This document shows, one piece after another, positions 1 through 64,000 of a stretch of 64,000 nt of DNA. Every line of letters starts with the position of its first letter. Positions within the stretch are counted from its first letter, which is position 1. Below the pieces are notes generated by a model, which had not been told where the DNA came from, made no database searches, and worked only from the letters and a program-made list of their open reading frames with translations. Both the position numbers and the translations under genes were made by a program. This DNA comes from Hondaea fermentalgiana. Taxonomy: Eukaryota; Sar; Bigyra; Thraustochytrida; Thraustochytriidae. The stretch spans positions 5,956 to 69,955 of the forward strand of contig NPFB01000077.1 of the NCBI GenBank assembly GCA_014084085.1, given 5' to 3'.

Positions 1-1902
1 GCGGGCGCGGGCGCGGGCGGCGGCGAGGCGCGGCGCGAGGCGATTCGAGTCTACGGTGGATCGCCGCAAGCGCAGAACCGCCGCCGCAAGTGCGGAATGC
101 GCGCCGCCGCAAGTGGGGGCCGCGGGATAGCCCACTTGGAGGGGGGCCATTCCGCACTTGCGCGGGCTGGACTGGGACGCGGCGCCGCGGGTGGCCGGAA
201 TAAATATCCTGGCCGCTTCCTCGCCCTCTGCGTCCACTGTGCGCGCGAGAAGCAGGGATGGCGGATTAGACAGAGGGAAGTGGTTCCCCGCAGCTACCAG
301 TGGTCGCCAAACAGGGTGGCGTAGCGAAAGGGGGAGAAGAAAGTTCCTTCAGGTGAGAGTTTAGAGATTGAGGAAGGCGTGTTCGGACGTGTGCGGAGGG
401 CGCCACACTGGGGATGGACTCGACTGGGCGGAGCCAGTGTCGTCGAGACGGTAACGTCGAGGCACGGACTCCCCCAGAGGCGTTGTGCCTGGTCCGACGG
501 CGAACCCGTAAAAACGCATACGAGTGGTTGTAAAAACCATTCATAGTAAAAGTAGGTATATGGGCCTATACTACGTCGAGAGCAGCGTTAGAAAGTAGTA
601 GCTCGGCCTGTTTTGCAGCTGGCAACAGCAACTGCAACCGCACGACTCGCTGGCTACCTGGGAGGCACCGATTGTTGAATCTGGCGCCGGGTCAGACGTG
701 GACAAGCAGCCAGAGAAGAAGTCCGCTTTTCGCGATTGGTGAGGAGTTAAAATAGTATCCGATTATCGCATGCGCGCGAGAAGAGAAGAAAATTGGGGGA
801 GCAGGATGTGGGCTCACATTGATTTTTGCACACGAAGAACGAGAGATATGCACCTTTTGTGCCAACGCGCCGCAGTCATCAAGTCGGCAATTATTGTAGA
901 ATAACAGCGCCGCGATAGACCTGTCGGGCCACTTTGGTGAGATAGCGCCCATAGTTGCGTGCTGGCACGACCAGTACGACGCGGCCTAAATGTCTGTGGA
1001 GCATGCCATTAAGATTATTTTAATTTAAAATTTGCTAATCAACGTTAAATTCACCACCCCCACGTACACGTGTAGCTTTTATTCAACCCAACATGTCCAA
1101 ATTGTATAGATTGCTGCATCTGGATTTCGAAGAATATCTACTCGTTGACTTCATGACAGCCACCTCTTTGCTTGAGCGGATTTTAATAAAGGCTTCATGA
1201 ATGCTGCGGTCTGAAAACTCGGATTCACGCGATTGATCGTCTGAGCCTCGTGCAGGCCAATACAGATCACGCCCTTGCATGCTTATTGCGCAACAAAATT
1301 GAAATGGACGGCGCGAGAGGGCGAGTCGCAAACGCAATGCATCTTTTTCGACAATGATGCCGAATCGAGACATATCATAGCCCTGAGTCGTCGTCGAGGA
1401 AAAGAAGTGCAGACGGATGCCCCTGCACGTTGATCAGGGTGGCCTTAGCCCAGCTGACTCGTCATTCCTGCAGGTTCTCCACTGGTTGTCTGTAGAAGAG
1501 CTTCCCGTCCCGTCATCTCAAAGAGCTGACTGGTGGCTGGGCTGGCTGACTTCCCCTCTTTTCCTTCATCCTCTTCTTCGCTGCCTAAAGATTTTCCGAT
1601 CTTTCTGTATCACGATAATTGAGTTCACGTGCGTTGGTCGCACAAGCGCGTAAACTTTCCGTCGCCAAATTCGCAATCCCTTGCCTCACGACGCAGCACA
1701 AGCGCAGTCTCTCCGCCGCTCCCCGCGACCACGCCTCTCGTGCTTCTCGTCTCGCGCGAGTGCCAGAGCCAAGACGGAGAAGAGAAGTGCAGCAGAGCGA
1801 CTCGCTGCCGCACACATCGCACACGCAAAAAAGGAAAACCTCGCCCAGCCTGCGGACGCCGCCGAGATCCAGATCAACGAGAGCGACGTCCACGGGGCCG
1901 CG
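1..1902. other. 5' intergenic region upstream of ANK-TIR gene
   Basis: I see no gene here that I can support; open frames are short and show no family features. The first 170 bases are very GC-rich and carry three copies of the 8-mer CGCAAGTG or its complement (85-92, 108-115, 155-162). The same 8-mer recurs near 19346, 19367 and 21213. Around 1010-1070 the sequence becomes AT-rich. The stretch from about 1470 to 1900 has pyrimidine-rich patches and is probably the promoter and 5' UTR of the gene starting at 1903. Confidence 0.5.
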
Positions 1903-3312
1903 ATGTCCTTTGCCGGCCTGTTCTCGTGGCCGCGTACGGCGCTGCATGAGCCTGAAGACGCGGGAAGGTCCCCCTATACTGCGATTGACAATCTCGAAAG
2001 CGTAAGGACCGGCGGGGTGCTCAAATCATTTTTCGACCTGTTCACTCATGAGCCGGAGCAGTTGAGAATGTACGGCTTCATTGCGGACGGTGATCTCAAC
2101 AGCGTAAAGTCCGCCTTGCAGAGAAACCCCAACTTGCTCAATATGCGCATGACGGCTGCGAATTCTACCCCGCTCATCTTCTCACTTCACAAACGTTCTG
2201 GCGGCCAGCGGCGTATCGCATTGTGGCTCATCGAAAACGGCGCAGACTTAAACCTGCAGAACGACCTTGGTTGGACTGCGCTCATGACTGCGTGCCGCTA
2301 CAATCAGCCCGAAGCGGCGGAGGCGCTTATTAAGCGCCGCGTCGACATCAACTTGCAGAACGATAATGGATGGACCGCTCTTATGTACGCGTGTCGCCAC
2401 AATCAGCCCAACATTGCCAGGATTCTCATTGAATGCGGCGCCATCCTCGATGCGAAAAACAAAGAGGGGTGGACCGCGCTCATGCTCGCATGCCAGCAGC
2501 CAGCAGCAGATTCCGATGGCACCCAGGAGGGTCTACTGAGCTGCATCAAGTTATGCTATGAGGCAGGTGCCAATCTGGACATACGACGATCTGGTGGAAT
2601 CGGCGCGCTGGATACAGCCAGGCACTTCAATCGAAGCGATGCCATCGAGTTTTTGGAGTTTGTGACGGCCTCTGAGGGGGTCGCCAAGGTCCTCTCCGAC
2701 GAGCTGGGGCAGCCTCGGCATCGCGTTGTCGACTTTTACAATGCGTCTTTCCTCCAAATTGAAGACTGTTTGAATCTCACAGACTCGTGTCTCTGTAGAA
2801 TGGGTTTTAACTCGCTCCCAGACCGTCGCAGAATCTTGGAGAGGTTCAATTCCGCATTTGTGTACCACGCTTTTCTCACGCACGACTGGGGCGACGATGA
2901 CTCGAATCACAGACTCGTGAGTTCGATAAACGCGATGCTCCAGGATGCAGGCATTGAAACTTGGTTTGACGGGGAGCGACTTAATGGCAACATACCCCTG
3001 CAGATTATGCGCGGTATTGAGAACTCGCGCAAAGTCGTAGTGTTCATCACTAGGCGATACATGGAGAAAGTTGGCCAGGATAGCAGCGACTATTGCAAAG
3101 ATGAATATCAAGCGGCTGTTAATGTTCTCGGACCAGAGAACATGATACCCGTCGTGGTGGACCCGGAGATGCTTGACACAAGAACATGGACTGGGCTTCT
3201 GCAATACAACCTTGGAAGCTTGCTCTACATTGACTTTACATCACCCGCCAAGCGTGAGGCTAACTTCTCCTTTCTGCTTCAACAAATCAGAGCAACAAAT
3301 CAGAGCAACTAA
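1903..3312 (+). CDS. Ankyrin-repeat / TIR-domain protein
   Basis: Single-exon gene of 469 residues, from the first ATG of the open frame (MSFAGLF) to TAA. Residues about 60-230 contain ankyrin repeats; three consecutive units share the GWTALM.AC core and the NGADLNLQ-type turn. Residues about 322-465 look like a TIR domain: the strand FVYHAFLTHDW, then GIETWFDGERLNG, then SRKVVVFITRRYM, then a CKDEYQAA segment and a VVVDPEM strand. Glu358, in WFDGERL, falls where TIR NADases such as SARM1 carry their catalytic Glu; this is an alignment by eye. Such proteins usually act as intracellular sensors or adaptors, the ankyrin array binding partners and TIR signalling or cleaving NAD+. The ligand and pathway are unknown. 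The gene converges on the RPC7-like gene, with 132 bp between stops. The frame stays open upstream but without an ATG, so 1903 is the best start. Confidence 0.85.
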   Translation: MSFAGLFSWPRTALHEPEDAGRSPYTAIDNLESVRTGGVLKSFFDLFTHEPEQLRMYGFIADGDLNSVKSALQRNPNLLNMRMTAANSTPLIFSLHKRSGGQRRIALWLIENGADLNLQNDLGWTALMTACRYNQPEAAEALIKRRVDINLQNDNGWTALMYACRHNQPNIARILIECGAILDAKNKEGWTALMLACQQPAADSDGTQEGLLSCIKLCYEAGANLDIRRSGGIGALDTARHFNRSDAIEFLEFVTASEGVAKVLSDELGQPRHRVVDFYNASFLQIEDCLNLTDSCLCRMGFNSLPDRRRILERFNSAFVYHAFLTHDWGDDDSNHRLVSSINAMLQDAGIETWFDGERLNGNIPLQIMRGIENSRKVVVFITRRYMEKVGQDSSDYCKDEYQAAVNVLGPENMIPVVVDPEMLDTRTWTGLLQYNLGSLLYIDFTSPAKREANFSFLLQQIRATNQSN

Positions 3313-3444
3313 AGCTTGATGTAATTCAAAATTGCAAGGTCACAGTCTCGACATCAGAAAATTTCGAATGAAAAGAATTTGCATGCCAAAAAAAACTGGA
3401 GACCTGCTGCCTCCACGACTCTGGGTATATAGTTTATCGTTAGC

Positions 3445-4296
3445 CTACAAGGTGTTTTCCTCTTCGTCTTCGCCCATATCGTTGTAATCATCATCGTCGT
3501 CATCGACCTGAATACCGGCGCCATAGTCGCCCTGATCATCATCAGATTGCTCCTCCTCGCCACCGCTTGAGTCACCTTCATTGGCAGCTTCGTCCATGGA
3601 GCCCTTGCGATCTGTGCGAGCAGAGGGCCCACCCTTGGCTTCACGCGCTTCGATTCGCGCCAGAACATTGACAGCCTTGCGTTTGCGCGGATTCTGGCTA
3701 CGATTGGCTGGCGTGACCTTAAGACTAATGAGGTTGCCAGCGGCATCTTTCTTCGGCACGCAAGCGGCAGCAAGCTCGCCGGGAACATACAGCAGTGAAA
3801 GCGGCCGCGTCAAGGTGTTAGCGATGTCTGTGCATCCCATCTCAAATTTTGCATGTGTGATCGAGTCCCAGGTCTCCACTTCCCGGGACATGTCGGGCAC
3901 GCGAAGACACGTCGTTGCGCTCTTGAGCCGCTCCTTAAAGTCCACGTCCCAATGCACACGCTCCCACTGATCGGCCTCCATCTTGGTCATTTCTGCGGGC
4001 TTGTCATCGTCCTCGGCGCTGGCCTCAGGCTGGCCCGGGAGCATCATGCCGCCATTGACGGCAAAGCCGTCATCGGCTTGCGGGTTCTGACTCGTGTCAT
4101 TGGCCCCGTGAGCCTTGGACCACTTTTCCCGCTGGCCCGCATCGAGGAAGCGCAGACGCACGTCCTCGTGCTGGCTGCGCCACCTTCGCTTGCGCCCCGG
4201 GTACGTTGCTGGCGGGACGAACGGCGGCCGCGGCGTCTGCTGCATGTCATCAAAGCCTCCCCGCCCGCCGCGTCCGCGGCCTCCGCGTCCGCTCAT
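3445..4296 (-). CDS. RNA polymerase III subunit RPC7-like (Rpc31/POLR3G family)
   Basis: Intronless, 283 residues. It starts at the only suitable ATG, giving the Gly/Arg-rich opening MSGRGGRGRGG, and ends in a long Asp/Glu-rich tail with DDDDDYNDMGEDEEE. This layout (RGG-type N-terminus, a short conserved core with a PLSLLYVPGELA-like segment, acidic C-terminus) matches Rpc31/POLR3G. That subunit helps recruit Pol III to promoters with RPC3 and RPC6 in the nucleus. The central region is weakly conserved, so assignment rests on architecture and the core motif. The open frame continues upstream through a poly-Gln stretch encoded by CTG/CAG repeats but has no better start, so I treat that part as 5' UTR. 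It is divergent from the RWD-PARP gene at 4774. Another acidic nuclear protein remains possible. Confidence 0.6.
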   Translation of the reverse strand: MSGRGGRGRGGRGGFDDMQQTPRPPFVPPATYPGRKRRWRSQHEDVRLRFLDAGQREKWSKAHGANDTSQNPQADDGFAVNGGMMLPGQPEASAEDDDKPAEMTKMEADQWERVHWDVDFKERLKSATTCLRVPDMSREVETWDSITHAKFEMGCTDIANTLTRPLSLLYVPGELAAACVPKKDAAGNLISLKVTPANRSQNPRKRKAVNVLARIEAREAKGGPSARTDRKGSMDEAANEGDSSGGEEEQSDDDQGDYGAGIQVDDDDDDYNDMGEDEEENTL

Positions 4297-4773
4297 CGCA
4301 GCGAGGAGTGCGGCGTCCTCCTGCTGCTGCTGCTGCTGCTGCTCTTGCTGCTGCTCTCGCTGCTGCTCTCGCTCTAGCGGTGCTCGCCCTCGAGCGCGCG
4401 GCCCCGCGTGGCCTCGAGTGGTCGCGGCCTTTCCCTTCACGGCTTGCTTGCAAAGACGGCCTCGCCTCGGCGCCACCGATCGAACGAGGAACTGCCGCGG
4501 AACTAGCGCAGACTGCTTGCGGAACGGACCCGGACCGGGCCCGGCACGTGCCGGAGACTTGGAGCGAGGAGACTCTGTCGCGTTGGCAAATCGCTCGCAG
4601 AACTGCTTCTCTGCGAGCGAGGACAGACGTGCACATGCAGGGCCGATAGCGAGGGCGACAGCGACCGGGCGCAGAGAAAAGGAAAGAGGAAATCGCGCCG
4701 CGCCGCTAGACAGCCAGCTACGGAGAAGCAGCGATAAAGAGGACGCGTGGTGCAAGGCTGGAGACAGAAAAAG
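4297..4773. promoter_or_regulatory. Divergent promoter region, RPC7-like / RWD-PARP
   Basis: A 477-bp spacer between two head-to-head start codons, so it must hold both promoters and 5' UTRs. It is GC-rich and has a CTG/CTC triplet tract at about 4321-4375. I recognise no TATA box or other defined element. Confidence 0.5.
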
Positions 4774-6345
4774 ATGACCTTGGCCCTGGCGAAGCCGGAC
4801 CCAACGTTCCTGGACCAGGGAGAGGAAGACAAGCTTGCAGAGGCCGCCGAGCTTGTCGAGGCGGAAATCGAGGTTCTGGAAGCCGTACTTGGCGAGGAGC
4901 TCGTCGCCGTCAACACGAAAGAGACGGAGACTGCTGCGGGCAATCTCAAGAATGTCCGGCATTTTCACGTGCTCGTGCGCAGCAGCGGCCTCAGCAAGGT
5001 TTGCGAGCAAGCCATTGAGCTCGAGTTCGAGCTTCCACCGCTGTATCCGTTTTCTCTGCCTTCCGTACAGGTAGAAACGCATGGCCACTTGCGCCAGGCC
5101 CAGGCAGACCAGCTCTACCAGGAGCTGCTCGACGCAGCCGCCAAAAATCTTGGTGAGCCCATGCTTCTCGATCTCGTCGATCTTGCGCGCGACTTCATCG
5201 TCGATCTTATTCAAGCCAATGCCGTCCAGGCTAGCAAGAGCTCAGCTCCTTTTATTCGTGAAAAGGCGCTCGAGATCCTCGCTCTTCTACGCGACGGCAA
5301 CGCGCCAGGCGAGATCAAGGCCGTAGTGGGAGACGAGGCCGACAAGATGCGAGACGAGGCGGACGACGCCAATTTCCACATCTACGGCAAGTTTTCCGGA
5401 AAGGACTACGAAGATTACAAGGCCATCGAGTTGTCGCAGCGTGCTCTGGTAGAGTCCAACTTGCCGCTCGTGTCAGACTTTATTTCCATCAACGAGCTCT
5501 TTCGTCTCTTGCCAGCAACGCTCGCAGTCCTGAAGATCGAGGCGATCATGCGACCTGACATTGCCAAGCGCTTTGCCACCTTTCGCGAAAAGCTTGCAGC
5601 AGGAGCAGCAGAAGCAGCGGCAAGCCCGCCATGCATCATGTTCCATGGAACCTATTGCTCTTCGGCCGGCAGCATCGTGCGCACCGGTCTCATTCCAGCG
5701 GGCAAGCGTGGTGTCAAGATTCGAAACGGTGCCGCCTTTGGAAATGGAATTTATCTCGGCGCGACGCCAGAGGTTTCGCTTGCCTATTGCGACTCTACCC
5801 GCCAGGGAACGCGTCTCTTTGTCTGTGCCGTCATCAAGGGTTCTCGTAGGGATCACCTTGTTTACGACGCCCCCGATTTCTGTGTCGTTGGACAAGCGGA
5901 CCAGGTGCTTCCTCTGTACGTGATTCACTGTGCAACGTCCAGATATGTAGCGCGCGAGAGTTACCTTGCCATGACAGCTGCGGGCTCCTTTGTTGCTGTC
6001 AAGGTAAACGACATGCAGGATCACGATGGTGTGATCAACAATCGTCTTGATAACGATGATGATACTCTTGCGCGCGTTGCACAGGAGGCTCATCGCGAGG
6101 CTGCAATCCAAAACGCCAGCCTCTACTTTGACACCAAGCGTTTCAAGGTTCTGGATGTTGCTCCCATCGATGATGACGACGATCATACACAGTACATTGG
6201 CAAGAGTGATTTAGCTCCTTTGGTTGTCATGGAAAACTTTGGTGTCGAGGCGTGCACCATTTCAGGTCACGCGCAGACCCAAACGTACCAGACTGATCGC
6301 ATCATCGAAGTCAAGGAAACGGCATTTATCGACGATATGTTATGA
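4774..6345 (+). CDS. RWD domain / PARP catalytic domain protein
   Basis: Intronless, 523 residues. I start at the first ATG (MTLALAKPDP); the frame is open a few codons further up but lacks ATG. Residues about 15-155 form an RWD domain, with the diagnostic LPPLYPFSLPSVQV segment and flanking helices. Residues about 285-390 match a PARP (ADP-ribosyltransferase) fold: FHGT with His291, GNGIYLGATPEVSLAYC with Tyr327, and a DQVLPLYVI strand. The usual third catalytic residue, Glu, appears to be Asp368 (PDFCVV). Substitutions there in other PARPs go with mono-ADP-ribosylation or inactivity. RWD domains bind ubiquitin- or SUMO-system proteins, so a role linking ADP-ribosylation and ubiquitin signalling is plausible but inferred. 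The last 120 residues are acidic and match nothing I know. Confidence 0.82.
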   Translation: MTLALAKPDPTFLDQGEEDKLAEAAELVEAEIEVLEAVLGEELVAVNTKETETAAGNLKNVRHFHVLVRSSGLSKVCEQAIELEFELPPLYPFSLPSVQVETHGHLRQAQADQLYQELLDAAAKNLGEPMLLDLVDLARDFIVDLIQANAVQASKSSAPFIREKALEILALLRDGNAPGEIKAVVGDEADKMRDEADDANFHIYGKFSGKDYEDYKAIELSQRALVESNLPLVSDFISINELFRLLPATLAVLKIEAIMRPDIAKRFATFREKLAAGAAEAAASPPCIMFHGTYCSSAGSIVRTGLIPAGKRGVKIRNGAAFGNGIYLGATPEVSLAYCDSTRQGTRLFVCAVIKGSRRDHLVYDAPDFCVVGQADQVLPLYVIHCATSRYVARESYLAMTAAGSFVAVKVNDMQDHDGVINNRLDNDDDTLARVAQEAHREAAIQNASLYFDTKRFKVLDVAPIDDDDDHTQYIGKSDLAPLVVMENFGVEACTISGHAQTQTYQTDRIIEVKETAFIDDML

Positions 6346-6631
6346 CATTTGGTCCTCGTGCTTGCACGAAAAACGAAATGCTGTTGTTCTTGTTCACTAT
6401 ATCTGCATCTTGAGTCTTTTTATTTACTATTTCAATCAAATTTCCCCAAACCTAAAAGGGGACGCTTCAGAGGAATTTGTGGAACTGATCCTTTTTTCGC
6501 AAAGCCAGATTTCTTCTTTTGATTTTCATTCATGAAGTCAACAAGGAAGAAAAGAAGGAAGAGGAGAAGCACCCTTGCCTATTCCTCGTGCTCGTTGATT
6601 GGTTTTCTCCCGGAAAAATAGGACAATAGAG

Positions 6632-7795
6632 TTATTCGTCGGATTCGAAAAATGAGGTTGGAAGTCCAGTTGCTGCGCACTTTGCTGCTTGCAAGGCCTC
6701 TCGCACCTTGATCCCAACCTGTTGACGAAGATGCTGCGGTTGCGAAGCATATGCGCCAGCGACAATATTCTCGGCCTGATGCTCGAGGTTTTCGCAAAGC
6801 GCTGTCGAAGTTCCGTTCTTCGACCATTGCGCCGGGCAAACAGGCCACTCCGTGAAACTGTCATAGACGAAAGCACCAACCTTGACAAGAACGCGAGGAT
6901 CGATGTAGTCGTGGGCGAGAAGCTGTGCGAGTACCTCGAGCAGACCTTGCTCAATGACCTGGGCCTGGCTCACAGGATGCCCACGCACCAGGGAGCTCAG
7001 AGCGTAAAGCATCTTGCCACATTCGCGGGCCTTGTCCGGAGCTGATGCAGCACAAGGCGCAAGCTCGTCCTCCAAGCGCGATCGGACAATTTGAACAAGA
7101 CCAGACTCGAGTGCCATCATCTGCAAGTCTGGCTTGTTTTTGATGGCGCTTCCCACGGCATAAGCAGCCGCAGTTCGCACTTCCGCGTCCGCGTGGCCGC
7201 CCATAAGCGCCACACACTGCTGGACCCCACCCAAGGCTCCAAAGTGCGTGGCGTGATCTAGCTCTGAGACCCAGTCCTCTGCGTCAGCTAGAGCCTCCAA
7301 GAGTTCTGGCGAGCCCTTGTCCATGCTAGCGTTGGCAATGGTCCCTGCGAGTCTGCGCATAATGCTTGCCTCGTCGTCCAAGGACTCCATCGCTTTGCGC
7401 ACTTCCTCCTGACGCCACATCCAGACCTTGGCTAGAGCTGCCTTGTACTCTTCCGGGCTCATGCGTGCCTTTTCAGCTCCCGAAGGTAGCCGCACATCAG
7501 GCTGCGGCAACCCGTACAGGACGCGTTCGAGCATATCGACCTGCTCTGTGCTCAAGTTGACATTCTCGGGCGTCACTTCTACTTTGCTATCTACATTTTC
7601 GCTGGAGTCCGGCGACGAGGCGATCACCGTCTCGTCACTGTTCCCAGCTGCGCAGGCCGAAGGGTCATCTTCACGCACTGCTACGACCGCCTCGCCACGC
7701 GTCGGTGAGGCTAGCGCGAGGACGACCGCCAGCGCCAGCGCCACCGCGGCCAGGAGGACCGTCACCTTTGCGCGTGCGCTCCGTCGACGCGGCAT
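6632..7795 (-). CDS. SIL1: SIL1-like nucleotide-exchange factor for ER Hsp70
   Basis: Intronless, 387 residues, from the only ATG in frame. A basic start (MPRRRSARAK) followed by about 20 Leu/Ala/Val residues is a clear secretory signal peptide. An acidic linker follows. From about residue 130 there is an armadillo-like helical region of the Fes1/HspBP1/SIL1 family: EDWVSELDHATHFGALGG, then AAAYAVGSAIKNKPDLQ, then LYALSSLVRGHPVSQ. Cytosolic Fes1 and HspBP1 lack signal peptides, so this is most likely the ER member, which releases ADP from BiP. Four or more Cys in the C-terminal third fit an oxidising compartment. The C-terminus is FFESDE, without KDEL or HDEL, so retention is unexplained. The gene converges on the RWD-PARP gene (286 bp between stops). 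Upstream codons form a poly-Ala run from a CTG repeat without ATG, taken as 5' UTR. Confidence 0.82.
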   Translation of the reverse strand: MPRRRSARAKVTVLLAAVALALAVVLALASPTRGEAVVAVREDDPSACAAGNSDETVIASSPDSSENVDSKVEVTPENVNLSTEQVDMLERVLYGLPQPDVRLPSGAEKARMSPEEYKAALAKVWMWRQEEVRKAMESLDDEASIMRRLAGTIANASMDKGSPELLEALADAEDWVSELDHATHFGALGGVQQCVALMGGHADAEVRTAAAYAVGSAIKNKPDLQMMALESGLVQIVRSRLEDELAPCAASAPDKARECGKMLYALSSLVRGHPVSQAQVIEQGLLEVLAQLLAHDYIDPRVLVKVGAFVYDSFTEWPVCPAQWSKNGTSTALCENLEHQAENIVAGAYASQPQHLRQQVGIKVREALQAAKCAATGLPTSFFESDE

Positions 7796-7825
7796 CGCGT
7801 TCGTCTCCTTTCTGTCTTGCGCAAG

Positions 7826-7859
<34 letters not shown>

Positions 7860-8525
7860 GCGCGCACGGAGTCCGCCCCAGACTCTTCTCCTCGCCCGCC
7901 GCGGGCTGCGACGCCTGCCGATCCACGGGCAGTCTTGCCGCGGCTTCCGCGCGGCGTCTGCCTGCCCAGCCCGCCCGCCCGCCTGCCTTCGCCGCTGCGC
8001 CCTGCCTGCGCGCCGAGGCTCGCCGGGTCTGCCTTGCGCTCTTCGTCGCGCCGCTTCGGGTTTCTGCCGGCCGGCTTATCGCGACCGGTTGCTCGGCTGA
8101 TCGATCGTGCGCGATCTCGTCGATCGAGAACTGGGACTTGGGCCAGCCAGGTCAGGGGCCACCGTGGCCGCCACCGTGGCACGCGCTCCTCCAACGTGGA
8201 GGGCGTAAGACCACGACGAGGACGACGACGAGAGGTGGCACGCTTCGGCGTCAGTAGCAGCGAGAGCAAGACCAAGAGCAAAAGTGGTTACGGGGATTGG
8301 CTTGGTGCGTGTGGGTGGTGATGATGATGTGTGAGCTGTGATGACCAGGAGTCGAGTTTAATAACTCATCAAATGTTGATGAAAGCAATCGGCCAGCCAG
8401 CCAGTCAGCCAGCCAGCCAGCCAGCAAAGGCAGCAGTGGCAGCTCGAAGCGCCCACCACAGCAAAATGCCACATAAAGTTCTAAAAAAATATAAAAGATA
8501 TCCTGAGATCAGGGCGCGAGAAAGT
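7796..8525. other. SIL1 5' region and USP 3' flank, with two short repeats
   Basis: Spacer between the SIL1-like start and the USP stop, both on the minus strand. It has a CTG triplet run at about 7826-7858 and a CAGC tetranucleotide run at about 8393-8426. It should hold the SIL1 promoter and the USP 3' UTR. Long open frames on both strands here are GC-driven and lack family features. Confidence 0.45.
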
Positions 8526-11500
8526 TTACTCGCCGTCGCCGGCAGAAGGCTTAGCCTCCTCGTCGTCATCGCCGTCCTCGGCACGAGAGGCCTCTGCGCG
8601 CTTGGCATTCTCGGTTTCTTCAACCTCCCGGCGCATTTCTTCCGGGACGTGAACATCACGCATACTCTGAAGATCAGAGAGAAGACGCTCGACAAAATCG
8701 TCGGGAAAACCTTGCAAGAAAGACTTGTTGTGCGGGGGCGAGACAAGCTCGAGCCAACGCATAAAAGGCCGCCAAACCTTGTAGTTGGCGCCGGCCCAGC
8801 GAGGCGCAAAGTCCTCGTGCGCCTTGGAAAGCTCCACAAAGGTGGCAAGCATGAAGACCAGAAATTGACTCACGCCAAAGGTGCTCTTGCCCGCAACAAC
8901 GCCACGCGCGTGTTGCTCAATGGGATCCTCCTCCTTCTCCTCCTCCTCCCTCTCCTTCTTTTCCGCCGAAGCTCTAGACAGAGATTTGTCCAACTCTTTA
9001 CGCATCGCCGCGCAAAGTTCGTAGGCAATAGCATCTTGAATATCCGCTCCAGTCGTCATCGCTCCAACTGTGCAAAGCAATTGAAACGACTGATGCGCTT
9101 TGGTCGGCCGCTCCCCCGAAGACGTGGTCGACGCATACTGGCAAAAGCCCGCGTTCTCACGCACTTGGGTGATTCCTTTGGCCAGCACCGGCGTTGTCCG
9201 AAAGAGATCCCGGCGCACGAAGTCCTCTATCATTTCGCGCATTCCGGTCTCGCCCGAGGTATACAGAGCAAAGACGTTATCGAGAAAGGCTTGCGAGCCC
9301 AGAATGAAGCGCGCAAGCTCAGAGAGCATGGGGGCGCCCGCAAAGAAGCGAATCGCTCTCATGAGCGGTACAATATTTGGCATGGCAGACCCCTCTGGCA
9401 CGCCGACCGTCGGAAGGTCAGAGCGACCTTCGAACTTGTCTGCGGGACTCCGAATCCCGAGCAGCAAATGGGCAAGGAAGGCCACCGCATCCAGCTCGGT
9501 GCCCACGCTTCGCACGTCAGCAAGATCCAGCGCAGCGAGTTCCGCCCATACCTGCCCGAAGCGCTCCAACGAGTGCGCGTGCTTTGAAGCGTACCCAACC
9601 TCTTCAAGCATTCGCTCCAGCACGTCCTTGAGGGCCTCGCGATCGCTCATAGGATCAGGATCTACTTGCGAGCGCTCGCCAGATTGGACCGCGTTTTCTG
9701 GATGGCTGTGCAGAGATTCTGCAACAATCTTGATCGAGGCCATAAAGAGGCGCAGAGATGCCTGAAAGGAGGGGCGGTGCGGGCAGTCGAGGAACTGCGC
9801 GCGGAATCCACGTGTGGAAAGCAAGGGGTTGCCCACTTGTTGCAGCGCGCCAGAATATTGTTGCAATCGAGAGAGCTGATGGATCGCCGTCTCCATCTCG
9901 TTGATTTGCGACGCCGCGCGCAGCTCGTCTAGGTACACGGCCTTCTCCTGCGCGAGCTCTCGCAAAACCACCCGTGCCAAACGGGGGTGGTCCGTGAGCG
10001 CATTGAGAAGCGCCTCCGTCCACTTGTGCAGGCAGGTGCTGTCGTTTTGCCGAATGCGGAGAACAACATGCGCGAACACACGCAAAGAGCTCTCGCACAC
10101 CGACTCTCGCAAGTCAGCGGCTCGCCGCTCACTGCTCTTACCATTCGATCCCTCGCGTGCCTCGTCGCCTTGGTCAGCGGCCTCATCCTCGAGACTCACG
10201 GCCAGGACATCGCTATTAAGGGTGCGACCAAAGTCCGCAGACTCGGGCTCTGGGTCCTTTACCGACTTATCCTGCGCGACCAAGAGCTGCTGCAGTGCCA
10301 TCGAAACGACGAGCTGATCAAAAAGAACCGCCTGCTTGGCATAGGCGGCGTTGCTGATGCGCACTTCTTCATTCAAGAGTGCATAGAACCGCTTCGAAAC
10401 CCAGTCCCGATGCTTCACGATCAAACCGCTCAAAGTGCTTTCTTTGAGAGATTGAGGCACAACCCCAGCTTGCTTGGACCCGATTTTGCCAGGCAAATCG
10501 ATGCGACGCATCACGCTTGCGCTGCCGCCCGAGCCGGCTCCCACTGCCATTGCTGCATGAGGAGACGCAGACGTGGCGAGTGCAAAGCGTCTACGCTCTG
10601 CCTCTGAGCTCTTGTGCCGCTTCAGGCGTCGCGCACCACGACGCCGATTGGATCGCGACGCAGTCAGCAAGCTGGACAGGACCGGTGAGTGCGGCGTCGA
10701 CGAAAGGAGCGAACTCCGTCGCGGGAGCGGCGAAAAGGGAAGGTCGCTTCCCGGATTGCTCCCCGCACCAACGGGCTTACCTCCCAGGACAGATCCCTCA
10801 ATTGCCTCCTCGACACGCTCGTACAGGAGCATAAAGGCGCTCCACTCGCGCTCTACCTTTTCGGCGCGGACAGTGCCCCAGCTCGTTGTGCTCGTACGCT
10901 CAATGTTTCCACCAAAGCATTCCGTGTCCAGTCCAGAGTGCGCGCTTGAGGGTTCGAACGGCATCACCTTGCTGTCATCGAAGCGAAACCACCCTTGCTT
11001 TGGGCTCGTGAACAATGATGCACCGTCAATGTGGCCCTCCTCTGCTCTTTCCATGATACTGTCGTGCGAAACGTGCTTGAACGAGTAATAGTGTCCGCCG
11101 CCGGCTCGTCCGCGATGCACAAGGACTCCAGAAAGCACATACTGGCATTTCACGCGTGCATTCTCGATGTCGCGCTCGGACATGCGACCATTGGTCCAGA
11201 ATGAATTGGCATCGAAGCGGTCCTTGGTACTACTATTGCCATTCTCTGCAGACCCACCAGAAGTTGACACCAATCGGGCCTGCCGCTCCGCTTCCACGCC
11301 GCGACCGTCACGCGTATAAGGGAACATGTCGAGATGCGTCGGAAAGGTGATGCGGTGGTTCAGTTTCACAGTTTGCATGGTGTGCAGATCGAAAGTAAAC
11401 CGCTTCGGGTGAATGAAAAGGTAATCTGGAAGCTCGGTCATGCACGAAACAAATGTGCATGGCATTCGCGCCTGGCACTGGTCGCAGTCCACCTTGTTAT

Positions 11501-14500
11501 CGCCCGACATCACCTCGGGAGCGACAAAGCTATCGAGACACTCTTGGAGGGAATTCTTTTCCACTGAATTGTCCTTGGTCATCAGTTCCAATCTATAAAA
11601 TGACTCTTCGCGGCTTGTGCTAACACGTCCGCACGTGTGGCACTTTTTCAGCTTGGTCTGTCGTCCAAGGAAACATTCCTTCATTTCGTCCAAAAACGGC
11701 GTCGATTCCAAGCTCGACTCCAGATTGTCCAGCAATTTGTCATAAAATTCGCTCGTGTCATTTTGCGAGGTGACTGGAAACTGCAACTTGAGCGCCGCGC
11801 ACGACTCGACAAAATTCATCGGATCAAAACACCCTTTGTTGCAGTCTTGCATGAAGCGAAACGTTCGTTGCAGCTGCCTCAGCACCTCCATGTTGTACTG
11901 CGCATCGTCGCCGCCGTTTCCACCATCGGCAGATCCACCCGTGCTGGAGCCACCGCCAGCGCCTGGACGGAACGATTCGGTCACCATTTCCGCATCTGCA
12001 GTCTTAGAAGAACTACAAATGTGGCACGTGGAAGCGTTCAGGTCGTTGATGCCACTGCAGACACACAGCCAGCCCACAACTACCTTGTTCTCCTCCAAAT
12101 CCGGTGTCTTGCGCGAGGAGGTACTGTTTCCCACGCTTCCAGATTCGCTGCCAGATCCGCCACTCTGATGGCTTCCCGACACGAGCGAGTGCGGCGGGGT
12201 CACGGGCGCGCTGAGAATGCAGCGCCGGAACCGAGGCACGTGGAAGAGAAGCTGTAGAAGCGAATTGATGTAGCACGTCGATCCCCGGTTACGTAGACCA
12301 GCATGCCCGGTCTGGTTGCGTCCGCGAAATTCGCTCGAGAAATTGCCCTGTGGCAGTGGCTCAAATTCCCAGTCCTGGACGAGCGCGCGCCCGCGGAGCG
12401 CCTCGCGGAGAGGGGTTGGTGTCATGCTTGAGAACTCCTCGATCATGCCGGCAAGCGTGTTGGCTTGCAAGAGGTCATCGCAAGTCAGGGTGCACAGCAG
12501 CTCCGTCAAGGCTCGACGTGAACTCGGAGTCTCGCACACGGGCCGAGCGTTCGGTTCGCCCACCACAAAGCGGTTCCACAATACGCGCACAAGATTATCG
12601 TCGCCGTACTTGGCTCGACTCAGTCGAGTCTTGGCGGCTTGCTTTCGCAAGGTCTCGTGCCTTTGCAAAATGCGCGCGAGCACTTGTAAAAAGCCGACAA
12701 AGAGGTTCGTTTCCGCTTCCTCCATGCCGCTTTCTTCGACGGCCGCTCGATCCGGCCACTCGAGGACAAGTGCAACCATGCGGTGCACAAGCTCGTGATC
12801 TTGGGCAGAAATGGTGCCGCCCTCGCTCGTGTCTGGCACGAACGACAGCAAAAGGTCAAAAAAGTCATCGCAGGACATGGAATGCCGCTGCGTTTCCAGC
12901 TCTCGCTCGGCCTCGCGGATGGCTTGTCCGAGGCTCGCGCGATGCTGAGGAAGTTTGACTGAAACCCGCTTGAGCATAGCGCAAACTTCTCTACGAAGTT
13001 CGGAAACCGTGCAATACAGCACCAGCTGACGCACCAGGGTCGTGCACGTTGATCCTCGTGAGAGAAGACGATGCGAAATGGGTTCTAAATTGAGAACAAT
13101 CGACTCGAGCGCAGCCAAAAGGTGCAGCACGGCACGCACGAGTCGGCGTGTGTTTAGGCAAAAGGCACACACCGGGGCGCGCAGGCCGAGAAGAGTCTGG
13201 TCCAGGGGCGGCGGCTCGGTCGATCGCACACGAATGGCCTCGGCATCCACCTGCGCATCGCCCGTGGGCACATTTGTGTCGAGAGGAACTCCAAGAAAGT
13301 CCCCAAAACAGTTGCACGAATGCGAACTCCGACCAGACTTGCGTCTTTCGAGCTCGTCGCGGGTCAGGAGAATCACGCGGAGGAGACATTCAGAGGTTTC
13401 ATCCATCAATGGCTGCGCGCTGGTGGCGTCGCTGCTGCGCATGAGAGCTTCCACGCTCAGACGAACCGTGCGCGCCATCATGGGCAAGGTCGCAAACAGC
13501 GCGCTCGGATCCGAAGGCGCAGGTTCGTTCATTGACAGGACTGACTGAATGCGCGCAGATTCAGAGAGACCAAGTGGTGTGCCACTACTGTGTACGGAAG
13601 CATCCATCGTCGAGACCGCTGCGGATTTGGATCGGCGGTGCATTCCTGGGACGCCGCACTGACGAACGAGCGTTAGAAAAACGCGAAGGACACCCGGAAG
13701 AGCCTGGGCATCTTGAAAAAATTCCTTGTCAGCAAGCGGACGTCCAAGCTCGATACCTCCAACGTTGAGACACGCTGATGGCGCGTCTTGCGCGTCTTTT
13801 GTTCCAGATCCCGTTGCCTCTTCTTCGTTCGGGCTTGCGGTCGTCATCGTGGTGGTGGAGATCTTTGCGTTAGGAAAGAGGACCAAATCGCCCAGTAGCT
13901 TGAGGGTGTAGGCCACACGCCAAAGGTCCGTCTCGCGGAGCGAGAGCAAGAGATCTGAGCATGCCGACGCAGCTGTCTTGTTGGAAGGCACAAGAAGATG
14001 CTGCATTTCGCGGAGAAAGGGGGGCACATTCATGAGAAGCTCCAGAACCTCCAAGCGGTCCTCTCTCTCTGAAAGTTCGAGAAGCCTGAGCAAAATTTCT
14101 ACGCGCTCCGACTGGCAACTCACCAAGCCTCCTGGCGAGCTTGTAAAATTGCTCTTGCACATGTCCGTGAATCCAAAACAACGGGCGCTGCGCAGAACAC
14201 GCGTTTTCTCCTTTGCAGACGCGAGCTCCTTCTTGTCTTTCTCTTCTTTCTCTTGACCACTTGGTTTTACGCCTGCAGGCGTCGGGGCCACGGGCTTGGG
14301 AGCGCCTGGTGCGGTCTTGGTAACAACCGAAGCCGGCATTTTGGTGCCCGGCCCGACAACGGGCTTTGCTGGCGCTGGGCGCGCCACCTGTACGGCCATG
14401 CGCACGGGAGCAACGCCAGCAAGTCCGAGCTCCTCCAAGACGAGGTTTCCGCAATTTGACATGGAGATAGAAACGTCATGAGGAGAAGAGGCCAGCGGCT

Positions 14501-17500
14501 CATTTTCGTTGGCATCGAAACGAAGTTTGACGATTCCCGGATCGCATCCTACCACCGAAGCAAGATCATAAATGACATCGCGAACACTTGCGCGCGTGTG
14601 CGTCTGAAGTCCACCGTGGGCATTGAAAAAGTCCTTCAAGGAATTCTCTTCGGTGTCGAGCTTCAAGGTGAGGGCTTCTCCCGTACCTAGACCAGCAAGC
14701 TTGCGCGGTGCGGTCGTGTGACTATCGAGCTTCCATTCAAGCTGCTTGACGTAGAGGTGAAGATACTGGATGCAGCGGGGCAAAAAGCTTCCGTCCGCGT
14801 AATCGGACTCGACGCCAAATTGACTCTCGCTGCCCGAACGAGATGTATTTGCGCCGCCACCATTGCTTCCGCCGGGGTTCACCTGTGCCGAGGAAAGGCC
14901 TACGTGGCCTCCAATGCCGGCGCCATTCGTTCCGGGCGCTGCTGAGGAGACGTGCTGAAGCGAGGAGGGCGATGAAGCGGCGCTCGCGGGAACGGAATGT
15001 GCATCCCCTCGTACGCTGATGCCGCCAAGAAAACTTTCGAGCTCATCAAATATGTGCTCGACAAAGAGGTCGACCTCGGGAGCTTCGGGAGACGACCCCT
15101 CTCCTTCGCTATCGCCGCTACTGAGCATCGCCAAGCGAACGCGCTCGTAAAGACCCAGCAAGAGGTTGAAAGCTTGCACCGCGACAACGGGGAGCTCGCC
15201 ATGCAAGGCTACAGCCCAAATGGTTTCTCGCCCTGCCAAGTCAAGCACGTTGACCTCCTTGAAATCGACGCGCCCCGCCATCGCCCGCTCAATGGGGGGC
15301 AAAAGGAACCAGCTGTCGAGACGAGACAGGTCCTTTTCCTCGCTAAAGCCATTGACGTACTCGATTTTGTGCAGGTTGGACCAAGAAATGTACTTGATGA
15401 TTTTGCCCGGTGCCATCCTGCCTGTTTTCAAAAGTACGGAAATGCGGCGCCCCACAAGATTCGAGCCCTCAAGTCCCTTGGGCGGTCCTCGGCTCTTGAA
15501 CTTGTACGGCTCCGCGACAGCTTCGGTATCGATAGCCTCGAGCAATTTGTTGTGCACGTTGACAAAGGTAAAGTGCGCCTGCAGACAGTGGTACGTCTTT
15601 GGGCCCACGCGCACAAGGTCGAGACGATTCTGGAATAGCTCGCTCAATACGAACTTGCATACGTCCGGTTCCACACACGACCACATATCGTCGAAACAGC
15701 TCACGCGAAGCCAGAGCATAAAGGTCTCCTGCGTTGTGTAGTTGCCCAAGTTGGAATCAAAGCAAGGCATGCAGCACGACGTCCAAAGACGCTCCATGTC
15801 CTCTGCAGTCAGGATCAGACGGTGATCCGAGTTCTTGACCAAGGCCGAAAGAGTCTTTAAGCGTGCTCTCTCATGCTGCTGCAGTTCATCGGCGCATCGC
15901 GATTCTTCCATTGTAAGCTGCGCGATGCTGCCTTCAAAGGCGGCGGCCGCCGCGGCCGAGGTGACGGCAATACTTGCGGCATTCGCGGCCTGGGTTTCGA
16001 TAGACGCCTCGATTTTATCAAGACGTGCACGAACGGGACTCAGACGCAAAAAGGCATCAAACTCGCCAAGCAAGAGATTCTTAAGATCCCAGGCGTCGTC
16101 GAGTTCGGAAATGAGACCTGGCCGTTCCGTTTTCTCGCTGGATAAAATGAGACTGCGGAACACCTCATATGCCGCAACGACAGTTTCTGGAGTCGTGGTG
16201 GTTACACGGAGGCCATCCGGTTCGACGAGGGTCTCTTCAGAACGCATTGCGCAAGTCTCCGAGCCGCTAATTGGCGCAAGAGCCTCGTCGTCGTCGTCAG
16301 CGGCAAAGAATCCCATGGAAAGCGAGTCTTGCACCTCGACGTCTGCTAGGACGGCATTGGCGTTGACGTTGGCCATTTGCGTACGCTTGATGAGTTCGAG
16401 AGCGCGCTCTGCAAATCGAAGCCGAAGCGCGGGTGTGCAATCTTTCGCCACACGATCGAAGGCAAGCATGAGCTCTTCCATACGTTCAGGACTCAGACCA
16501 AGAGCACCGATGATGGTGTGAGAAGAAGGATCTGAGTCCTGTTCTGGTCCATCTGTCGTGATTGGGTCCGAGGATGGCTGAGGGTTCAAGAGCTGCTGTG
16601 GAGGAACTTGCTGCTCTTGCTCTTGCTGAAGTTGCTGCTGTTGCTGTTGTTGCTGTTGCTGCTGCTGTTTGTGCGAGTCAATTGATCGTAGCTGCTGCTG
16701 GTGCTGCTGCAGAGCGCCAGGGGTTGTTCTCCCGGGCATGGGTCTCTTGCGCGTCGACATGTTTTCTCGTGCTGGGGACTCGGTTCGCGGCGGTACTGCC
16801 GTGGTGGACGAAACAAGGTGCGCAGGAGCCTGAACTGAGATACAAAAGAGAAGCGTCCACAGCGCACCCAAACTACCCTGCATAGCAAGGGGACCTTTGC
16901 GAATGAGCGATTCGCGTGTGTACGCCTCGCTGGCAAGGAGCGCGACAATTAATTTGTAGGCGCCATAGTCTGCTTGGTAGACCACAGCACGGCTAACTTC
17001 AAGCAGCATGTGCTGCGCAAGTTCCTCGGTAAACGTGGGCTGGAGAACGACGGCAGTGAGCATTTTGCGCACAGCACGCGAGTTCGTGTTTGCTAAAAGC
17101 AAGTCAAGAATCTCAACATCCAATGCAGAATTCTTGAGCAGCACTTCGCTGCATGAAACCACGCGCTCGTCCATGCGGTCGCCAAGAATTTCTTCATAGA
17201 CCCCGCGAGATTTGTACAGTGCCGTGAGCTCTTGAACAGAGAGTTTCTGGCTTGTGGTGAGCGTGGAGCTTAATTTACCGAGCTGCTCAATGCCAAAACG
17301 ACGGAATCGAAGCTTGTCGGACTGCACAAAGCGCATATTCTGCGCAAGATCAGTTTCGACAACCAGACGCGGAAGCCCTCCCTTTGGTCCGCACGCCTCG
17401 GCAATTTGAGTCAAGCCATCCATGAGCTTTTGCTGTTTCACAGCACCGTCCTTTTGCCCACCCTTTTTCGCATTTCCGTCTTTTTTAGCGCCATCGAGAA

Positions 17501-18875
17501 GATCTTCGAGTGGCCAGTCGAGCTGTTTAGAGCAGAGGGAACGCATCGTCTCTTCCACGAGATTACGCAATTTGTTTTCTGCAACAATGGCCTCGGCGTT
17601 CTGAGCAAATAGAGAAACCACGGCGAGAAGCTTCTCGGTGCTGGGACCAGGGTATCCTTGACGCTCGGCGAGATTGGCAAGAGCAGTGTAGCCGGCAAGC
17701 GCTGCAAATGTTTCGTGTGCAATCGCATGCAGATGTGGCGCGCCTACATTTTTCCTTGTAGAGGCGTAGGATGCGTACGAGGGATTTCCGGACGCGGCAG
17801 CGGCACCGTTTGCGTTCCGTGAAGAGTTAGAGGACGCGGATACGTACGCCTGATGTTGATAACGCCGCGTCTTGGGATTCAAAAGAGTACCGAGAAGCGC
17901 GAGCTTGAATTCGTAACGTTGCTGGTGCACAAACCATCCAAAGATTTTTGCCGCGGCGCAAAATCCATCTTGGAAGCTCTCTTTCATGCGCGACGCCAAA
18001 GGCCCATCAACGTCGTGATTTTCATTGCCTATCTTCTCGAGGCGTTCCTTCTCTTCTGCCTCGCGTTCTGCAGCTGCGGCTGCAGCCTCGTCGGCATCGG
18101 CGAGCTTGGAAACGTGCGGAGGCGATGGTGGTTGGGCCGGTGAGGTTGCGGTCGCTGTTGCCGCCGCATCCCCTGCGGCCCCATTTTCAGCTGCGCCCTC
18201 TGCATCATCATCCTTGCTGTCGCGTTTCTTGTCGGCGTCTTTCCAGGAGCGTACGAGATCTGTCCATGCGCGGGAGAGACTAAAATCGGAGTCTACTGTG
18301 TCGAGAAGGTATTCAAGGGACTTGGCAAAGCAGCCCTTGTCGTTGTTGAGAAAGGCATTAAGCGAGTCCGGGAGCGCAGCGTCGTCATCCTTGGTTTGGG
18401 GAAGACGCTCTGCGGCGCCGATCATGGCGAGGTTTAGCTTGAACCAGTCTGGACGCTTGTTGGCCTTGATATCGGCCTCGATTTGCGCAACCAGGTCCTC
18501 CCAGGAAGTCTCGTGCTGCCACTTGTCCAAGTCCTCGAGGGAAGGGATGGCAGGCGCTTTGATGGTCCTGGGCGGTGCGGGTTTGAGGTTGGCATATGTC
18601 CCTGACGTTGCGGTGGCATCAAGTTTCCATGCGCGGGGCTGAGCGGGCGCGTTGGGCCGCGGCCTCGCCGTTGCGCCCGTGGCGGTGTTGCTGGCCACCG
18701 GCTTGAGGTTCACGGCAAGGCTCGACGGCATGGTGACGACCTGTTGGTTCCATAGTGTCTCGCGCTCGCTGCGCGTCTCGATGGTCGCGCCGGGCTTGGC
18801 GGTGCAGCATATCTCGCACTGGTTGCGGCTGGCCGGGTTGAGAAAGGTGCACGCTACGCAGTTCCATTCCGCCAT
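8526..18875 (-). CDS. Giant ubiquitin-specific protease (USP9X/USP24/USP34 type)
   Basis: Uninterrupted 10.35-kb frame, 3,449 residues, starting at ATG. Residues 4-23 form a RanBP2-type zinc finger (W-x-C-x2-C-x10-C-x2-C). A long helical region follows, with poly-Gln near residue 740 and disordered Ser/Gly tracts. The USP core begins with GLRNRGSTCYINSLLQ (nucleophile Cys2201) and ends with the His box RAGGGHYYSF (His2595) followed by GWFRFDDSKV. Zinc-ribbon pairs CHTCG and CDQC lie between. A second RanBP2-like finger (WLCVCSGIND...CHIC, about residue 2265) is inserted inside the core; its first Cys pair has one-residue spacing instead of two. The C-terminal 750 residues are helical and end acidic. 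Size and order match the large deubiquitinases USP9X/24/34, which remove ubiquitin from substrates. Which of these is the true orthologue cannot be told by eye. Confidence 0.93.
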   Translation of the reverse strand: MAEWNCVACTFLNPASRNQCEICCTAKPGATIETRSERETLWNQQVVTMPSSLAVNLKPVASNTATGATARPRPNAPAQPRAWKLDATATSGTYANLKPAPPRTIKAPAIPSLEDLDKWQHETSWEDLVAQIEADIKANKRPDWFKLNLAMIGAAERLPQTKDDDAALPDSLNAFLNNDKGCFAKSLEYLLDTVDSDFSLSRAWTDLVRSWKDADKKRDSKDDDAEGAAENGAAGDAAATATATSPAQPPSPPHVSKLADADEAAAAAAEREAEEKERLEKIGNENHDVDGPLASRMKESFQDGFCAAAKIFGWFVHQQRYEFKLALLGTLLNPKTRRYQHQAYVSASSNSSRNANGAAAASGNPSYASYASTRKNVGAPHLHAIAHETFAALAGYTALANLAERQGYPGPSTEKLLAVVSLFAQNAEAIVAENKLRNLVEETMRSLCSKQLDWPLEDLLDGAKKDGNAKKGGQKDGAVKQQKLMDGLTQIAEACGPKGGLPRLVVETDLAQNMRFVQSDKLRFRRFGIEQLGKLSSTLTTSQKLSVQELTALYKSRGVYEEILGDRMDERVVSCSEVLLKNSALDVEILDLLLANTNSRAVRKMLTAVVLQPTFTEELAQHMLLEVSRAVVYQADYGAYKLIVALLASEAYTRESLIRKGPLAMQGSLGALWTLLFCISVQAPAHLVSSTTAVPPRTESPARENMSTRKRPMPGRTTPGALQQHQQQLRSIDSHKQQQQQQQQQQQQLQQEQEQQVPPQQLLNPQPSSDPITTDGPEQDSDPSSHTIIGALGLSPERMEELMLAFDRVAKDCTPALRLRFAERALELIKRTQMANVNANAVLADVEVQDSLSMGFFAADDDDEALAPISGSETCAMRSEETLVEPDGLRVTTTTPETVVAAYEVFRSLILSSEKTERPGLISELDDAWDLKNLLLGEFDAFLRLSPVRARLDKIEASIETQAANAASIAVTSAAAAAAFEGSIAQLTMEESRCADELQQHERARLKTLSALVKNSDHRLILTAEDMERLWTSCCMPCFDSNLGNYTTQETFMLWLRVSCFDDMWSCVEPDVCKFVLSELFQNRLDLVRVGPKTYHCLQAHFTFVNVHNKLLEAIDTEAVAEPYKFKSRGPPKGLEGSNLVGRRISVLLKTGRMAPGKIIKYISWSNLHKIEYVNGFSEEKDLSRLDSWFLLPPIERAMAGRVDFKEVNVLDLAGRETIWAVALHGELPVVAVQAFNLLLGLYERVRLAMLSSGDSEGEGSSPEAPEVDLFVEHIFDELESFLGGISVRGDAHSVPASAASSPSSLQHVSSAAPGTNGAGIGGHVGLSSAQVNPGGSNGGGANTSRSGSESQFGVESDYADGSFLPRCIQYLHLYVKQLEWKLDSHTTAPRKLAGLGTGEALTLKLDTEENSLKDFFNAHGGLQTHTRASVRDVIYDLASVVGCDPGIVKLRFDANENEPLASSPHDVSISMSNCGNLVLEELGLAGVAPVRMAVQVARPAPAKPVVGPGTKMPASVVTKTAPGAPKPVAPTPAGVKPSGQEKEEKDKKELASAKEKTRVLRSARCFGFTDMCKSNFTSSPGGLVSCQSERVEILLRLLELSEREDRLEVLELLMNVPPFLREMQHLLVPSNKTAASACSDLLLSLRETDLWRVAYTLKLLGDLVLFPNAKISTTTMTTASPNEEEATGSGTKDAQDAPSACLNVGGIELGRPLADKEFFQDAQALPGVLRVFLTLVRQCGVPGMHRRSKSAAVSTMDASVHSSGTPLGLSESARIQSVLSMNEPAPSDPSALFATLPMMARTVRLSVEALMRSSDATSAQPLMDETSECLLRVILLTRDELERRKSGRSSHSCNCFGDFLGVPLDTNVPTGDAQVDAEAIRVRSTEPPPLDQTLLGLRAPVCAFCLNTRRLVRAVLHLLAALESIVLNLEPISHRLLSRGSTCTTLVRQLVLYCTVSELRREVCAMLKRVSVKLPQHRASLGQAIREAERELETQRHSMSCDDFFDLLLSFVPDTSEGGTISAQDHELVHRMVALVLEWPDRAAVEESGMEEAETNLFVGFLQVLARILQRHETLRKQAAKTRLSRAKYGDDNLVRVLWNRFVVGEPNARPVCETPSSRRALTELLCTLTCDDLLQANTLAGMIEEFSSMTPTPLREALRGRALVQDWEFEPLPQGNFSSEFRGRNQTGHAGLRNRGSTCYINSLLQLLFHVPRFRRCILSAPVTPPHSLVSGSHQSGGSGSESGSVGNSTSSRKTPDLEENKVVVGWLCVCSGINDLNASTCHICSSSKTADAEMVTESFRPGAGGGSSTGGSADGGNGGDDAQYNMEVLRQLQRTFRFMQDCNKGCFDPMNFVESCAALKLQFPVTSQNDTSEFYDKLLDNLESSLESTPFLDEMKECFLGRQTKLKKCHTCGRVSTSREESFYRLELMTKDNSVEKNSLQECLDSFVAPEVMSGDNKVDCDQCQARMPCTFVSCMTELPDYLFIHPKRFTFDLHTMQTVKLNHRITFPTHLDMFPYTRDGRGVEAERQARLVSTSGGSAENGNSSTKDRFDANSFWTNGRMSERDIENARVKCQYVLSGVLVHRGRAGGGHYYSFKHVSHDSIMERAEEGHIDGASLFTSPKQGWFRFDDSKVMPFEPSSAHSGLDTECFGGNIERTSTTSWGTVRAEKVEREWSAFMLLYERVEEAIEGSVLGGKPVGAGSNPGSDLPFSPLPRRSSLLSSTPHSPVLSSLLTASRSNRRRGARRLKRHKSSEAERRRFALATSASPHAAMAVGAGSGGSASVMRRIDLPGKIGSKQAGVVPQSLKESTLSGLIVKHRDWVSKRFYALLNEEVRISNAAYAKQAVLFDQLVVSMALQQLLVAQDKSVKDPEPESADFGRTLNSDVLAVSLEDEAADQGDEAREGSNGKSSERRAADLRESVCESSLRVFAHVVLRIRQNDSTCLHKWTEALLNALTDHPRLARVVLRELAQEKAVYLDELRAASQINEMETAIHQLSRLQQYSGALQQVGNPLLSTRGFRAQFLDCPHRPSFQASLRLFMASIKIVAESLHSHPENAVQSGERSQVDPDPMSDREALKDVLERMLEEVGYASKHAHSLERFGQVWAELAALDLADVRSVGTELDAVAFLAHLLLGIRSPADKFEGRSDLPTVGVPEGSAMPNIVPLMRAIRFFAGAPMLSELARFILGSQAFLDNVFALYTSGETGMREMIEDFVRRDLFRTTPVLAKGITQVRENAGFCQYASTTSSGERPTKAHQSFQLLCTVGAMTTGADIQDAIAYELCAAMRKELDKSLSRASAEKKEREEEEKEEDPIEQHARGVVAGKSTFGVSQFLVFMLATFVELSKAHEDFAPRWAGANYKVWRPFMRWLELVSPPHNKSFLQGFPDDFVERLLSDLQSMRDVHVPEEMRREVEETENAKRAEASRAEDGDDDEEAKPSAGDGE
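16612..16672 (+). repeat. CTG/CAG triplet run encoding poly-Gln in the USP gene
   Basis: Imperfect GCT/TGT-type triplet run, read on the minus strand as a mix of CAG and CAA codons. It encodes a run of about 12 Gln in an already Gln-rich loop of the giant USP. Mixed CAA/CAG codons suggest selection on the protein or interruption that stabilises the repeat. Confidence 0.7.
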
Positions 18876-20523
18876 CGGCTCATGCCGCGCCCGCGCAGCC
18901 GCCGCGCGCCGCCGAGTCGCGAGACGAGACTCGACAAGATACCCTTCGCGCGACGCGCGCCTAGCTGGCCCCTAGGGGTCCCTACGGCCGCCTGAGCTCG
19001 CTTCGCTGGCACCCGCCAGCCCGCGCCGCTCCCGGGGAACGGAGGAGGAGGGAAGGGGCAGGGAGGGGGAGGAGAGCCCGCGAGCCGCGCGCTCGCGCTG
19101 GGCGCGCCGCCGGCCTGCGCGCCTCCGCTGCGGCTCCGAGGCGTGCGAAGCGGGGGAGGCGTGCGAAGGGCCGCTGTCTGCGCGTCGAAGGATTTGTCGA
19201 TTGCCAGATTTTTTTCTTCGATTTTCTTTCTTTCGATTTTTTTTTCCGATTTTTGTTTTGGGGGGGTGGTTTTTTTCTCATTCTGGCTGGCCGAGTGGGA
19301 GAAGGACTGACATGAGGACGCCCGGGCGGCGCCCTTTATTTGCGGCACTTGCGGCGCGCCGAGGCGCACTTGCGCGGCGCCATTCCCGACTTGCGGCCGC
19401 GCGCAGAGAGTGCGGCAGCGGGCGGTCGGGGAGAAAGACACAAACCAAGCCGAGGCAGGAACGCCGCATCAATGTGCAAGGCAGGGCAGCGCAGCGCATT
19501 CACAATCATGCTGGCATGCCATGGCGAGCATTCACCATGGTCACTGTCAATTATTCTTCGTCAATCAAGAAGTCAAGCAGTCAAGCAATCATCCATCATT
19601 CAACCGGGGAGATTGTGTCTAACCAAGATGAGCAGCGCTTCGGGCTCGCGAACGCGAACGAAGCCCTCGAGAAGCTCCGAGTCCGCGCAGGCCTCATACT
19701 ATACACATCTGCGCGGAGCCTGGGGAGCGGAGGAATGTATAAACAACAAGGGATGTGTAGCTGTTGCTGCTGCTGCTGCTGCGCTGCTGCTGGGACCTTG
19801 CAGGAGATTTTGATGGAACAGCCGCCAGCACGACGGCGAGAAGTATGTATGAAGGAGGACCTTGAAGGAAGTGCAAGATCCGGCGGGGAAGAGGGAGAAA
19901 TGGCGCGCAGAGTCATGCTTGGGACGACGAGAAGTACTTCGCAGCGTGCCAGGCCTAGGTAGGCTAGCCTGGCCGTACATCCGGATCTTGAAGGCGGGGA
20001 GATGGGACTTGGGCCGAGGACTTTGCCAGATACGTATAGTACTCTGTCGACATGGCTGTCGTGCAAGGGAGGTGACCATGGAATCCAAGTTGACGAGCCG
20101 GAACCTCGCGCGCCTTTAGGAGGATGCAGCACGAAGTCGTCCGGGCCCTGCACAGCCACGATGACAAGAGTGCAGTACATGGTTTTTCCAAGCGTGACAG
20201 GAAAGCATGGGGCATTTCAATGCAGACGCAACGACTGCTATAATTCTCTCGCCCCCTTTCTTTCCTTCTTTCCCGTCCCATTTTCTCCCCCACTCGGACA
20301 CAATCACTGCCAACTTACCCAACAGATCATACATGGCATTGAGAGCTTGCGTAAAGCAGTGTTGTCCAGCACAAGCCGCAGAGCAATGATGAGGACTAAC
20401 GTGAAGAACAAGAAAAGACAAAAAGAGAAGGAGGCTCTTGGTAAAAACAAGCCATCAAGGAAAGCTTGAAAGCGATCAACAAGTTTGTCGCCACTCTCGG
20501 CGATAAAAACGAATACTTGGTGC
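18876..20523. other. Intergenic region upstream of the USP gene
   Basis: 1.65 kb between the USP start and the RLP24 stop; no gene I can support. Next to the USP ATG it is very GC-rich. T-rich patches follow at about 19206-19275. Two copies of CACTTGCG lie at 19346-19353 and 19367-19374, with a close match at 19389. A CTG triplet run sits at about 19764-19793. Open frames here lack an ATG or any recognisable domain. Confidence 0.45.
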
Positions 20524-21150
20524 TTATTGAACATCCATGGCAGCAGACTTGGCCTTGTCGAGCTTGGCCTGCGCCTTCTCCACAACATTGGTGGTCTGGC
20601 GCTGCTTGGAGGCAGCAGGTGCGACGAGGTCGATATTCCGCACAATCTCGTTGCGAGCGCGCGTCTTTTCGAGCTGCTTGACGTCGCGCATACGGCGTCT
20701 GTAAAAGCGCTCCTCGCGAGCGGTACGGATCTTCTCGACCTTCTTCATGGCCTCGAGCGTCTGCATCATGAGGTCGCGATCGTACTTGACCGGTCTGTTG
20801 CGGCGTTTCTCAAAGTCGAAGGTGGAGTCGACGGCCATCTCCTTGCCGCGCGATTTCCTGTACGACTTGGTCCACTTGATCTTGCGCGGGTTGCGCTTGA
20901 GCTTGAAGCTCTTGTGGCATTTGGATCTACAGAACTTGAACACCTTGCTATCGTTGCGAACAAAGGTGATGCCATGGCCGGGGTAAACCGGGCCTGTATC
21001 GAAGAAACGAGAGCGCAAGCGAATGAATGAGTGAAAGAAAGAATAACATAGGTCTCCTGGGGTCAGTTCTCGGCTCTCTGAGCCCTCCAAGGCGCGGCCA
21101 CTTTCTCGTCACGTACCTGAGCACACGAAGCAATGTTCAATGCGCACCAT
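20524..21150 (-). CDS. RLP24: RLP24 / RSL24D1, ribosomal L24-like biogenesis factor (2 exons)
   Basis: Two exons. Exon 1 is 21117-21150 (34 nt) and encodes MVRIEHCFVCS plus one base. The 123-nt intron 20994-21116 starts GTACGT and ends ACAG. Exon 2 is 20524-20993. The joined protein has 167 residues. Joining restores the L24e zinc ribbon: CxxC in exon 1, then GPVYPGHGITFVRNDSKVF and FCRSKCHKSF in exon 2. The NPRKIKWTKSYRKSRGKEM segment and a long basic C-terminal helix separate RLP24 from true eL24. RLP24 occupies the eL24 site on pre-60S particles and recruits the AAA ATPase Drg1/Afg2 for its release in the cytoplasm. The unspliced exon-2 frame alone would lack the first Cys pair. A CGCAAGTG element lies 63 bp upstream of the ATG. 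Confidence 0.93.
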
Positions 21151-21711
21151 CTTGTCGTCCTTCTCCTCCGCGTTGCTGTCCGAGCCGCGCGCGGCCTCGA
21201 GTTTCTACGCCGCAAGTGGGTGGGGACCACCCGCTCGCTGGCCGGCTTGGGCGATGCGCCGGTGTCCGCGCTGCCGCTACTTTTAGCTGCTGACCTTCGC
21301 CACGAACAGAAAGCCGTCCGCGGGCGTGCTGGTCTCCGCCGCTGCGCCGCGCTGCGCACGAGCCTTCTCGCGCGCGCGCTCCCGGGTCCTGGGTCTGCGC
21401 CGGGCCCGAACTCGGAGGCGCGACTGGTCGCCGCAAAAGGGCCTATTGGCGTCCACGCGCGGAATTTTTGGAAAGTAAAAATGGCTTTAATTAAAATTAA
21501 TTTTTTAATTAATTTTAATTTTTAAAAATGAAAGCAGTCCTCAGGCTGGGCGTGACTCCAATAGGCGTATAGTCACTGTAACGACAGTGAGGTGCAAGAC
21601 AAGGTTTGTAATTGTATGCTCATACTCTGGAAGATTGTGAGCTTGACAAGTAGGGTGACGGACGTACCAATTTTCTTCTAGGCTATATCTCTTCTTCTTC
21701 TTCTTCGTAGC

Positions 21712-21745
<34 letters not shown>

Positions 21746-21979
21746 GTTGCGGTCGAAGCAGATCAAGATTTCACAGAGACGACGATGCGAGCAACACCAA
21801 GTACAAGCAACGTTTTGCATCAAGTAGAAACATCAAGCGATGACCAACTTGATTGGTCGGGAAATGAAACAAATGAAAGCGGCAATACAATTTCATCTTC
21901 CATTGAAGTAGTAAACGGTGATTTCGTATACCAACAAAACACCATCCAACACCAAGGCACAGTTCGTTCAAGGCGAAAA
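21151..21979. other. Spacer between RLP24 start and GT13 stop
   Basis: 829 bp holding the RLP24 promoter (GC-rich, CGCAAGTG at 21213-21220) and the GT13 gene's 3' flank. It contains a perfect AT-only inverted repeat (21489-21520) and a CTT run followed by an AGC run at about 21690-21745. No gene seen. Confidence 0.5.
21489..21520. repeat. Perfect AT-only inverted repeat (14-bp stems, TTTT loop)
   Basis: Left arm 21489-21502 (AATTAAAATTAATT) and right arm 21507-21520 are exact reverse complements around a 4-T loop. It lies in an AT-rich island in otherwise GC-rich sequence. Function is unknown; a cruciform or unwinding element, or a chance AT-rich palindrome, are all possible. Confidence 0.85.
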
Positions 21980-24376
21980 TTAAGCGCCAATCGCCTCGAG
22001 GGGCGCACATGGGCAAATCCGCTGCGTTGCGGCATGCTTTGCAGAGCAAGAAAGCGTCTCCGAATAAGAGAGAAGACACTGTTTGGCAGCAGCATTATTG
22101 GCGTCAGAGACGTAGGCCGGAAGCTCGAGACCGACCTGCGACGAGCAGCCGCCCTCGCAGGGAAAGTAGCGTTTCATCACAGTACACTTGTTGAGGAAGG
22201 CAAGCTGTTCCGCAACACACTCCATACCCTGGACTTTGCAAGCATCGGCGCAGCTCTCTTTCGGACCCGCAGCGACTGGGACGAGATCCTCGCGCATATC
22301 AATGGCCTCGTCGGGAGACAAGAGATTGCGGGCGTCCCTACGTTCGGCCAGCAACAGCGCTGGCTGACCGGGCGTATTTGCGATGCGAATGATGCCCTCG
22401 AACGAAGCGCGAGGCTCTGTGCGCCATAGACCGAGCTGTCGAGCCAATTGAACGTAATGCTCGCGTTTGTATAGTATCAGGTAGGTGCTGGGAAGGTCTG
22501 TGGGCCCATCGTGCATTAAAGACTTGAAGTTGTCGCGACTCAGACCCACATATTGTGGCAACGAGATGCGGCGTGCCGCTTGGACACTTTCGAGTACCTT
22601 GCGACGGTAGGCGCCGAGGTAGAGGTCTTCGAGAGGGTAGTATGGGTTCTTTTCCGGGGATGCCGCCATTGCGCTAAGCGCAAATCGCGCAAAGAATTTG
22701 CCGCCATCGTTGACGGTAGTTCCCGAGGTTGACACATGCTGCACGCGCGGAATTTCTGGAGCAATGCAGTCGCGACCCTCGTGCTCGCCAATGCTTCGGA
22801 TCCAGTGGTCCCAGCCATTGGTGGGGGCGCGTGGCCAAATGGGCCGCAGAACCTCATTCCAGTGCTCGCGACGTATCATCCAGCCAAGGCCAGGGAAGAA
22901 ATCGGTGCGAAAGAGCCGTCGCTCATCGCGCACAAGCTGCCGGAAACCGTTGTCGTGCCAAGCGGACACGCACCACAGCGTAGGGTCTCGATCGAGCACA
23001 GCAGACGTGTGGTGAAAGTATGTGAGAAAATCCGGTGATGGCACGAGATCATCCTCGGTGACAATGAGATGTGTAAAGGGGCGATCCGTCAGTCCACTTT
23101 CCAGAGCGAAGCGGTAGTGTTCGCTAATCTTGAACAGTGGATTGGTGGCTGACGCGGGGGGTGAGGTTTCCCAAACTTCTTCGACCAGACCCTTGATCGC
23201 TGGTTCCTCTGCAACGCGTCGAAACTCCTCCACGAAGGCTGGGTGGTCGCAAGAGACAAAGATTTTGAACTCTTTGCCTGCCTCGGGCAAGCGCACGAGC
23301 GCTTCGAGGGTCCGTCGAAGATTGTCGGGTCGATTGTGCGAGAGAATTACAAGCGCTGCGTTGCGGGCCGGGATTTCGCTGGCATCGCGCAGCTTTTCGG
23401 TCGGCGGCTCGGTCGGCGGCTCGGTCGGCGGCTCGGTCGGTGGGGGCGTTGCTACCGGTACCAATTCAGAAGCTGGCGTAGCGTCTTGTCTTTGCGACTG
23501 TGTGATAGAGGTATCGCCGGCAGTATCCGTATTGGTGTCGCCAAGTTGAGGAGAAGAGCTCGTGCGTGTGCTCGGGACGTTGCCAATTTGGAGACCGTCT
23601 GCTGGAGTGAGAAACGACAGCGAGGCGTCCGGGTCGGAGCTTGTGTCGCCCTTTTCTGGTCCTTGATCATCGGCAGCGCTTGGATTCAGATTGCCTTCTT
23701 GCAAGGCATTTGCCAGCTCTTGGCGCGTTCCACCGGGAGTAGCAGCGTCCATCGTCGAAGTCGTTGTCGCGACGGGCGATAATTCGTCTTCAGATTTGCT
23801 AGAAGAGATGGAAATTTCCTCGGACAGGATCGAGCCAGGGGTGATGTCTTGACTTGGAGGGGACGGATCGATCTCGAGGGTCTGTTCATCGTCCCAAGGC
23901 GCATCACCTCCTTGAGCACCAGCATTAGTAGAAGCGCCAGCAGATGAAAATGAAGATGATGATGTTGCAGTAGACGAAAGAGAGGCCTCGGCTCCCAGAT
24001 TCTGCTCGTCTTTGATGGCGGCCGACCCCGCTGCGCGAGAGGCCTCAGCAGCAGCGCCACGGAGCCCCTGGTTCGCGCTCGTTTCTGGCTCGATGTTGGT
24101 CTCGGGCGCAACGACGGCGGCGGCGAAGAGGCCACCCAGCGCGCCCGGGTCCGCAGAGGCCAGCGCGACGCCCCCCGGCGGCGGGAGCACGCGCTGCACC
24201 CCCGCGGTCTTGACCTCGGGCGCTACGTTCGGGTACACGGTGAGAAAGACGAGCAGGACGACGGCCGTCGCGACGAAGAACCCCCAGCGCCGCCATTCGC
24301 TCGCCGCCTGCTGCTGCCGCCGCCGCAGGTGCTCGCGGTCCACGCGGCTGAGGCCGACCATGCCCGGGCCGCGCAT
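21980..24376 (-). CDS. GT13 GlcNAc-transferase (MGAT1/POMGNT1-like)
   Basis: Intronless, 798 residues from MRGPGMVG. One hydrophobic segment (residues 31-49) after an Arg-rich start gives the type II Golgi topology of glycosyltransferases. Residues 50-335 are a Ser/Thr/Pro/acidic stem ending in four PPTE repeats. The GT13 domain spans about 339-640: NAALVILSHNRPDNLRRTL, the metal-binding TEDDLVPSPDF (EDD at 441-443), SAWHDNG, FFPGLGWMI, a GWDHWIR loop and a CIAPEIPRVQHV motif. These match MGAT1, which adds beta-1,2-GlcNAc to start hybrid and complex N-glycans, and POMGNT1. The last 110 residues hold about ten Cys (SCADACKVQGMEC to RICPC), resembling the Cys-rich tail of MGAT5-type enzymes. 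Earlier in-frame ATGs exist (e.g. 24460), but 24376 best places the membrane anchor. The 294-bp gap to JMJD7 must contain both promoters. Confidence 0.85.
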   Translation of the reverse strand: MRGPGMVGLSRVDREHLRRRQQQAASEWRRWGFFVATAVVLLVFLTVYPNVAPEVKTAGVQRVLPPPGGVALASADPGALGGLFAAAVVAPETNIEPETSANQGLRGAAAEASRAAGSAAIKDEQNLGAEASLSSTATSSSSFSSAGASTNAGAQGGDAPWDDEQTLEIDPSPPSQDITPGSILSEEISISSSKSEDELSPVATTTSTMDAATPGGTRQELANALQEGNLNPSAADDQGPEKGDTSSDPDASLSFLTPADGLQIGNVPSTRTSSSPQLGDTNTDTAGDTSITQSQRQDATPASELVPVATPPPTEPPTEPPTEPPTEKLRDASEIPARNAALVILSHNRPDNLRRTLEALVRLPEAGKEFKIFVSCDHPAFVEEFRRVAEEPAIKGLVEEVWETSPPASATNPLFKISEHYRFALESGLTDRPFTHLIVTEDDLVPSPDFLTYFHHTSAVLDRDPTLWCVSAWHDNGFRQLVRDERRLFRTDFFPGLGWMIRREHWNEVLRPIWPRAPTNGWDHWIRSIGEHEGRDCIAPEIPRVQHVSTSGTTVNDGGKFFARFALSAMAASPEKNPYYPLEDLYLGAYRRKVLESVQAARRISLPQYVGLSRDNFKSLMHDGPTDLPSTYLILYKREHYVQLARQLGLWRTEPRASFEGIIRIANTPGQPALLLAERRDARNLLSPDEAIDMREDLVPVAAGPKESCADACKVQGMECVAEQLAFLNKCTVMKRYFPCEGGCSSQVGLELPAYVSDANNAAAKQCLLSYSETLSCSAKHAATQRICPCAPLEAIGA

Positions 24377-24670
24377 CTCGCCCGCCCGCCAGCTGCAGCG
24401 GCCGCAGGCGCGATCCCGGTCTGCCGAGCCGGGTGAGTGAGCTGGCACGCCGCATCTCATTCGCCCCTTCCTTCGTCCCTTCGTTCCTCGCGGCCTCTGC
24501 AGGCAGTCCCGCATCCGCGCCCGCCCAGCAGAGCGCGGCACAGCGGCGCGGCGGCGCAGAGCAGAGCAGAGCAGAGCGCAGCAGCGCAGCGCGGCGGCGC
24601 GGCGGCGCAGAGCGGCAGAGCGGAGCGGCCTCGCGCGGCCGTGATGTGATGCGCGGGATCCGGCGCCTCG
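24377..24670. promoter_or_regulatory. Divergent promoter region, GT13 / JMJD7
   Basis: 294 bp between head-to-head start codons, with a purine-biased GCAGAGCAGAGC-type tract at about 24555-24625. A similar pentamer array lies at 45184-45257. No TATA box is visible. Confidence 0.5.
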
Positions 24671-25756
24671 ATGATGATGCAGAGCGGCAAGGCAGACGGC
24701 ATGGAGACGACGGCGAGGGGCGCGGCGGCGGGGAGGACGGCGACGCTGGGGCGTCTGCGCAGCGCGCTGGGCGAGGAGGCCGCGTACCACTGGGCGCCGC
24801 CCGGGGGCCGCGTGCCCGTGGAGCGGGGCCTGGACGCGGTGAGGTTTCTGCGCGAGTACGTCGCGCAGAACCGGCCGGTGATCATCGACGGCCTCGTGGA
24901 CGAGTGGCCCGCGGCGCAAAGGTGGGACCCGGCGTACCTTTGCGGGGCGGCGGGGAGCCAGAAACTGCACGTGAACGTGACGCCCGGGGGCCACGGCGAC
25001 TGCGTGCGGGATGGCGTCTTTGTCAAGCCCGCCGAGGTGGAAATGACCATGCAGGAGTTCTTTGACAAGCTGGGTCAAGGCACCAACCGCGACCTTGGCG
25101 CGGATCAAGACGGCGAGGGCGTCCCTTACTTGTCACATCAGAATGACAACTTGCGCCAAGAGCTCCCTTTTCTTGAGGCGGATCTTCCGGACGGCTTTGC
25201 GCTCGCGCAGGCGGCCTTTGGCCCCCTTGAAGCGTGTAATTTGTGGATTGGGGACGAGCGCGCAGTCTCGTCGATGCATCTCGATCACTTTGAGAATTTT
25301 TATGCGGTGATCGAGGGCGAAAAGGTCTTTCATTTGCTACCGCCCTGCTTTCACCCTGCACTCTTTCTCGGGGAGGCCTCCTTTCCAGCTGCGACGTGGC
25401 AGCGCGATGACCACGGCGCTTGGGCCGCTGTGCGCGACGACCCGGCGGCATCCGTGCCATGGATTCCTTACGATCCAGTGACGCAGCCTGAGCAGTTTTC
25501 TCCTCAGGTCACGGAAGCACTCGTAGAGTGCCATGTACAACGTGGCCAGATCTTGTATCTTCCGGCCATGTGGCTTCATCGCGCTTCACAGACCCGTCTC
25601 ACGGTCGCGGTGAACTATTGGTTTGACATGGCCTTCGATCTTCGTTGGGTCTACCACAATGCCTTGGGGGCTGCGTGCGAGACCGATGCTTTGAACGACG
25701 ACGACGACGACGAGAAAGCGTCGACCAAAGACAATGACTCGGCTCATGATGAATGA
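24671..25756 (+). CDS. JMJD7: JMJD7-like JmjC lysyl hydroxylase
   Basis: Intronless, 361 residues; starts at the first of a cluster of ATGs (MMMQSGKADGM). The frame contains the full JMJD7 pattern: NRPVIIDGLVDEWPAAQRW, LHVNVTPGGHGD, the NLWIGDERAVSSMHLDHFENFY block with Fe(II) ligands His203 and Asp205, then VPWIPYDPV and ILYLPAMWLHRASQ with the third ligand His303. AVNYWFDMAFDLRWVY follows near the end. JMJD7 is a 2-oxoglutarate/Fe(II) oxygenase that hydroxylates a lysine in the translation GTPases DRG1/DRG2. A peptidase activity has been reported but is disputed. The C-terminal tail is Asp-rich. It is divergent from the GT13 gene. Confidence 0.93.
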   Translation: MMMQSGKADGMETTARGAAAGRTATLGRLRSALGEEAAYHWAPPGGRVPVERGLDAVRFLREYVAQNRPVIIDGLVDEWPAAQRWDPAYLCGAAGSQKLHVNVTPGGHGDCVRDGVFVKPAEVEMTMQEFFDKLGQGTNRDLGADQDGEGVPYLSHQNDNLRQELPFLEADLPDGFALAQAAFGPLEACNLWIGDERAVSSMHLDHFENFYAVIEGEKVFHLLPPCFHPALFLGEASFPAATWQRDDHGAWAAVRDDPAASVPWIPYDPVTQPEQFSPQVTEALVECHVQRGQILYLPAMWLHRASQTRLTVAVNYWFDMAFDLRWVYHNALGAACETDALNDDDDDEKASTKDNDSAHDE

Positions 25757-26893
25757 AATTCCAAGGGGAAACAATACCATATGCGTCTCAGTTTCGCCTC
25801 TTGGACCTACGAATTGCCAAGAAATTCTCGCATCCATTCTTGCCGAAATGATGCTCGGTGATTTCTTCATCAATTCAAATTATTGTGTACGCATCCCTCC
25901 TTGCTCGACGAGAAACTTTGCTGTGCGTCTAGAGAGCAAAGGGCGAACAGCTGACGCGACCCGGTTAAAAAAAAAACGGCTTGACTCTGCTACAGATCAT
26001 ATGAGTAGCTTTTTGAATGGACAGCCAGAACAAAGAGACTGATATGGCACAGCTGGCCAGTCGCCGATTTGAAATTTTTTTGAATCAGTTTGTTTTTTTG
26101 TTGCCGAGACTGAAAATTCTCCTTACGCACTCGAACCAAACCACATAATCCACGCAACGGTAAGAGTGCCTAACGTCGTGAGGCGAATACAGTCAGAATC
26201 ACAGTAATGTAATTTTGGGCACATACACAACGATGCGCCAAGGCGTTTGGCACGCGACCGACCAATACCTTCCGATTAGTACATCAGAGCAAATCATTCT
26301 CTTTTATTCTTTCTTTCCTATTGCCCAAAGCCCTCGGCTATGTGAACGACCTTGGCGCCACAACTGTCATCCATTGGACGGGCCGCCGAAGAACTCAAAG
26401 TGCGCCCTCTCCATCGTCGTGCGTGGTCGCGGTCGCGGCCGCTGAGAGAACAAGTAACATCAACGACCACGCCGCGAGTCGCATCCACTGCAACTACGTC
26501 GTAATCGCGATCATGACCACGGTTCATGCGGTGGATGCAGACTTTTTGATCGCCCTCTTGTCTCCCACATACCTCCCGAGAGCCCGCACCACTACTACGC
26601 TGGACTTGCTGACATGTGAGGCGGGTTATTCTCGAGAATCAGGCTGATTCTTCTGTACTACTAGTTGTAGAAGAAGAAGGGCCAGCACGTGCCGTCGCAC
26701 CTTTCTTGTGCAGCTGCAGACTCCAAACACGTCGCCGCGCGTGCATCAGTGCCCTCCTCATCCTCTTCCTCGCCGTGCGTACGTCGTGAGGCTCGCCTCG
26801 GGTCTCTCCTCGTGCAGCGCCCCTCCGTCCCCGAAGCCTCTTGCCTTTCTCCGAGCGAGAGTTCGAGCGAGCGTAGACGGCTTGTTTGAAGAG
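25757..26893. other. Intergenic region before the TPR gene
   Basis: 1.1 kb without a supportable gene. The first part is JMJD7 3' flank, with A-runs at about 25966-25976 and T-runs near 26075-26100. The second part leads into the TPR gene and is open in the same frame from about 26708, but without an ATG before 26894, so it is read as 5' UTR. Confidence 0.45.
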
Positions 26894-29398
26894 ATGCCCA
26901 AAGGCAAGTCGCTCCGCGCGAGCTTGTCGCGCTTGAGCTTTACGCGTAAGAAGGATGAAGAGATATTATCCAAGGAGGCGCGTAAGATCATCGACCCACG
27001 CAGCATTTCTCTGCGCGCCATCAAGGAACTCCGCGACGAGGTGCTCAGCGGAGAGGCCGCCCAAGGCGTTGAGCTGTATGTGGCCAAGCGCGACCTCTCG
27101 GACAAAGTCCAAGAAGGCGCCACCATCCAGGTCCTGCGCACGAAGCCCGATGGCAAGTTACAAGGCTTCGTGCCCTACGTCGGCAGACCCATCACCTTTG
27201 AACCCGGAGAGGACGCCGATCGTAAGCTACGCCAAGACTGGAGCACAGAAGACGTTGCCGAGTACGTCGTTCTCGCCTTGACCAACAAATCTCCCCAGGC
27301 GCAGTTCTATCTCGATCATATCAACGAAGAGGACATTAGTCCAGACTTTCAAGGTACTTTCGTGAGCCAAGCGCGCAAGTGCCGCTTCCAGGACCTCGTC
27401 GCAGCGCTCGAGGACCATTTCGGCCAAGACGCCGACGCGGCCTTTGTCTGGCTTGACCTCTTTTGCGCGAACCAGCCTCTGCTCACCAGTGTAGATGAAG
27501 CACTGTCTCCCGACGTGATTCTTGCGCGGAACCAGTATCTGACGCACGGGCTGCATCGGGCAATCGGCCGATTCGGAAGCGCGGTCATCTTCTTTGACCG
27601 CTGGGACGTGCCCGCACCTCTCCAGCGTGCGTGGTGCGTATGGGAGATCATGGGCGCCATTGCACAGGCGCAGAGCTTCCAGGTCGTCTTTGCGCCTGGA
27701 CAAGAGCAGGCTTTTATCGAGGCACTGCTTGAAGATGTTGATGAATTGGCCAAGATCCTGGCTGACAACAACAACATGCGCAACGCAAAGTGCTGGAAAG
27801 ACGAAGACAAGAAGATGATTGACAAGGCCGTCGAGACGACTGTGGACGGTGGATACGTGACGCTGATCAAAGAGGTGAACCAGCGCTTGCATGCATGGCG
27901 ACTGCAAATGGCGCGAGACGCAGTATCGGAAGCTCGCAATGGTGGTGGAGATCCAGGGAAGCTTGCCGACATTCTTCGTTGCACCGGTGTACTTTTGAGT
28001 GATCAGAGCAATTATGATGAAGCATTGCAGATGCTCGAGGAAGCGCTATCGATTCGCAAGAAAAGTCTTAGCGACCGGCATCCGAATGTGGCGACCATAC
28101 TCAACAGCATCGCCAATGTGTATGCCGACCAAGGCCGTTACGAGGAGGCCTTGGCGTACCACGAGGAATCGCTGTCGATTCGCAAGGAATGTCTTGGTGA
28201 CCGGCATCCCGATGTGGCTTCCACGCTCAACAACATCGCTCTTGTGTATGACTCACAAGGCCGCTACGAGGAGGCCTTGGCGAACTACGAGGAAGCGCTG
28301 TCGATAAGAAGAGAAAGTCTTGGCGAGCGGCATCCCGATGTAGCGGGCACACTTGGCAACATCGCTGGTGTGTACTATTCACAAGGCCGCTACGAGGAGA
28401 CCTTGGCGTACTACGAGGAAGCGCTGTCGATCCGCAAGGAAACTTTTGGCGACCGGCATCCCGATGTGGCGAACACGCTCAACAAAATCGCCAATGTGTG
28501 CTTCTCACAAGGCCGCTATGAGGAAGGCTTGGCATACTACGAGGAAGCGCTGACGATTAAGAAGGAAAGTCTTGGCGACTGGCATCCCTCAGTGGCGGGC
28601 ACGCTCAACAACATCGCTACTGTGTACGAAGCACAAGGCCGCTATGAGGAGGCCTTGGCATACTACGAGGAAGCGCTGACGATGTTTAAGGAATGTTTTG
28701 GCGACCGGCATCCCGATGTGGCGAGCACGTTCAACAACATTGCTGTTGTGTACAAAAAACAAGGCCGCTACGAGGAGGCCTTGGCGTACTCCGAGGTAGC
28801 GCTGTCGATAAAGAAGGAAAGTCTTGGCGACCGGCATTCCTCAGTGGCTTCCACGCTCAACAACATCGCTGGTGTGTACTACTCACAAGGCCGCTACGAG
28901 GAGGCCTTGGCGTACTACGAGGAAGCGCTGTCGATCTTAAAGAACAGTCTTGGCGACCGGCATCCCCATGTGGCGGGAATGCTCAACAACATTGCTGTTG
29001 TATACATAGCACAAGGCCGCTATGAGGAAGGCTTGGCATACTACGAGGAAGCGCTGACGATTTTTAAGGAATGTCTTGGCGACCGGCATCCCAGTGTGGC
29101 TCAAACGCTCAACAACATTGCTGTTGTGTACAAAGAACAAGGCCGCTATGAGGAGGCCTTGGCGTACTACGAGGACGCGCTGTCGATAAGAAAGGAAAGT
29201 CTTGGCGAGCGGCATCCCGATGTAGCGGCCACACTTGGCAACATCGCTGGTGTGTACTATTCACAAGGCCGCTACGAGGAGACCTTGGCGTACTACGAGG
29301 AAGCGCTGTCGATCTTAAAGGAAAGTCTTGACGACAGGCATCCTTATGTGTCTCGGACGCAAAGGAATATCGAACGCGTTCACAGAACGATTCGGTGA
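26894..29398 (+). CDS. TPR-array protein with TIR/HET-like N-terminal domain
   Basis: Intronless, 834 residues, starting at the first ATG (MPKGKSLRAS). After a basic leader, residues about 115-330 form an alpha/beta domain with FVWLDLFCANQ (about 184-194) and LQRAWCVWEI (about 243-252). This pairing occurs in many uncharacterised algal and oomycete-type signalling proteins and recalls TIR or HET domains. From about residue 370 to the end there are nearly eleven 42-residue tetratricopeptide repeats of the kinesin-light-chain/NPHP3 kind, consensus YEEALAYYEEALSI then RKESLGDRHPDVA then TLNNIAxVYxxQGR. They should form a superhelical protein-binding scaffold. It is not a kinesin light chain, since the heptad coiled coil is absent. 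Repeats are highly similar in DNA. The role is unknown; a sensor-plus-scaffold function is inference. Confidence 0.82.
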   Translation: MPKGKSLRASLSRLSFTRKKDEEILSKEARKIIDPRSISLRAIKELRDEVLSGEAAQGVELYVAKRDLSDKVQEGATIQVLRTKPDGKLQGFVPYVGRPITFEPGEDADRKLRQDWSTEDVAEYVVLALTNKSPQAQFYLDHINEEDISPDFQGTFVSQARKCRFQDLVAALEDHFGQDADAAFVWLDLFCANQPLLTSVDEALSPDVILARNQYLTHGLHRAIGRFGSAVIFFDRWDVPAPLQRAWCVWEIMGAIAQAQSFQVVFAPGQEQAFIEALLEDVDELAKILADNNNMRNAKCWKDEDKKMIDKAVETTVDGGYVTLIKEVNQRLHAWRLQMARDAVSEARNGGGDPGKLADILRCTGVLLSDQSNYDEALQMLEEALSIRKKSLSDRHPNVATILNSIANVYADQGRYEEALAYHEESLSIRKECLGDRHPDVASTLNNIALVYDSQGRYEEALANYEEALSIRRESLGERHPDVAGTLGNIAGVYYSQGRYEETLAYYEEALSIRKETFGDRHPDVANTLNKIANVCFSQGRYEEGLAYYEEALTIKKESLGDWHPSVAGTLNNIATVYEAQGRYEEALAYYEEALTMFKECFGDRHPDVASTFNNIAVVYKKQGRYEEALAYSEVALSIKKESLGDRHSSVASTLNNIAGVYYSQGRYEEALAYYEEALSILKNSLGDRHPHVAGMLNNIAVVYIAQGRYEEGLAYYEEALTIFKECLGDRHPSVAQTLNNIAVVYKEQGRYEEALAYYEDALSIRKESLGERHPDVAATLGNIAGVYYSQGRYEETLAYYEEALSILKESLDDRHPYVSRTQRNIERVHRTIR
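28009..29392 (+). repeat. Tandem 126-bp coding repeats (about 11 TPR units)
   Basis: About eleven units of 126 bp, all in frame. The block at about 28305-28432 is nearly identical to 29187-29314, an offset of 882 bp, exactly seven units. This suggests recent unequal exchange or gene conversion within the array. Confidence 0.85.
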
Positions 29399-31145
29399 AA
29401 GACGGAGCGTCGATCTTCGCTACAAAAACTTGCATTCGTCAGTGGGCCTCGTCAGAGCGGCATCATTGCAGTGGGTGCGACCTGTGTCCCACGCGTTATT
29501 TGTGTTGCGATGCGCATTGTGGTTCGCACGATGGGTAGGTGCCTTGGTCCTACAGCAGTTTATCACCTGGTGTTAAGGTGATGGGTAGCTCATCGTGACG
29601 GGCATCGTCAATTACAATCTCAGAGTTATTGTAGAAAAATACAAAGAGACAAGTAAACAATTGATTTGTTCCTTTGTGAAGTTGACTCACTGTTGTGGTC
29701 GTCTCCTCTCCACTGCAATGAAATTGAAATCCAGACGACGTGGGCGAACTTGTAGATAATGTGGAGGACTGTTGGCAAAGGTCTCAAGGTCAGGCTGCAT
29801 GAAGTCGAGTCCAATAAGACCACCTTTGATTGCATCACAGGGCTCAAAATGAGCTTGCGCGGCAGCGTAAAGTCTTTTGAGGAAGAAAAAAGTCGACGTG
29901 AAAGTTCTGGAGAAAGAGTGACACTGAGTGTGCCTTTTCGCTGTCTCATCATTTTGACACGATTTGATGCGTCCAATACTTATGGTTCATTTGCACGCCG
30001 GATCAAGGTCGTGTCGCTCTCGCGTTGAATCGCCGGGAAGTTATTCAAGGCGTGCTCGTGCCAACAGTTGCGGAGCGGAGGCTGCTGCTTTTCTTCCGAG
30101 AGTGGAGAAAAGCAAAAGCTCGAGAGCCATCGAAGGGACAATGAAGGAAAAAGGAGGGCGCAAGCTCCACAAAAAGGGATCCAATTCTGGACTCAGCGAA
30201 CGATCATTTTGGCATTTTGAATTCACTATCGTCCCCGACATGTTCCGAGTTCAGTGACAGCATAGCTTGTTCGACAGCAGCCCAATGACATGGAGATAAG
30301 TAGCGGCCAATAGGAAATTCCGTACAAAACTAATGGAAACGACATCTTTAAGATGGAGCAGGAGGACGACTTGTAAATCCACAACTTTTTCTTCAAACCA
30401 TCTGCCCCTGCCGAATCGTCGATATCTCCGACGCACCCTGAGACCTATCGAGTTCGTCTTGCCGTTCGTCTTGCCGTTCGTTGTCAGCTGGCCCGAAAAC
30501 ATCATTTTCAGGCTTGACTTCGACGATAATGTGGATACAATCTACAGTGAGACGACCAGGTCTAATAAAAGAATTGCCAGGCCTCTACCGATTTATCGGT
30601 CAGCGCAACCCGTGCGTACGTCTCTGTTCCTCAAGACACAAGCATATTGCAGTTGTATATCCGCAAGTTGAGTTAGGCCGCAAATCTACATTGCAAGCAA
30701 GGCAAGCAGCAGGTTCTTACCGTCAAAAGAAAATCGAGCGATCGACTCGCGAGCTGCAACTTGTTTGTCCAATCGTCCAGGAAGAAATACCTTTTCTCTT
30801 TTTGACGTGAAATGGGCAACGATTCATCGAAATGCGCACAGCATACATGTGCGGTGAAGAGTAAAGAAGTCATCGAAGTTTTCGCATGAGCAACTTTGAT
30901 GGAATTATTGAGCCATTCGATCCCGACTTCGGTCTCCTTTGATGGAATGTGCTGAGCACGAGAGACGTTACATCCGTGCCATCGAGACATGAAGAACAAA
31001 AATTTTGGAACAAAGACGACCATAAAAATTGTGCAGTAGAATTCCTGTTTCTCGGCTATTCTTTTCTAATTGTCTCTTCTTTTCTTGGTGGCGGTCGTTA
31101 CGGATTTTCATACATGTTTGCGTGCCAGGCGTGGCGACAGACAAA
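29399..31145. other. Intergenic region, no gene recognised
   Basis: 1.75 kb between the TPR gene and the EMG1 stop. It is less GC-rich than the coding parts. Open frames are short (about 110 codons at most) and show no domain or conserved motif. A direct doublet CGTCTTGCCGTT occurs near 30453-30480. I see nothing else to annotate. Confidence 0.45.
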
Positions 31146-32063
31146 TCAAATGATGTTCCATTTGTGCTCAAAGGCATTCATCACGCGAGACACGGCGCAT
31201 GCGCCCGAGAGCGGGTACTCTGATACGGAAAGATGCGCCTCGGCGTAGTCTGACTGAATGTGGCCATGGGCAAAACCACCAAAGATAAAGACAACCGGAC
31301 GAGAATCGTCGAGTGCAGGAACGAACTCGTGGACATCGACAAGCGTACCCGTGACGGACATGCCGAAGATACGCGCATCAGGAGGCAAGTGACGCGTTAC
31401 AGGGTTCTTGACCACCTTGAGAAGGGTCTTTTTACCATCAACGGCGCGAATCTTCATCTTGTGCAAAAGCTGGACCATAAGGCCAGCAAAACGCTTATAG
31501 GTGCGAGGCACGCGCAAGTGCTCCGAGACCTCAATGAGAATATTTTGGCAAGTGCGAATGTAAATCTTCAGGTGGCCTGCTTTGTTGAGAGGACTGTCGA
31601 GCAGGGCCAAGAGCATTTGATGGGAAATATCGGGACGCGAGCGCTTCATGTCCTTGTTGAGCTTTTTATGAAGCCCAATGTGGTCGTCGCAGTTGAGGAG
31701 CTCGTAGCTCCCCTTAGATGTCTTGACGGGCTCGAGCGTTGCGTCATCAATGATGACAATGACCTTGCGCGTGTTCCCCGAGGTCCGCGCGCGCTTCGCT
31801 TCGGGCTCGCCCTCCTCTTCCTCTTGGGCCTCGTCCTCATCCTCGTCTTCGTCCTCGTCTTCCTCCTCATCATTGATGTCGGAGTCCGCTTTGTCGGTTT
31901 GCTTCTGGGCCTTCTCGTCACCGCTGTCGTTGTCGCTGTCTTGCTCCTCATCTTCGACCTGGTCCTCCCGGACCTCTTCCTTTTCCTTGTCAGCGGCCTT
32001 GTCCTGGGCGTCGCGCTCCTGCGCAGACCTCTTCCTCCGCGACTCTCCCTTGCGGGCCGCCAT
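31146..32063 (-). CDS. EMG1: EMG1/Nep1, 18S rRNA pseudouridine N1-methyltransferase
   Basis: 305 residues when started at 32063 (MAARKGESRRKRS, with A/G-rich context GCAGGATGG). A longer in-frame ATG at 32258 would add 65 low-complexity residues and is less likely. The N-terminal 90 residues are Lys/Glu/Asp-rich, as often seen in nucleolar proteins. The rest is a SPOUT methyltransferase of the Nep1 family: GSYELLNCDDHIGL, RPDISHQMLLALLDSPLNKAG, IEVSEHLRVPRTYKRFAGLMVQL, LLKVVKNPV, VFIFGGFAHG and SVSEYPLSGA. The enzyme methylates N1 of a pseudouridine in helix 35 of 18S rRNA as part of the hypermodified m1acp3-psi, and is needed for 40S assembly. It is divergent from the sulfotransferase-like gene. 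Confidence 0.95.
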   Translation of the reverse strand: MAARKGESRRKRSAQERDAQDKAADKEKEEVREDQVEDEEQDSDNDSGDEKAQKQTDKADSDINDEEEDEDEDEDEDEAQEEEEGEPEAKRARTSGNTRKVIVIIDDATLEPVKTSKGSYELLNCDDHIGLHKKLNKDMKRSRPDISHQMLLALLDSPLNKAGHLKIYIRTCQNILIEVSEHLRVPRTYKRFAGLMVQLLHKMKIRAVDGKKTLLKVVKNPVTRHLPPDARIFGMSVTGTLVDVHEFVPALDDSRPVVFIFGGFAHGHIQSDYAEAHLSVSEYPLSGACAVSRVMNAFEHKWNII

Positions 32064-32692
32064 CCTGCTGGTTTCCCGGCCTTCTTTCCCGGCCGGCCCT
32101 TCTGCAGCCCGCGAGGCCCTCTCCTCGCGGCTCGCGTCTCGCGTCTCGCGCCTTGCTTGCCCTCCGCTCGCGCGCAAGCTCGCCGTCAACCCCGACGCAG
32201 TTCTGCTCTGCGCTGCGCAGCCAGTCGCGCCGGCCCACCACCATCCTAGCATCCACATGGAAGGAGGGAGCGCGCGGGACCCTGAGATAGGTCTGATCTC
32301 GGCGCCTTAGACCCCTTTCCCGAATCGCGCCGGGACCCTGAGATAGGTCAGATCTCGGCGCCTTAGACCCCTTTCCCGAATCGCGCCGGGACCCTGAGAT
32401 AGGTCGGATGTTACCGCCTTAGACCCCTTTCCCGAATCTCGCCCGGGACGACGTCAGCGTTGGGGGCGAAGACGTGTTGCAAAACTTGGCGCGAGCTCGC
32501 AGTCGGGCGATCGGTCGGTCGCTCGTCACGCCAACCCCGCAAGCAATCCCGGGCGGGGAAAGGGAGCGAGTTCTGGACCCGGACCTGCGGTGGTGGCCTT
32601 GGCTCTGGCACCGGCCACGGTCTGCGCCGAGGCCTGAGGAGGCGAGGTCTCCCCGACAGACAAACTCCCTTTGTACATTGACCGCGTTTGGG
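32064..32692. promoter_or_regulatory. Divergent promoter region, EMG1 / sulfotransferase-like
   Basis: 629 bp between the two preferred start codons. Its centre is occupied by three tandem 56-bp units (32276-32443). Both flanks are GC-rich and open in frame, but no better start codon is evident for either gene. Confidence 0.5.
32276..32443. repeat. Three tandem 56-bp units in a divergent promoter
   Basis: Units at 32276-32331, 32332-32387 and 32388-32443, each starting GGGACCCTGAGATAGGTC and ending in TTTCCCGAATCGCGCC (CTCGCC in the third). Units 1 and 2 differ at one base. Unit 3 diverges in the middle (GGATGTTACC), which destroys the short inverted repeat GAGAT...ATCTC present in units 1 and 2. 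Confidence 0.95.
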
Positions 32693-33430
32693 ATGAAGGT
32701 CATCGTGGCGGGGCCGCCCAAGACGGGCACGACCTCTCTGGCGGCAGCGCTGAGCGAGCTGGGGCTCGTCGTGTATGACTCGGACGAGCAGGTGAGCGTG
32801 CTCTTGGATGATTGGCATGAAATTCTGATGGATGGGGAGGAAGAACCAGACTTTGCGGGCATGTTTGCCGGCGTGGACGCTATTACCGATGGGCCTGCGT
32901 TTTCCTTTTGGGAGCAGCTGCTGCAGACCTTTCCGGACGCACGTGTGATTCTCCTCACGCGCGATGAAGACGATTGGATCGAATCGTACCGAAAACAAAA
33001 GGAAGTGGAATCGAGCTATCGCTGGCTCACCTGGTTTTCGAGCGAGTTTGCTCGCGTCTTTGAAGTTGCTGACGCCTCGGAGAAATTTAGCATGGGCTCC
33101 GAGCGCTTCATCCCGTACCTCTATCGTTTGCGCTTGCGAATGCACAATGAACGTGTGCGACGCATTGTGCCCAAGGACCAGCTGCTCGAGTATAGTGTGC
33201 GTGATGGCTGGGGCCCCTTGTGTCATTTCCTTGGCGTCCCGGCACCTGAAACGCCTTTCCCGCACGCGAATCAGAACGCGAGCGACTACAAGCAAGAGTT
33301 CCGTGAGATCCGCAACATGATTCTTATTGGTTTCTCTGTGCGCGTGCTTGCGCTCGCGTCTTTGGCATCTCTTTGTGCGCTCGGTGTGTCACGATTCACG
33401 GGCGGTCGTGCGCCCAGTGCTCCTCGATAG
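32693..33430 (+). CDS. Sulfotransferase-family protein with C-terminal membrane anchor
   Basis: Intronless, 245 residues, starting at the ATG of MKVIVAGPPKTGTTSLAAAL. This first strand and loop is the PAPS 5'-phosphosulfate-binding P-loop of sulfotransferases, close to the N-terminus as in the Sulfotransfer_4 group. ARVILLTRDEDDWIESY matches the 3'-phosphate-binding strand-helix. LLEYSVRDGWGPLCHFLGVPAPETPFPHANQ is the typical C-terminal segment of this group. A hydrophobic stretch at about residues 214-234 (LIGFSVRVLALASLASLCAL) near the end suggests a tail anchor. Substrate unknown; some members of the group may not be sulfotransferases. It shares a divergent promoter with EMG1. The frame is open upstream to 32474 without ATG. 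Confidence 0.85.
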   Translation: MKVIVAGPPKTGTTSLAAALSELGLVVYDSDEQVSVLLDDWHEILMDGEEEPDFAGMFAGVDAITDGPAFSFWEQLLQTFPDARVILLTRDEDDWIESYRKQKEVESSYRWLTWFSSEFARVFEVADASEKFSMGSERFIPYLYRLRLRMHNERVRRIVPKDQLLEYSVRDGWGPLCHFLGVPAPETPFPHANQNASDYKQEFREIRNMILIGFSVRVLALASLASLCALGVSRFTGGRAPSAPR

Positions 33431-33667
33431 TATGGCAGCTTCTTGTCAGGGTTCTAGGACCATCCTTTTGCTTGCAAGCTTTATTGACTAGCTTCTTTGC
33501 TTGCGAGCTTGCGTGTCGTCGGACGGAAAGCAATGTCGCCGTTGCAACAATGCGCGACAGAATAAAATTCTTCTCCTCTCTGTATTCAATCCAGTCAATT
33601 TTTCTTTCTTTCGAACTGGGATCTGCTTGGTCTCATCAGTTGTCTGCCCTGGTGGCCCATAGGCCCA

Positions 33668-33726
<59 letters not shown>

Positions 33727-34090
33727 GCATGAGGCAGCGAGTGTGTCAGAGAAAAAGTGTAAATAAATCCGTTGGAACCTGAGCTGACTCAGCGTTGCCC
33801 TTCCTCTATGACATGCGCACATTGTAGTGCTACCTTACAGCACAGCACACCACGGCACAGTCTGACTGTGAAGGCGAAGTCTTTATTTTTAAAGTGTAAC
33901 GTTCACTTCCATCTCGGCCACCCTTGCTGTAGTGGTGACGCAATAAGTGTCCGACATTGCGAGACGCAGCAGCTTGCCCAAGCCGAGCAATCAGTCCCTT
34001 AACGCGTGACTCCCTTTACGACATTTTTGTTGGCGCTGGCTGTCGTCTCTCTTGCGTTGTTGTTCACATCGATCTGGTGCGAAATAGAGG
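33431..34090. other. Spacer with TC dinucleotide microsatellite
   Basis: 660 bp between the sulfotransferase-like stop and the first ABCG start. It contains a pure TC run at 33671-33723, about 26 units. Nothing else is recognised; the last 100 bases are the likely ABCG 5' UTR. Confidence 0.6.
33671..33723. repeat. (TC)n microsatellite
   Basis: Uninterrupted TC dinucleotide run of about 53 bases. It is a polypyrimidine tract able to form triplex DNA, and a likely length-polymorphic marker. Confidence 0.95.
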
Positions 34091-35899
34091 ATGGCGTCGC
34101 AAAAGGTGTCGCCCGAGCCCGATGAGCTCCCTGTGCTCGTGCTGGAGCTGCGCAACTTGTCACGTGATGTCAAAGTGCCAGGAAAGGGATTCAGACGCGA
34201 GTCGAAGCGTATTCTGCACAACTTCAACGCGAGATTCACATCCGGTGAGCTATGTGCCGTCATGGGCGGCAGCGGAGGGGGAAAGAGCTCCTTGCTGTCA
34301 GAGATTGCCAAGGGGAGTGATGCCATGCGTCTGAATGGGCAACCGCTTCCGCAGCGCTACCGCGACGCAGTGTGCGTAATTCCGCAAGCCGACATTCTCT
34401 TTCCTGCGCTCACACCGCGACAGTCACTTCGATACAGTGCGATGCTTCGCCTGCCCTCGAGCGCGCCCGCCAGCCAAATCGAAGAAGTGGTGGACCGCCT
34501 CATCTCCGATCTCAGTCTCACCAAGTGCAAAGACACCCCCGTCGGAGATGAGAACCGTCGTGGAGTAAGCGGCGGAGAGCGCAAACGCGTGTCTATCGGC
34601 ACAGAATTGGTCGTGAATCCTAGCATTCTTCTCGTCGACGAGCCGTCTTCGGGTCTGGACTCAACCACGGCCGAGGGTGTGGTCGAACTTTTGCGAAGGC
34701 TGGCCAAAGAGCACGGGCAAATGGTGATTTGCACCATTCACCAGCCGAGCTACAAGCTCTTTTGCTCCTTTGACAAGCTGCTCTTGCTGCATCATGGCCG
34801 CGTCGTTTACAATGGACGTACGCAACAGCCGCTCCATGATTACTTTATCTCGATTGGATTCAAGTCTCCCGAGTTCGAGAATCCTCTTGACTACTACATG
34901 CGCGTGCTGCAGGAGCGGGAGGAAGAGGACCAAGACTTTTTTGCCAACAAATGGGCAGAGCTCGACGATGCAAAGCGAGAGGCTCTTGACACCCCACGAC
35001 ATCCCACGGCGAGTGCGTCAGGTGTCTCCGAAGCGGCAATGGCAAAGATGACGGCGCGGAACTCGTGGATGCATCAGTTCACAACCTTGCTCCGGCGCTT
35101 CTTTCAAGATACACTTCGAGACAAGACGAAATTCGCGCAAAATCTCATGCTAAAGCTCATGACAGGAACAATGCTTGGCATCGTCTTTGTGAATCAGGCA
35201 CGCGAGACATCGCTGGACTCTGCTTTTGAGCGCACATCGCCTCTTTTCTTTCTGGTCATTTCGGGAATTCTCGATACTGCGTTTGCCGCGATCTTAGTTC
35301 TTCCGTTGACGCGCCCGCTCCTCGTTCGAGAGTACCGTAACGGAGCGTACTCTGTGTCGTCGTTGTTCGCGGCACAGATCTGTACAAGCCTGTTTTTTGA
35401 CCCGCTGTCGAGTCTAGCATACTCTGTCGCAATTCCTATCGTTGGATTGTACCCTTCCGTGGACCAGTTCCTCAAATATCTCTTGGTGAGCATGGTAATG
35501 ACTGCGTTTGGCTCTGCTCTAGGTCTCATGCTGGGAAGTACAAGCAAAGATGTCATGGAGGCACAGAACAAGCTCGTACCCGTCTTGATGCCGCTGCTTC
35601 TTTTTTGCGGTTTCTTGATCCGGCGCGACAAGATTCCAATCTACTTTCGCTGGCTGTACTATGTGAGCCCCTTCCAATGGTCTCTGTCGGCGCTCCTCGT
35701 GGCTGAATTCGAGCCATTGGAACTCGTTGATGCAAGCGGAAATGTAGTCACGGGTTCCATGTACCTTGCCGGCCTCGGGCTCGAAGTTGATGAGTACTGG
35801 CGCGACATCGGCGTTTTGGGGGGTCTGACATTGGCCATGTTTCTCTTCGCATTCATTAACGTGCGCATTGCCATCCACAAGCAGGCCAAGGATAATTGA
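34091..35899 (+). CDS. ABCG-type half-transporter, copy 1
   Basis: Intronless, 602 residues from ATG (MASQKVSPEP). An N-terminal ABC ATPase domain carries Walker A GGSGGGKSS (Lys65), signature VSGGERKRVSIG, Walker B ILLVDEPSSGLD (Asp183, Glu184) and the H-loop CTIHQPSYKLF. NPLDYYM marks the linker of ABCG proteins. From about residue 325 an ABC2-type membrane domain has six hydrophobic segments, with the usual long loop near the end. Order NBD-TMD and length are those of a half-size ABCG (White/ABCG2) exporter, which works as a dimer. Substrate cannot be inferred. The protein is very close to copy 2 at 47422; N-termini differ most. Convergent with the LRR-kinase gene (211 bp between stops). 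Confidence 0.93.
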   Translation: MASQKVSPEPDELPVLVLELRNLSRDVKVPGKGFRRESKRILHNFNARFTSGELCAVMGGSGGGKSSLLSEIAKGSDAMRLNGQPLPQRYRDAVCVIPQADILFPALTPRQSLRYSAMLRLPSSAPASQIEEVVDRLISDLSLTKCKDTPVGDENRRGVSGGERKRVSIGTELVVNPSILLVDEPSSGLDSTTAEGVVELLRRLAKEHGQMVICTIHQPSYKLFCSFDKLLLLHHGRVVYNGRTQQPLHDYFISIGFKSPEFENPLDYYMRVLQEREEEDQDFFANKWAELDDAKREALDTPRHPTASASGVSEAAMAKMTARNSWMHQFTTLLRRFFQDTLRDKTKFAQNLMLKLMTGTMLGIVFVNQARETSLDSAFERTSPLFFLVISGILDTAFAAILVLPLTRPLLVREYRNGAYSVSSLFAAQICTSLFFDPLSSLAYSVAIPIVGLYPSVDQFLKYLLVSMVMTAFGSALGLMLGSTSKDVMEAQNKLVPVLMPLLLFCGFLIRRDKIPIYFRWLYYVSPFQWSLSALLVAEFEPLELVDASGNVVTGSMYLAGLGLEVDEYWRDIGVLGGLTLAMFLFAFINVRIAIHKQAKDN

Positions 35900-36110
35900 G
35901 AACTTTATGGTCGGACTCTCAATGTCTGCGCTATCGTTGTCATGGATGCATGCAATTGGGCGATTGGACTTTGCAATGTGCGACACCAAGCTAAAGGACC
36001 AACAGGCTAACCGTCTCTCCATTCATTACTCCTGTCTGGGCTGCAGTGTAAAACTTTCATACAAACAAACAATAAAAGAAGTAGGGCCAAGGTGTTTAGT
36101 TTATTCGTTC

Positions 36111-39100
36111 TCATAGTTGCGAACGTCGGAGCTTGGCCGCGCGAGAGCAAAGCTCATCGATAAGCGCGGGCTGCTCATGACCGACCATGTACACTCCATC
36201 TCTCACTTCCGCATCTGTCCTCCACGCTAAAAGCTCGAGATGATCAAAGAGCCTGCTTTGCACCTCTTGGCTGCATGTGCCAACGTGTTCCGCATCAGCA
36301 GCATTAAAAGTACTTTCATCGGCCACCGCCAAAAGAGGAAGCCCACTCAGGCGTTCGCTTGTCAAGGCATCGTGAACATCGCCGAGACAATCTTGCTCCA
36401 GCACGACGATAACCACGGATGAACCCTCGTGAATGGCATCTTGAAATAGACTTGCCAGGACGCTAGCAGTTGCGTTCATGTTGAGCTTGGCGACAAGCTC
36501 TATTGCAATTTCCGAATCTGACTTCGCTACAACCGTGATGAAGAGAGGATCTGCCACTAGGTTCAGCAATGGACGAAGCGGTGGACTTACCTGAAAGCCC
36601 GCATGATCAGCGAGCGCTCTTAGCATTGCACCCTCCTCAAAAAGACGTCGGCGATACGGAATGCGCTTGCAAAGGGACAGAGCATCTTCTGCGAGGCCAA
36701 AGACTTCGTCCGGGTCAAAGTTGAGGTTTTCGAGAGTCTCACGAAGCTGACGCGTATCCCGCGTGCGACGAAGAGATCTCGCCTTTGCCGTAGCTTCATC
36801 GAGCTGCTTGCGTCGAGATGAAGTTTGCTCGGAGTTGTACTGTGTCTGGCATGAGCGAAGGAAATCACCTGCGCTTGCGATTTCGTCATCAAGGTCGACA
36901 TTGCCTTCTTCCCAGTCCACGGCATACCACGGCTCGTCAATGCCCGTGTGCCAGGGGCTGAAGCGCTGGTCTTCTTCTACAATAAAGATAATGTGCTCTT
37001 GCAGCCCACCAGGCATGCTGGAAAAGTAGTCAATGGCGAACTTAAGTCCTGCAAGACAAAAAGGGCGGAACAGTGCATCTCTCGTCAGCACCAAAACAAA
37101 GCGTTGCGAAGAAAGCACACCTCGCTGGAGACTTGCAAGAGTTACCTCGGCAGCACGCATCTCCGTCCAAGCCGACATCTGGTATCGCTCAAGGCCAAAC
37201 GCAAGATTCTTGACGATTCCTGCTGCCTGTTTTTGCATGTGCGACAGGAAAAAGTGGTACGTGGAAAGCTCGGTCAGCTCATTGTGCCCATGATCCGCGT
37301 AAAAGTCGCCTGTGTGATCGTCTCTCGAAAGCCTGGGACTTGTTGTGCGACCAAAAAGACTAAAACGTCTCGGAACGACCAGCTTGTGGAGACTCAACAC
37401 CCGACGCGAAAAGCGCATCTTCTTTTTGCGATGTTCGTCGCGCCCAGCCCCGCTCGTAGCGACGTCCTCGTCGTTGTCCGGTCTGCATGAGTTTTGCGGC
37501 CGCATGAAATCGAAAAAAGGATGATCCTCGATGATTTGCGTCATGGTGATGCGCTCCGTAGGGTCGCCGCGTAAGCAAAGCCGAACGAGGTCGCGAGCGG
37601 CCTCGATGGCATCAGCTCCATCTGGTCTCAGACCGTCACCTTTGCCCATGCCATTGGTTTCGCGTTCTTTAATGCGCTCAAGGCGTTCATCGTCAAGAGC
37701 AAGCCAGTTCATGAGCTCTGTCTTATCCCGGCCATGCACCAGGTTATCGTCAGATTCATCGACCATGAAAAGCTTGGTCCCGGAGAGCATTTGATAGAGA
37801 ACGACGCCAAAGCCCCAGACGTCCAAGGCCGCACTGACAGTGGGGGCCTTGTCCGCGCGGGCTTGGTGAAGAAAGTGCCATTGTGCCAGCTCGGGAGCTG
37901 CATACCCGGTGCTTACCTTTTCCGTGACTCTCTGTGTGTTCAGAATCCGAGCCGAGGCGTCAAGGTCAATGAGCTGCCACTCCTCGTCGGGCGGACCATT
38001 GAGCTGCTCCCCTGTCACGTTCTGCCGCCACGCATCGGGTACCTGGACCCGGCCGCCCGTCTCATCATAAGAGAACGTGTGTTGCTTCGAGGGAACCACA
38101 CGCACAGCGTTGCGCGGCTTGATGTCGCCATGGATACGCCCGCTGTTGTGGAGATCTTGGATGGCCAACGCGATTTTGTACGCGATCGTGCGAACTTTTT
38201 GCAAGTCTCGTCCTGCAAAGCGCTCTGTGTTGATGGCTTCGAAAAGCGAACGAGAGCCTTGCGGCATGACCAGACATTGCTCATCATCGAGACGCGCAGC
38301 AAAGTCGGGATCTTCGCGGTGTAGAAGCGGCAAGCAGCCCGCAAGTGACGCCCCTCCTTCACTTGAGATGTCGCGCGCAGAAATCTCACGGGCATATTGC
38401 TCTTTGTCACGCATGATTTTAAGCGCCACCGCCTTGTTAGTCTGGATGTCGGTTGCATAGTGCACCGCGCAAGTCTTGGACTCGTGAACGGGGGGGCCTT
38501 TCGCGACACTGTAGCGATCAAGATAGGTGCCATAGGTTTTGGCCCACTCTTTTGTATTCTGGTTGGTCAATGCAAGTGAACGAACGCTCCGTCCACCGCT
38601 GTCCTCGGCCTCCATCATGAGTAGCCCATCTCTGAGAAGCAAGCGCTTAGCAATAATTTCCTCGCAAAAGCGCTGTTGAAGGGAGAAATGCGTTGTCGTC
38701 TGATGGCAGTCAAAAAGCGCATGAACCAACGGAAGTTTATTCTCCTCATCCGCAAACATCGTGCCTTCGTATGCGTCGCTCACGCCGACTTGAAGCCACA
38801 GCTCGTGGTCAGCAAAGAGAGAGTGCATCTCCGGATCCTCCTTGTCGAGGACGAGAACAAAGGTTGCAAAGATATGCGCATTGGTTCTTGCCAATGTATG
38901 TGCGAGCTGAGTCCATTGACCTGTTTCTGCGTCAAAAAGGCTATGGCGAATTCGCTGCACTCGCACGTCGCCTCGCTGCAAAGAGAAGAGCTCGTCCCAG
39001 CTCAGGTCTTGGGGAAGTTCAGGCAGGCCTCTAACGCGAGATGTGATGGTCAGCATGGAAGACAAACAAGGTGCGCCTGAATGACTAGTAAACGTACCCA

Positions 39101-42100
39101 ACAGTAGCCAAGCTGTTTTTGTGAAGGAGAAGTAACTCCGCCACCGCAGCGATACCTGGGGGGCTCATCTTGTTGAACCCGAAGCTGCGCATGATAATCG
39201 GAGCGACACAGCAAGGAAACGTTAGTATCTATTCTCGCACTACCGTCGTCGTCTGTTCAAGTTATCCTATCTTCGTCACTCTTGTCTACTCGGACTTGGA
39301 TCCACTTTTTGCATACACCCTTGCGGACAGTCAACGTACGAGAATTCCAAAAGGGAGCTGTGCTTGCCAACGCCGCGTCCGAGCGCAACAGCGCCCTCAT
39401 AGCCAATTTCATTGAACTCGAGCCTGTGCGTATGGGTTGCGTGACAAGGCGCGCGGAATGTCAGTGTCTATTCTGTTGCCATGGCGGCTGCTATGGCCTT
39501 CGTGCTTTCCCGCCATGATGTCCTCCGTCGTTGCCACCTTCCTGGCATCGCATGTAGATCCTCAAACTCACATTAGTACTTGGAGCGATGTGTTTCTAGC
39601 CAACTTCTTTCCTAGCTCCACAGCACCCTCGGTACCGAGTTTATTGTCCGAGAGACTACGCACAATTCGCGCGAAGAGTGTTCAATGTCAGCGCTTGACC
39701 TTCATTTCCTGGCACCACCTGCACGCCGCAATGAACTGCGACTTTCAGCCCCAGCTTACCTGAGAGAGATGAGCGACTTGTTCTTGGCCAGTCCATCTGC
39801 GAGGGCAACAGCTCCATCAGCGCCAATCAGGTTCGCAGTAAGGCTTATTCATTGTGAAATTTGTGGTCATGATCTGTCAGAACAAGTTTCTCCTGCACGC
39901 CATTGCTCTCATACTTACTCTAATGAGGTCAACGACTTGTTCTTGCCCAAACCCTCCCCGAGCCCAGCAGCACCCAGGTCGCCGATTGCGTTGACGGAAA
40001 GACTGCGTATTTGCGGTAGTAATGGTGAGCGCGAAGGGTCAGTGTCTTTCCGATGTTTTTCTTTGACACGCGCACGAGTGCATGGCAATAATGGCCGCCC
40101 ACGTGCATCAATTTATGCCGATTTCTGACCAGAATTAGAGTGCAACTTACTTTAAGTCCGTGAGCGAGTTGTTTTTGGCCAAACCTTTTCCGAGCTCAAT
40201 GGCGCCCTCGTCCCCGATCTCGTTTCTGTAGAGCCTGTGAGTGCGAACAAACGATGGAAAATGGCGTTGCGCACGCAGAATGTCAGTCGCTATTCATGAC
40301 CAGAGGTTTGGCACCCACTCCTCCTTTTAATCTTAATAAAAGTATGAACTCGAAAAGGTCGAGCTTGGGACTTACTTTAATATGTTCAGCGAGTTGTTCT
40401 GGGCCAAGCCTCTCCCGAGCCCGACAGCACCGTCGTCGCCGATGTCGTTAGACTCCAGTCTGCTCACATCCAGCGAATGTTAGGTAAAAGAATCGTCAGT
40501 GTTGGGTTTCAGGCCCTTCCCTCCATGTGATTATGTCCTCTTTGCTTTCCTGTAATGCATACAGAGCGATCCAGGCTATGGAGGAGGATAATCACGCTCA
40601 ACTTACGTCAAGGTCGACAGCGTTTTGCTCTTCGCAAGAGCTTTCCCGAGCGCAGCAGCGCCCGCATCGCCGATCTGGTTCATAGAAAGACTGGGTACGA
40701 AATTCCGGGCAGCGAAAGCGGAATGTCAGTGCCGCCCACCACCTTGCTGACTTTTCATCCTTTTATAAATCTTGCGCTCGAGCGCTCTTGCCGCTCTTTT
40801 GTCCACCACCACGAACCACACCACCACCCGCCACGCATCCGGACTTCCTTCCTTTTTGGTGGCACCTCAGGGTGGCAGCTAGGGCAAGCGCAGACGAAAA
40901 CGTACCCCAACGAGCTAAGCGAGTTGCTCTCGCCAACGCCTTCTCCAATTGCAACAGCACCTTTGTTTGCAATGGCATTTGTTTGAAGACTGTGCGTGAT
41001 CATCAGTGCGTGGTGAGCTCTATGGCTGCCCTACATGTGGGCGTTCCAGTGTGCTCTCTATTCGGTCTTATTCGCGGAAACCCAATTGCTAACTTACTTC
41101 AATTCCTTGAGCGAGGTATTCTTACCCAAGGCTTTTCCGAGGCCAACAGCACCCTCGTCGCCAATCTGGTTCCGGCTCAAGCTATGTTGATGCGTTGTAG
41201 TAACGACCAAGAAGAGTGTCAGTTTTCCAACGTCAGCAGAACGCCTTTATCTTATCACCAACACACCGACTTTATGCCAATGCACGCGCATTTGAGCCGC
41301 AGGGCACTCGGACATTCGCAACCAACTTACTCCAGCGACGCAAGAGACTTGCTCTGGCTCAAGCCTTCCCCGAGTCCAAAAGCTCCCGAGGCGTCAATGG
41401 TGTTGCGCTCCAAACTGTATGTCGACTCGCGTGCATTGAGTCAGTCAAGACTCTCATTTCGTTGTGCATCCACGCAGACTGCATTGCATGAACTCTCAAT
41501 TGGAACATTTCCGACTCGAATGACTCAGCATCCAACGTACTTTAGACTCGCGAGCGAAGGATGCTCGCTCAATGCTTGTCCGAGCGCCTGAGCACCTGCA
41601 GCGCCGACTTTGTTGAGGGCAAGCCTGCGCATGAGTAGAGACGAAAGCAAGGCTCGCGAATCATCAGTTTAGCTTCATTCTTGCCTGGCCTCATGTGGAT
41701 GAAAGAATTCATTCACGATTTCGTTGCTGCCGCACTTTTGTGTGTACTCGCATCTATCACGCTGATTCCATGCCTTTCATTTGCGATGACAACGTACTCG
41801 AGAACTTTGAGTGAGTTGTTCTTGCCAAGGCCTTCTGCAAGCCCAGCAGCGCCAACACTGTCAACTCGGCAGCCACAAAGACTGTGTAATGAGCTCGAAG
41901 CGTCAGTACTCTTCCTTGCAGGCAGCTCATCTCTCTCCTCTTGCCTTTTCTTTGCCCTCTTCCAACAGTTTTTGCTCATTGCCCTTGTCGCGTGCGCACA
42001 AGACAAGATTTTTCGGACGCTTGAACTCACTTCAACTCCTTGAGTGAGCTGTTCCTGCTCAATCCTTTGCCAATACCAACCGCGCCCTCATTGCTGATGG

Positions 42101-44202
42101 GATTGGACTCAAGACTGCGCACAACGATTGCGATGATGACCAATAGATGTAAGAGTCTGCTCAGATGATGCCAACGACGCCAGCGTATGCGCTATCTTGC
42201 ATCTGTACATGCCATTTGCATAATCCTTGTTGAAACTTACTCTAGCAAGCATAGCGATTTGTTGGCACCCAAACCTTCACCGAGTCCTGCTGCCCCCAAA
42301 GCGCCAATGTCGTTCGATCGAAGGCTGTGCAAGATATATTGTGGCAGTGAACATAATGCGTGAGTGTTTATTCTCGAAGACGCATTCATTTACCTCGACG
42401 CGTGCACGTGTGTTATCGAGGTCTCACTATCTCTAGTGAGGAACTTCAACACGAGTCGACTCTTTCCAAACTCACTTTAACGATGTCAGCGACGTCATTT
42501 CGCCCAGGGCTTCCCCGAGCACAATTGCGCCTTCGTTGCCGATGTTGTTCTTACGCAGACTGAGCATAGCCAACGCGGCGATGAGCGCAGAAAGTCAATA
42601 TTCCGTGGACAATAAGGCTCTTCTTCCAACATGGATGAGGCGACCCACTTACACTATCTCCTTGAGGAATTTGCTCTTGCACAGCAAGTCTGCGATTGAT
42701 TGGCATCCAACCACGCTGACGTCGGAAGCCTGGAGACTGTGCATTTTTCGTTTCGGGAGATGATGAACAAGGAGCGTTAAGAATACTTCTGTTTTTGAAT
42801 CATTTCGTGGCCTACAAACGCCCCGAGCAGCTGTTGCGATTGTGGCACATTCACAGGAGCTTTTGCACGACCAAAAACTTACTTGAGCGTCGCGAGCTTC
42901 GCATCTGGCGCAAGAGTCTTTGCGAGCGCCAGAGCATACTCGTCGCCGCTGGAATCCCGGCGAAAGGTCGAGCCTCCTAGACTGCGGTTTGTGAAGTTAT
43001 GGAGAGCAGACTCTGTTAGTGTTCGAGCAACTGTAGCCCCGACGTTGTCATTTTACTCGCAGAAACTTGTAGCACGAAATCAAGCCTTTGGTATTGCAAT
43101 AAAGAGAGAGGAAGAAATGACCAGCTTGGCATGTGCAACCACGCCTCGAAGTTCCGATTGCGATAGCTAATTTGCGAACGAAGCCTGACTCACCTTAACT
43201 TTCTGAGCGTGGTGTTTACGTTCAGCGCTTTTGCGAGCGCAGTGAGGCCCGCCTTCCCGAGGTTGTTGCATTCAAGTCTGCGTTTATATGTGCAGTGCAA
43301 GCGACATATTAGTCCACGACTCCTTTCGCTGCAACTTGATCGTTCATAGCGGCTTTTATGCATGCCAATGTCGTCGGAGACCTTCAGAGGCTGATCGAAC
43401 TTACGAAAGCGAGGTAAGAGTGCTATTCTGGCGAAGTGCTTCGGCCAGAGCCTCACTGCCCTCTTCGCATATTTCGTTGTTTTCAAGACTGATGATCAAT
43501 GGTGATTGTCGAATGTTAGACTTTGTTCTTGGGTCGTTGTTATGTTTCGCCTTTTGCCCACGGGGGAGCCGAATGCAACACTAAACAAAAATAGCCTTTG
43601 AGCATCACAAAAAAGGAGGATGACGAAGATTGCAACGTACCCAAGCGTAAGGAGTGAGGTGTTCTTGCCCAGCTCTTTTCCGAGAGCCATGGCGCCCTCG
43701 TCGCCAATGGTACGATCAGTGAGACTGCGCATCGTTTCATGGATGAGAAGACAAAGTCAGCATTGCAAATTAATTTCAAGTCAGATGGGGATTCTGTGAA
43801 AATTGGAAATAATGTAACGTACATGATCTCTTTGACGCCGATCTGCATCAACTCGATTGCTCTCACCGTTGCGTCCAGTCCGAAAAGTCCTCCCTCGACC
43901 ACTTTTGAGGATGCCTCATCTTCATTGTCAGCTTGATCGCTATCGCCGTCGCCATCGTCCTTTTCCTCTTCGTCCTCGTCTCGACCTTCTTCTTCGTCGT
44001 CGTCGTCGTCGTCGTCGTCTTCGTTGTACGGGTTCTCCTCCATTTGAGAACCGTGATCGTCAGGAATGTCATTGACCTCAACCATTTCGGATTCGTTGGA
44101 TGCGGTATCGTCTTCTTCGGCCACCCCGGGCGCGGAAGAAGGCGTCCGATCAGCACGCTGGGCGCAAGACGCCAGTTTCATACGCGCAGAAAACTTCCTC
44201 AT
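36111..44202 (-). CDS. LRR - protein kinase - TIR-like receptor protein (23 exons)
   Basis: Exon 1 (43823-44202) encodes an acidic N-terminus from ATG. Then come 21 LRR exons: 43641-43724, 43405-43488, 43194-43277, 42883-42981, 42653-42736, 42476-42559, 42241-42324, 42031-42114, 41798-41881, 41542-41625, 41331-41414, 41098-41181, 40906-40989, 40607-40690, 40376-40459, 40151-40234, 39919-40002, 39760-39843, 39572-39655, 39340-39423, 39098-39184. The final exon is 36111-39030. All introns are phase 2, starting GTAAG, GTACG or GTGAG. The joined frame gives about 1,693 residues. LRRs (about 127-720) are of the 28-residue ribonuclease-inhibitor type (LxxNxIGDEGAxALGxGL). Kinase: VALKIM Lys925, HGDIKPRN Asp1023, DLD Asp1076, AAPEL. 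The TIR-like domain starts near 1313 (YHFFLSH) with Glu1344 in AWTEM. The last junction is inferred; otherwise the kinase part is a separate gene from ATG 39056. Confidence 0.8.
39098..43724 (-). repeat. Array of 21 one-repeat LRR exons
   Basis: Nineteen exons of exactly 84 nt, one of 99 and one of 87, all symmetric phase 2-2, each coding one LRR. Introns within the array are 75-215 nt. Many have a CTGAC branch-site-like motif upstream of the acceptor, often as CTGACATTC. Exons can be added, lost or skipped without shifting the frame. Confidence 0.92.
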
Positions 44203-44652
44203 GGTTCGTCGTCTTCAAGAAAAAACAAGACCAGCCAGCCTTGGCAAAAGAGGTATGTATTCACGGCCAGCTCGCACGCCTGCGTCGGCTGTTTTTCACT
44301 TGAGGTCCGCTGTCTCTTGCTCGTCGCAGCTGGCAGCTGACGCCGCGTCGCCCTCTCACGCCTCGCTTCGGGCCTCTCGCGCGCTTTGTCCGCGCGTCCG
44401 CTCGCTCGCTCGCTCGCCTTGTCCGCGCGATGCCGCTCTGCTGATCGCCTCGATGCCGCTCGGCAGCGCATGCGGTGCGAGGAAACCAAAAGGGTACCTG
44501 TGCCTGCAAGCTGGAGTGAGCTCCGGATCTGGACAGGCAGCCCGCTGCCAACTGCACGGAGGCTGCTTGCTCCCCGCGTAGGTGAGCGTCAGCGCCGGGT
44601 GCTCCATTCGTATAGACCATTACTTTGGGGGTACTCAGTAGTGATACACTAA

Positions 44653-44752
44653 NNNNNNNNNNNNNNNNNNNNNNNNNNNNNNNNNNNNNNNNNNNNNNNN
44701 NNNNNNNNNNNNNNNNNNNNNNNNNNNNNNNNNNNNNNNNNNNNNNNNNNNN
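44653..44752. other. Assembly gap (100 N)
   Basis: Run of exactly 100 N, the conventional length for a scaffold gap of unknown size. The true distance here is not known. Confidence 0.99.
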
Positions 44753-45055
44753 GCAAACTAGGATGTGACGAGTGTAACGAGTGGTTTTGAGTCATTCATT
44801 ACAATTTGCCACGACACATTCCACTGGGGACACTCTGAGAGGTCTGCGGGGGAACTCATCAGCTATCATGTGAGGTCCACTGAGTAGAATTGAGGTACAG
44901 AAGCCATGTGTCCCCTCCCATAAAATCACGTGAATTTTTTTGACTGTGAATACGTTCCCTTTGATATTGAAATACATGAGGAATTGAACATTTTTATTCA
45001 AATTAAATCTTCAAGAACTTGCGCCAGTGGAGATTTCTTAAGTCCCGGTGATCTA

Positions 45056-45325
<270 letters not shown>

Positions 45326-47421
45326 TTATAAAACAGTTCTATGTTGGCTGTTTGCAAGCGTGGCAAGGGCCCGCGTGTACACAATGAAGTAACTCCGCTT
45401 CATCGTCCAAGATCGTATGTTTGTTGCGGGAGGCTGATGTTTACAAGGATCAACAACAGCTTGTCCAAGACGAGATTCGAATCACTTTCGCCCCCATGTG
45501 CATCAGGGCATCGAGATGACATGAGCGCATGGCTGTATCGCAAATAAGTGCTTGCCAAGTGTCAATGGTACACGATGTCATAAGATTGGTTCGAAATCAA
45601 GCAACTAGATGCACAAGGACCACACTCGACGTCTTGTGCAAACGCCGGGCCTAGGGTCTACTTACAGCTTGCCCTTTTACTATATAAGATGCAGTTTTCG
45701 CGAACGCACACAGAATGGTGTTCTCCTCTTCGCAGAACGAGACCGATACGATCCTTTGTCGCGAACACTCACTTTCAGCCAGCAGATTTTTGCATCTCCT
45801 TTCACCGAGATCAGCTGCAGCACGGCCGCTTCGCAATCGTCTCCTTGCCGCTTCTCCACCTGGCTAGAGCCCGCCCACAAAGCGTCCTCGTGCGCGCTCC
45901 TCGCAGCATCTCTCTCCATTGCCATCGCCATCCTCATCCCATTCTCTTTCATCATCATCATCATCAACAACAACAACAACAACAACAACTTAATCATCCC
46001 CATCCATCATCCCCATCACCATCGCTATTGCAGCCTGCTGCTGGCTGCGAAATCGGTGACCACTCACTCCCAGCTCGCGCCCCCGGACCGTCCCGCGCCC
46101 CTCTGTCCGCCGTCGTGCGCCCCTGCCCCACAGCTGTGTGTTCTCGCGCGTCACGTGTCGGTCCCTCTTCAAGCTCGAAATGCGACCTGCCACTGCCGCT
46201 GCACGGATGCCGCCTCGGTGCCAACGCGTCAGCGCGCGGGGCGTCATCGCCGCGCAGCAGCCGCCTCAGCCGGAGAGCCTGCAGCAGCTGCAGCTGCAGC
46301 AGCTGCAGCAGCTGCAGCAGTTGGTTGGCCGTGTGTCACGGTGGCAGTCGCGCGGCGCACCGTGAGCAAATCGTCCCCCCTGACCAGTGGCTGCCGGTGG
46401 TTAGGTAGGTATATGTATACGCTGGCAGTAGCCATGGAGACGCGCGAAGAGCTCGAAAGCCGCTGCCTCCGGTCCATGCGCATGCGTGCCGCGCGCGTGC
46501 GCCAGTCTGCAACCCGGCGGACGCGGCCGCCTTGGCGCGTCTGGAGGGGGCCAGCTGCAGCTGCAGGGGCGGCGGCGGTTTCTTTCCTACATCTTGAATG
46601 GCCGGCTGCGCGGCACGAAGTTTGGGTTTTTGGAAAAGGGCCAGGGCGGGCCTAGCGTCGGCCTAGCTGACTCCTAGCGGCGCCGACCTTCTCCCGACTC
46701 AGGTGCCGGGAGCGATCCCGAGACTTGCCTTTGCACTTGCTCTTGCTTGCAGCGCGACATCCGCCCTGCCGCGAGATCGATTGGAGTTGCGACAGACAGG
46801 TCGGTCGGAGGTGGGCGGGAATCGCGCCTTCTGTCAGCGCAGCCGCGAAAGACGGCGTTGCAGCGCTGCCGCCGCTGCCGCGGATCGGTCGAGGATCGTT
46901 TCGATGTTCGCGTCATTAGACCGACCGAGTGACGACCGGGGTACGCTGCGAGTCTCCCCGCTCATTCTGCGCCGCCGCTCCTCCTCGTCCCCGTCTCCGG
47001 TCCCGCGTCGCAAGCTTCTCCCGTGCACCCTACCGGCGCCGACGCCCGTGGAGGTCGTGCGAGCATGAGGGGGTAATCTGCGAGTGCGGAGACAGACGTT
47101 CGCGGAGAGACGCAGCGCGCCCCCGGGCGTCGATGGCGCGCGACGCACAGAAGGAAGGAAGGAAGGAAGGCAGGAGGAACCGGGGGGAGAAGAAAAAGAA
47201 AGTTACTGCGCATAATGAGCGGTCTCGGGAGAGAGGCGTTGACTGCCCCGCGGTCGTTCACTGTTCGCCGCCGCAGCCGCGCGCAGGAGGGCGCGGCAAA
47301 CCCGCAACGCAGCGAGCCCGTGCGAGAGCCCCGTGCGAGAGCCCCGTGCGAGAGCCCCGTGCGCGCGCGCGGAGACTGCGAGCGAGAGCGAGAGCAAGAG
47401 CGAGAGGAAGCCGCGGGCGCG

Positions 47422-49392
47422 ATGCTGGGCATCAAGCCGGAGAGCGAGGGCGAGGAGGCCGCGCAGACGACGACGACGACGTCGACGACGAACATGCCGG
47501 CCGAGGAGGAACGCGCCGAGTCGTCGGCATCGGGGGAGACCGTGGACCTGGAGAAGGGCGACACGGAAGCCGCCGTCGCCGAGGAGGTGCAGCAGATGCC
47601 GAGGCAGACGACGACGAGCTTCCCCGAGTTCATGATGGAGCTGCGCGATATGAACCGCGACGTCAAGATTAAGAAGGGCATGTGCAAGTACGCAGACAAG
47701 CGCATTTTGTACGGCATTAACGCCAGGTTCGTCTCTGGCGAACTGTGCGCACTCATGGGCCCCAGTGGCGCCGGTAAGAGTTCACTTCTCGCAACGCTGC
47801 AGAACGGCAACGAGGCCATGTTCCTCAATGGCCAGCCGCTGCCCAAGCAGTACTCGCAAATGGTGTGCGTGATCCCGCAGGCCGACATTCTCTTTCCCGC
47901 GCTGACGCCGCGTCAGGCGCTGCGCTACAGCGCGGTGCTCAAGCTGCCGGAGTCGACGAGTTCAGAAGAGGTGGAGGCCGTCGTGGACCGCCTGATCAAG
48001 GACCTGGCCCTGAACAAGTGCAAGGACACGCCCGTCGGAGACGAGAACCGTCGCGGCGTGAGTGGTGGTGAGCGCAAGCGCGTGTCTATTGGCACCGAGC
48101 TCGTGACGAACCCGAGCATTCTGCTCGTAGATGAGCCCTCGTCTGGCCTCGATTCGACGACCGCCGAGGGTGTCGTAGAGCTTTTGCGGCGCCTGGCCAA
48201 GGAGAACGGCCAGATGGTTATTTGCACAATCCATCAGCCAAGCTACAAGCTCTTTACCTCGTTCGACAAACTGCTCATGCTGCATCACGGCCGCGTCGTG
48301 TACAACGGGCAGGCGCAGCAGCCGCTCCACGACTACTTTAACTCGATTGGGTTCAAGTCGCCCGCTTTCGAGAACCCGCTCGACTACTACATGCGAGAAC
48401 TCCAGGCCCGCGACGAGGAAGATCTCCAATTTTTCGCCGACAAATGGGCGGCCCTGGACGATGCTACGCGCGAGAACCTCGACACGTCCAAGCATAACAA
48501 GGTGGCCGGCGCTGGCGTGTCTGCGGAGCAGCTCGAGAGCATCACGGCCAAGAACGGGTGGTGGCACCAGTTCACGACGCTTTACAAGCGTTTTTTCGAG
48601 GATACGGTTCGCGACAAGGAAAAGTTTCTGCAAATGTTCTTCATGAAGCTGGCCATTGGCGCACTGCTTGGTGTGGTCTTTATCAACCAGGCGCGCAAGG
48701 ACTCGGTAAGCTCGGCGTTTACGTCCACCTCACCGCTCTTCTTTCTGGTTATTTCGGCTGTCTTTGACACGGCTTTCGCCTCGATTCTCGTGATTCCGCT
48801 TACGCGCCCGCTGCTTGTGCGCGAGTTCCGCAACGGCGCCTACACTGTTTCTGCGCTTTTCACGGCGCAGGTGATTAACAACTTGCTCTTTGACATGCTT
48901 AGTAGCGTGGCGTACTCTGTTGCGGTCCCCATTGTGGGTCTTTACCCGTCTGCGCGCCAGTACTTTTTGTACCTGTTTGGCACGATGCTCATTACTGCTT
49001 TTGGTTCCGCCTTGGGTCTCATGCTCGGCAGCACGAGCAAGAACGTGCAGGATGCGCAGAGCAAGATGATTCCAGTGGTGATGCCTCTTTTGCTCTTTTG
49101 CGGATTTCTCATTCCATACTCGGAGATCCCGTACTACTTTACCTGGCTTTACTGGCTGAGTCCGTTTCAGTATGCGCTCAGCGGTCTTCTCATTGTTGAG
49201 TTTGAGCCGCGCACTCTGGTTCAAGCGGACGGCTCGACGATTTCTGGTGAAGAGTACTTGCAGCTGCAGGAGCTGGATGCCGACGACCTTTGGCAAAAGT
49301 TTGGCATTCTCATTGCTCTCGATGCCTTCGTCTACATCATCTCGTACATTAGCATCCGCATGTCCATTCACAAGCAGGCTAAGAGCACCTGA
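47422..49392 (+). CDS. ABCG-type half-transporter, copy 2
   Basis: Intronless, 656 residues from ATG (MLGIKPESEG). An earlier in-frame ATG at 47215 would give 725, adding an Arg/Pro/Glu-rich stretch made by a 13-bp repeat (about 47321-47360); I take that as 5' UTR. After an acidic, Thr-rich leader come Walker A GPSGAGKSS (Lys119), VSGGERKRVSIG, ILLVDEPSSGLD and CTIHQPSYKLF. NPLDYYM and an ABC2-type membrane domain with about six spanning segments follow. The NBD is almost identical to copy 1; linker and loops differ more. Copy 1 has Gly-rich GGSGGGKSS where copy 2 keeps the common GPSGAGKSS. Predicted ABCG exporter working as homo- or heterodimer; the two copies could be partners. Substrate unknown. 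Confidence 0.93.
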   Translation: MLGIKPESEGEEAAQTTTTTSTTNMPAEEERAESSASGETVDLEKGDTEAAVAEEVQQMPRQTTTSFPEFMMELRDMNRDVKIKKGMCKYADKRILYGINARFVSGELCALMGPSGAGKSSLLATLQNGNEAMFLNGQPLPKQYSQMVCVIPQADILFPALTPRQALRYSAVLKLPESTSSEEVEAVVDRLIKDLALNKCKDTPVGDENRRGVSGGERKRVSIGTELVTNPSILLVDEPSSGLDSTTAEGVVELLRRLAKENGQMVICTIHQPSYKLFTSFDKLLMLHHGRVVYNGQAQQPLHDYFNSIGFKSPAFENPLDYYMRELQARDEEDLQFFADKWAALDDATRENLDTSKHNKVAGAGVSAEQLESITAKNGWWHQFTTLYKRFFEDTVRDKEKFLQMFFMKLAIGALLGVVFINQARKDSVSSAFTSTSPLFFLVISAVFDTAFASILVIPLTRPLLVREFRNGAYTVSALFTAQVINNLLFDMLSSVAYSVAVPIVGLYPSARQYFLYLFGTMLITAFGSALGLMLGSTSKNVQDAQSKMIPVVMPLLLFCGFLIPYSEIPYYFTWLYWLSPFQYALSGLLIVEFEPRTLVQADGSTISGEEYLQLQELDADDLWQKFGILIALDAFVYIISYISIRMSIHKQAKST

Positions 49393-50080
49393 TTTGACTG
49401 CCGAGTAATTTTGTGAAGGAAGGGGCTTTTCGTCCGCGCGCGTGTGTGTGTATGAAGGTGGTTTCGGGAAGGCGACAGCCAGCTTCAGCGCTTGATATCG
49501 AACTCGTAATTGATTAGTTGCGTCTTTTTTTGGGGGGTTCTTTTGGTTTCATTGTTGGAGAGCAATGATTGTGCAACGAGCCGGCAGAACCTGTTTTGAA
49601 AATTGAAACTCTCGTCATTCTTTCCGAGACATTTGAGCTGTTTGGCGAATATGTACATGCCCATCACACTTGCTGACAAGGGTGAAGTGATCAAGATTCG
49701 TGCATTGATATTGGCCCGGGGCGTCAACCCGTCGCCGCGAGAATACGCAGAGTGACGATGCAAATCGCTCTGCATGTCGGCAGCAACCGCGCATGATCGC
49801 GGTAGAAGGCTGCCGTCCTTTTACCCTATTGATCAACATAAACAAACAGCGTATTCGAAGACTTGTTGCTGCAATTGTTCGTGACACTGTGAAACGAATT
49901 GTGTGGGGGAGAATTGTCGGGCCACAGATTTCCGTTGCGATGAAAACTCTGCGTGGGAAGTGGAATCAAAATCAAAGTCGAACATTACAAGGTCCTAATT
50001 CGTGTCACTGGTAGCGCACGATGCACTGCCGAGATCAATCAGTCTCCAAGCGCCATCTTGTTGAGTTGTCACGTTGCAAA

Positions 50081-50353
50081 GGCCTATGTCGCCATGAGAG
50101 ATGCCTGCCTTGTGCAGCGCAGCGCAGTGTGCGCTGCGTGCGCGCGCTCGCTCTTTTTGACAGCTACAAGACCCTTTGCATTTGCAATGCGCTTGGCTGT
50201 AAAAGAACTGAGCGCGTAAGGCCCACGTCGCAACGAGAGATGCCTGCTTTGTGCAGCGCAGCGCACGCTGCGTTGTGTGCGCGCGCTCGCTCTTTGACAG
50301 CTACAAGACCCTTTGCCTTTGCAATGCGCTTGGCTGTAAAAGAACTGAGCGAG
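50081..50353. repeat. Tandem duplication, about 138-bp unit (2 copies)
   Basis: Copies at about 50081-50218 and 50219-50353 share long identical blocks, including CAGCTACAAGACCCTTTGC and GGCTGTAAAAGAACTGAGCG, with small substitutions and short indels. Not in a recognisable gene. Confidence 0.85.
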
Positions 50354-52040
50354 TGGCCTCAACCTGATTCAGTTGAAGCGATAAAGGCGAGAAACGCCAC
50401 GTGAGAAATCCGCAGCAAAGGCGTCAATGGGTGTTGTGCAGTGTCTATCGAATCAAAGAACGATCGTGTGCGATGCGTGCTACACAATATAACGGCTCAA
50501 GCCGAACGTCGTCATCCTTTGTGCCATTACTTTAGATTTGCCAACGCACCTGACAAGGGCTGATGAAGACATACCGTTGTCACCTTTTCAAGTAATCTGG
50601 CAAAGAACAATGAGCGCAGCCTAGGTCATCAAGCCAAAGTATAGCTTTCCTTTCCTCTTCATCCTCACTTGAACACAAAAGGAAAAATCATGTGGGCGAT
50701 GTAAGCAACAAACCGAAGAGGGATTTTCCTTCCTCTGCCATTCTTCTTGCTAAGCAGCATACTACTTGCCATTCGTTCTTCCTTTTTGACCGGCAAACTC
50801 TCTAATCACTGCACCTCACGAACGTAGCGCTCCATGCTACTGGCGCAGCGGCAAGTGCACTTGTGAGAGATGCAAAAGGATTCACGTGCTTGGGCCTGTG
50901 ACACCTGTGAACAGACCCCAGTGGCAGAGCAAGGCCCCATCTTCCCTTGTGACGAGGGCCTTTCTTGAGCGCTGGCCGACCTGTGAGCGCGCGCTCTTTC
51001 CTTCCCCTCCCTTTTCTATTCAAAGTTCGAGGCTTGACTGGTCTCGGTGGCAAAACCAGCAGCCAGCAGGCTCCGACGCTCGCACGATCGCAAGGTTTCT
51101 CGGCTGGTCTCCCGCGCGCACCAGCAGCGACTGCTCTGTACACGCAATCACATCACATCGCATCGCATCGCATCGCAGCACAGCATTTTCTCCACCGCAC
51201 CCTCGTACCTGCAAGCGTGCTCGCCGTCGCGTCGATGTCGATGTCATGTCACAGCGTCGCGTGCGCCACGCGCGGCAGCGAGCTCCTCCCTGGCCGGGAA
51301 AAAACGAAGGTATCGACCGGCAGGGAGCCCGGCATCAGCCGCCACCGCCAGGTGCGGTAGCGCATAAATTGCGCCTTGCGCACGTATGACGCGCCGCGGC
51401 CAGGGTCGCTCGCACGCGGCGCCCGCGCGCTCGGGGTGGCTGGAGCTGGGGCTGGACTTTCTGGAGCTCGAGCCGGAGCCGGAGGACGGCGGACTCGGAC
51501 CTGGACTCGAGCGCGTGCGCAGCGAGCGGGCTGCAGCTGCTGCCCTCGGCGCGCGCCACGTTTGGCCACGTTTGGCTCTTCGTGCCGCGACACCGCCGCT
51601 GCGGTGCAGACTGACTGACGGTGCGAGCGTGGGAGAAAGAGCGGAGGGCCGGGGCCGGCCAAGCCGGAGCAGCAGCAGCGGCGCGCGCGAGTGGATGGCA
51701 CGCACGCGATTGCACGCAGACACGCAGGCACGCACGCACGCAGGCACGCACGCAGGCGGACACGCAGGCGCGCAGGCACGACGTAGGGGCGGAGCGTGCG
51801 TCGCCGAGAACGCGGGTGAATGAGAAGGGCGGCGGGAGCGAGATGAAGCAAGCGACCAGAGTGGACACACTGCGCTGCACCGCGCTGCACCGCGCTGCAG
51901 GCGGTGGCCGAGAAATGGGTGGAAGGATCAGAAAGGACTCGGCTGGCTGCAGCAGTGCGCCGTGGCAGCTCGTTGAATAGTTGAACCCCGTGGCAGGGAA
52001 GGAGGAATTCGAATGGATAGAGGGGAAAAGAAATGAAGGA

Positions 52041-52100
52041 GAAAAGAAAAGAAAAGAAAAGAAAAGAAGAAAAGAAAAGAAAAGAAAAGAAGAAAAAAGA
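52041..52100. repeat. (AAAAG)n pentanucleotide tract
   Basis: About 60 bases of GAAAA units with a few AAG slips; a purine-only strand. Confidence 0.9.
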
Positions 52101-53666
52101 CGGGTGACGTGGGCGGCTCCTCGGTCCCGCAGGTGCGGACCAAGACGCGGCAGTGCTCTTTCCCCCCCCAGAAGCCCCAAGGAATCGCAGCCAGCATTTG
52201 CTGCGGGGACGTCCGAGCTAGGTATACGGCCGGGGGCTGACCGGGGAGGAGCCCCGAGAGCAATGCTGCGGTGTGGTGCGGGCACAGGGACCCTCGAGTC
52301 CGGCCCGCAGCACTGAAAACAGCGGGCAATGCGCTCCCGCGACGGAGGCCATGCGTCCAGTGCGCGTGGCGAGCCTGCTTTGCAGCAGTGCCCGCAGCCG
52401 CTCTCGCTGCGGACGTCGGGGGCGGTGGAGCCCGTAGCGTTCCCTAAGTGCCGCCTAGTCCCCGAGCGACATCCACACCGTTGTCCACGTGTTCCCCTCT
52501 GGGCTCCCGGCGACCGAAGCTAAGGCGGCGGCCGGGACCAACGGTCGCAGCCTTTCCCGCACCAGTCTGATTTCGCCCTCCAGCGACACGGCCACCAGGC
52601 GCTAGCGGCGGCCTGCGCTCTTCTGTCCTCTGCGCTGCTCTTCTGGCCTCTGGGCTGCTGTCTTTTGGCCGTCGCATCGCGGCGCCCGTCGGGCCCAGCC
52701 TCCCTTTTCGATCGGTGCGGCCGCGTCTCCATCATGCCGCGCCTCCGCCTCGCTCCGCCTCGCTCCGCCTCGCTCCCGCACAGAGGCGGCCGGACAGCAG
52801 AGCTGCTGCTGCGTCGCAGTCGCAGTCACGCGGAGATGAACTGGCGGCTGCAGTGCCTGCAGCGAGCGAGCGCAGTGCCTGCAGTGCAGCATGTGATGCA
52901 TGACATCACATGCATAGATAGCACCACACGCAAGGCGCTGGCGGGCGTGATCGCGGTTCCGGCGGCGCGCAGCTGGCGTTCTAGAGGCTGGCCAAGCCAG
53001 GTGTGGGGAGGGGGGCTGCGGGCTGCGGCCGTCAGTGGGCGCTGCGCTGCGGAGAGGGCCCACAGCGCGGAGGCTGGCCCCGGCCAGGCGCCGCCTGCCA
53101 CCTGTGAGACAGGAAGAGGAAAAGGGAGAGCGCCTCTCGCGCCTTCGCGCCTTCTCGCTCGTCTCCGCCCTCCTTCTCCGCCCTCCTTCTCCCTCCCTCC
53201 CTCCCTCCCTCCCTCCTCGCCGCGCACGCCGTCCGCCCAGCCGGCCCTGCCGCCCGCCATGCCAGCCCGCCATGCCCGCCGCGCCTGGCACGCTGCCGCC
53301 CCGCGCGAGGAAGACCAGGCCCCGCGCGGGTCCCGGCCCCGCCAGCTCCGCGCCCTGCTCTGGCAGGACTCTAGCGCGAAAGCAAGGGCGAAAGCAAGCA
53401 AGAAAGAAAGACAAAGCGAACGAACGAACGATCGATCGCCGCTCGGTCGGTCGGTCGGTCGGTCGATCGATCGATCGAAGCGAGGGAGGACCGGCCGGCC
53501 GGCAGCCAGGTCGAACGGGCGGACGCACGGACGCTTCGTTGCGCGCCGCTCCCGCCCTGCGCGCCTCGCCTCGCCTGCGTGGAGACGAGAGCCGGGAGGA
53601 GGCAGGGCGGCATGGCCGGCGCAGGAGGCGGCCGCGCGGGCGGACGAACGGCCGACCGGTCGACCG

Positions 53667-53832
53667 GAGAGAGAGAGAGAGAGAGAGAAGGAGGGAAGAG
53701 GGAAAGAAAAACGGAAAGAAAGAAAGAAAGGATGAAAGAAGGAAAGAAAGAAAGAAAAACGGAAAGAAAGAAGAATGGATAGAAAGAAGGAAAGAAAGAA
53801 AGAAAAACGGAAAGAAAAAAAGAACGAATGAA
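53667..53832. repeat. Polypurine tract (GA / GAAA / GGAAA repeats)
   Basis: Nearly all-purine strand of about 165 bases, beginning with a GA run and continuing as GAAA and GGAAA units with rare C or T. Confidence 0.85.
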
Positions 53833-53834
53833 CG

Positions 53835-53866
<32 letters not shown>
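53835..53866. repeat. (GGCA)n tetranucleotide repeat
   Basis: About eight tandem CAGG units directly after the polypurine tract. Confidence 0.95.
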
Positions 53867-54802
53867 TTCGAAGCTGCGAGCGAGCGCGCGATCGAGCGGC
53901 CGCGAGCCTCGCGAAGCAAGCGGCCAGAGCACGGCAGGCGCTGCAGCCGGACGCGGATAAAGGAAGGCAGTGGCGCGCAGCGCGTGTGAACGCGGAGCGT
54001 GCAGAGCGGGGAGTCAGCGGCGGCGAGCGCAGTTTCTTCCCCGGGCGCTCTCGAGGCGAGAACTCGCAAACTCTCCCAAGAACTCGAATCTATCGGGATA
54101 AATAAAAAGTATTCGGCAAGCCAGGCGCGGTGGGTGGAAGTAAAAAACAAACCTCCATAATAAAATGTTGCAAACGCAAAGCAATGTAATGCAAAAGAGG
54201 AAACAGAGAGGAGAACGAACTCGAAAAGAAAAAAAGGAAAAAGGAGGTGCACGTGCTGCACTTCGCCGTGCTGCGCTGGCCGGCGCTCAGGCAGCCCGTG
54301 CGAGCGACCAGCGGCGGCAGCGCAGACGCAGCAGCCGCGCGGGGCCGAGGCGCGCGTCAGCCGGGCGGCCGGGGGTGCCTGGTGTGGCCGACCAGGGCCA
54401 TGGTGGCTGGCTGGCTGGCTGGCAAGGAGGGAGGGCGCAGAACTGGCTTACTGTGTGCTGCGAAGCTGAGTTGGTTTACAGTTAGTACGGCAGAGAGGGC
54501 TCACCACCGCCTTGGGAGAGGAGAGAAAAAGGAAAAGGCCGGATGGAAGAAGGGAAGAAGCAGAAGGAGCGGAGGACGCAGCGCGAAGTCTGGGATCGCC
54601 AGCTTTACTGGCGTGCCGCCGTTCGCAGCTAGCTAGCTGCCACTGCTGCGAGCGAGATGACCTGCACTGCGAGCGCTGGACCGCGAGCGTAGGCCGCCGC
54701 CGCTGTTGAGGTCGCGCCGGCCTCCGGATGACTGGTCAGCGGCACCAACTTGGCAAAGGCATTCGCGTTTTCTCTCATTCTCTCATTCTCTCATGCATGC
54801 AT

Positions 54803-54857
54803 GCATTCATTTATTCATTCATTCATTCATTCATTCATTCATTCATTCATTCATTTA
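54803..54857. repeat. (CATT)n tetranucleotide repeat
   Basis: About 13 units of CATT with one TTAT interruption near each end. Confidence 0.95.
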
Positions 54858-56613
54858 TCTTTCTTGCATTCATTCATTTTTTCAGCACGCAAGCACGCAA
54901 GCAGGCACGTTGCATCTAGGAAAAGGCAAACTAACTGTAAAGTATAAAGAAGGCAAAACAACGCTCCGCCCCCACTGCCAGGACGCGGCGCCGTGTCAAA
55001 ATAACGCGCCGCGTGCGAGGGTCGATCGCGCGGCCGCTCCGCCCGGTCCGAGGTGGCCGCTGCCGGACGCCCGATCCCTTGCCTTGCCTTGCCTTGCCTT
55101 GCCTGTGTTGCACTGCCGCCGCGCCGCGAGGGCTGGCCTCAGGGAGAGATTGGACCAAGCAGCTGCAGATGGCAGGCGGAGGCCGTGCTTACGTAGGCGG
55201 CGGCCGGCGAGGAGGAAGTCGAGGCCGTGGTGCGATGCGATGCGATGCGAGGCGATGCGATGCGATTGTGGGTGATGCGATGTGAGGCGAGGCGAGGCGA
55301 GGCGAGGCAGCGCGACTTGACTTGATGCGAGGGCTTGCCGGCGGTCCATGATGCTTGCCTGCCGCACTGCACTGCAGCAGCCGGGCTTCTTTCCGTTCGC
55401 AGGCAGTTCCATTCTCCCTCCTCCTGTCTCTCTCTCTCTCTTTGTTGAAAAAGAAGTTTTACTTTTGGGTGGAAGGAAAGTTGGAAAAAGGAAAAAGAAT
55501 TGCAAAAAAGAAGATAAAATAAAATAAAATAAACAAATTGCAAAGCGCCAACTGCAACAGGCCGAGCGAGCGAGTCCCGACTCAGCCCCGCCCGACCCCG
55601 CGACCGAAGCCAGACCGAGCCCTGCTGCGCCCCGCGCGGAGCTAGCTTCTCCACGCCGCCCCTCCCCCTCCCTCCCCCTCCCCGCGACCGCAGTGCTGGC
55701 CGCCGGCACGTCCCTCGCGGAGGAGAGCAGGCCTCGGCCGTTGCGCCATCGGGCATCGATCGATCGACCGTTCCGAACTGCGAAAGCGCGATCGCCATCG
55801 CTCGCGAACTCACTCCAAGCCAAGCCTAGTCTGGCAGACCAGAACCGAAGCGAGCGAGCGGGCGGTCGTCCGTCCCAGGAGCCGCGGTCGCAGCTTGCGC
55901 AGCGCAGCGCAGACGCGAGCCCGAGTTCGCCGGCGCTGGAGTTCGCGCGGGACGCGCTCTCACTCTCGCACTCACTCCCTCACTCACCGTCGTCTCCATC
56001 GCCGCCCATCGCATCGCATCGCAGCAGCCATCGCAACTCATCTCATCCCGCGACGCCTTCCTGCCTGCCTGCGCCCGCCTTGCGGAACGTGCCGCTCGCG
56101 TCGCCTCGCCTCGCCTCGCCTCGCGTCGCATCCCGTCGCGCCTCGCAGCGCCGCGCGGCTCTCCCGCGCGATCGTCTCCGCGTAGATACGCGCCGTACAC
56201 GTCCACGTAGTACTGCACGTCCACCTTGGACACGCCCACGTAGTACACGCGCACGTACGCTACTACAGCTCCAGCAGCAGCAGCGCAGCAAAAGCCGCCA
56301 ACGGAAAGCAGCCTCCCTCGCGCCCGCCCCGCCGCGCGCGGCGCCGACCTGGACGCGGACCCGGGCGCAGACCCGGACTCGGACTCGGACGAGCGAGCGA
56401 GCGAGCGAGCGCGGGCGGTCCGCGGCCTGGTGCTGAGGAGCCTGCTGCTGTGCTTTGGTCCTTCCGCGGCGGCGCACCGTGCGAAAAGAGCTAGCTAGCA
56501 CGGAAGACCAGCCACGGCCGGCTGGCGAGGAAAGGAAGCCCAGGCACCGACCGACCAGGCCAGGGCAGCGCTTGCTTGCTTGCAGTGCGCTGCGCTGAGC
56601 GGAGCCGGGGCCT

Positions 56614-56614
<1 letters not shown>

Positions 56615-56652
<38 letters not shown>
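56615..56652. repeat. (GCAC)n tetranucleotide repeat
   Basis: About nine uninterrupted CGCA units. Confidence 0.95.
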
Positions 56653-57365
56653 GCGTGAAACTTCGCGTTCATCCGTCCATTCGTGACGCCCGAGAGCGCC
56701 GGAGCTGCCGTGCATCACGTCACATCTCACCACATCCATCGCGCATTGATTGGCGCGCCCTTACTTCGCATCCATCGCTTGGCACGGCTTCGCTTCGCAG
56801 CACAGCCGAGCTCAGCGCAGCTCAGCGCAGCATAGCGTAGCACAGCGCGGCACGGCTTAGCTAGCTAGCTAGCTAGCTAGCACAGCAGCACCCGCCTCGC
56901 AGGCGCTGACTCTCGTTCACGGGTGGCGCACTCCTCGCACTCCCTCCGTCGCTGCCTCCTCCTTCCTTGCCCGTGCTCTGGCACCAGGTCGGCGGTGAGA
57001 GCTCGGCGCGACTCGGCGCGACTCGGCGCCGCGCGCGCTCGCAGCCAGCCAAAGCGCGGCGCGCCCGAGCGTGGAGCGCCCGCAGCCGAGAGTAGTCCCA
57101 AAACCGGGGGTCGCGCGCCTCAGCCAGCCATCGATCGGGCAAGCAGAAAAGCGAAGGCACCGCAGGCAAAGCAGGAGCAGGAAGGAGGGCCTGAGAGAGA
57201 GGGACAGGGCTCCTCCTCCATCTGACTTCCTGCTTTCCTTTTCTTTCGTGCTTTTTCCTCCGGCTGGCCGGCTGGCTGCTGGGAAGAAGAGCGCCTGCGG
57301 AACCGCCAATTGCAAACGCAATTGCAAAAGCAAAAGCAAAAGCAATTGCACATCGTTCGTTCATT

Positions 57366-57391
57366 CGATCGATCGATCGATCGATCGATCG
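57366..57391. repeat. (GATC)n self-complementary repeat
   Basis: Six to seven GATC units about 80 bp before the zinc-finger gene start. The unit is its own reverse complement, so the run can form a hairpin in the 5' UTR. Confidence 0.95.
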
Positions 57392-57472
57392 TTGCACGCG
57401 CTCCTTGCTCCATCCCTCCACGCCTTTGGCGGGACGCACGTCAGCAAGAGAGACAGACAAAGAGAGAGAGAG

Positions 57473-57858
57473 ATGACGATGACGCAAGCCAAGACGGGCC
57501 CCGAGAGCCCCGGGGACGACGGCAAAGCCAACAAGATGTACCGCTGTAAAATGTGCAACGAGGAGTTCGTGCATAGGAATGTTCTCAAGGAGCACAACGA
57601 AAAGATGCACAGCTCCGTGCGTGTCCCCTGCGACCAGTGCGATAAGACCTTCACCACCAAAAGTTCTCTGCGTCTCCACAAGGAGGCCATTCACGACGGC
57701 ATCCGCTATCAGTGCTCCTTTTGCGAGAAGAGCTTTGGCCAGCTCGGCAGCCTTCGCAGGCACATCAAGTCGATTCACCCAAGCATGAAGGTCGCCCGCG
57801 GCGTTGGCAGCTTTGCACGCACCACGAGCGAATCCGCTCAGGCGCAGCAGCAGCAATC

Positions 57859-57890
<32 letters not shown>

Positions 57891-58576
57891 CACAACAGCA
57901 ACTCCATCATCATCAACAACATAATCAGCAGCAGCAACAGCAGCAACAGCATCAGCAGCAACAGCAACAGCAGCGCCATCTCCAGCAGCAGCAACAACAT
58001 CATCTCCAGCAACTTCAGCATCTCCATCAGCAGCAACAGCAGCGCGTCGGCCCAGCCTACATGCACCAGCCCGCATCGCTCCCGCTTCTCACACCAATCC
58101 TGGCCCAGTCGCAGCAAATGCTGCCCACTCTTAACTCGCACACGCGGGCACCCAAGGCAGCGAACTCCGGTGCAGGCGACGCCTCGCCGCGCTCCACCGG
58201 CTCCGAGTCCACGGTCTCGCTAATGTCCATCACAGGCCACGCCGCAAATGGTCCTGCCACGCTCAGCAAACATGCGAGAAAGCGCTCCGCTGGAGATCTC
58301 CTTAATCGTTGGCCAGAAGGCGGATCGCCTCCCAAAGTTCGACGATCTTCCCCACCACCTCCCGCAACCATTCCCGAAGACGAACTTCTCGGCCGCGACC
58401 TCGAGCGCCACGACACCAAGAAAAGGATTGAAAAGGAGGACGAGTCGCACCGAGACGCTCTGGGCGATGAAATCAAGTTTCCTGCAGCAACAGCAGCGGC
58501 ACTCTCTCACCCCTTTACGCACTCCGAGAGCCAGGCCATTGCCATCCTCGCGAGTCTGCAAATGCGCGCGCGCTGA
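57473..58576 (+). CDS. C2H2 zinc-finger protein with poly-Gln/His region
   Basis: Intronless, 367 residues. I start at MTMTQAKTG; the frame is open upstream but that part is repeat-derived. Residues about 23-105 hold three classical C2H2 fingers, all C-x2-C-x12-H-x4-H: YRCKMCNEEF...HNEKMH, VPCDQCDKTF...HKEAIH and YQCSFCEKSFGQLGSLRRHIKSIH. The tandem arrangement implies sequence-specific DNA (or RNA) binding, hence a likely transcription factor. Residues about 123-195 are almost only Gln with His, encoded by mixed CAG/CAA/CAT triplets. The rest is Ser/Pro-rich with a basic patch (ARKRSAGDLLNRWPE) and an acidic stretch. Target and process unknown. Confidence 0.88.
57840..58049 (+). repeat. CAG/CAA triplet tract encoding poly-Gln/His
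   Basis: Imperfect triplet region of about 210 bases within the zinc-finger gene. Runs of Gln are broken by Ser, His and Leu codons. Confidence 0.9.
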
Positions 58577-59097
58577 ATCAGTTCTCGCCCCGTCCCTCAT
58601 TTTGCGTTTCTAATTTCATGCATTCTGAGGCAAGGGCGGCCCTCCGTCTCCACTATCAATCACATTCGACACACACTCACACTACATTTCGGCAACTCTT
58701 TTTGCCATAGCAAGCAGCTGCCGTAATTCACGATGCGTTGATCGCCTTTTTTGACGCAAAAAGAAAAGAAAGGCCTCACTTCTCGCATCCTGCTAGTCCA
58801 AGAGTCTACGCAGCTCGACGTGCGGAATATTTTTTCTCCACCAAACACAAATGGGCCACATGGCCGCCGCCGTCGCTAGTATATTATCACATCGTCACGC
58901 GCACGTCGCGTCCTATATATATATATATGAAATAGTTCTTCTCTTCTCGCCCTCTTTCTCTGTAGTAGGTGAACTCCTTTCTCTTGCCATCGCTGGTCGG
59001 TGGTATCTCAACAAGTCTTTGTAAAAGTGAAAAAGAAAAAGCACCTTATTTACACGAGGAGAGCTGGCTGCGCACTTGCTGTTGGAGTCATGTTGAA
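58577..59097. other. Convergent 3' flanks
   Basis: 521 bp between two converging genes. A TA run lies at about 58915-58927. No coding signal. Confidence 0.5.
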
Positions 59098-60945
59098 CTA
59101 GCTACTGCTGAGTGTGAGACGATCCAGGGCAAGGGCGGCAACGTCTGTGTCCTGCGCCACCCCGTTCTCCACATTCGTTTCTTCTTCTTCCTCGTCGTCC
59201 GTTTCCACACCCTCGTCGCCATCGTCGTAGTGATCGGCCGAAAGCGGCATGAGAACCTTGGCCAGCACAAGTCCATCAATGCCTTTCGGAGCCTTGCCAA
59301 CGTTGTCGTCGTCATCCTCCTCGTCGCTGTCTTCGTCACTCTCCTCGCTTTCAAGTTGAGCCGCGGCGCGGTGCATACGGGTTGATCGGCGCTGGCAAGT
59401 GGGGCATTCTTCCGTGTCGTGAAGGTGCATGTGCATCTCTTCCAGGATATCTTGGTCAACCGCTTCAAGCTGGGGGAAATCGCGTTTAAGGCGAGACATG
59501 GGTTCCTGATACTTGTGAGACGTAAGAATGGCGTGGTAAATCTCGCTGCGGAGCCTCGTGAAGCGCAACTCCAACATTCCTGGGCTCGCACTGTTGATGT
59601 CGAGATGCCACAAGCTGCAATTGGTGCATTTGCAGTGCGAAAATACGAGGAGTTCCACTTGGGCCTTCTTCTGGAACCACCAACTCTTCTCGACACTCGA
59701 GTTCAAATCCGCTTGCCAGTGTTCCTCCACCAAGAGCTTGACAAGTGATTCTCCAGCGAGACCGCCCCATGTAAGGCCGCTCTTGAATTTGGGCGCAACA
59801 AAGGATTTTCTCTTCCTGTGAGCCTCCGCGCGCGAGATATCAATCGCCTTCCACAGATGCGCGGCGATGTGCTGGAAGTCGAATCCGCTTTCTGTGCGTT
59901 CGGGGAACGATTTCTGGAGCTCCGCCAGGACGGCGGCCTCGTCCCTGAAGGACCGAATCATCTGATTTTGCCTCACCGTCCTCACTTGCCGCTCACCCAG
60001 AGCGTGTTTCAGCTTTTGGCGATAATCTTGCGCCTTCCACGTCGTTCCCGCTGTGCAAGGAAACTGCTTGTAGGCCTCAAAGGATGCTGTGAAGTCGCGC
60101 AGATCGCTGCGGCTCATTCTCATGAGCGATGCCGTACGGAAAAGAGCAAGCGCGCAGTCCAGAGAGAGCTTCAGCCTGTTTTGCTTTTGCGAGCTGGGCG
60201 TGCTTGGTGTCCGGTAGACGTAATCTGGCTCAGATGCAGGGGATGAAGGGACAGTCGCTTGGTCGCTGGGAGATCCAGGTGGCGAGGCGTTCGAGTCAGT
60301 ATGGTACACTACCATGGAAGGGAACAGCGGCGGTGGCGGTGGCGGCGACCCCGACGCAAAGTCATCATGGTCGATTTGCCCCTCGATGAACTCTTGTCCC
60401 GTAAAGATGGGCGGCTCGTTGTGAGAGGTTAAAAGGGACTCTTCTATGGACGACTCAATCTCAGAATGCGACGGCGGCAAGCCAGCCTCACACGTCATCG
60501 GGGCATCATTGTTGCTGAGAGATCCAGGTGGCGAGGCGTTCGAGTGAGTATGGTACACTACCATGGAAGGGGACAGCGGCGGTGGCGGTGGCGGCGACAC
60601 CGACGCAAGGTCGTCATGATCCATTTGGCCGTCGAGGACCCCTTGTTCCGTAAAGATGAATGGCTCGTTGTCAGAGGTGGAAAGGGACTCTTCCATGATC
60701 GGCTCAATGTCAGAATGCGACGGCGGCAAGCCAGGCTCAGGCGTCATCGGGTTATCATTTTCGCTGAGCATTTCGAATACAGCCTTGTAAGACAGCTCGG
60801 GCAGGTTGAGGTTTGGGTTTCTGACGTATCCGCTTTCTTCTCCGGCCATGCCATCAGGGATCACCGAAGGGTGAAGAAGGTCCTCGTCGTGCATCTCCAT
60901 GCCCATAGAGCCCCGCTCCGCCTTGGTACCCGTCGCAGCGTACAT
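59098..60945 (-). CDS. Uncharacterised protein, HCxCxxCxxW family, copy A
   Basis: Intronless, 615 residues from ATG (MYAATGTKAE). I do not recognise the family. Residues about 65-225 contain two 83-residue direct repeats with poly-Pro (SPPPPPPL) and PSMVVYHT. From about residue 250 the protein resembles its neighbour copy B in the same order: a basic KLSLDCALALF segment, SGFDFQHIAAHLWKAIDISR, ELLVFSHCKCTNCSLWHLD, LRFTRLRSEIYHAILTSHKYQEP and EECPTCQRRSTR. An acidic stretch and the tail ALALDRLTLSSS end it. HCxCxxCxxW plus CPxC could make a zinc site. The acidic and basic stretches suggest a nuclear protein; this is inference. The 100-N gap lies upstream in the likely 5' region, not in this coding sequence. 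Confidence 0.75.
   Translation of the reverse strand: MYAATGTKAERGSMGMEMHDEDLLHPSVIPDGMAGEESGYVRNPNLNLPELSYKAVFEMLSENDNPMTPEPGLPPSHSDIEPIMEESLSTSDNEPFIFTEQGVLDGQMDHDDLASVSPPPPPPLSPSMVVYHTHSNASPPGSLSNNDAPMTCEAGLPPSHSEIESSIEESLLTSHNEPPIFTGQEFIEGQIDHDDFASGSPPPPPPLFPSMVVYHTDSNASPPGSPSDQATVPSSPASEPDYVYRTPSTPSSQKQNRLKLSLDCALALFRTASLMRMSRSDLRDFTASFEAYKQFPCTAGTTWKAQDYRQKLKHALGERQVRTVRQNQMIRSFRDEAAVLAELQKSFPERTESGFDFQHIAAHLWKAIDISRAEAHRKRKSFVAPKFKSGLTWGGLAGESLVKLLVEEHWQADLNSSVEKSWWFQKKAQVELLVFSHCKCTNCSLWHLDINSASPGMLELRFTRLRSEIYHAILTSHKYQEPMSRLKRDFPQLEAVDQDILEEMHMHLHDTEECPTCQRRSTRMHRAAAQLESEESDEDSDEEDDDDNVGKAPKGIDGLVLAKVLMPLSADHYDDGDEGVETDDEEEEETNVENGVAQDTDVAALALDRLTLSSS
60271..60768 (-). repeat. Two 249-bp direct repeats inside copy A
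   Basis: Matching blocks begin at 60271 and 60520 (AGATCCAGGTGGCGAGGCGT in both) and continue for about 249 bp, 83 codons, with scattered substitutions that keep the frame. Confidence 0.88.
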
Positions 60946-61743
60946 CTTCGTGGTCGTGCACGCGCTCGCGCTGCCCGTGTGCGCGCTCCTGTCGCCCGCT
61001 CGCTCGCCCGCTCCGCCTTCCCCGCTCGCTCGCCCGCCCGCTCGCGCTGGGTTCCGCCGCTCTCGTTGCGCTCGCTCGCGTTCGCGTTCTGCTGCTGCCC
61101 GCGCGCCGCGCCCGTCGGGTTTCGCAGGCGAGGTGGGGCGGGAAAGCGAGACGCAGAGGCCAGGAGAGCGGGCGAGAGAACCGGGATCAAGACCGCGGAC
61201 GCCCGCACGCCCGGCCGGGAGACGGCAGGAGAACCTGCGGGGCCGCTCTCGCCGGCTCGCGCAGGGCCGCGGCTGCNNNNNNNNNNNNNNNNNNNNNNNN
61301 NNNNNNNNNNNNNNNNNNNNNNNNNNNNNNNNNNNNNNNNNNNNNNNNNNNNNNNNNNNNNNNNNNNNNNNNNNNNCCCCCCCCCAGCTGCGACGGACAG
61401 ACCGACAGACAGACAGAGAGACAGACCCGCAAAAAAGCAGAGCGTCCGTGGGAGAAGCGGGGCGCCGAAGAGGGCGGCGGAGCCGGCGGGGGGAGAAGGG
61501 GGAGAGGCGTCGAGAGCGACCAAGTTGAAGGGGAGCTCGCAATGGCTGGGGAGGCTGCGTCCGGAAAGGGTGAGGTAAAGTTCGAAAGTGGCCGGGCCAC
61601 CGCGAAACTTAGGCTAGAAATGCTGGTGAAATATACTGCGCAAGCGAGACTACAACGCGTGGTCCCTGGAGCTTTTCTCAGTGTATAAAGAAAGATTGAA
61701 CTGCTTATTTTTACAAAAGAATGGCGGTCTCTGGGGCGGCACT
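60946..61743. other. Spacer between paralogues, with assembly gap
   Basis: Contains the copy A 5' region (extremely GC-rich), the 100-N gap at 61277-61376, and the 3' flank of copy B. The frame of copy A runs open through the gap only because N is untranslatable. Nothing else seen. Confidence 0.55.
61277..61376. other. Assembly gap (100 N)
   Basis: Exactly 100 N inside a very GC-rich stretch flanked by a C-run; size unknown. Confidence 0.99.
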
Positions 61744-63600
61744 CTAATGGTTATTGAGCGCGAGGCGGTCGAGTGAAAGACTAATGGCATCCTCCTCGTA
61801 TTCGATCTTCTCGTCGTCTTCGTCGTCATCGTCAGAATCCTCAGCGTCAAGAAAGTCCTCGGATTGAGGGAAGAGAGCGTGGGCAACTGCGGCCGCAACA
61901 CCAGCAGTAACGCGTTGAACGCGCGTGCCCTCGTCCATGAGGTCCTCGTCCTCGTTCTTATCCTCTTGGTCATCCCCATAGCCATCATCGATGTACTCGA
62001 AGCTGCTGGTATTATTGCATCGAGTGCGAGTGGATTTCTGGGGGCTCAGACAGCGCGGGCAAGTCGTGCAGTCGTGCAACTTTCTAAGCAAAGACTTTTG
62101 TTGACCTTCACTCAGAGCATGAAGTTGAGGGCACCGCTCTAGGAGCGTGGGATCGTCATACTTGTGCGCCAAAAGGAGCTTGTGGTAAACCTCAAATTGG
62201 AGGCGCGTGTATTCAAGGACCGACTGACCCGGAGTGCACTGTTTGCCGTACATTTCCCACACGCCGCAGTCCAGGCAGGCACAGTGGGAAAAAATGAGGA
62301 CCTCGACATGGAACTTGGTCAAAAACCAATAACTGGCAGCAACAATTTGGGAGACGGTCATCCGATGACGCTGATGCGAATCGATGAGGAGGTCCACGAG
62401 ACACTGCCTCACGGGCTCGGGCCAGTAAGATCCTCCCTCGAATGAAGGGTTCTTAAACTTTCTCCTCCGTGCTTCCTGCGCTTCGTGCGTGCATTTTTCC
62501 TCTGCTTGAGCGCGTCGTGCCTTTTGTACATGTTGCACTTCTTGCCGCGACAGCTGAATCGCGTTCCACAAATACGTTGTGATTGGCCCAAAGCTGAACC
62601 CATCTTGCTTGCAATGGGGAAAGGACCGAGCAAGTTCAGCCTCGACACAGGCCTCACTCGTGAACCTTTCAAAAAGCTGCTTGCGAGCGTTCACTCTGGT
62701 CGGCCGTTCGCCCAAGAAGCATAAAGCCTTCATCCTATGTTCGTCTGAAGTCATGGACACATCTTTTGCGGAGGGACTTGAGCGAAATTGGATGTACGTC
62801 TCACGGAAGCCTCGTTTATCGCTCTGTCCATTTGTGGCACATTGCATCAACTTTCCGGTCTCGAAGAAGGCTGTAGCGCTATCAACATGGAGCTTGCGTT
62901 TGCGCGACTTCTTTTGGTCTTTGACGGAAAGGCTGATCTGGGAAGTCTTGGTCGTACTGTCCAGAGAGAGAGAATTGGGCACCTCTGATGGCGAACGAAG
63001 GGGAGGCTCCGTTGTGGATGTTTTCACGCTGCAGTGACACCCATGTGTCTCTGTGTTGCCATCAGCAGTGGCTTGCATGCACTCATCAGGATGGGTCATG
63101 AGCCTTTCGACTTCGACACAAGACCTCTGTGGTTCTACACCTTGGCATGCTGCACTTGTCAATTCCGAAGGTTGCTGCGCACCCGAAATCATGCCAGGGT
63201 CACCTGGGCGAGATGGATTGTGCGGGAACGGCGCAGCTACTCCGAGGTCGTCTCCAGCGAAAAGGCACCCGCACGGCGTGGACCCGCCACTGATGTTGCA
63301 CGGCGAGACAGGAGCGTTGAACCACTCAAAACATTGCGTAAAATCGGAGTCCGGAGGCGGGCAATTTGGCGGCGTTGGGAAAGATTGCAAAGAAGCCTGG
63401 GATAATTCCCGCTCAAGGAAAGGGTGCTCGAAGCCACCACAATTGTTCGTGGGTTCGGTCGAGATTGCGCTGCCGCTGCCGTGCATCCAGACAGTGCCAT
63501 CTTCAAACGCATTGTCGACTGCTTGCGCGCAGGCTTCGTTTCCTCCGTTTCCTTCGACTTCTTGCCCAGCCCCAAAGATGTTCACATTGTTGCTGTCCAT
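61744..63600 (-). CDS. Uncharacterised protein, HCxCxxCxxW family, copy B
   Basis: Intronless, 618 residues from ATG (MDSNNVNIFG). Family unknown. The first 210 residues are Cys/Ser/Pro-rich and not similar to copy A. A basic patch (KDQKKSRKRKL, possible nuclear localisation signal) follows. The shared part then reads DGFSFGPITTYLWNAIQLSR, a Lys/Arg/Glu helix, SYWFLTKFHVEVLIFSHCACLDCGVWEMY, YTRLQFEVYHKLLLAHKYDDP and TTCPRCLSPQKSTRTR. An Asp/Glu-rich stretch and ISLSLDRLALNNH close the protein, parallel to copy A. The two genes are tandem on the same strand, so a local duplication is the simplest origin. They are strongly diverged except at these motifs, so the duplication is old or the family evolves fast. 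Confidence 0.75.
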   Translation of the reverse strand: MDSNNVNIFGAGQEVEGNGGNEACAQAVDNAFEDGTVWMHGSGSAISTEPTNNCGGFEHPFLERELSQASLQSFPTPPNCPPPDSDFTQCFEWFNAPVSPCNISGGSTPCGCLFAGDDLGVAAPFPHNPSRPGDPGMISGAQQPSELTSAACQGVEPQRSCVEVERLMTHPDECMQATADGNTETHGCHCSVKTSTTEPPLRSPSEVPNSLSLDSTTKTSQISLSVKDQKKSRKRKLHVDSATAFFETGKLMQCATNGQSDKRGFRETYIQFRSSPSAKDVSMTSDEHRMKALCFLGERPTRVNARKQLFERFTSEACVEAELARSFPHCKQDGFSFGPITTYLWNAIQLSRQEVQHVQKARRAQAEEKCTHEAQEARRRKFKNPSFEGGSYWPEPVRQCLVDLLIDSHQRHRMTVSQIVAASYWFLTKFHVEVLIFSHCACLDCGVWEMYGKQCTPGQSVLEYTRLQFEVYHKLLLAHKYDDPTLLERCPQLHALSEGQQKSLLRKLHDCTTCPRCLSPQKSTRTRCNNTSSFEYIDDGYGDDQEDKNEDEDLMDEGTRVQRVTAGVAAAVAHALFPQSEDFLDAEDSDDDDEDDEKIEYEEDAISLSLDRLALNNH

Positions 63601-64000
63601 AATCTTCTCGGTCTCGCTGATCTTTTTCTTGATTCTTGGTTGCTATTCTTTGTCTTTCTTGAGCAGGCGGGACGCGGCGCGGGGTTCGAGGTTTGCGGTC
63701 TGCTCGATTTTGCACCCTGGTCTCGTCTCGTCCCGAAGACGGCCTCTCTTTGCAGGCCAGTGCTAACGTAGCCGCATTGGTCGCTGATGCCGCGTCAGGC
63801 TGCTGCAGGTGCAGCTGAAGAACTTGCACTCTCGCGTTGGCCGGCTCTCTCCAAGGTATCTTTTTTGGAGTGCGACCTACGTCTGGCCGCAACCTCTGTA
63901 CTGGCCTGCTCTACTCTCCAGAGGATCTTTTCGATGCTTGCTCTGCTCTGCTATGCTCTGCTCTGCGCTGCCCGCGGCCTCGGCTCCGAGTGAGTGCGTC
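63601..64000. other. 5' flank of copy B to window end
   Basis: 400 bp of probable promoter and 5' UTR of copy B. It includes a TGCTCTGC-type repeat at about 63938-63968. No gene seen. Confidence 0.45.

Follow-up and report, generated by a model that had tools for sequence, protein, structure and literature searches.

A predicted LRR-kinase-TIR gene with modular LRR exons in the thraustochytrid Hondaea fermentalgiana

Proteins that unite LRRs, a protein kinase and a TIR domain have been described previously in choanoflagellates. According to Richter et al. (2018; PMC6040629), the 'Kinase TLRs' of these organisms consist of LRRs, a transmembrane segment, a Pkinase domain and a TIR domain, the 'Kinase TIRs' consist of a Pkinase and a TIR domain without a transmembrane segment, and both architectures were called unique to choanoflagellates within that data set. 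In lancelets, RIPK2-like proteins described as RIPK2 homologs have the order LRR-TIR-Kinase (PMC11747288). In brown algae, Teng et al. (2024; PMC11378527) reported that each LRR of the ROCO genes is encoded by one 72-bp phase-2 exon, and described shuffling of these exons, alternative splicing and sites under positive selection.

In this study, we analyzed a 64-kb stretch of DNA (hereafter, the window) from Hondaea fermentalgiana (Stramenopiles, Labyrinthulomycetes), in which one locus is predicted to encode LRRs, a kinase and a TIR domain, in that order. The initial annotation of this locus knew of no described family with these domains in this order; the choanoflagellate Kinase TLRs, as described, precede it, and the combination itself is thus already known (PMC6040629). 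The Hondaea protein shares with the Kinase TLRs the succession of LRR, Pkinase and TIR in one chain, but by hydropathy it lacks the transmembrane segment that those proteins carry between LRR and kinase. Like the Kinase TIRs, it has a kinase fused directly to the TIR and no transmembrane segment, a likeness of architecture only. When compared with both choanoflagellate groups as described, it alone is from a stramenopile, has NLR-type LRRs in modular exons, and carries an extra C-terminal domain. The lancelet proteins, compared by description, contain the same three kinds of domain in a different order and belong to an animal. The brown-algal LRR-ROCO proteins are also from stramenopiles, have one LRR per phase-2 exon and are candidate immune receptors; by their description, however, they differ in exon length (72 bp), LRR consensus and the presence of a Roc-COR GTPase in place of kinase and TIR. 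The 84-nt phase-2 exons of Hondaea are the same kind of design with another type of repeat (PMC11378527). Unlike plant TNLs and animal NLRs such as NOD2, the Hondaea protein has no NB-ARC or NACHT match (Pfam table, E 0.001), and it has the LRRs first and a kinase in the middle. Plant LRR receptor kinases have a signal peptide and a transmembrane segment, neither of which is seen here by hydropathy. With SARM1 and bacterial TIR NADases it has in common the predicted TIR fold, whereas Gly occupies the presumed catalytic site of the window copy, where most relatives have Glu. Among the literature matches listed (open-licence literature), no report of such genes in thraustochytrids was found.

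Gene structure and the junction between LRR array and kinase exon

The features of the gene are listed in Table 1. When its 23 exons were joined, the coding sequence comprised 5,082 nt (1,693 residues) with a single, terminal stop, and all 22 introns were GT..AG. The proposal that 21 LRR exons and a kinase-TIR exon share one 5,082-nt frame was thereby reproduced. Of the three domains named in the initial annotation, LRR_6 (200.5 bits) and Pkinase (74.4 bits) were matched in a Pfam search of the joined protein, whereas TIR_2 (22.6 bits) fell below its cut-off of 28. The NCBI protein P0001 showed 98% identity across 94% of the query; in this 1,075-aa model, LRRs and kinase are likewise joined, with fewer repeats and a later acceptor. 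By eye, P0006 resembles the window gene's exon 1 in having a similar acidic N-terminus, followed by AIDLMRNGVKTIDLTDRKIGDE. As noted at the outset, neither a membrane segment nor a signal peptide was visible by hydropathy: the highest 19-residue mean was 1.41, inside the TIR, and the best N-terminal 10-mer scored 0.46.

Table 1. Features of the window gene (window coordinates).
Feature	Position	Strand	Description
Exon 1	43823..44202	minus	start codon, acidic low-complexity N-terminus, first repeat begins (GVKEI); open frame, GTACGT donor
21 LRR exons	39098..43724	minus	one repeat each; all introns phase 2
Junction intron	39031..39097	minus	67 nt; GTACGT..GTTAG, CTGAC 23 nt from its end
Last exon	36111..39030	minus	helical linker, kinase, TIR, C-terminal domain, stop
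Protein kinase domain	37515..38465	minus	residues 910-1226 of 1693; Pkinase 74.4 bits
TIR domain (predicted)	36591..37277	minus	long helical insertion before last strand; crop residues 20-248
Gly1382 codon	37047..37049	minus	TIR column of presumed catalytic Glu in relatives
C-terminal alpha/beta domain (predicted)	36114..36569	minus	follows the TIR; also in relatives

By sequence and predicted models, the LRR array is of the NLR/RNase-inhibitor type. Nineteen of the LRR exons were 84 nt long, one was 99 nt (42981-42883) and one was 87 nt (39184-39098); the latter two were identified by eye and verified in the joined frame. A scan for LRR exons, which demands phase 2 and a length of 81-93 nt (so that phase 2 is by construction), picked out 19 minus-strand exons in the entire window, as many as lie inside the gene. 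It gave none on the plus strand, and none when the LRR region of the gene was shuffled 50 times in blocks of two bases. Applied to six family genes, the same scan picked up 64 LRR exons and nothing on the strands opposite; 62 of the 64 measured exactly 84 nt. The best nucleotide identity between any pair of LRR exons was 74%, and none of 231 intron pairs within the window gene was similar at E 0.001. Given that the exon pairs are old and the introns dissimilar, there was no sign of recent exon copying, and introners were ruled out on the same intron comparison. LRR positions assigned to the concave face were just somewhat more variable than helix positions.

For the joint that links LRR array and kinase exon, six genes were compared in which LRR exons could be read and a kinase exon is present (the window gene and those on C161, C217, C162, C13 and C221); C218 was left out, its contig ending nearby. 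In all six, a phase-2 donor closes the LRR array. Each gene offers 3 to 10 possible acceptors, and in 6/6 one phase-2 acceptor directly precedes a related stretch (GLPELP, GFPELP, GLPEDY, DTPDIP, GMPDIP or GLQRLP); the junction acceptor was selected among the candidates for adjoining that stretch. For C161 and C217, the distance was taken from an earlier donor, and an extra last half-repeat exon is visible that leaves short introns. The C221 copy has many introns of 60-77 nt, so the length of the window gene's junction intron is not unusual. The extra half-repeat exon of C161 and C217 resembles the 87-nt exon of the window gene.

These observations bear on whether the locus might instead be split between two adjacent genes, one with LRRs only that stops at the TAG within 39077-39097, the other for kinase and TIR with the ATG at 39056 as its start codon. 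The LRR frame does reach that TAG soon after the last LRR exon, the kinase reading frame has the ATG in frame, the NCBI models P0003 and P0005 begin at or near the kinase exon, and the junction acceptors were selected from several. However, the donor and the acceptor before the common motif recur in all six genes, the ATG falls within the junction intron and has no Met counterpart in the C161 paralog, and LRR and kinase lie in a single open frame at three other loci, as they do in P0010 and P0019. The separate kinase start that would have spoken for two genes thus found no counterpart, and the two-gene model, which we regard as very improbable, was dropped on the conserved junction and the uninterrupted frames of relatives. 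The same evidence, together with the intact joined frame, agrees with the original view of one gene and one protein; on sequence grounds, the window locus is very probably a single gene with the predicted domain order LRR-kinase-TIR.

Kinase, TIR and C-terminal domains

Residues 925, 1023 and 1076 of the joined protein are K, D and D, as previously assigned, corresponding to the VAIK Lys, the HxD Asp (HGD) and the Asp of a third motif that reads DLD instead of DFG. By its sequence, the domain thus has the three key residues expected of an active protein kinase. It is of the non-RD type, the HxD motif having no Arg in 18/18 family rows. No death domain, as in IRAK/Pelle, preceded the kinase (although a divergent one could escape such a search) and no Roc-COR tandem, as in LRRK/ROCO proteins, was found in the joined protein (Pfam table, E 0.001 for both).

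The TIR domain was less readily recognized. TIR_2 remained under its Pfam cut-off on the window copy in two scans, including the one above, although a six-frame genome search listed the same match at 28.0, above the cut-off. The older TIR model PF01582 gave no match to the window TIR, the precomputed domains of P0001 include no TIR, and a PDB search with the single window sequence returned just two weak matches, both non-TIR. Because Pfam alone and the single-sequence search were too weak, a family profile and a predicted model were used. Searched against PDB, the family profile retrieved 20 sequences at E 0.1 or better, all of them TIR proteins, and the AlphaFold model of the region matched the RUN1 TIR and the SARM1 TIR. 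The raw Foldseek ranks of a 407-residue model placed TIR matches alongside unrelated entries (a SIS domain, for instance); the fold assignment relies on the second comparison (RUN1, SARM1), not on these ranks. The family profile and the predicted model make it highly likely that a TIR fold is present, so that the support whose lack was to count against the initial annotation was obtained.

Among the 15 other rows in which the motif could be read, 14 have the presumed catalytic Glu and P0013 has Lys; the window copy has Gly1382. The residue comparison suggests that the window TIR has likely lost NADase activity, and it is probably an assembly or regulatory part rather than an enzyme. Of the exon-rich paralogs whose TIR is unbroken (C161, C13, C217, C162, C218 and the window copy), the window copy also had the lowest TIR_2 score.

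Beyond the TIR, the C-terminal domain displayed a strand-helix pattern in two predicted models, and its profile had no PDB match at E 5. A tandem second TIR was considered but gained no support: in a profile-profile comparison with the first TIR only the last helix aligned, the PDB profile search brought none either, and the fold comparison scarcely reached the domain, which falls beyond the stretch that nearly all of its TIR rows spanned.

Family, genome context and possible function

When the kinase-TIR exon was compared with the genome, 25 matches were obtained, grouped into 11 loci with a kinase region and five weaker or partial matches. The closest paralog, on C161, was 61% identical over residues 1-979 of the 981-residue query. 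Stops were present in 2/11 loci, C14 (TAG and TAA) and C221 (TAA). Uninterrupted frames containing all domains were found on C106 (1,313 aa), C9 (1,570 aa; TIR_2 26.6 bits vs. the cut-off of 28) and C183 (1,277 aa; 22.9 bits). P0009, the protein of C106, matched LRR_6, Pkinase and TIR_2 above the Pfam cut-offs, as did P0010 and P0019, which were 75% and 61% identical to P0009 in linker and kinase and were accordingly taken to be from other organisms. The NCBI name of P0009 is 'Protein NLRC3'. Both the 11-locus family and the missing presumed catalytic glutamate of the window copy had been overlooked in the initial annotation.

A homology search with the kinase-TIR exon returned 18 proteins, and other regions used as query added P0019, P0020 and P0021. 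P0021 has kinase and TIR_2 matches and no LRR match; P0011 has kinase and ankyrin matches, its TIR-like stretch being visible only in alignment. A kinase tree of 18 rows placed nine from Hondaea, the window gene included, in one supported group (97/96), and within this sample the exon-rich form appears to be Hondaea's own. C106 grouped with P0010 and P0019 (100/99), which indicates that the single-exon form is shared by more than one organism; several other rows were long-branched. Among prokaryote genomes, 80 of 111 candidates were retained; their matches were confined to residues 290-726 of P0019, which precede its TIR, and no prokaryotic LRR-kinase-TIR fusion was seen among the 80. Of 76 viral stretches that fit a pattern, none was confirmed as a relative.

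TIR_2 matches in the genome number at least 74 at E 0.01 (matches, not genes), and 68 of these pass the cut-off; there are also 8 NACHT matches, and no NB-ARC match in the six-frame search at E 0.001. Twenty TIR loci were fetched and 10 were scanned, in frames ending at the locus edges: eight had COR-A and TIR, one ankyrin and TIR, and one TIR only. The C75 frame reads LRR-Roc-COR-TIR, with COR-A below the cut-off; no LRR exons were found upstream of two other ROCO-TIR loci. Given that LRR-Roc-COR-TIR thus occurs beside LRR-kinase-TIR, the same types of sensor and effector are joined by two different middles.

We favor, with somewhat better than even confidence, a cytosolic receptor-like protein in which an LRR sensor would control a non-RD kinase and TIR assembly, this copy being without TIR enzyme activity. 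By analogy with NLR, SARM1 and receptor-kinase systems, from which ligand, LRR inhibition, TIR assembly and output are inferred, the LRR arm would bind a ligand or a guarded host protein and keep the protein inactive; binding would release the kinase and allow TIR domains to assemble. In relatives with the glutamate, the TIR would then cleave NAD or make a nucleotide signal. Given that the window TIR is probably no enzyme, output here may proceed via the kinase or via mixed assemblies with catalytic paralogs. That the protein senses microbes or viruses has, on the same analogies, about an even chance.

It is also conceivable, though we consider it rather doubtful, that the protein serves signalling other than immunity, e.g., in development, stress or cell-cell self recognition; axonemal and RanGAP1-complex entries are among the matches of the P0019 LRR fold, and brown-algal ROCO genes are reported to respond to other stresses as well (PMC11378527). 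The joint presence of NLR-type LRRs, a non-RD kinase and a TIR, with paralog expansion and exon modularity, resembles immune receptors instead. A decaying or decoy copy, transcribed with its signalling output lost, is less probable again. Broken copies exist in the family, so the window copy could be decaying, and Gly1382 and the low TIR_2 score would fit; against this stand a frame intact over 23 exons, canonical splice sites throughout, and constraint on kinase and TIR relative to C161, although that comparison includes the history the two copies have in common and gives no date for a recent loss. Least likely of these is that the LRR exons are diversified somatically or by alternative splicing, so that one gene yields many receptor forms. 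Because 62/64 exons are 84 nt and all are phase 2, as the scan demands, any subset would keep the frame (and in the window gene they fit the joined frame), and alternative splicing has been reported for the comparable brown-algal arrays (PMC11378527); for Hondaea, however, this is a prediction from genomic sequence, and the exon pairs are old and the introns of the window gene unalike. For the favored receptor-like protein, one-repeat exons of the same phase could be gained, lost or skipped with the frame kept, by which recognition might be diversified.

More broadly, and tentatively, thraustochytrids may have evolved a cytosolic TIR-receptor system of their own that does without NB-ARC. The switch between NLR-type LRR sensor and TIR effector would have been swapped, with a Roc-COR GTPase serving in one branch and a non-RD kinase in the second. 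In Hondaea, the kinase branch would have expanded, its LRR exons being modular and frame-neutral, and would now mix NAD-cleaving members with a glutamate-less partner or regulator. Viruses infect marine microbes of the thraustochytrid type (PMC4512727). The locus extends the predicted LRR-kinase-TIR combination beyond choanoflagellates to stramenopiles and, by hydropathy, to the cytosol. The LRR-Roc-COR-TIR frame in the same genome offers a natural comparison of switches between the same sensor and effector types, and the family would provide a test case of whether exon-modular LRR arrays are a general stramenopile route to receptor diversity.

Surroundings of the LRR-kinase-TIR gene

Besides the LRR-kinase-TIR gene, the window holds another TIR gene, which encodes an ankyrin-repeat protein (see table below). 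The LRR-kinase-TIR gene itself has, on each side, one of two ABC half-transporter-like ORFs that were judged by eye to be mutually similar, as if it sat between duplicates. In the 916-residue ORF, the TPR repeats are preceded by an N-terminal region with FVWLDLFCANQ-like sequence, and no Pfam name was found for this region among the best 25 of 39 rows.

Features of the window and of one further Hondaea contig (C75, locus L144)
Feature	Location	Strand	Basis
Ankyrin-repeat protein with TIR at C-terminus	window 1654-3309	+	TIR_2, 55.3 bits
3,481-residue open frame, zinc-finger and ubiquitin-hydrolase-like sequence	window 8526-18971	-	by eye
916-residue ORF, many TPR repeats	window 26648-29395	+	Pfam
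ABC half-transporter-like ORF	window 34088-35899	+	by eye
ABC half-transporter-like ORF	window 47077-49392	+	by eye
Single 1,448-aa frame with LRR_6, Roc, COR-A and TIR_2	L144:401-4747, contig C75	-	Pfam

TIR repertoire of Hondaea, and an NB-ARC-TIR protein of JGI source

A profile search of the Hondaea genome revealed no match to NB-ARC. In P0020, a protein of JGI source, NB-ARC is fused to a TIR of the same style as that of the LRR-kinase-TIR family. COR-A accompanied TIR in 8 of the 10 Hondaea TIR loci scanned; the COR-A of the C75 frame scored under the Pfam cut-off. When the genome was searched with the TIR_2 profile, matches were found at 74 places at least. The TIR repertoire of Hondaea is large for a unicellular eukaryote.
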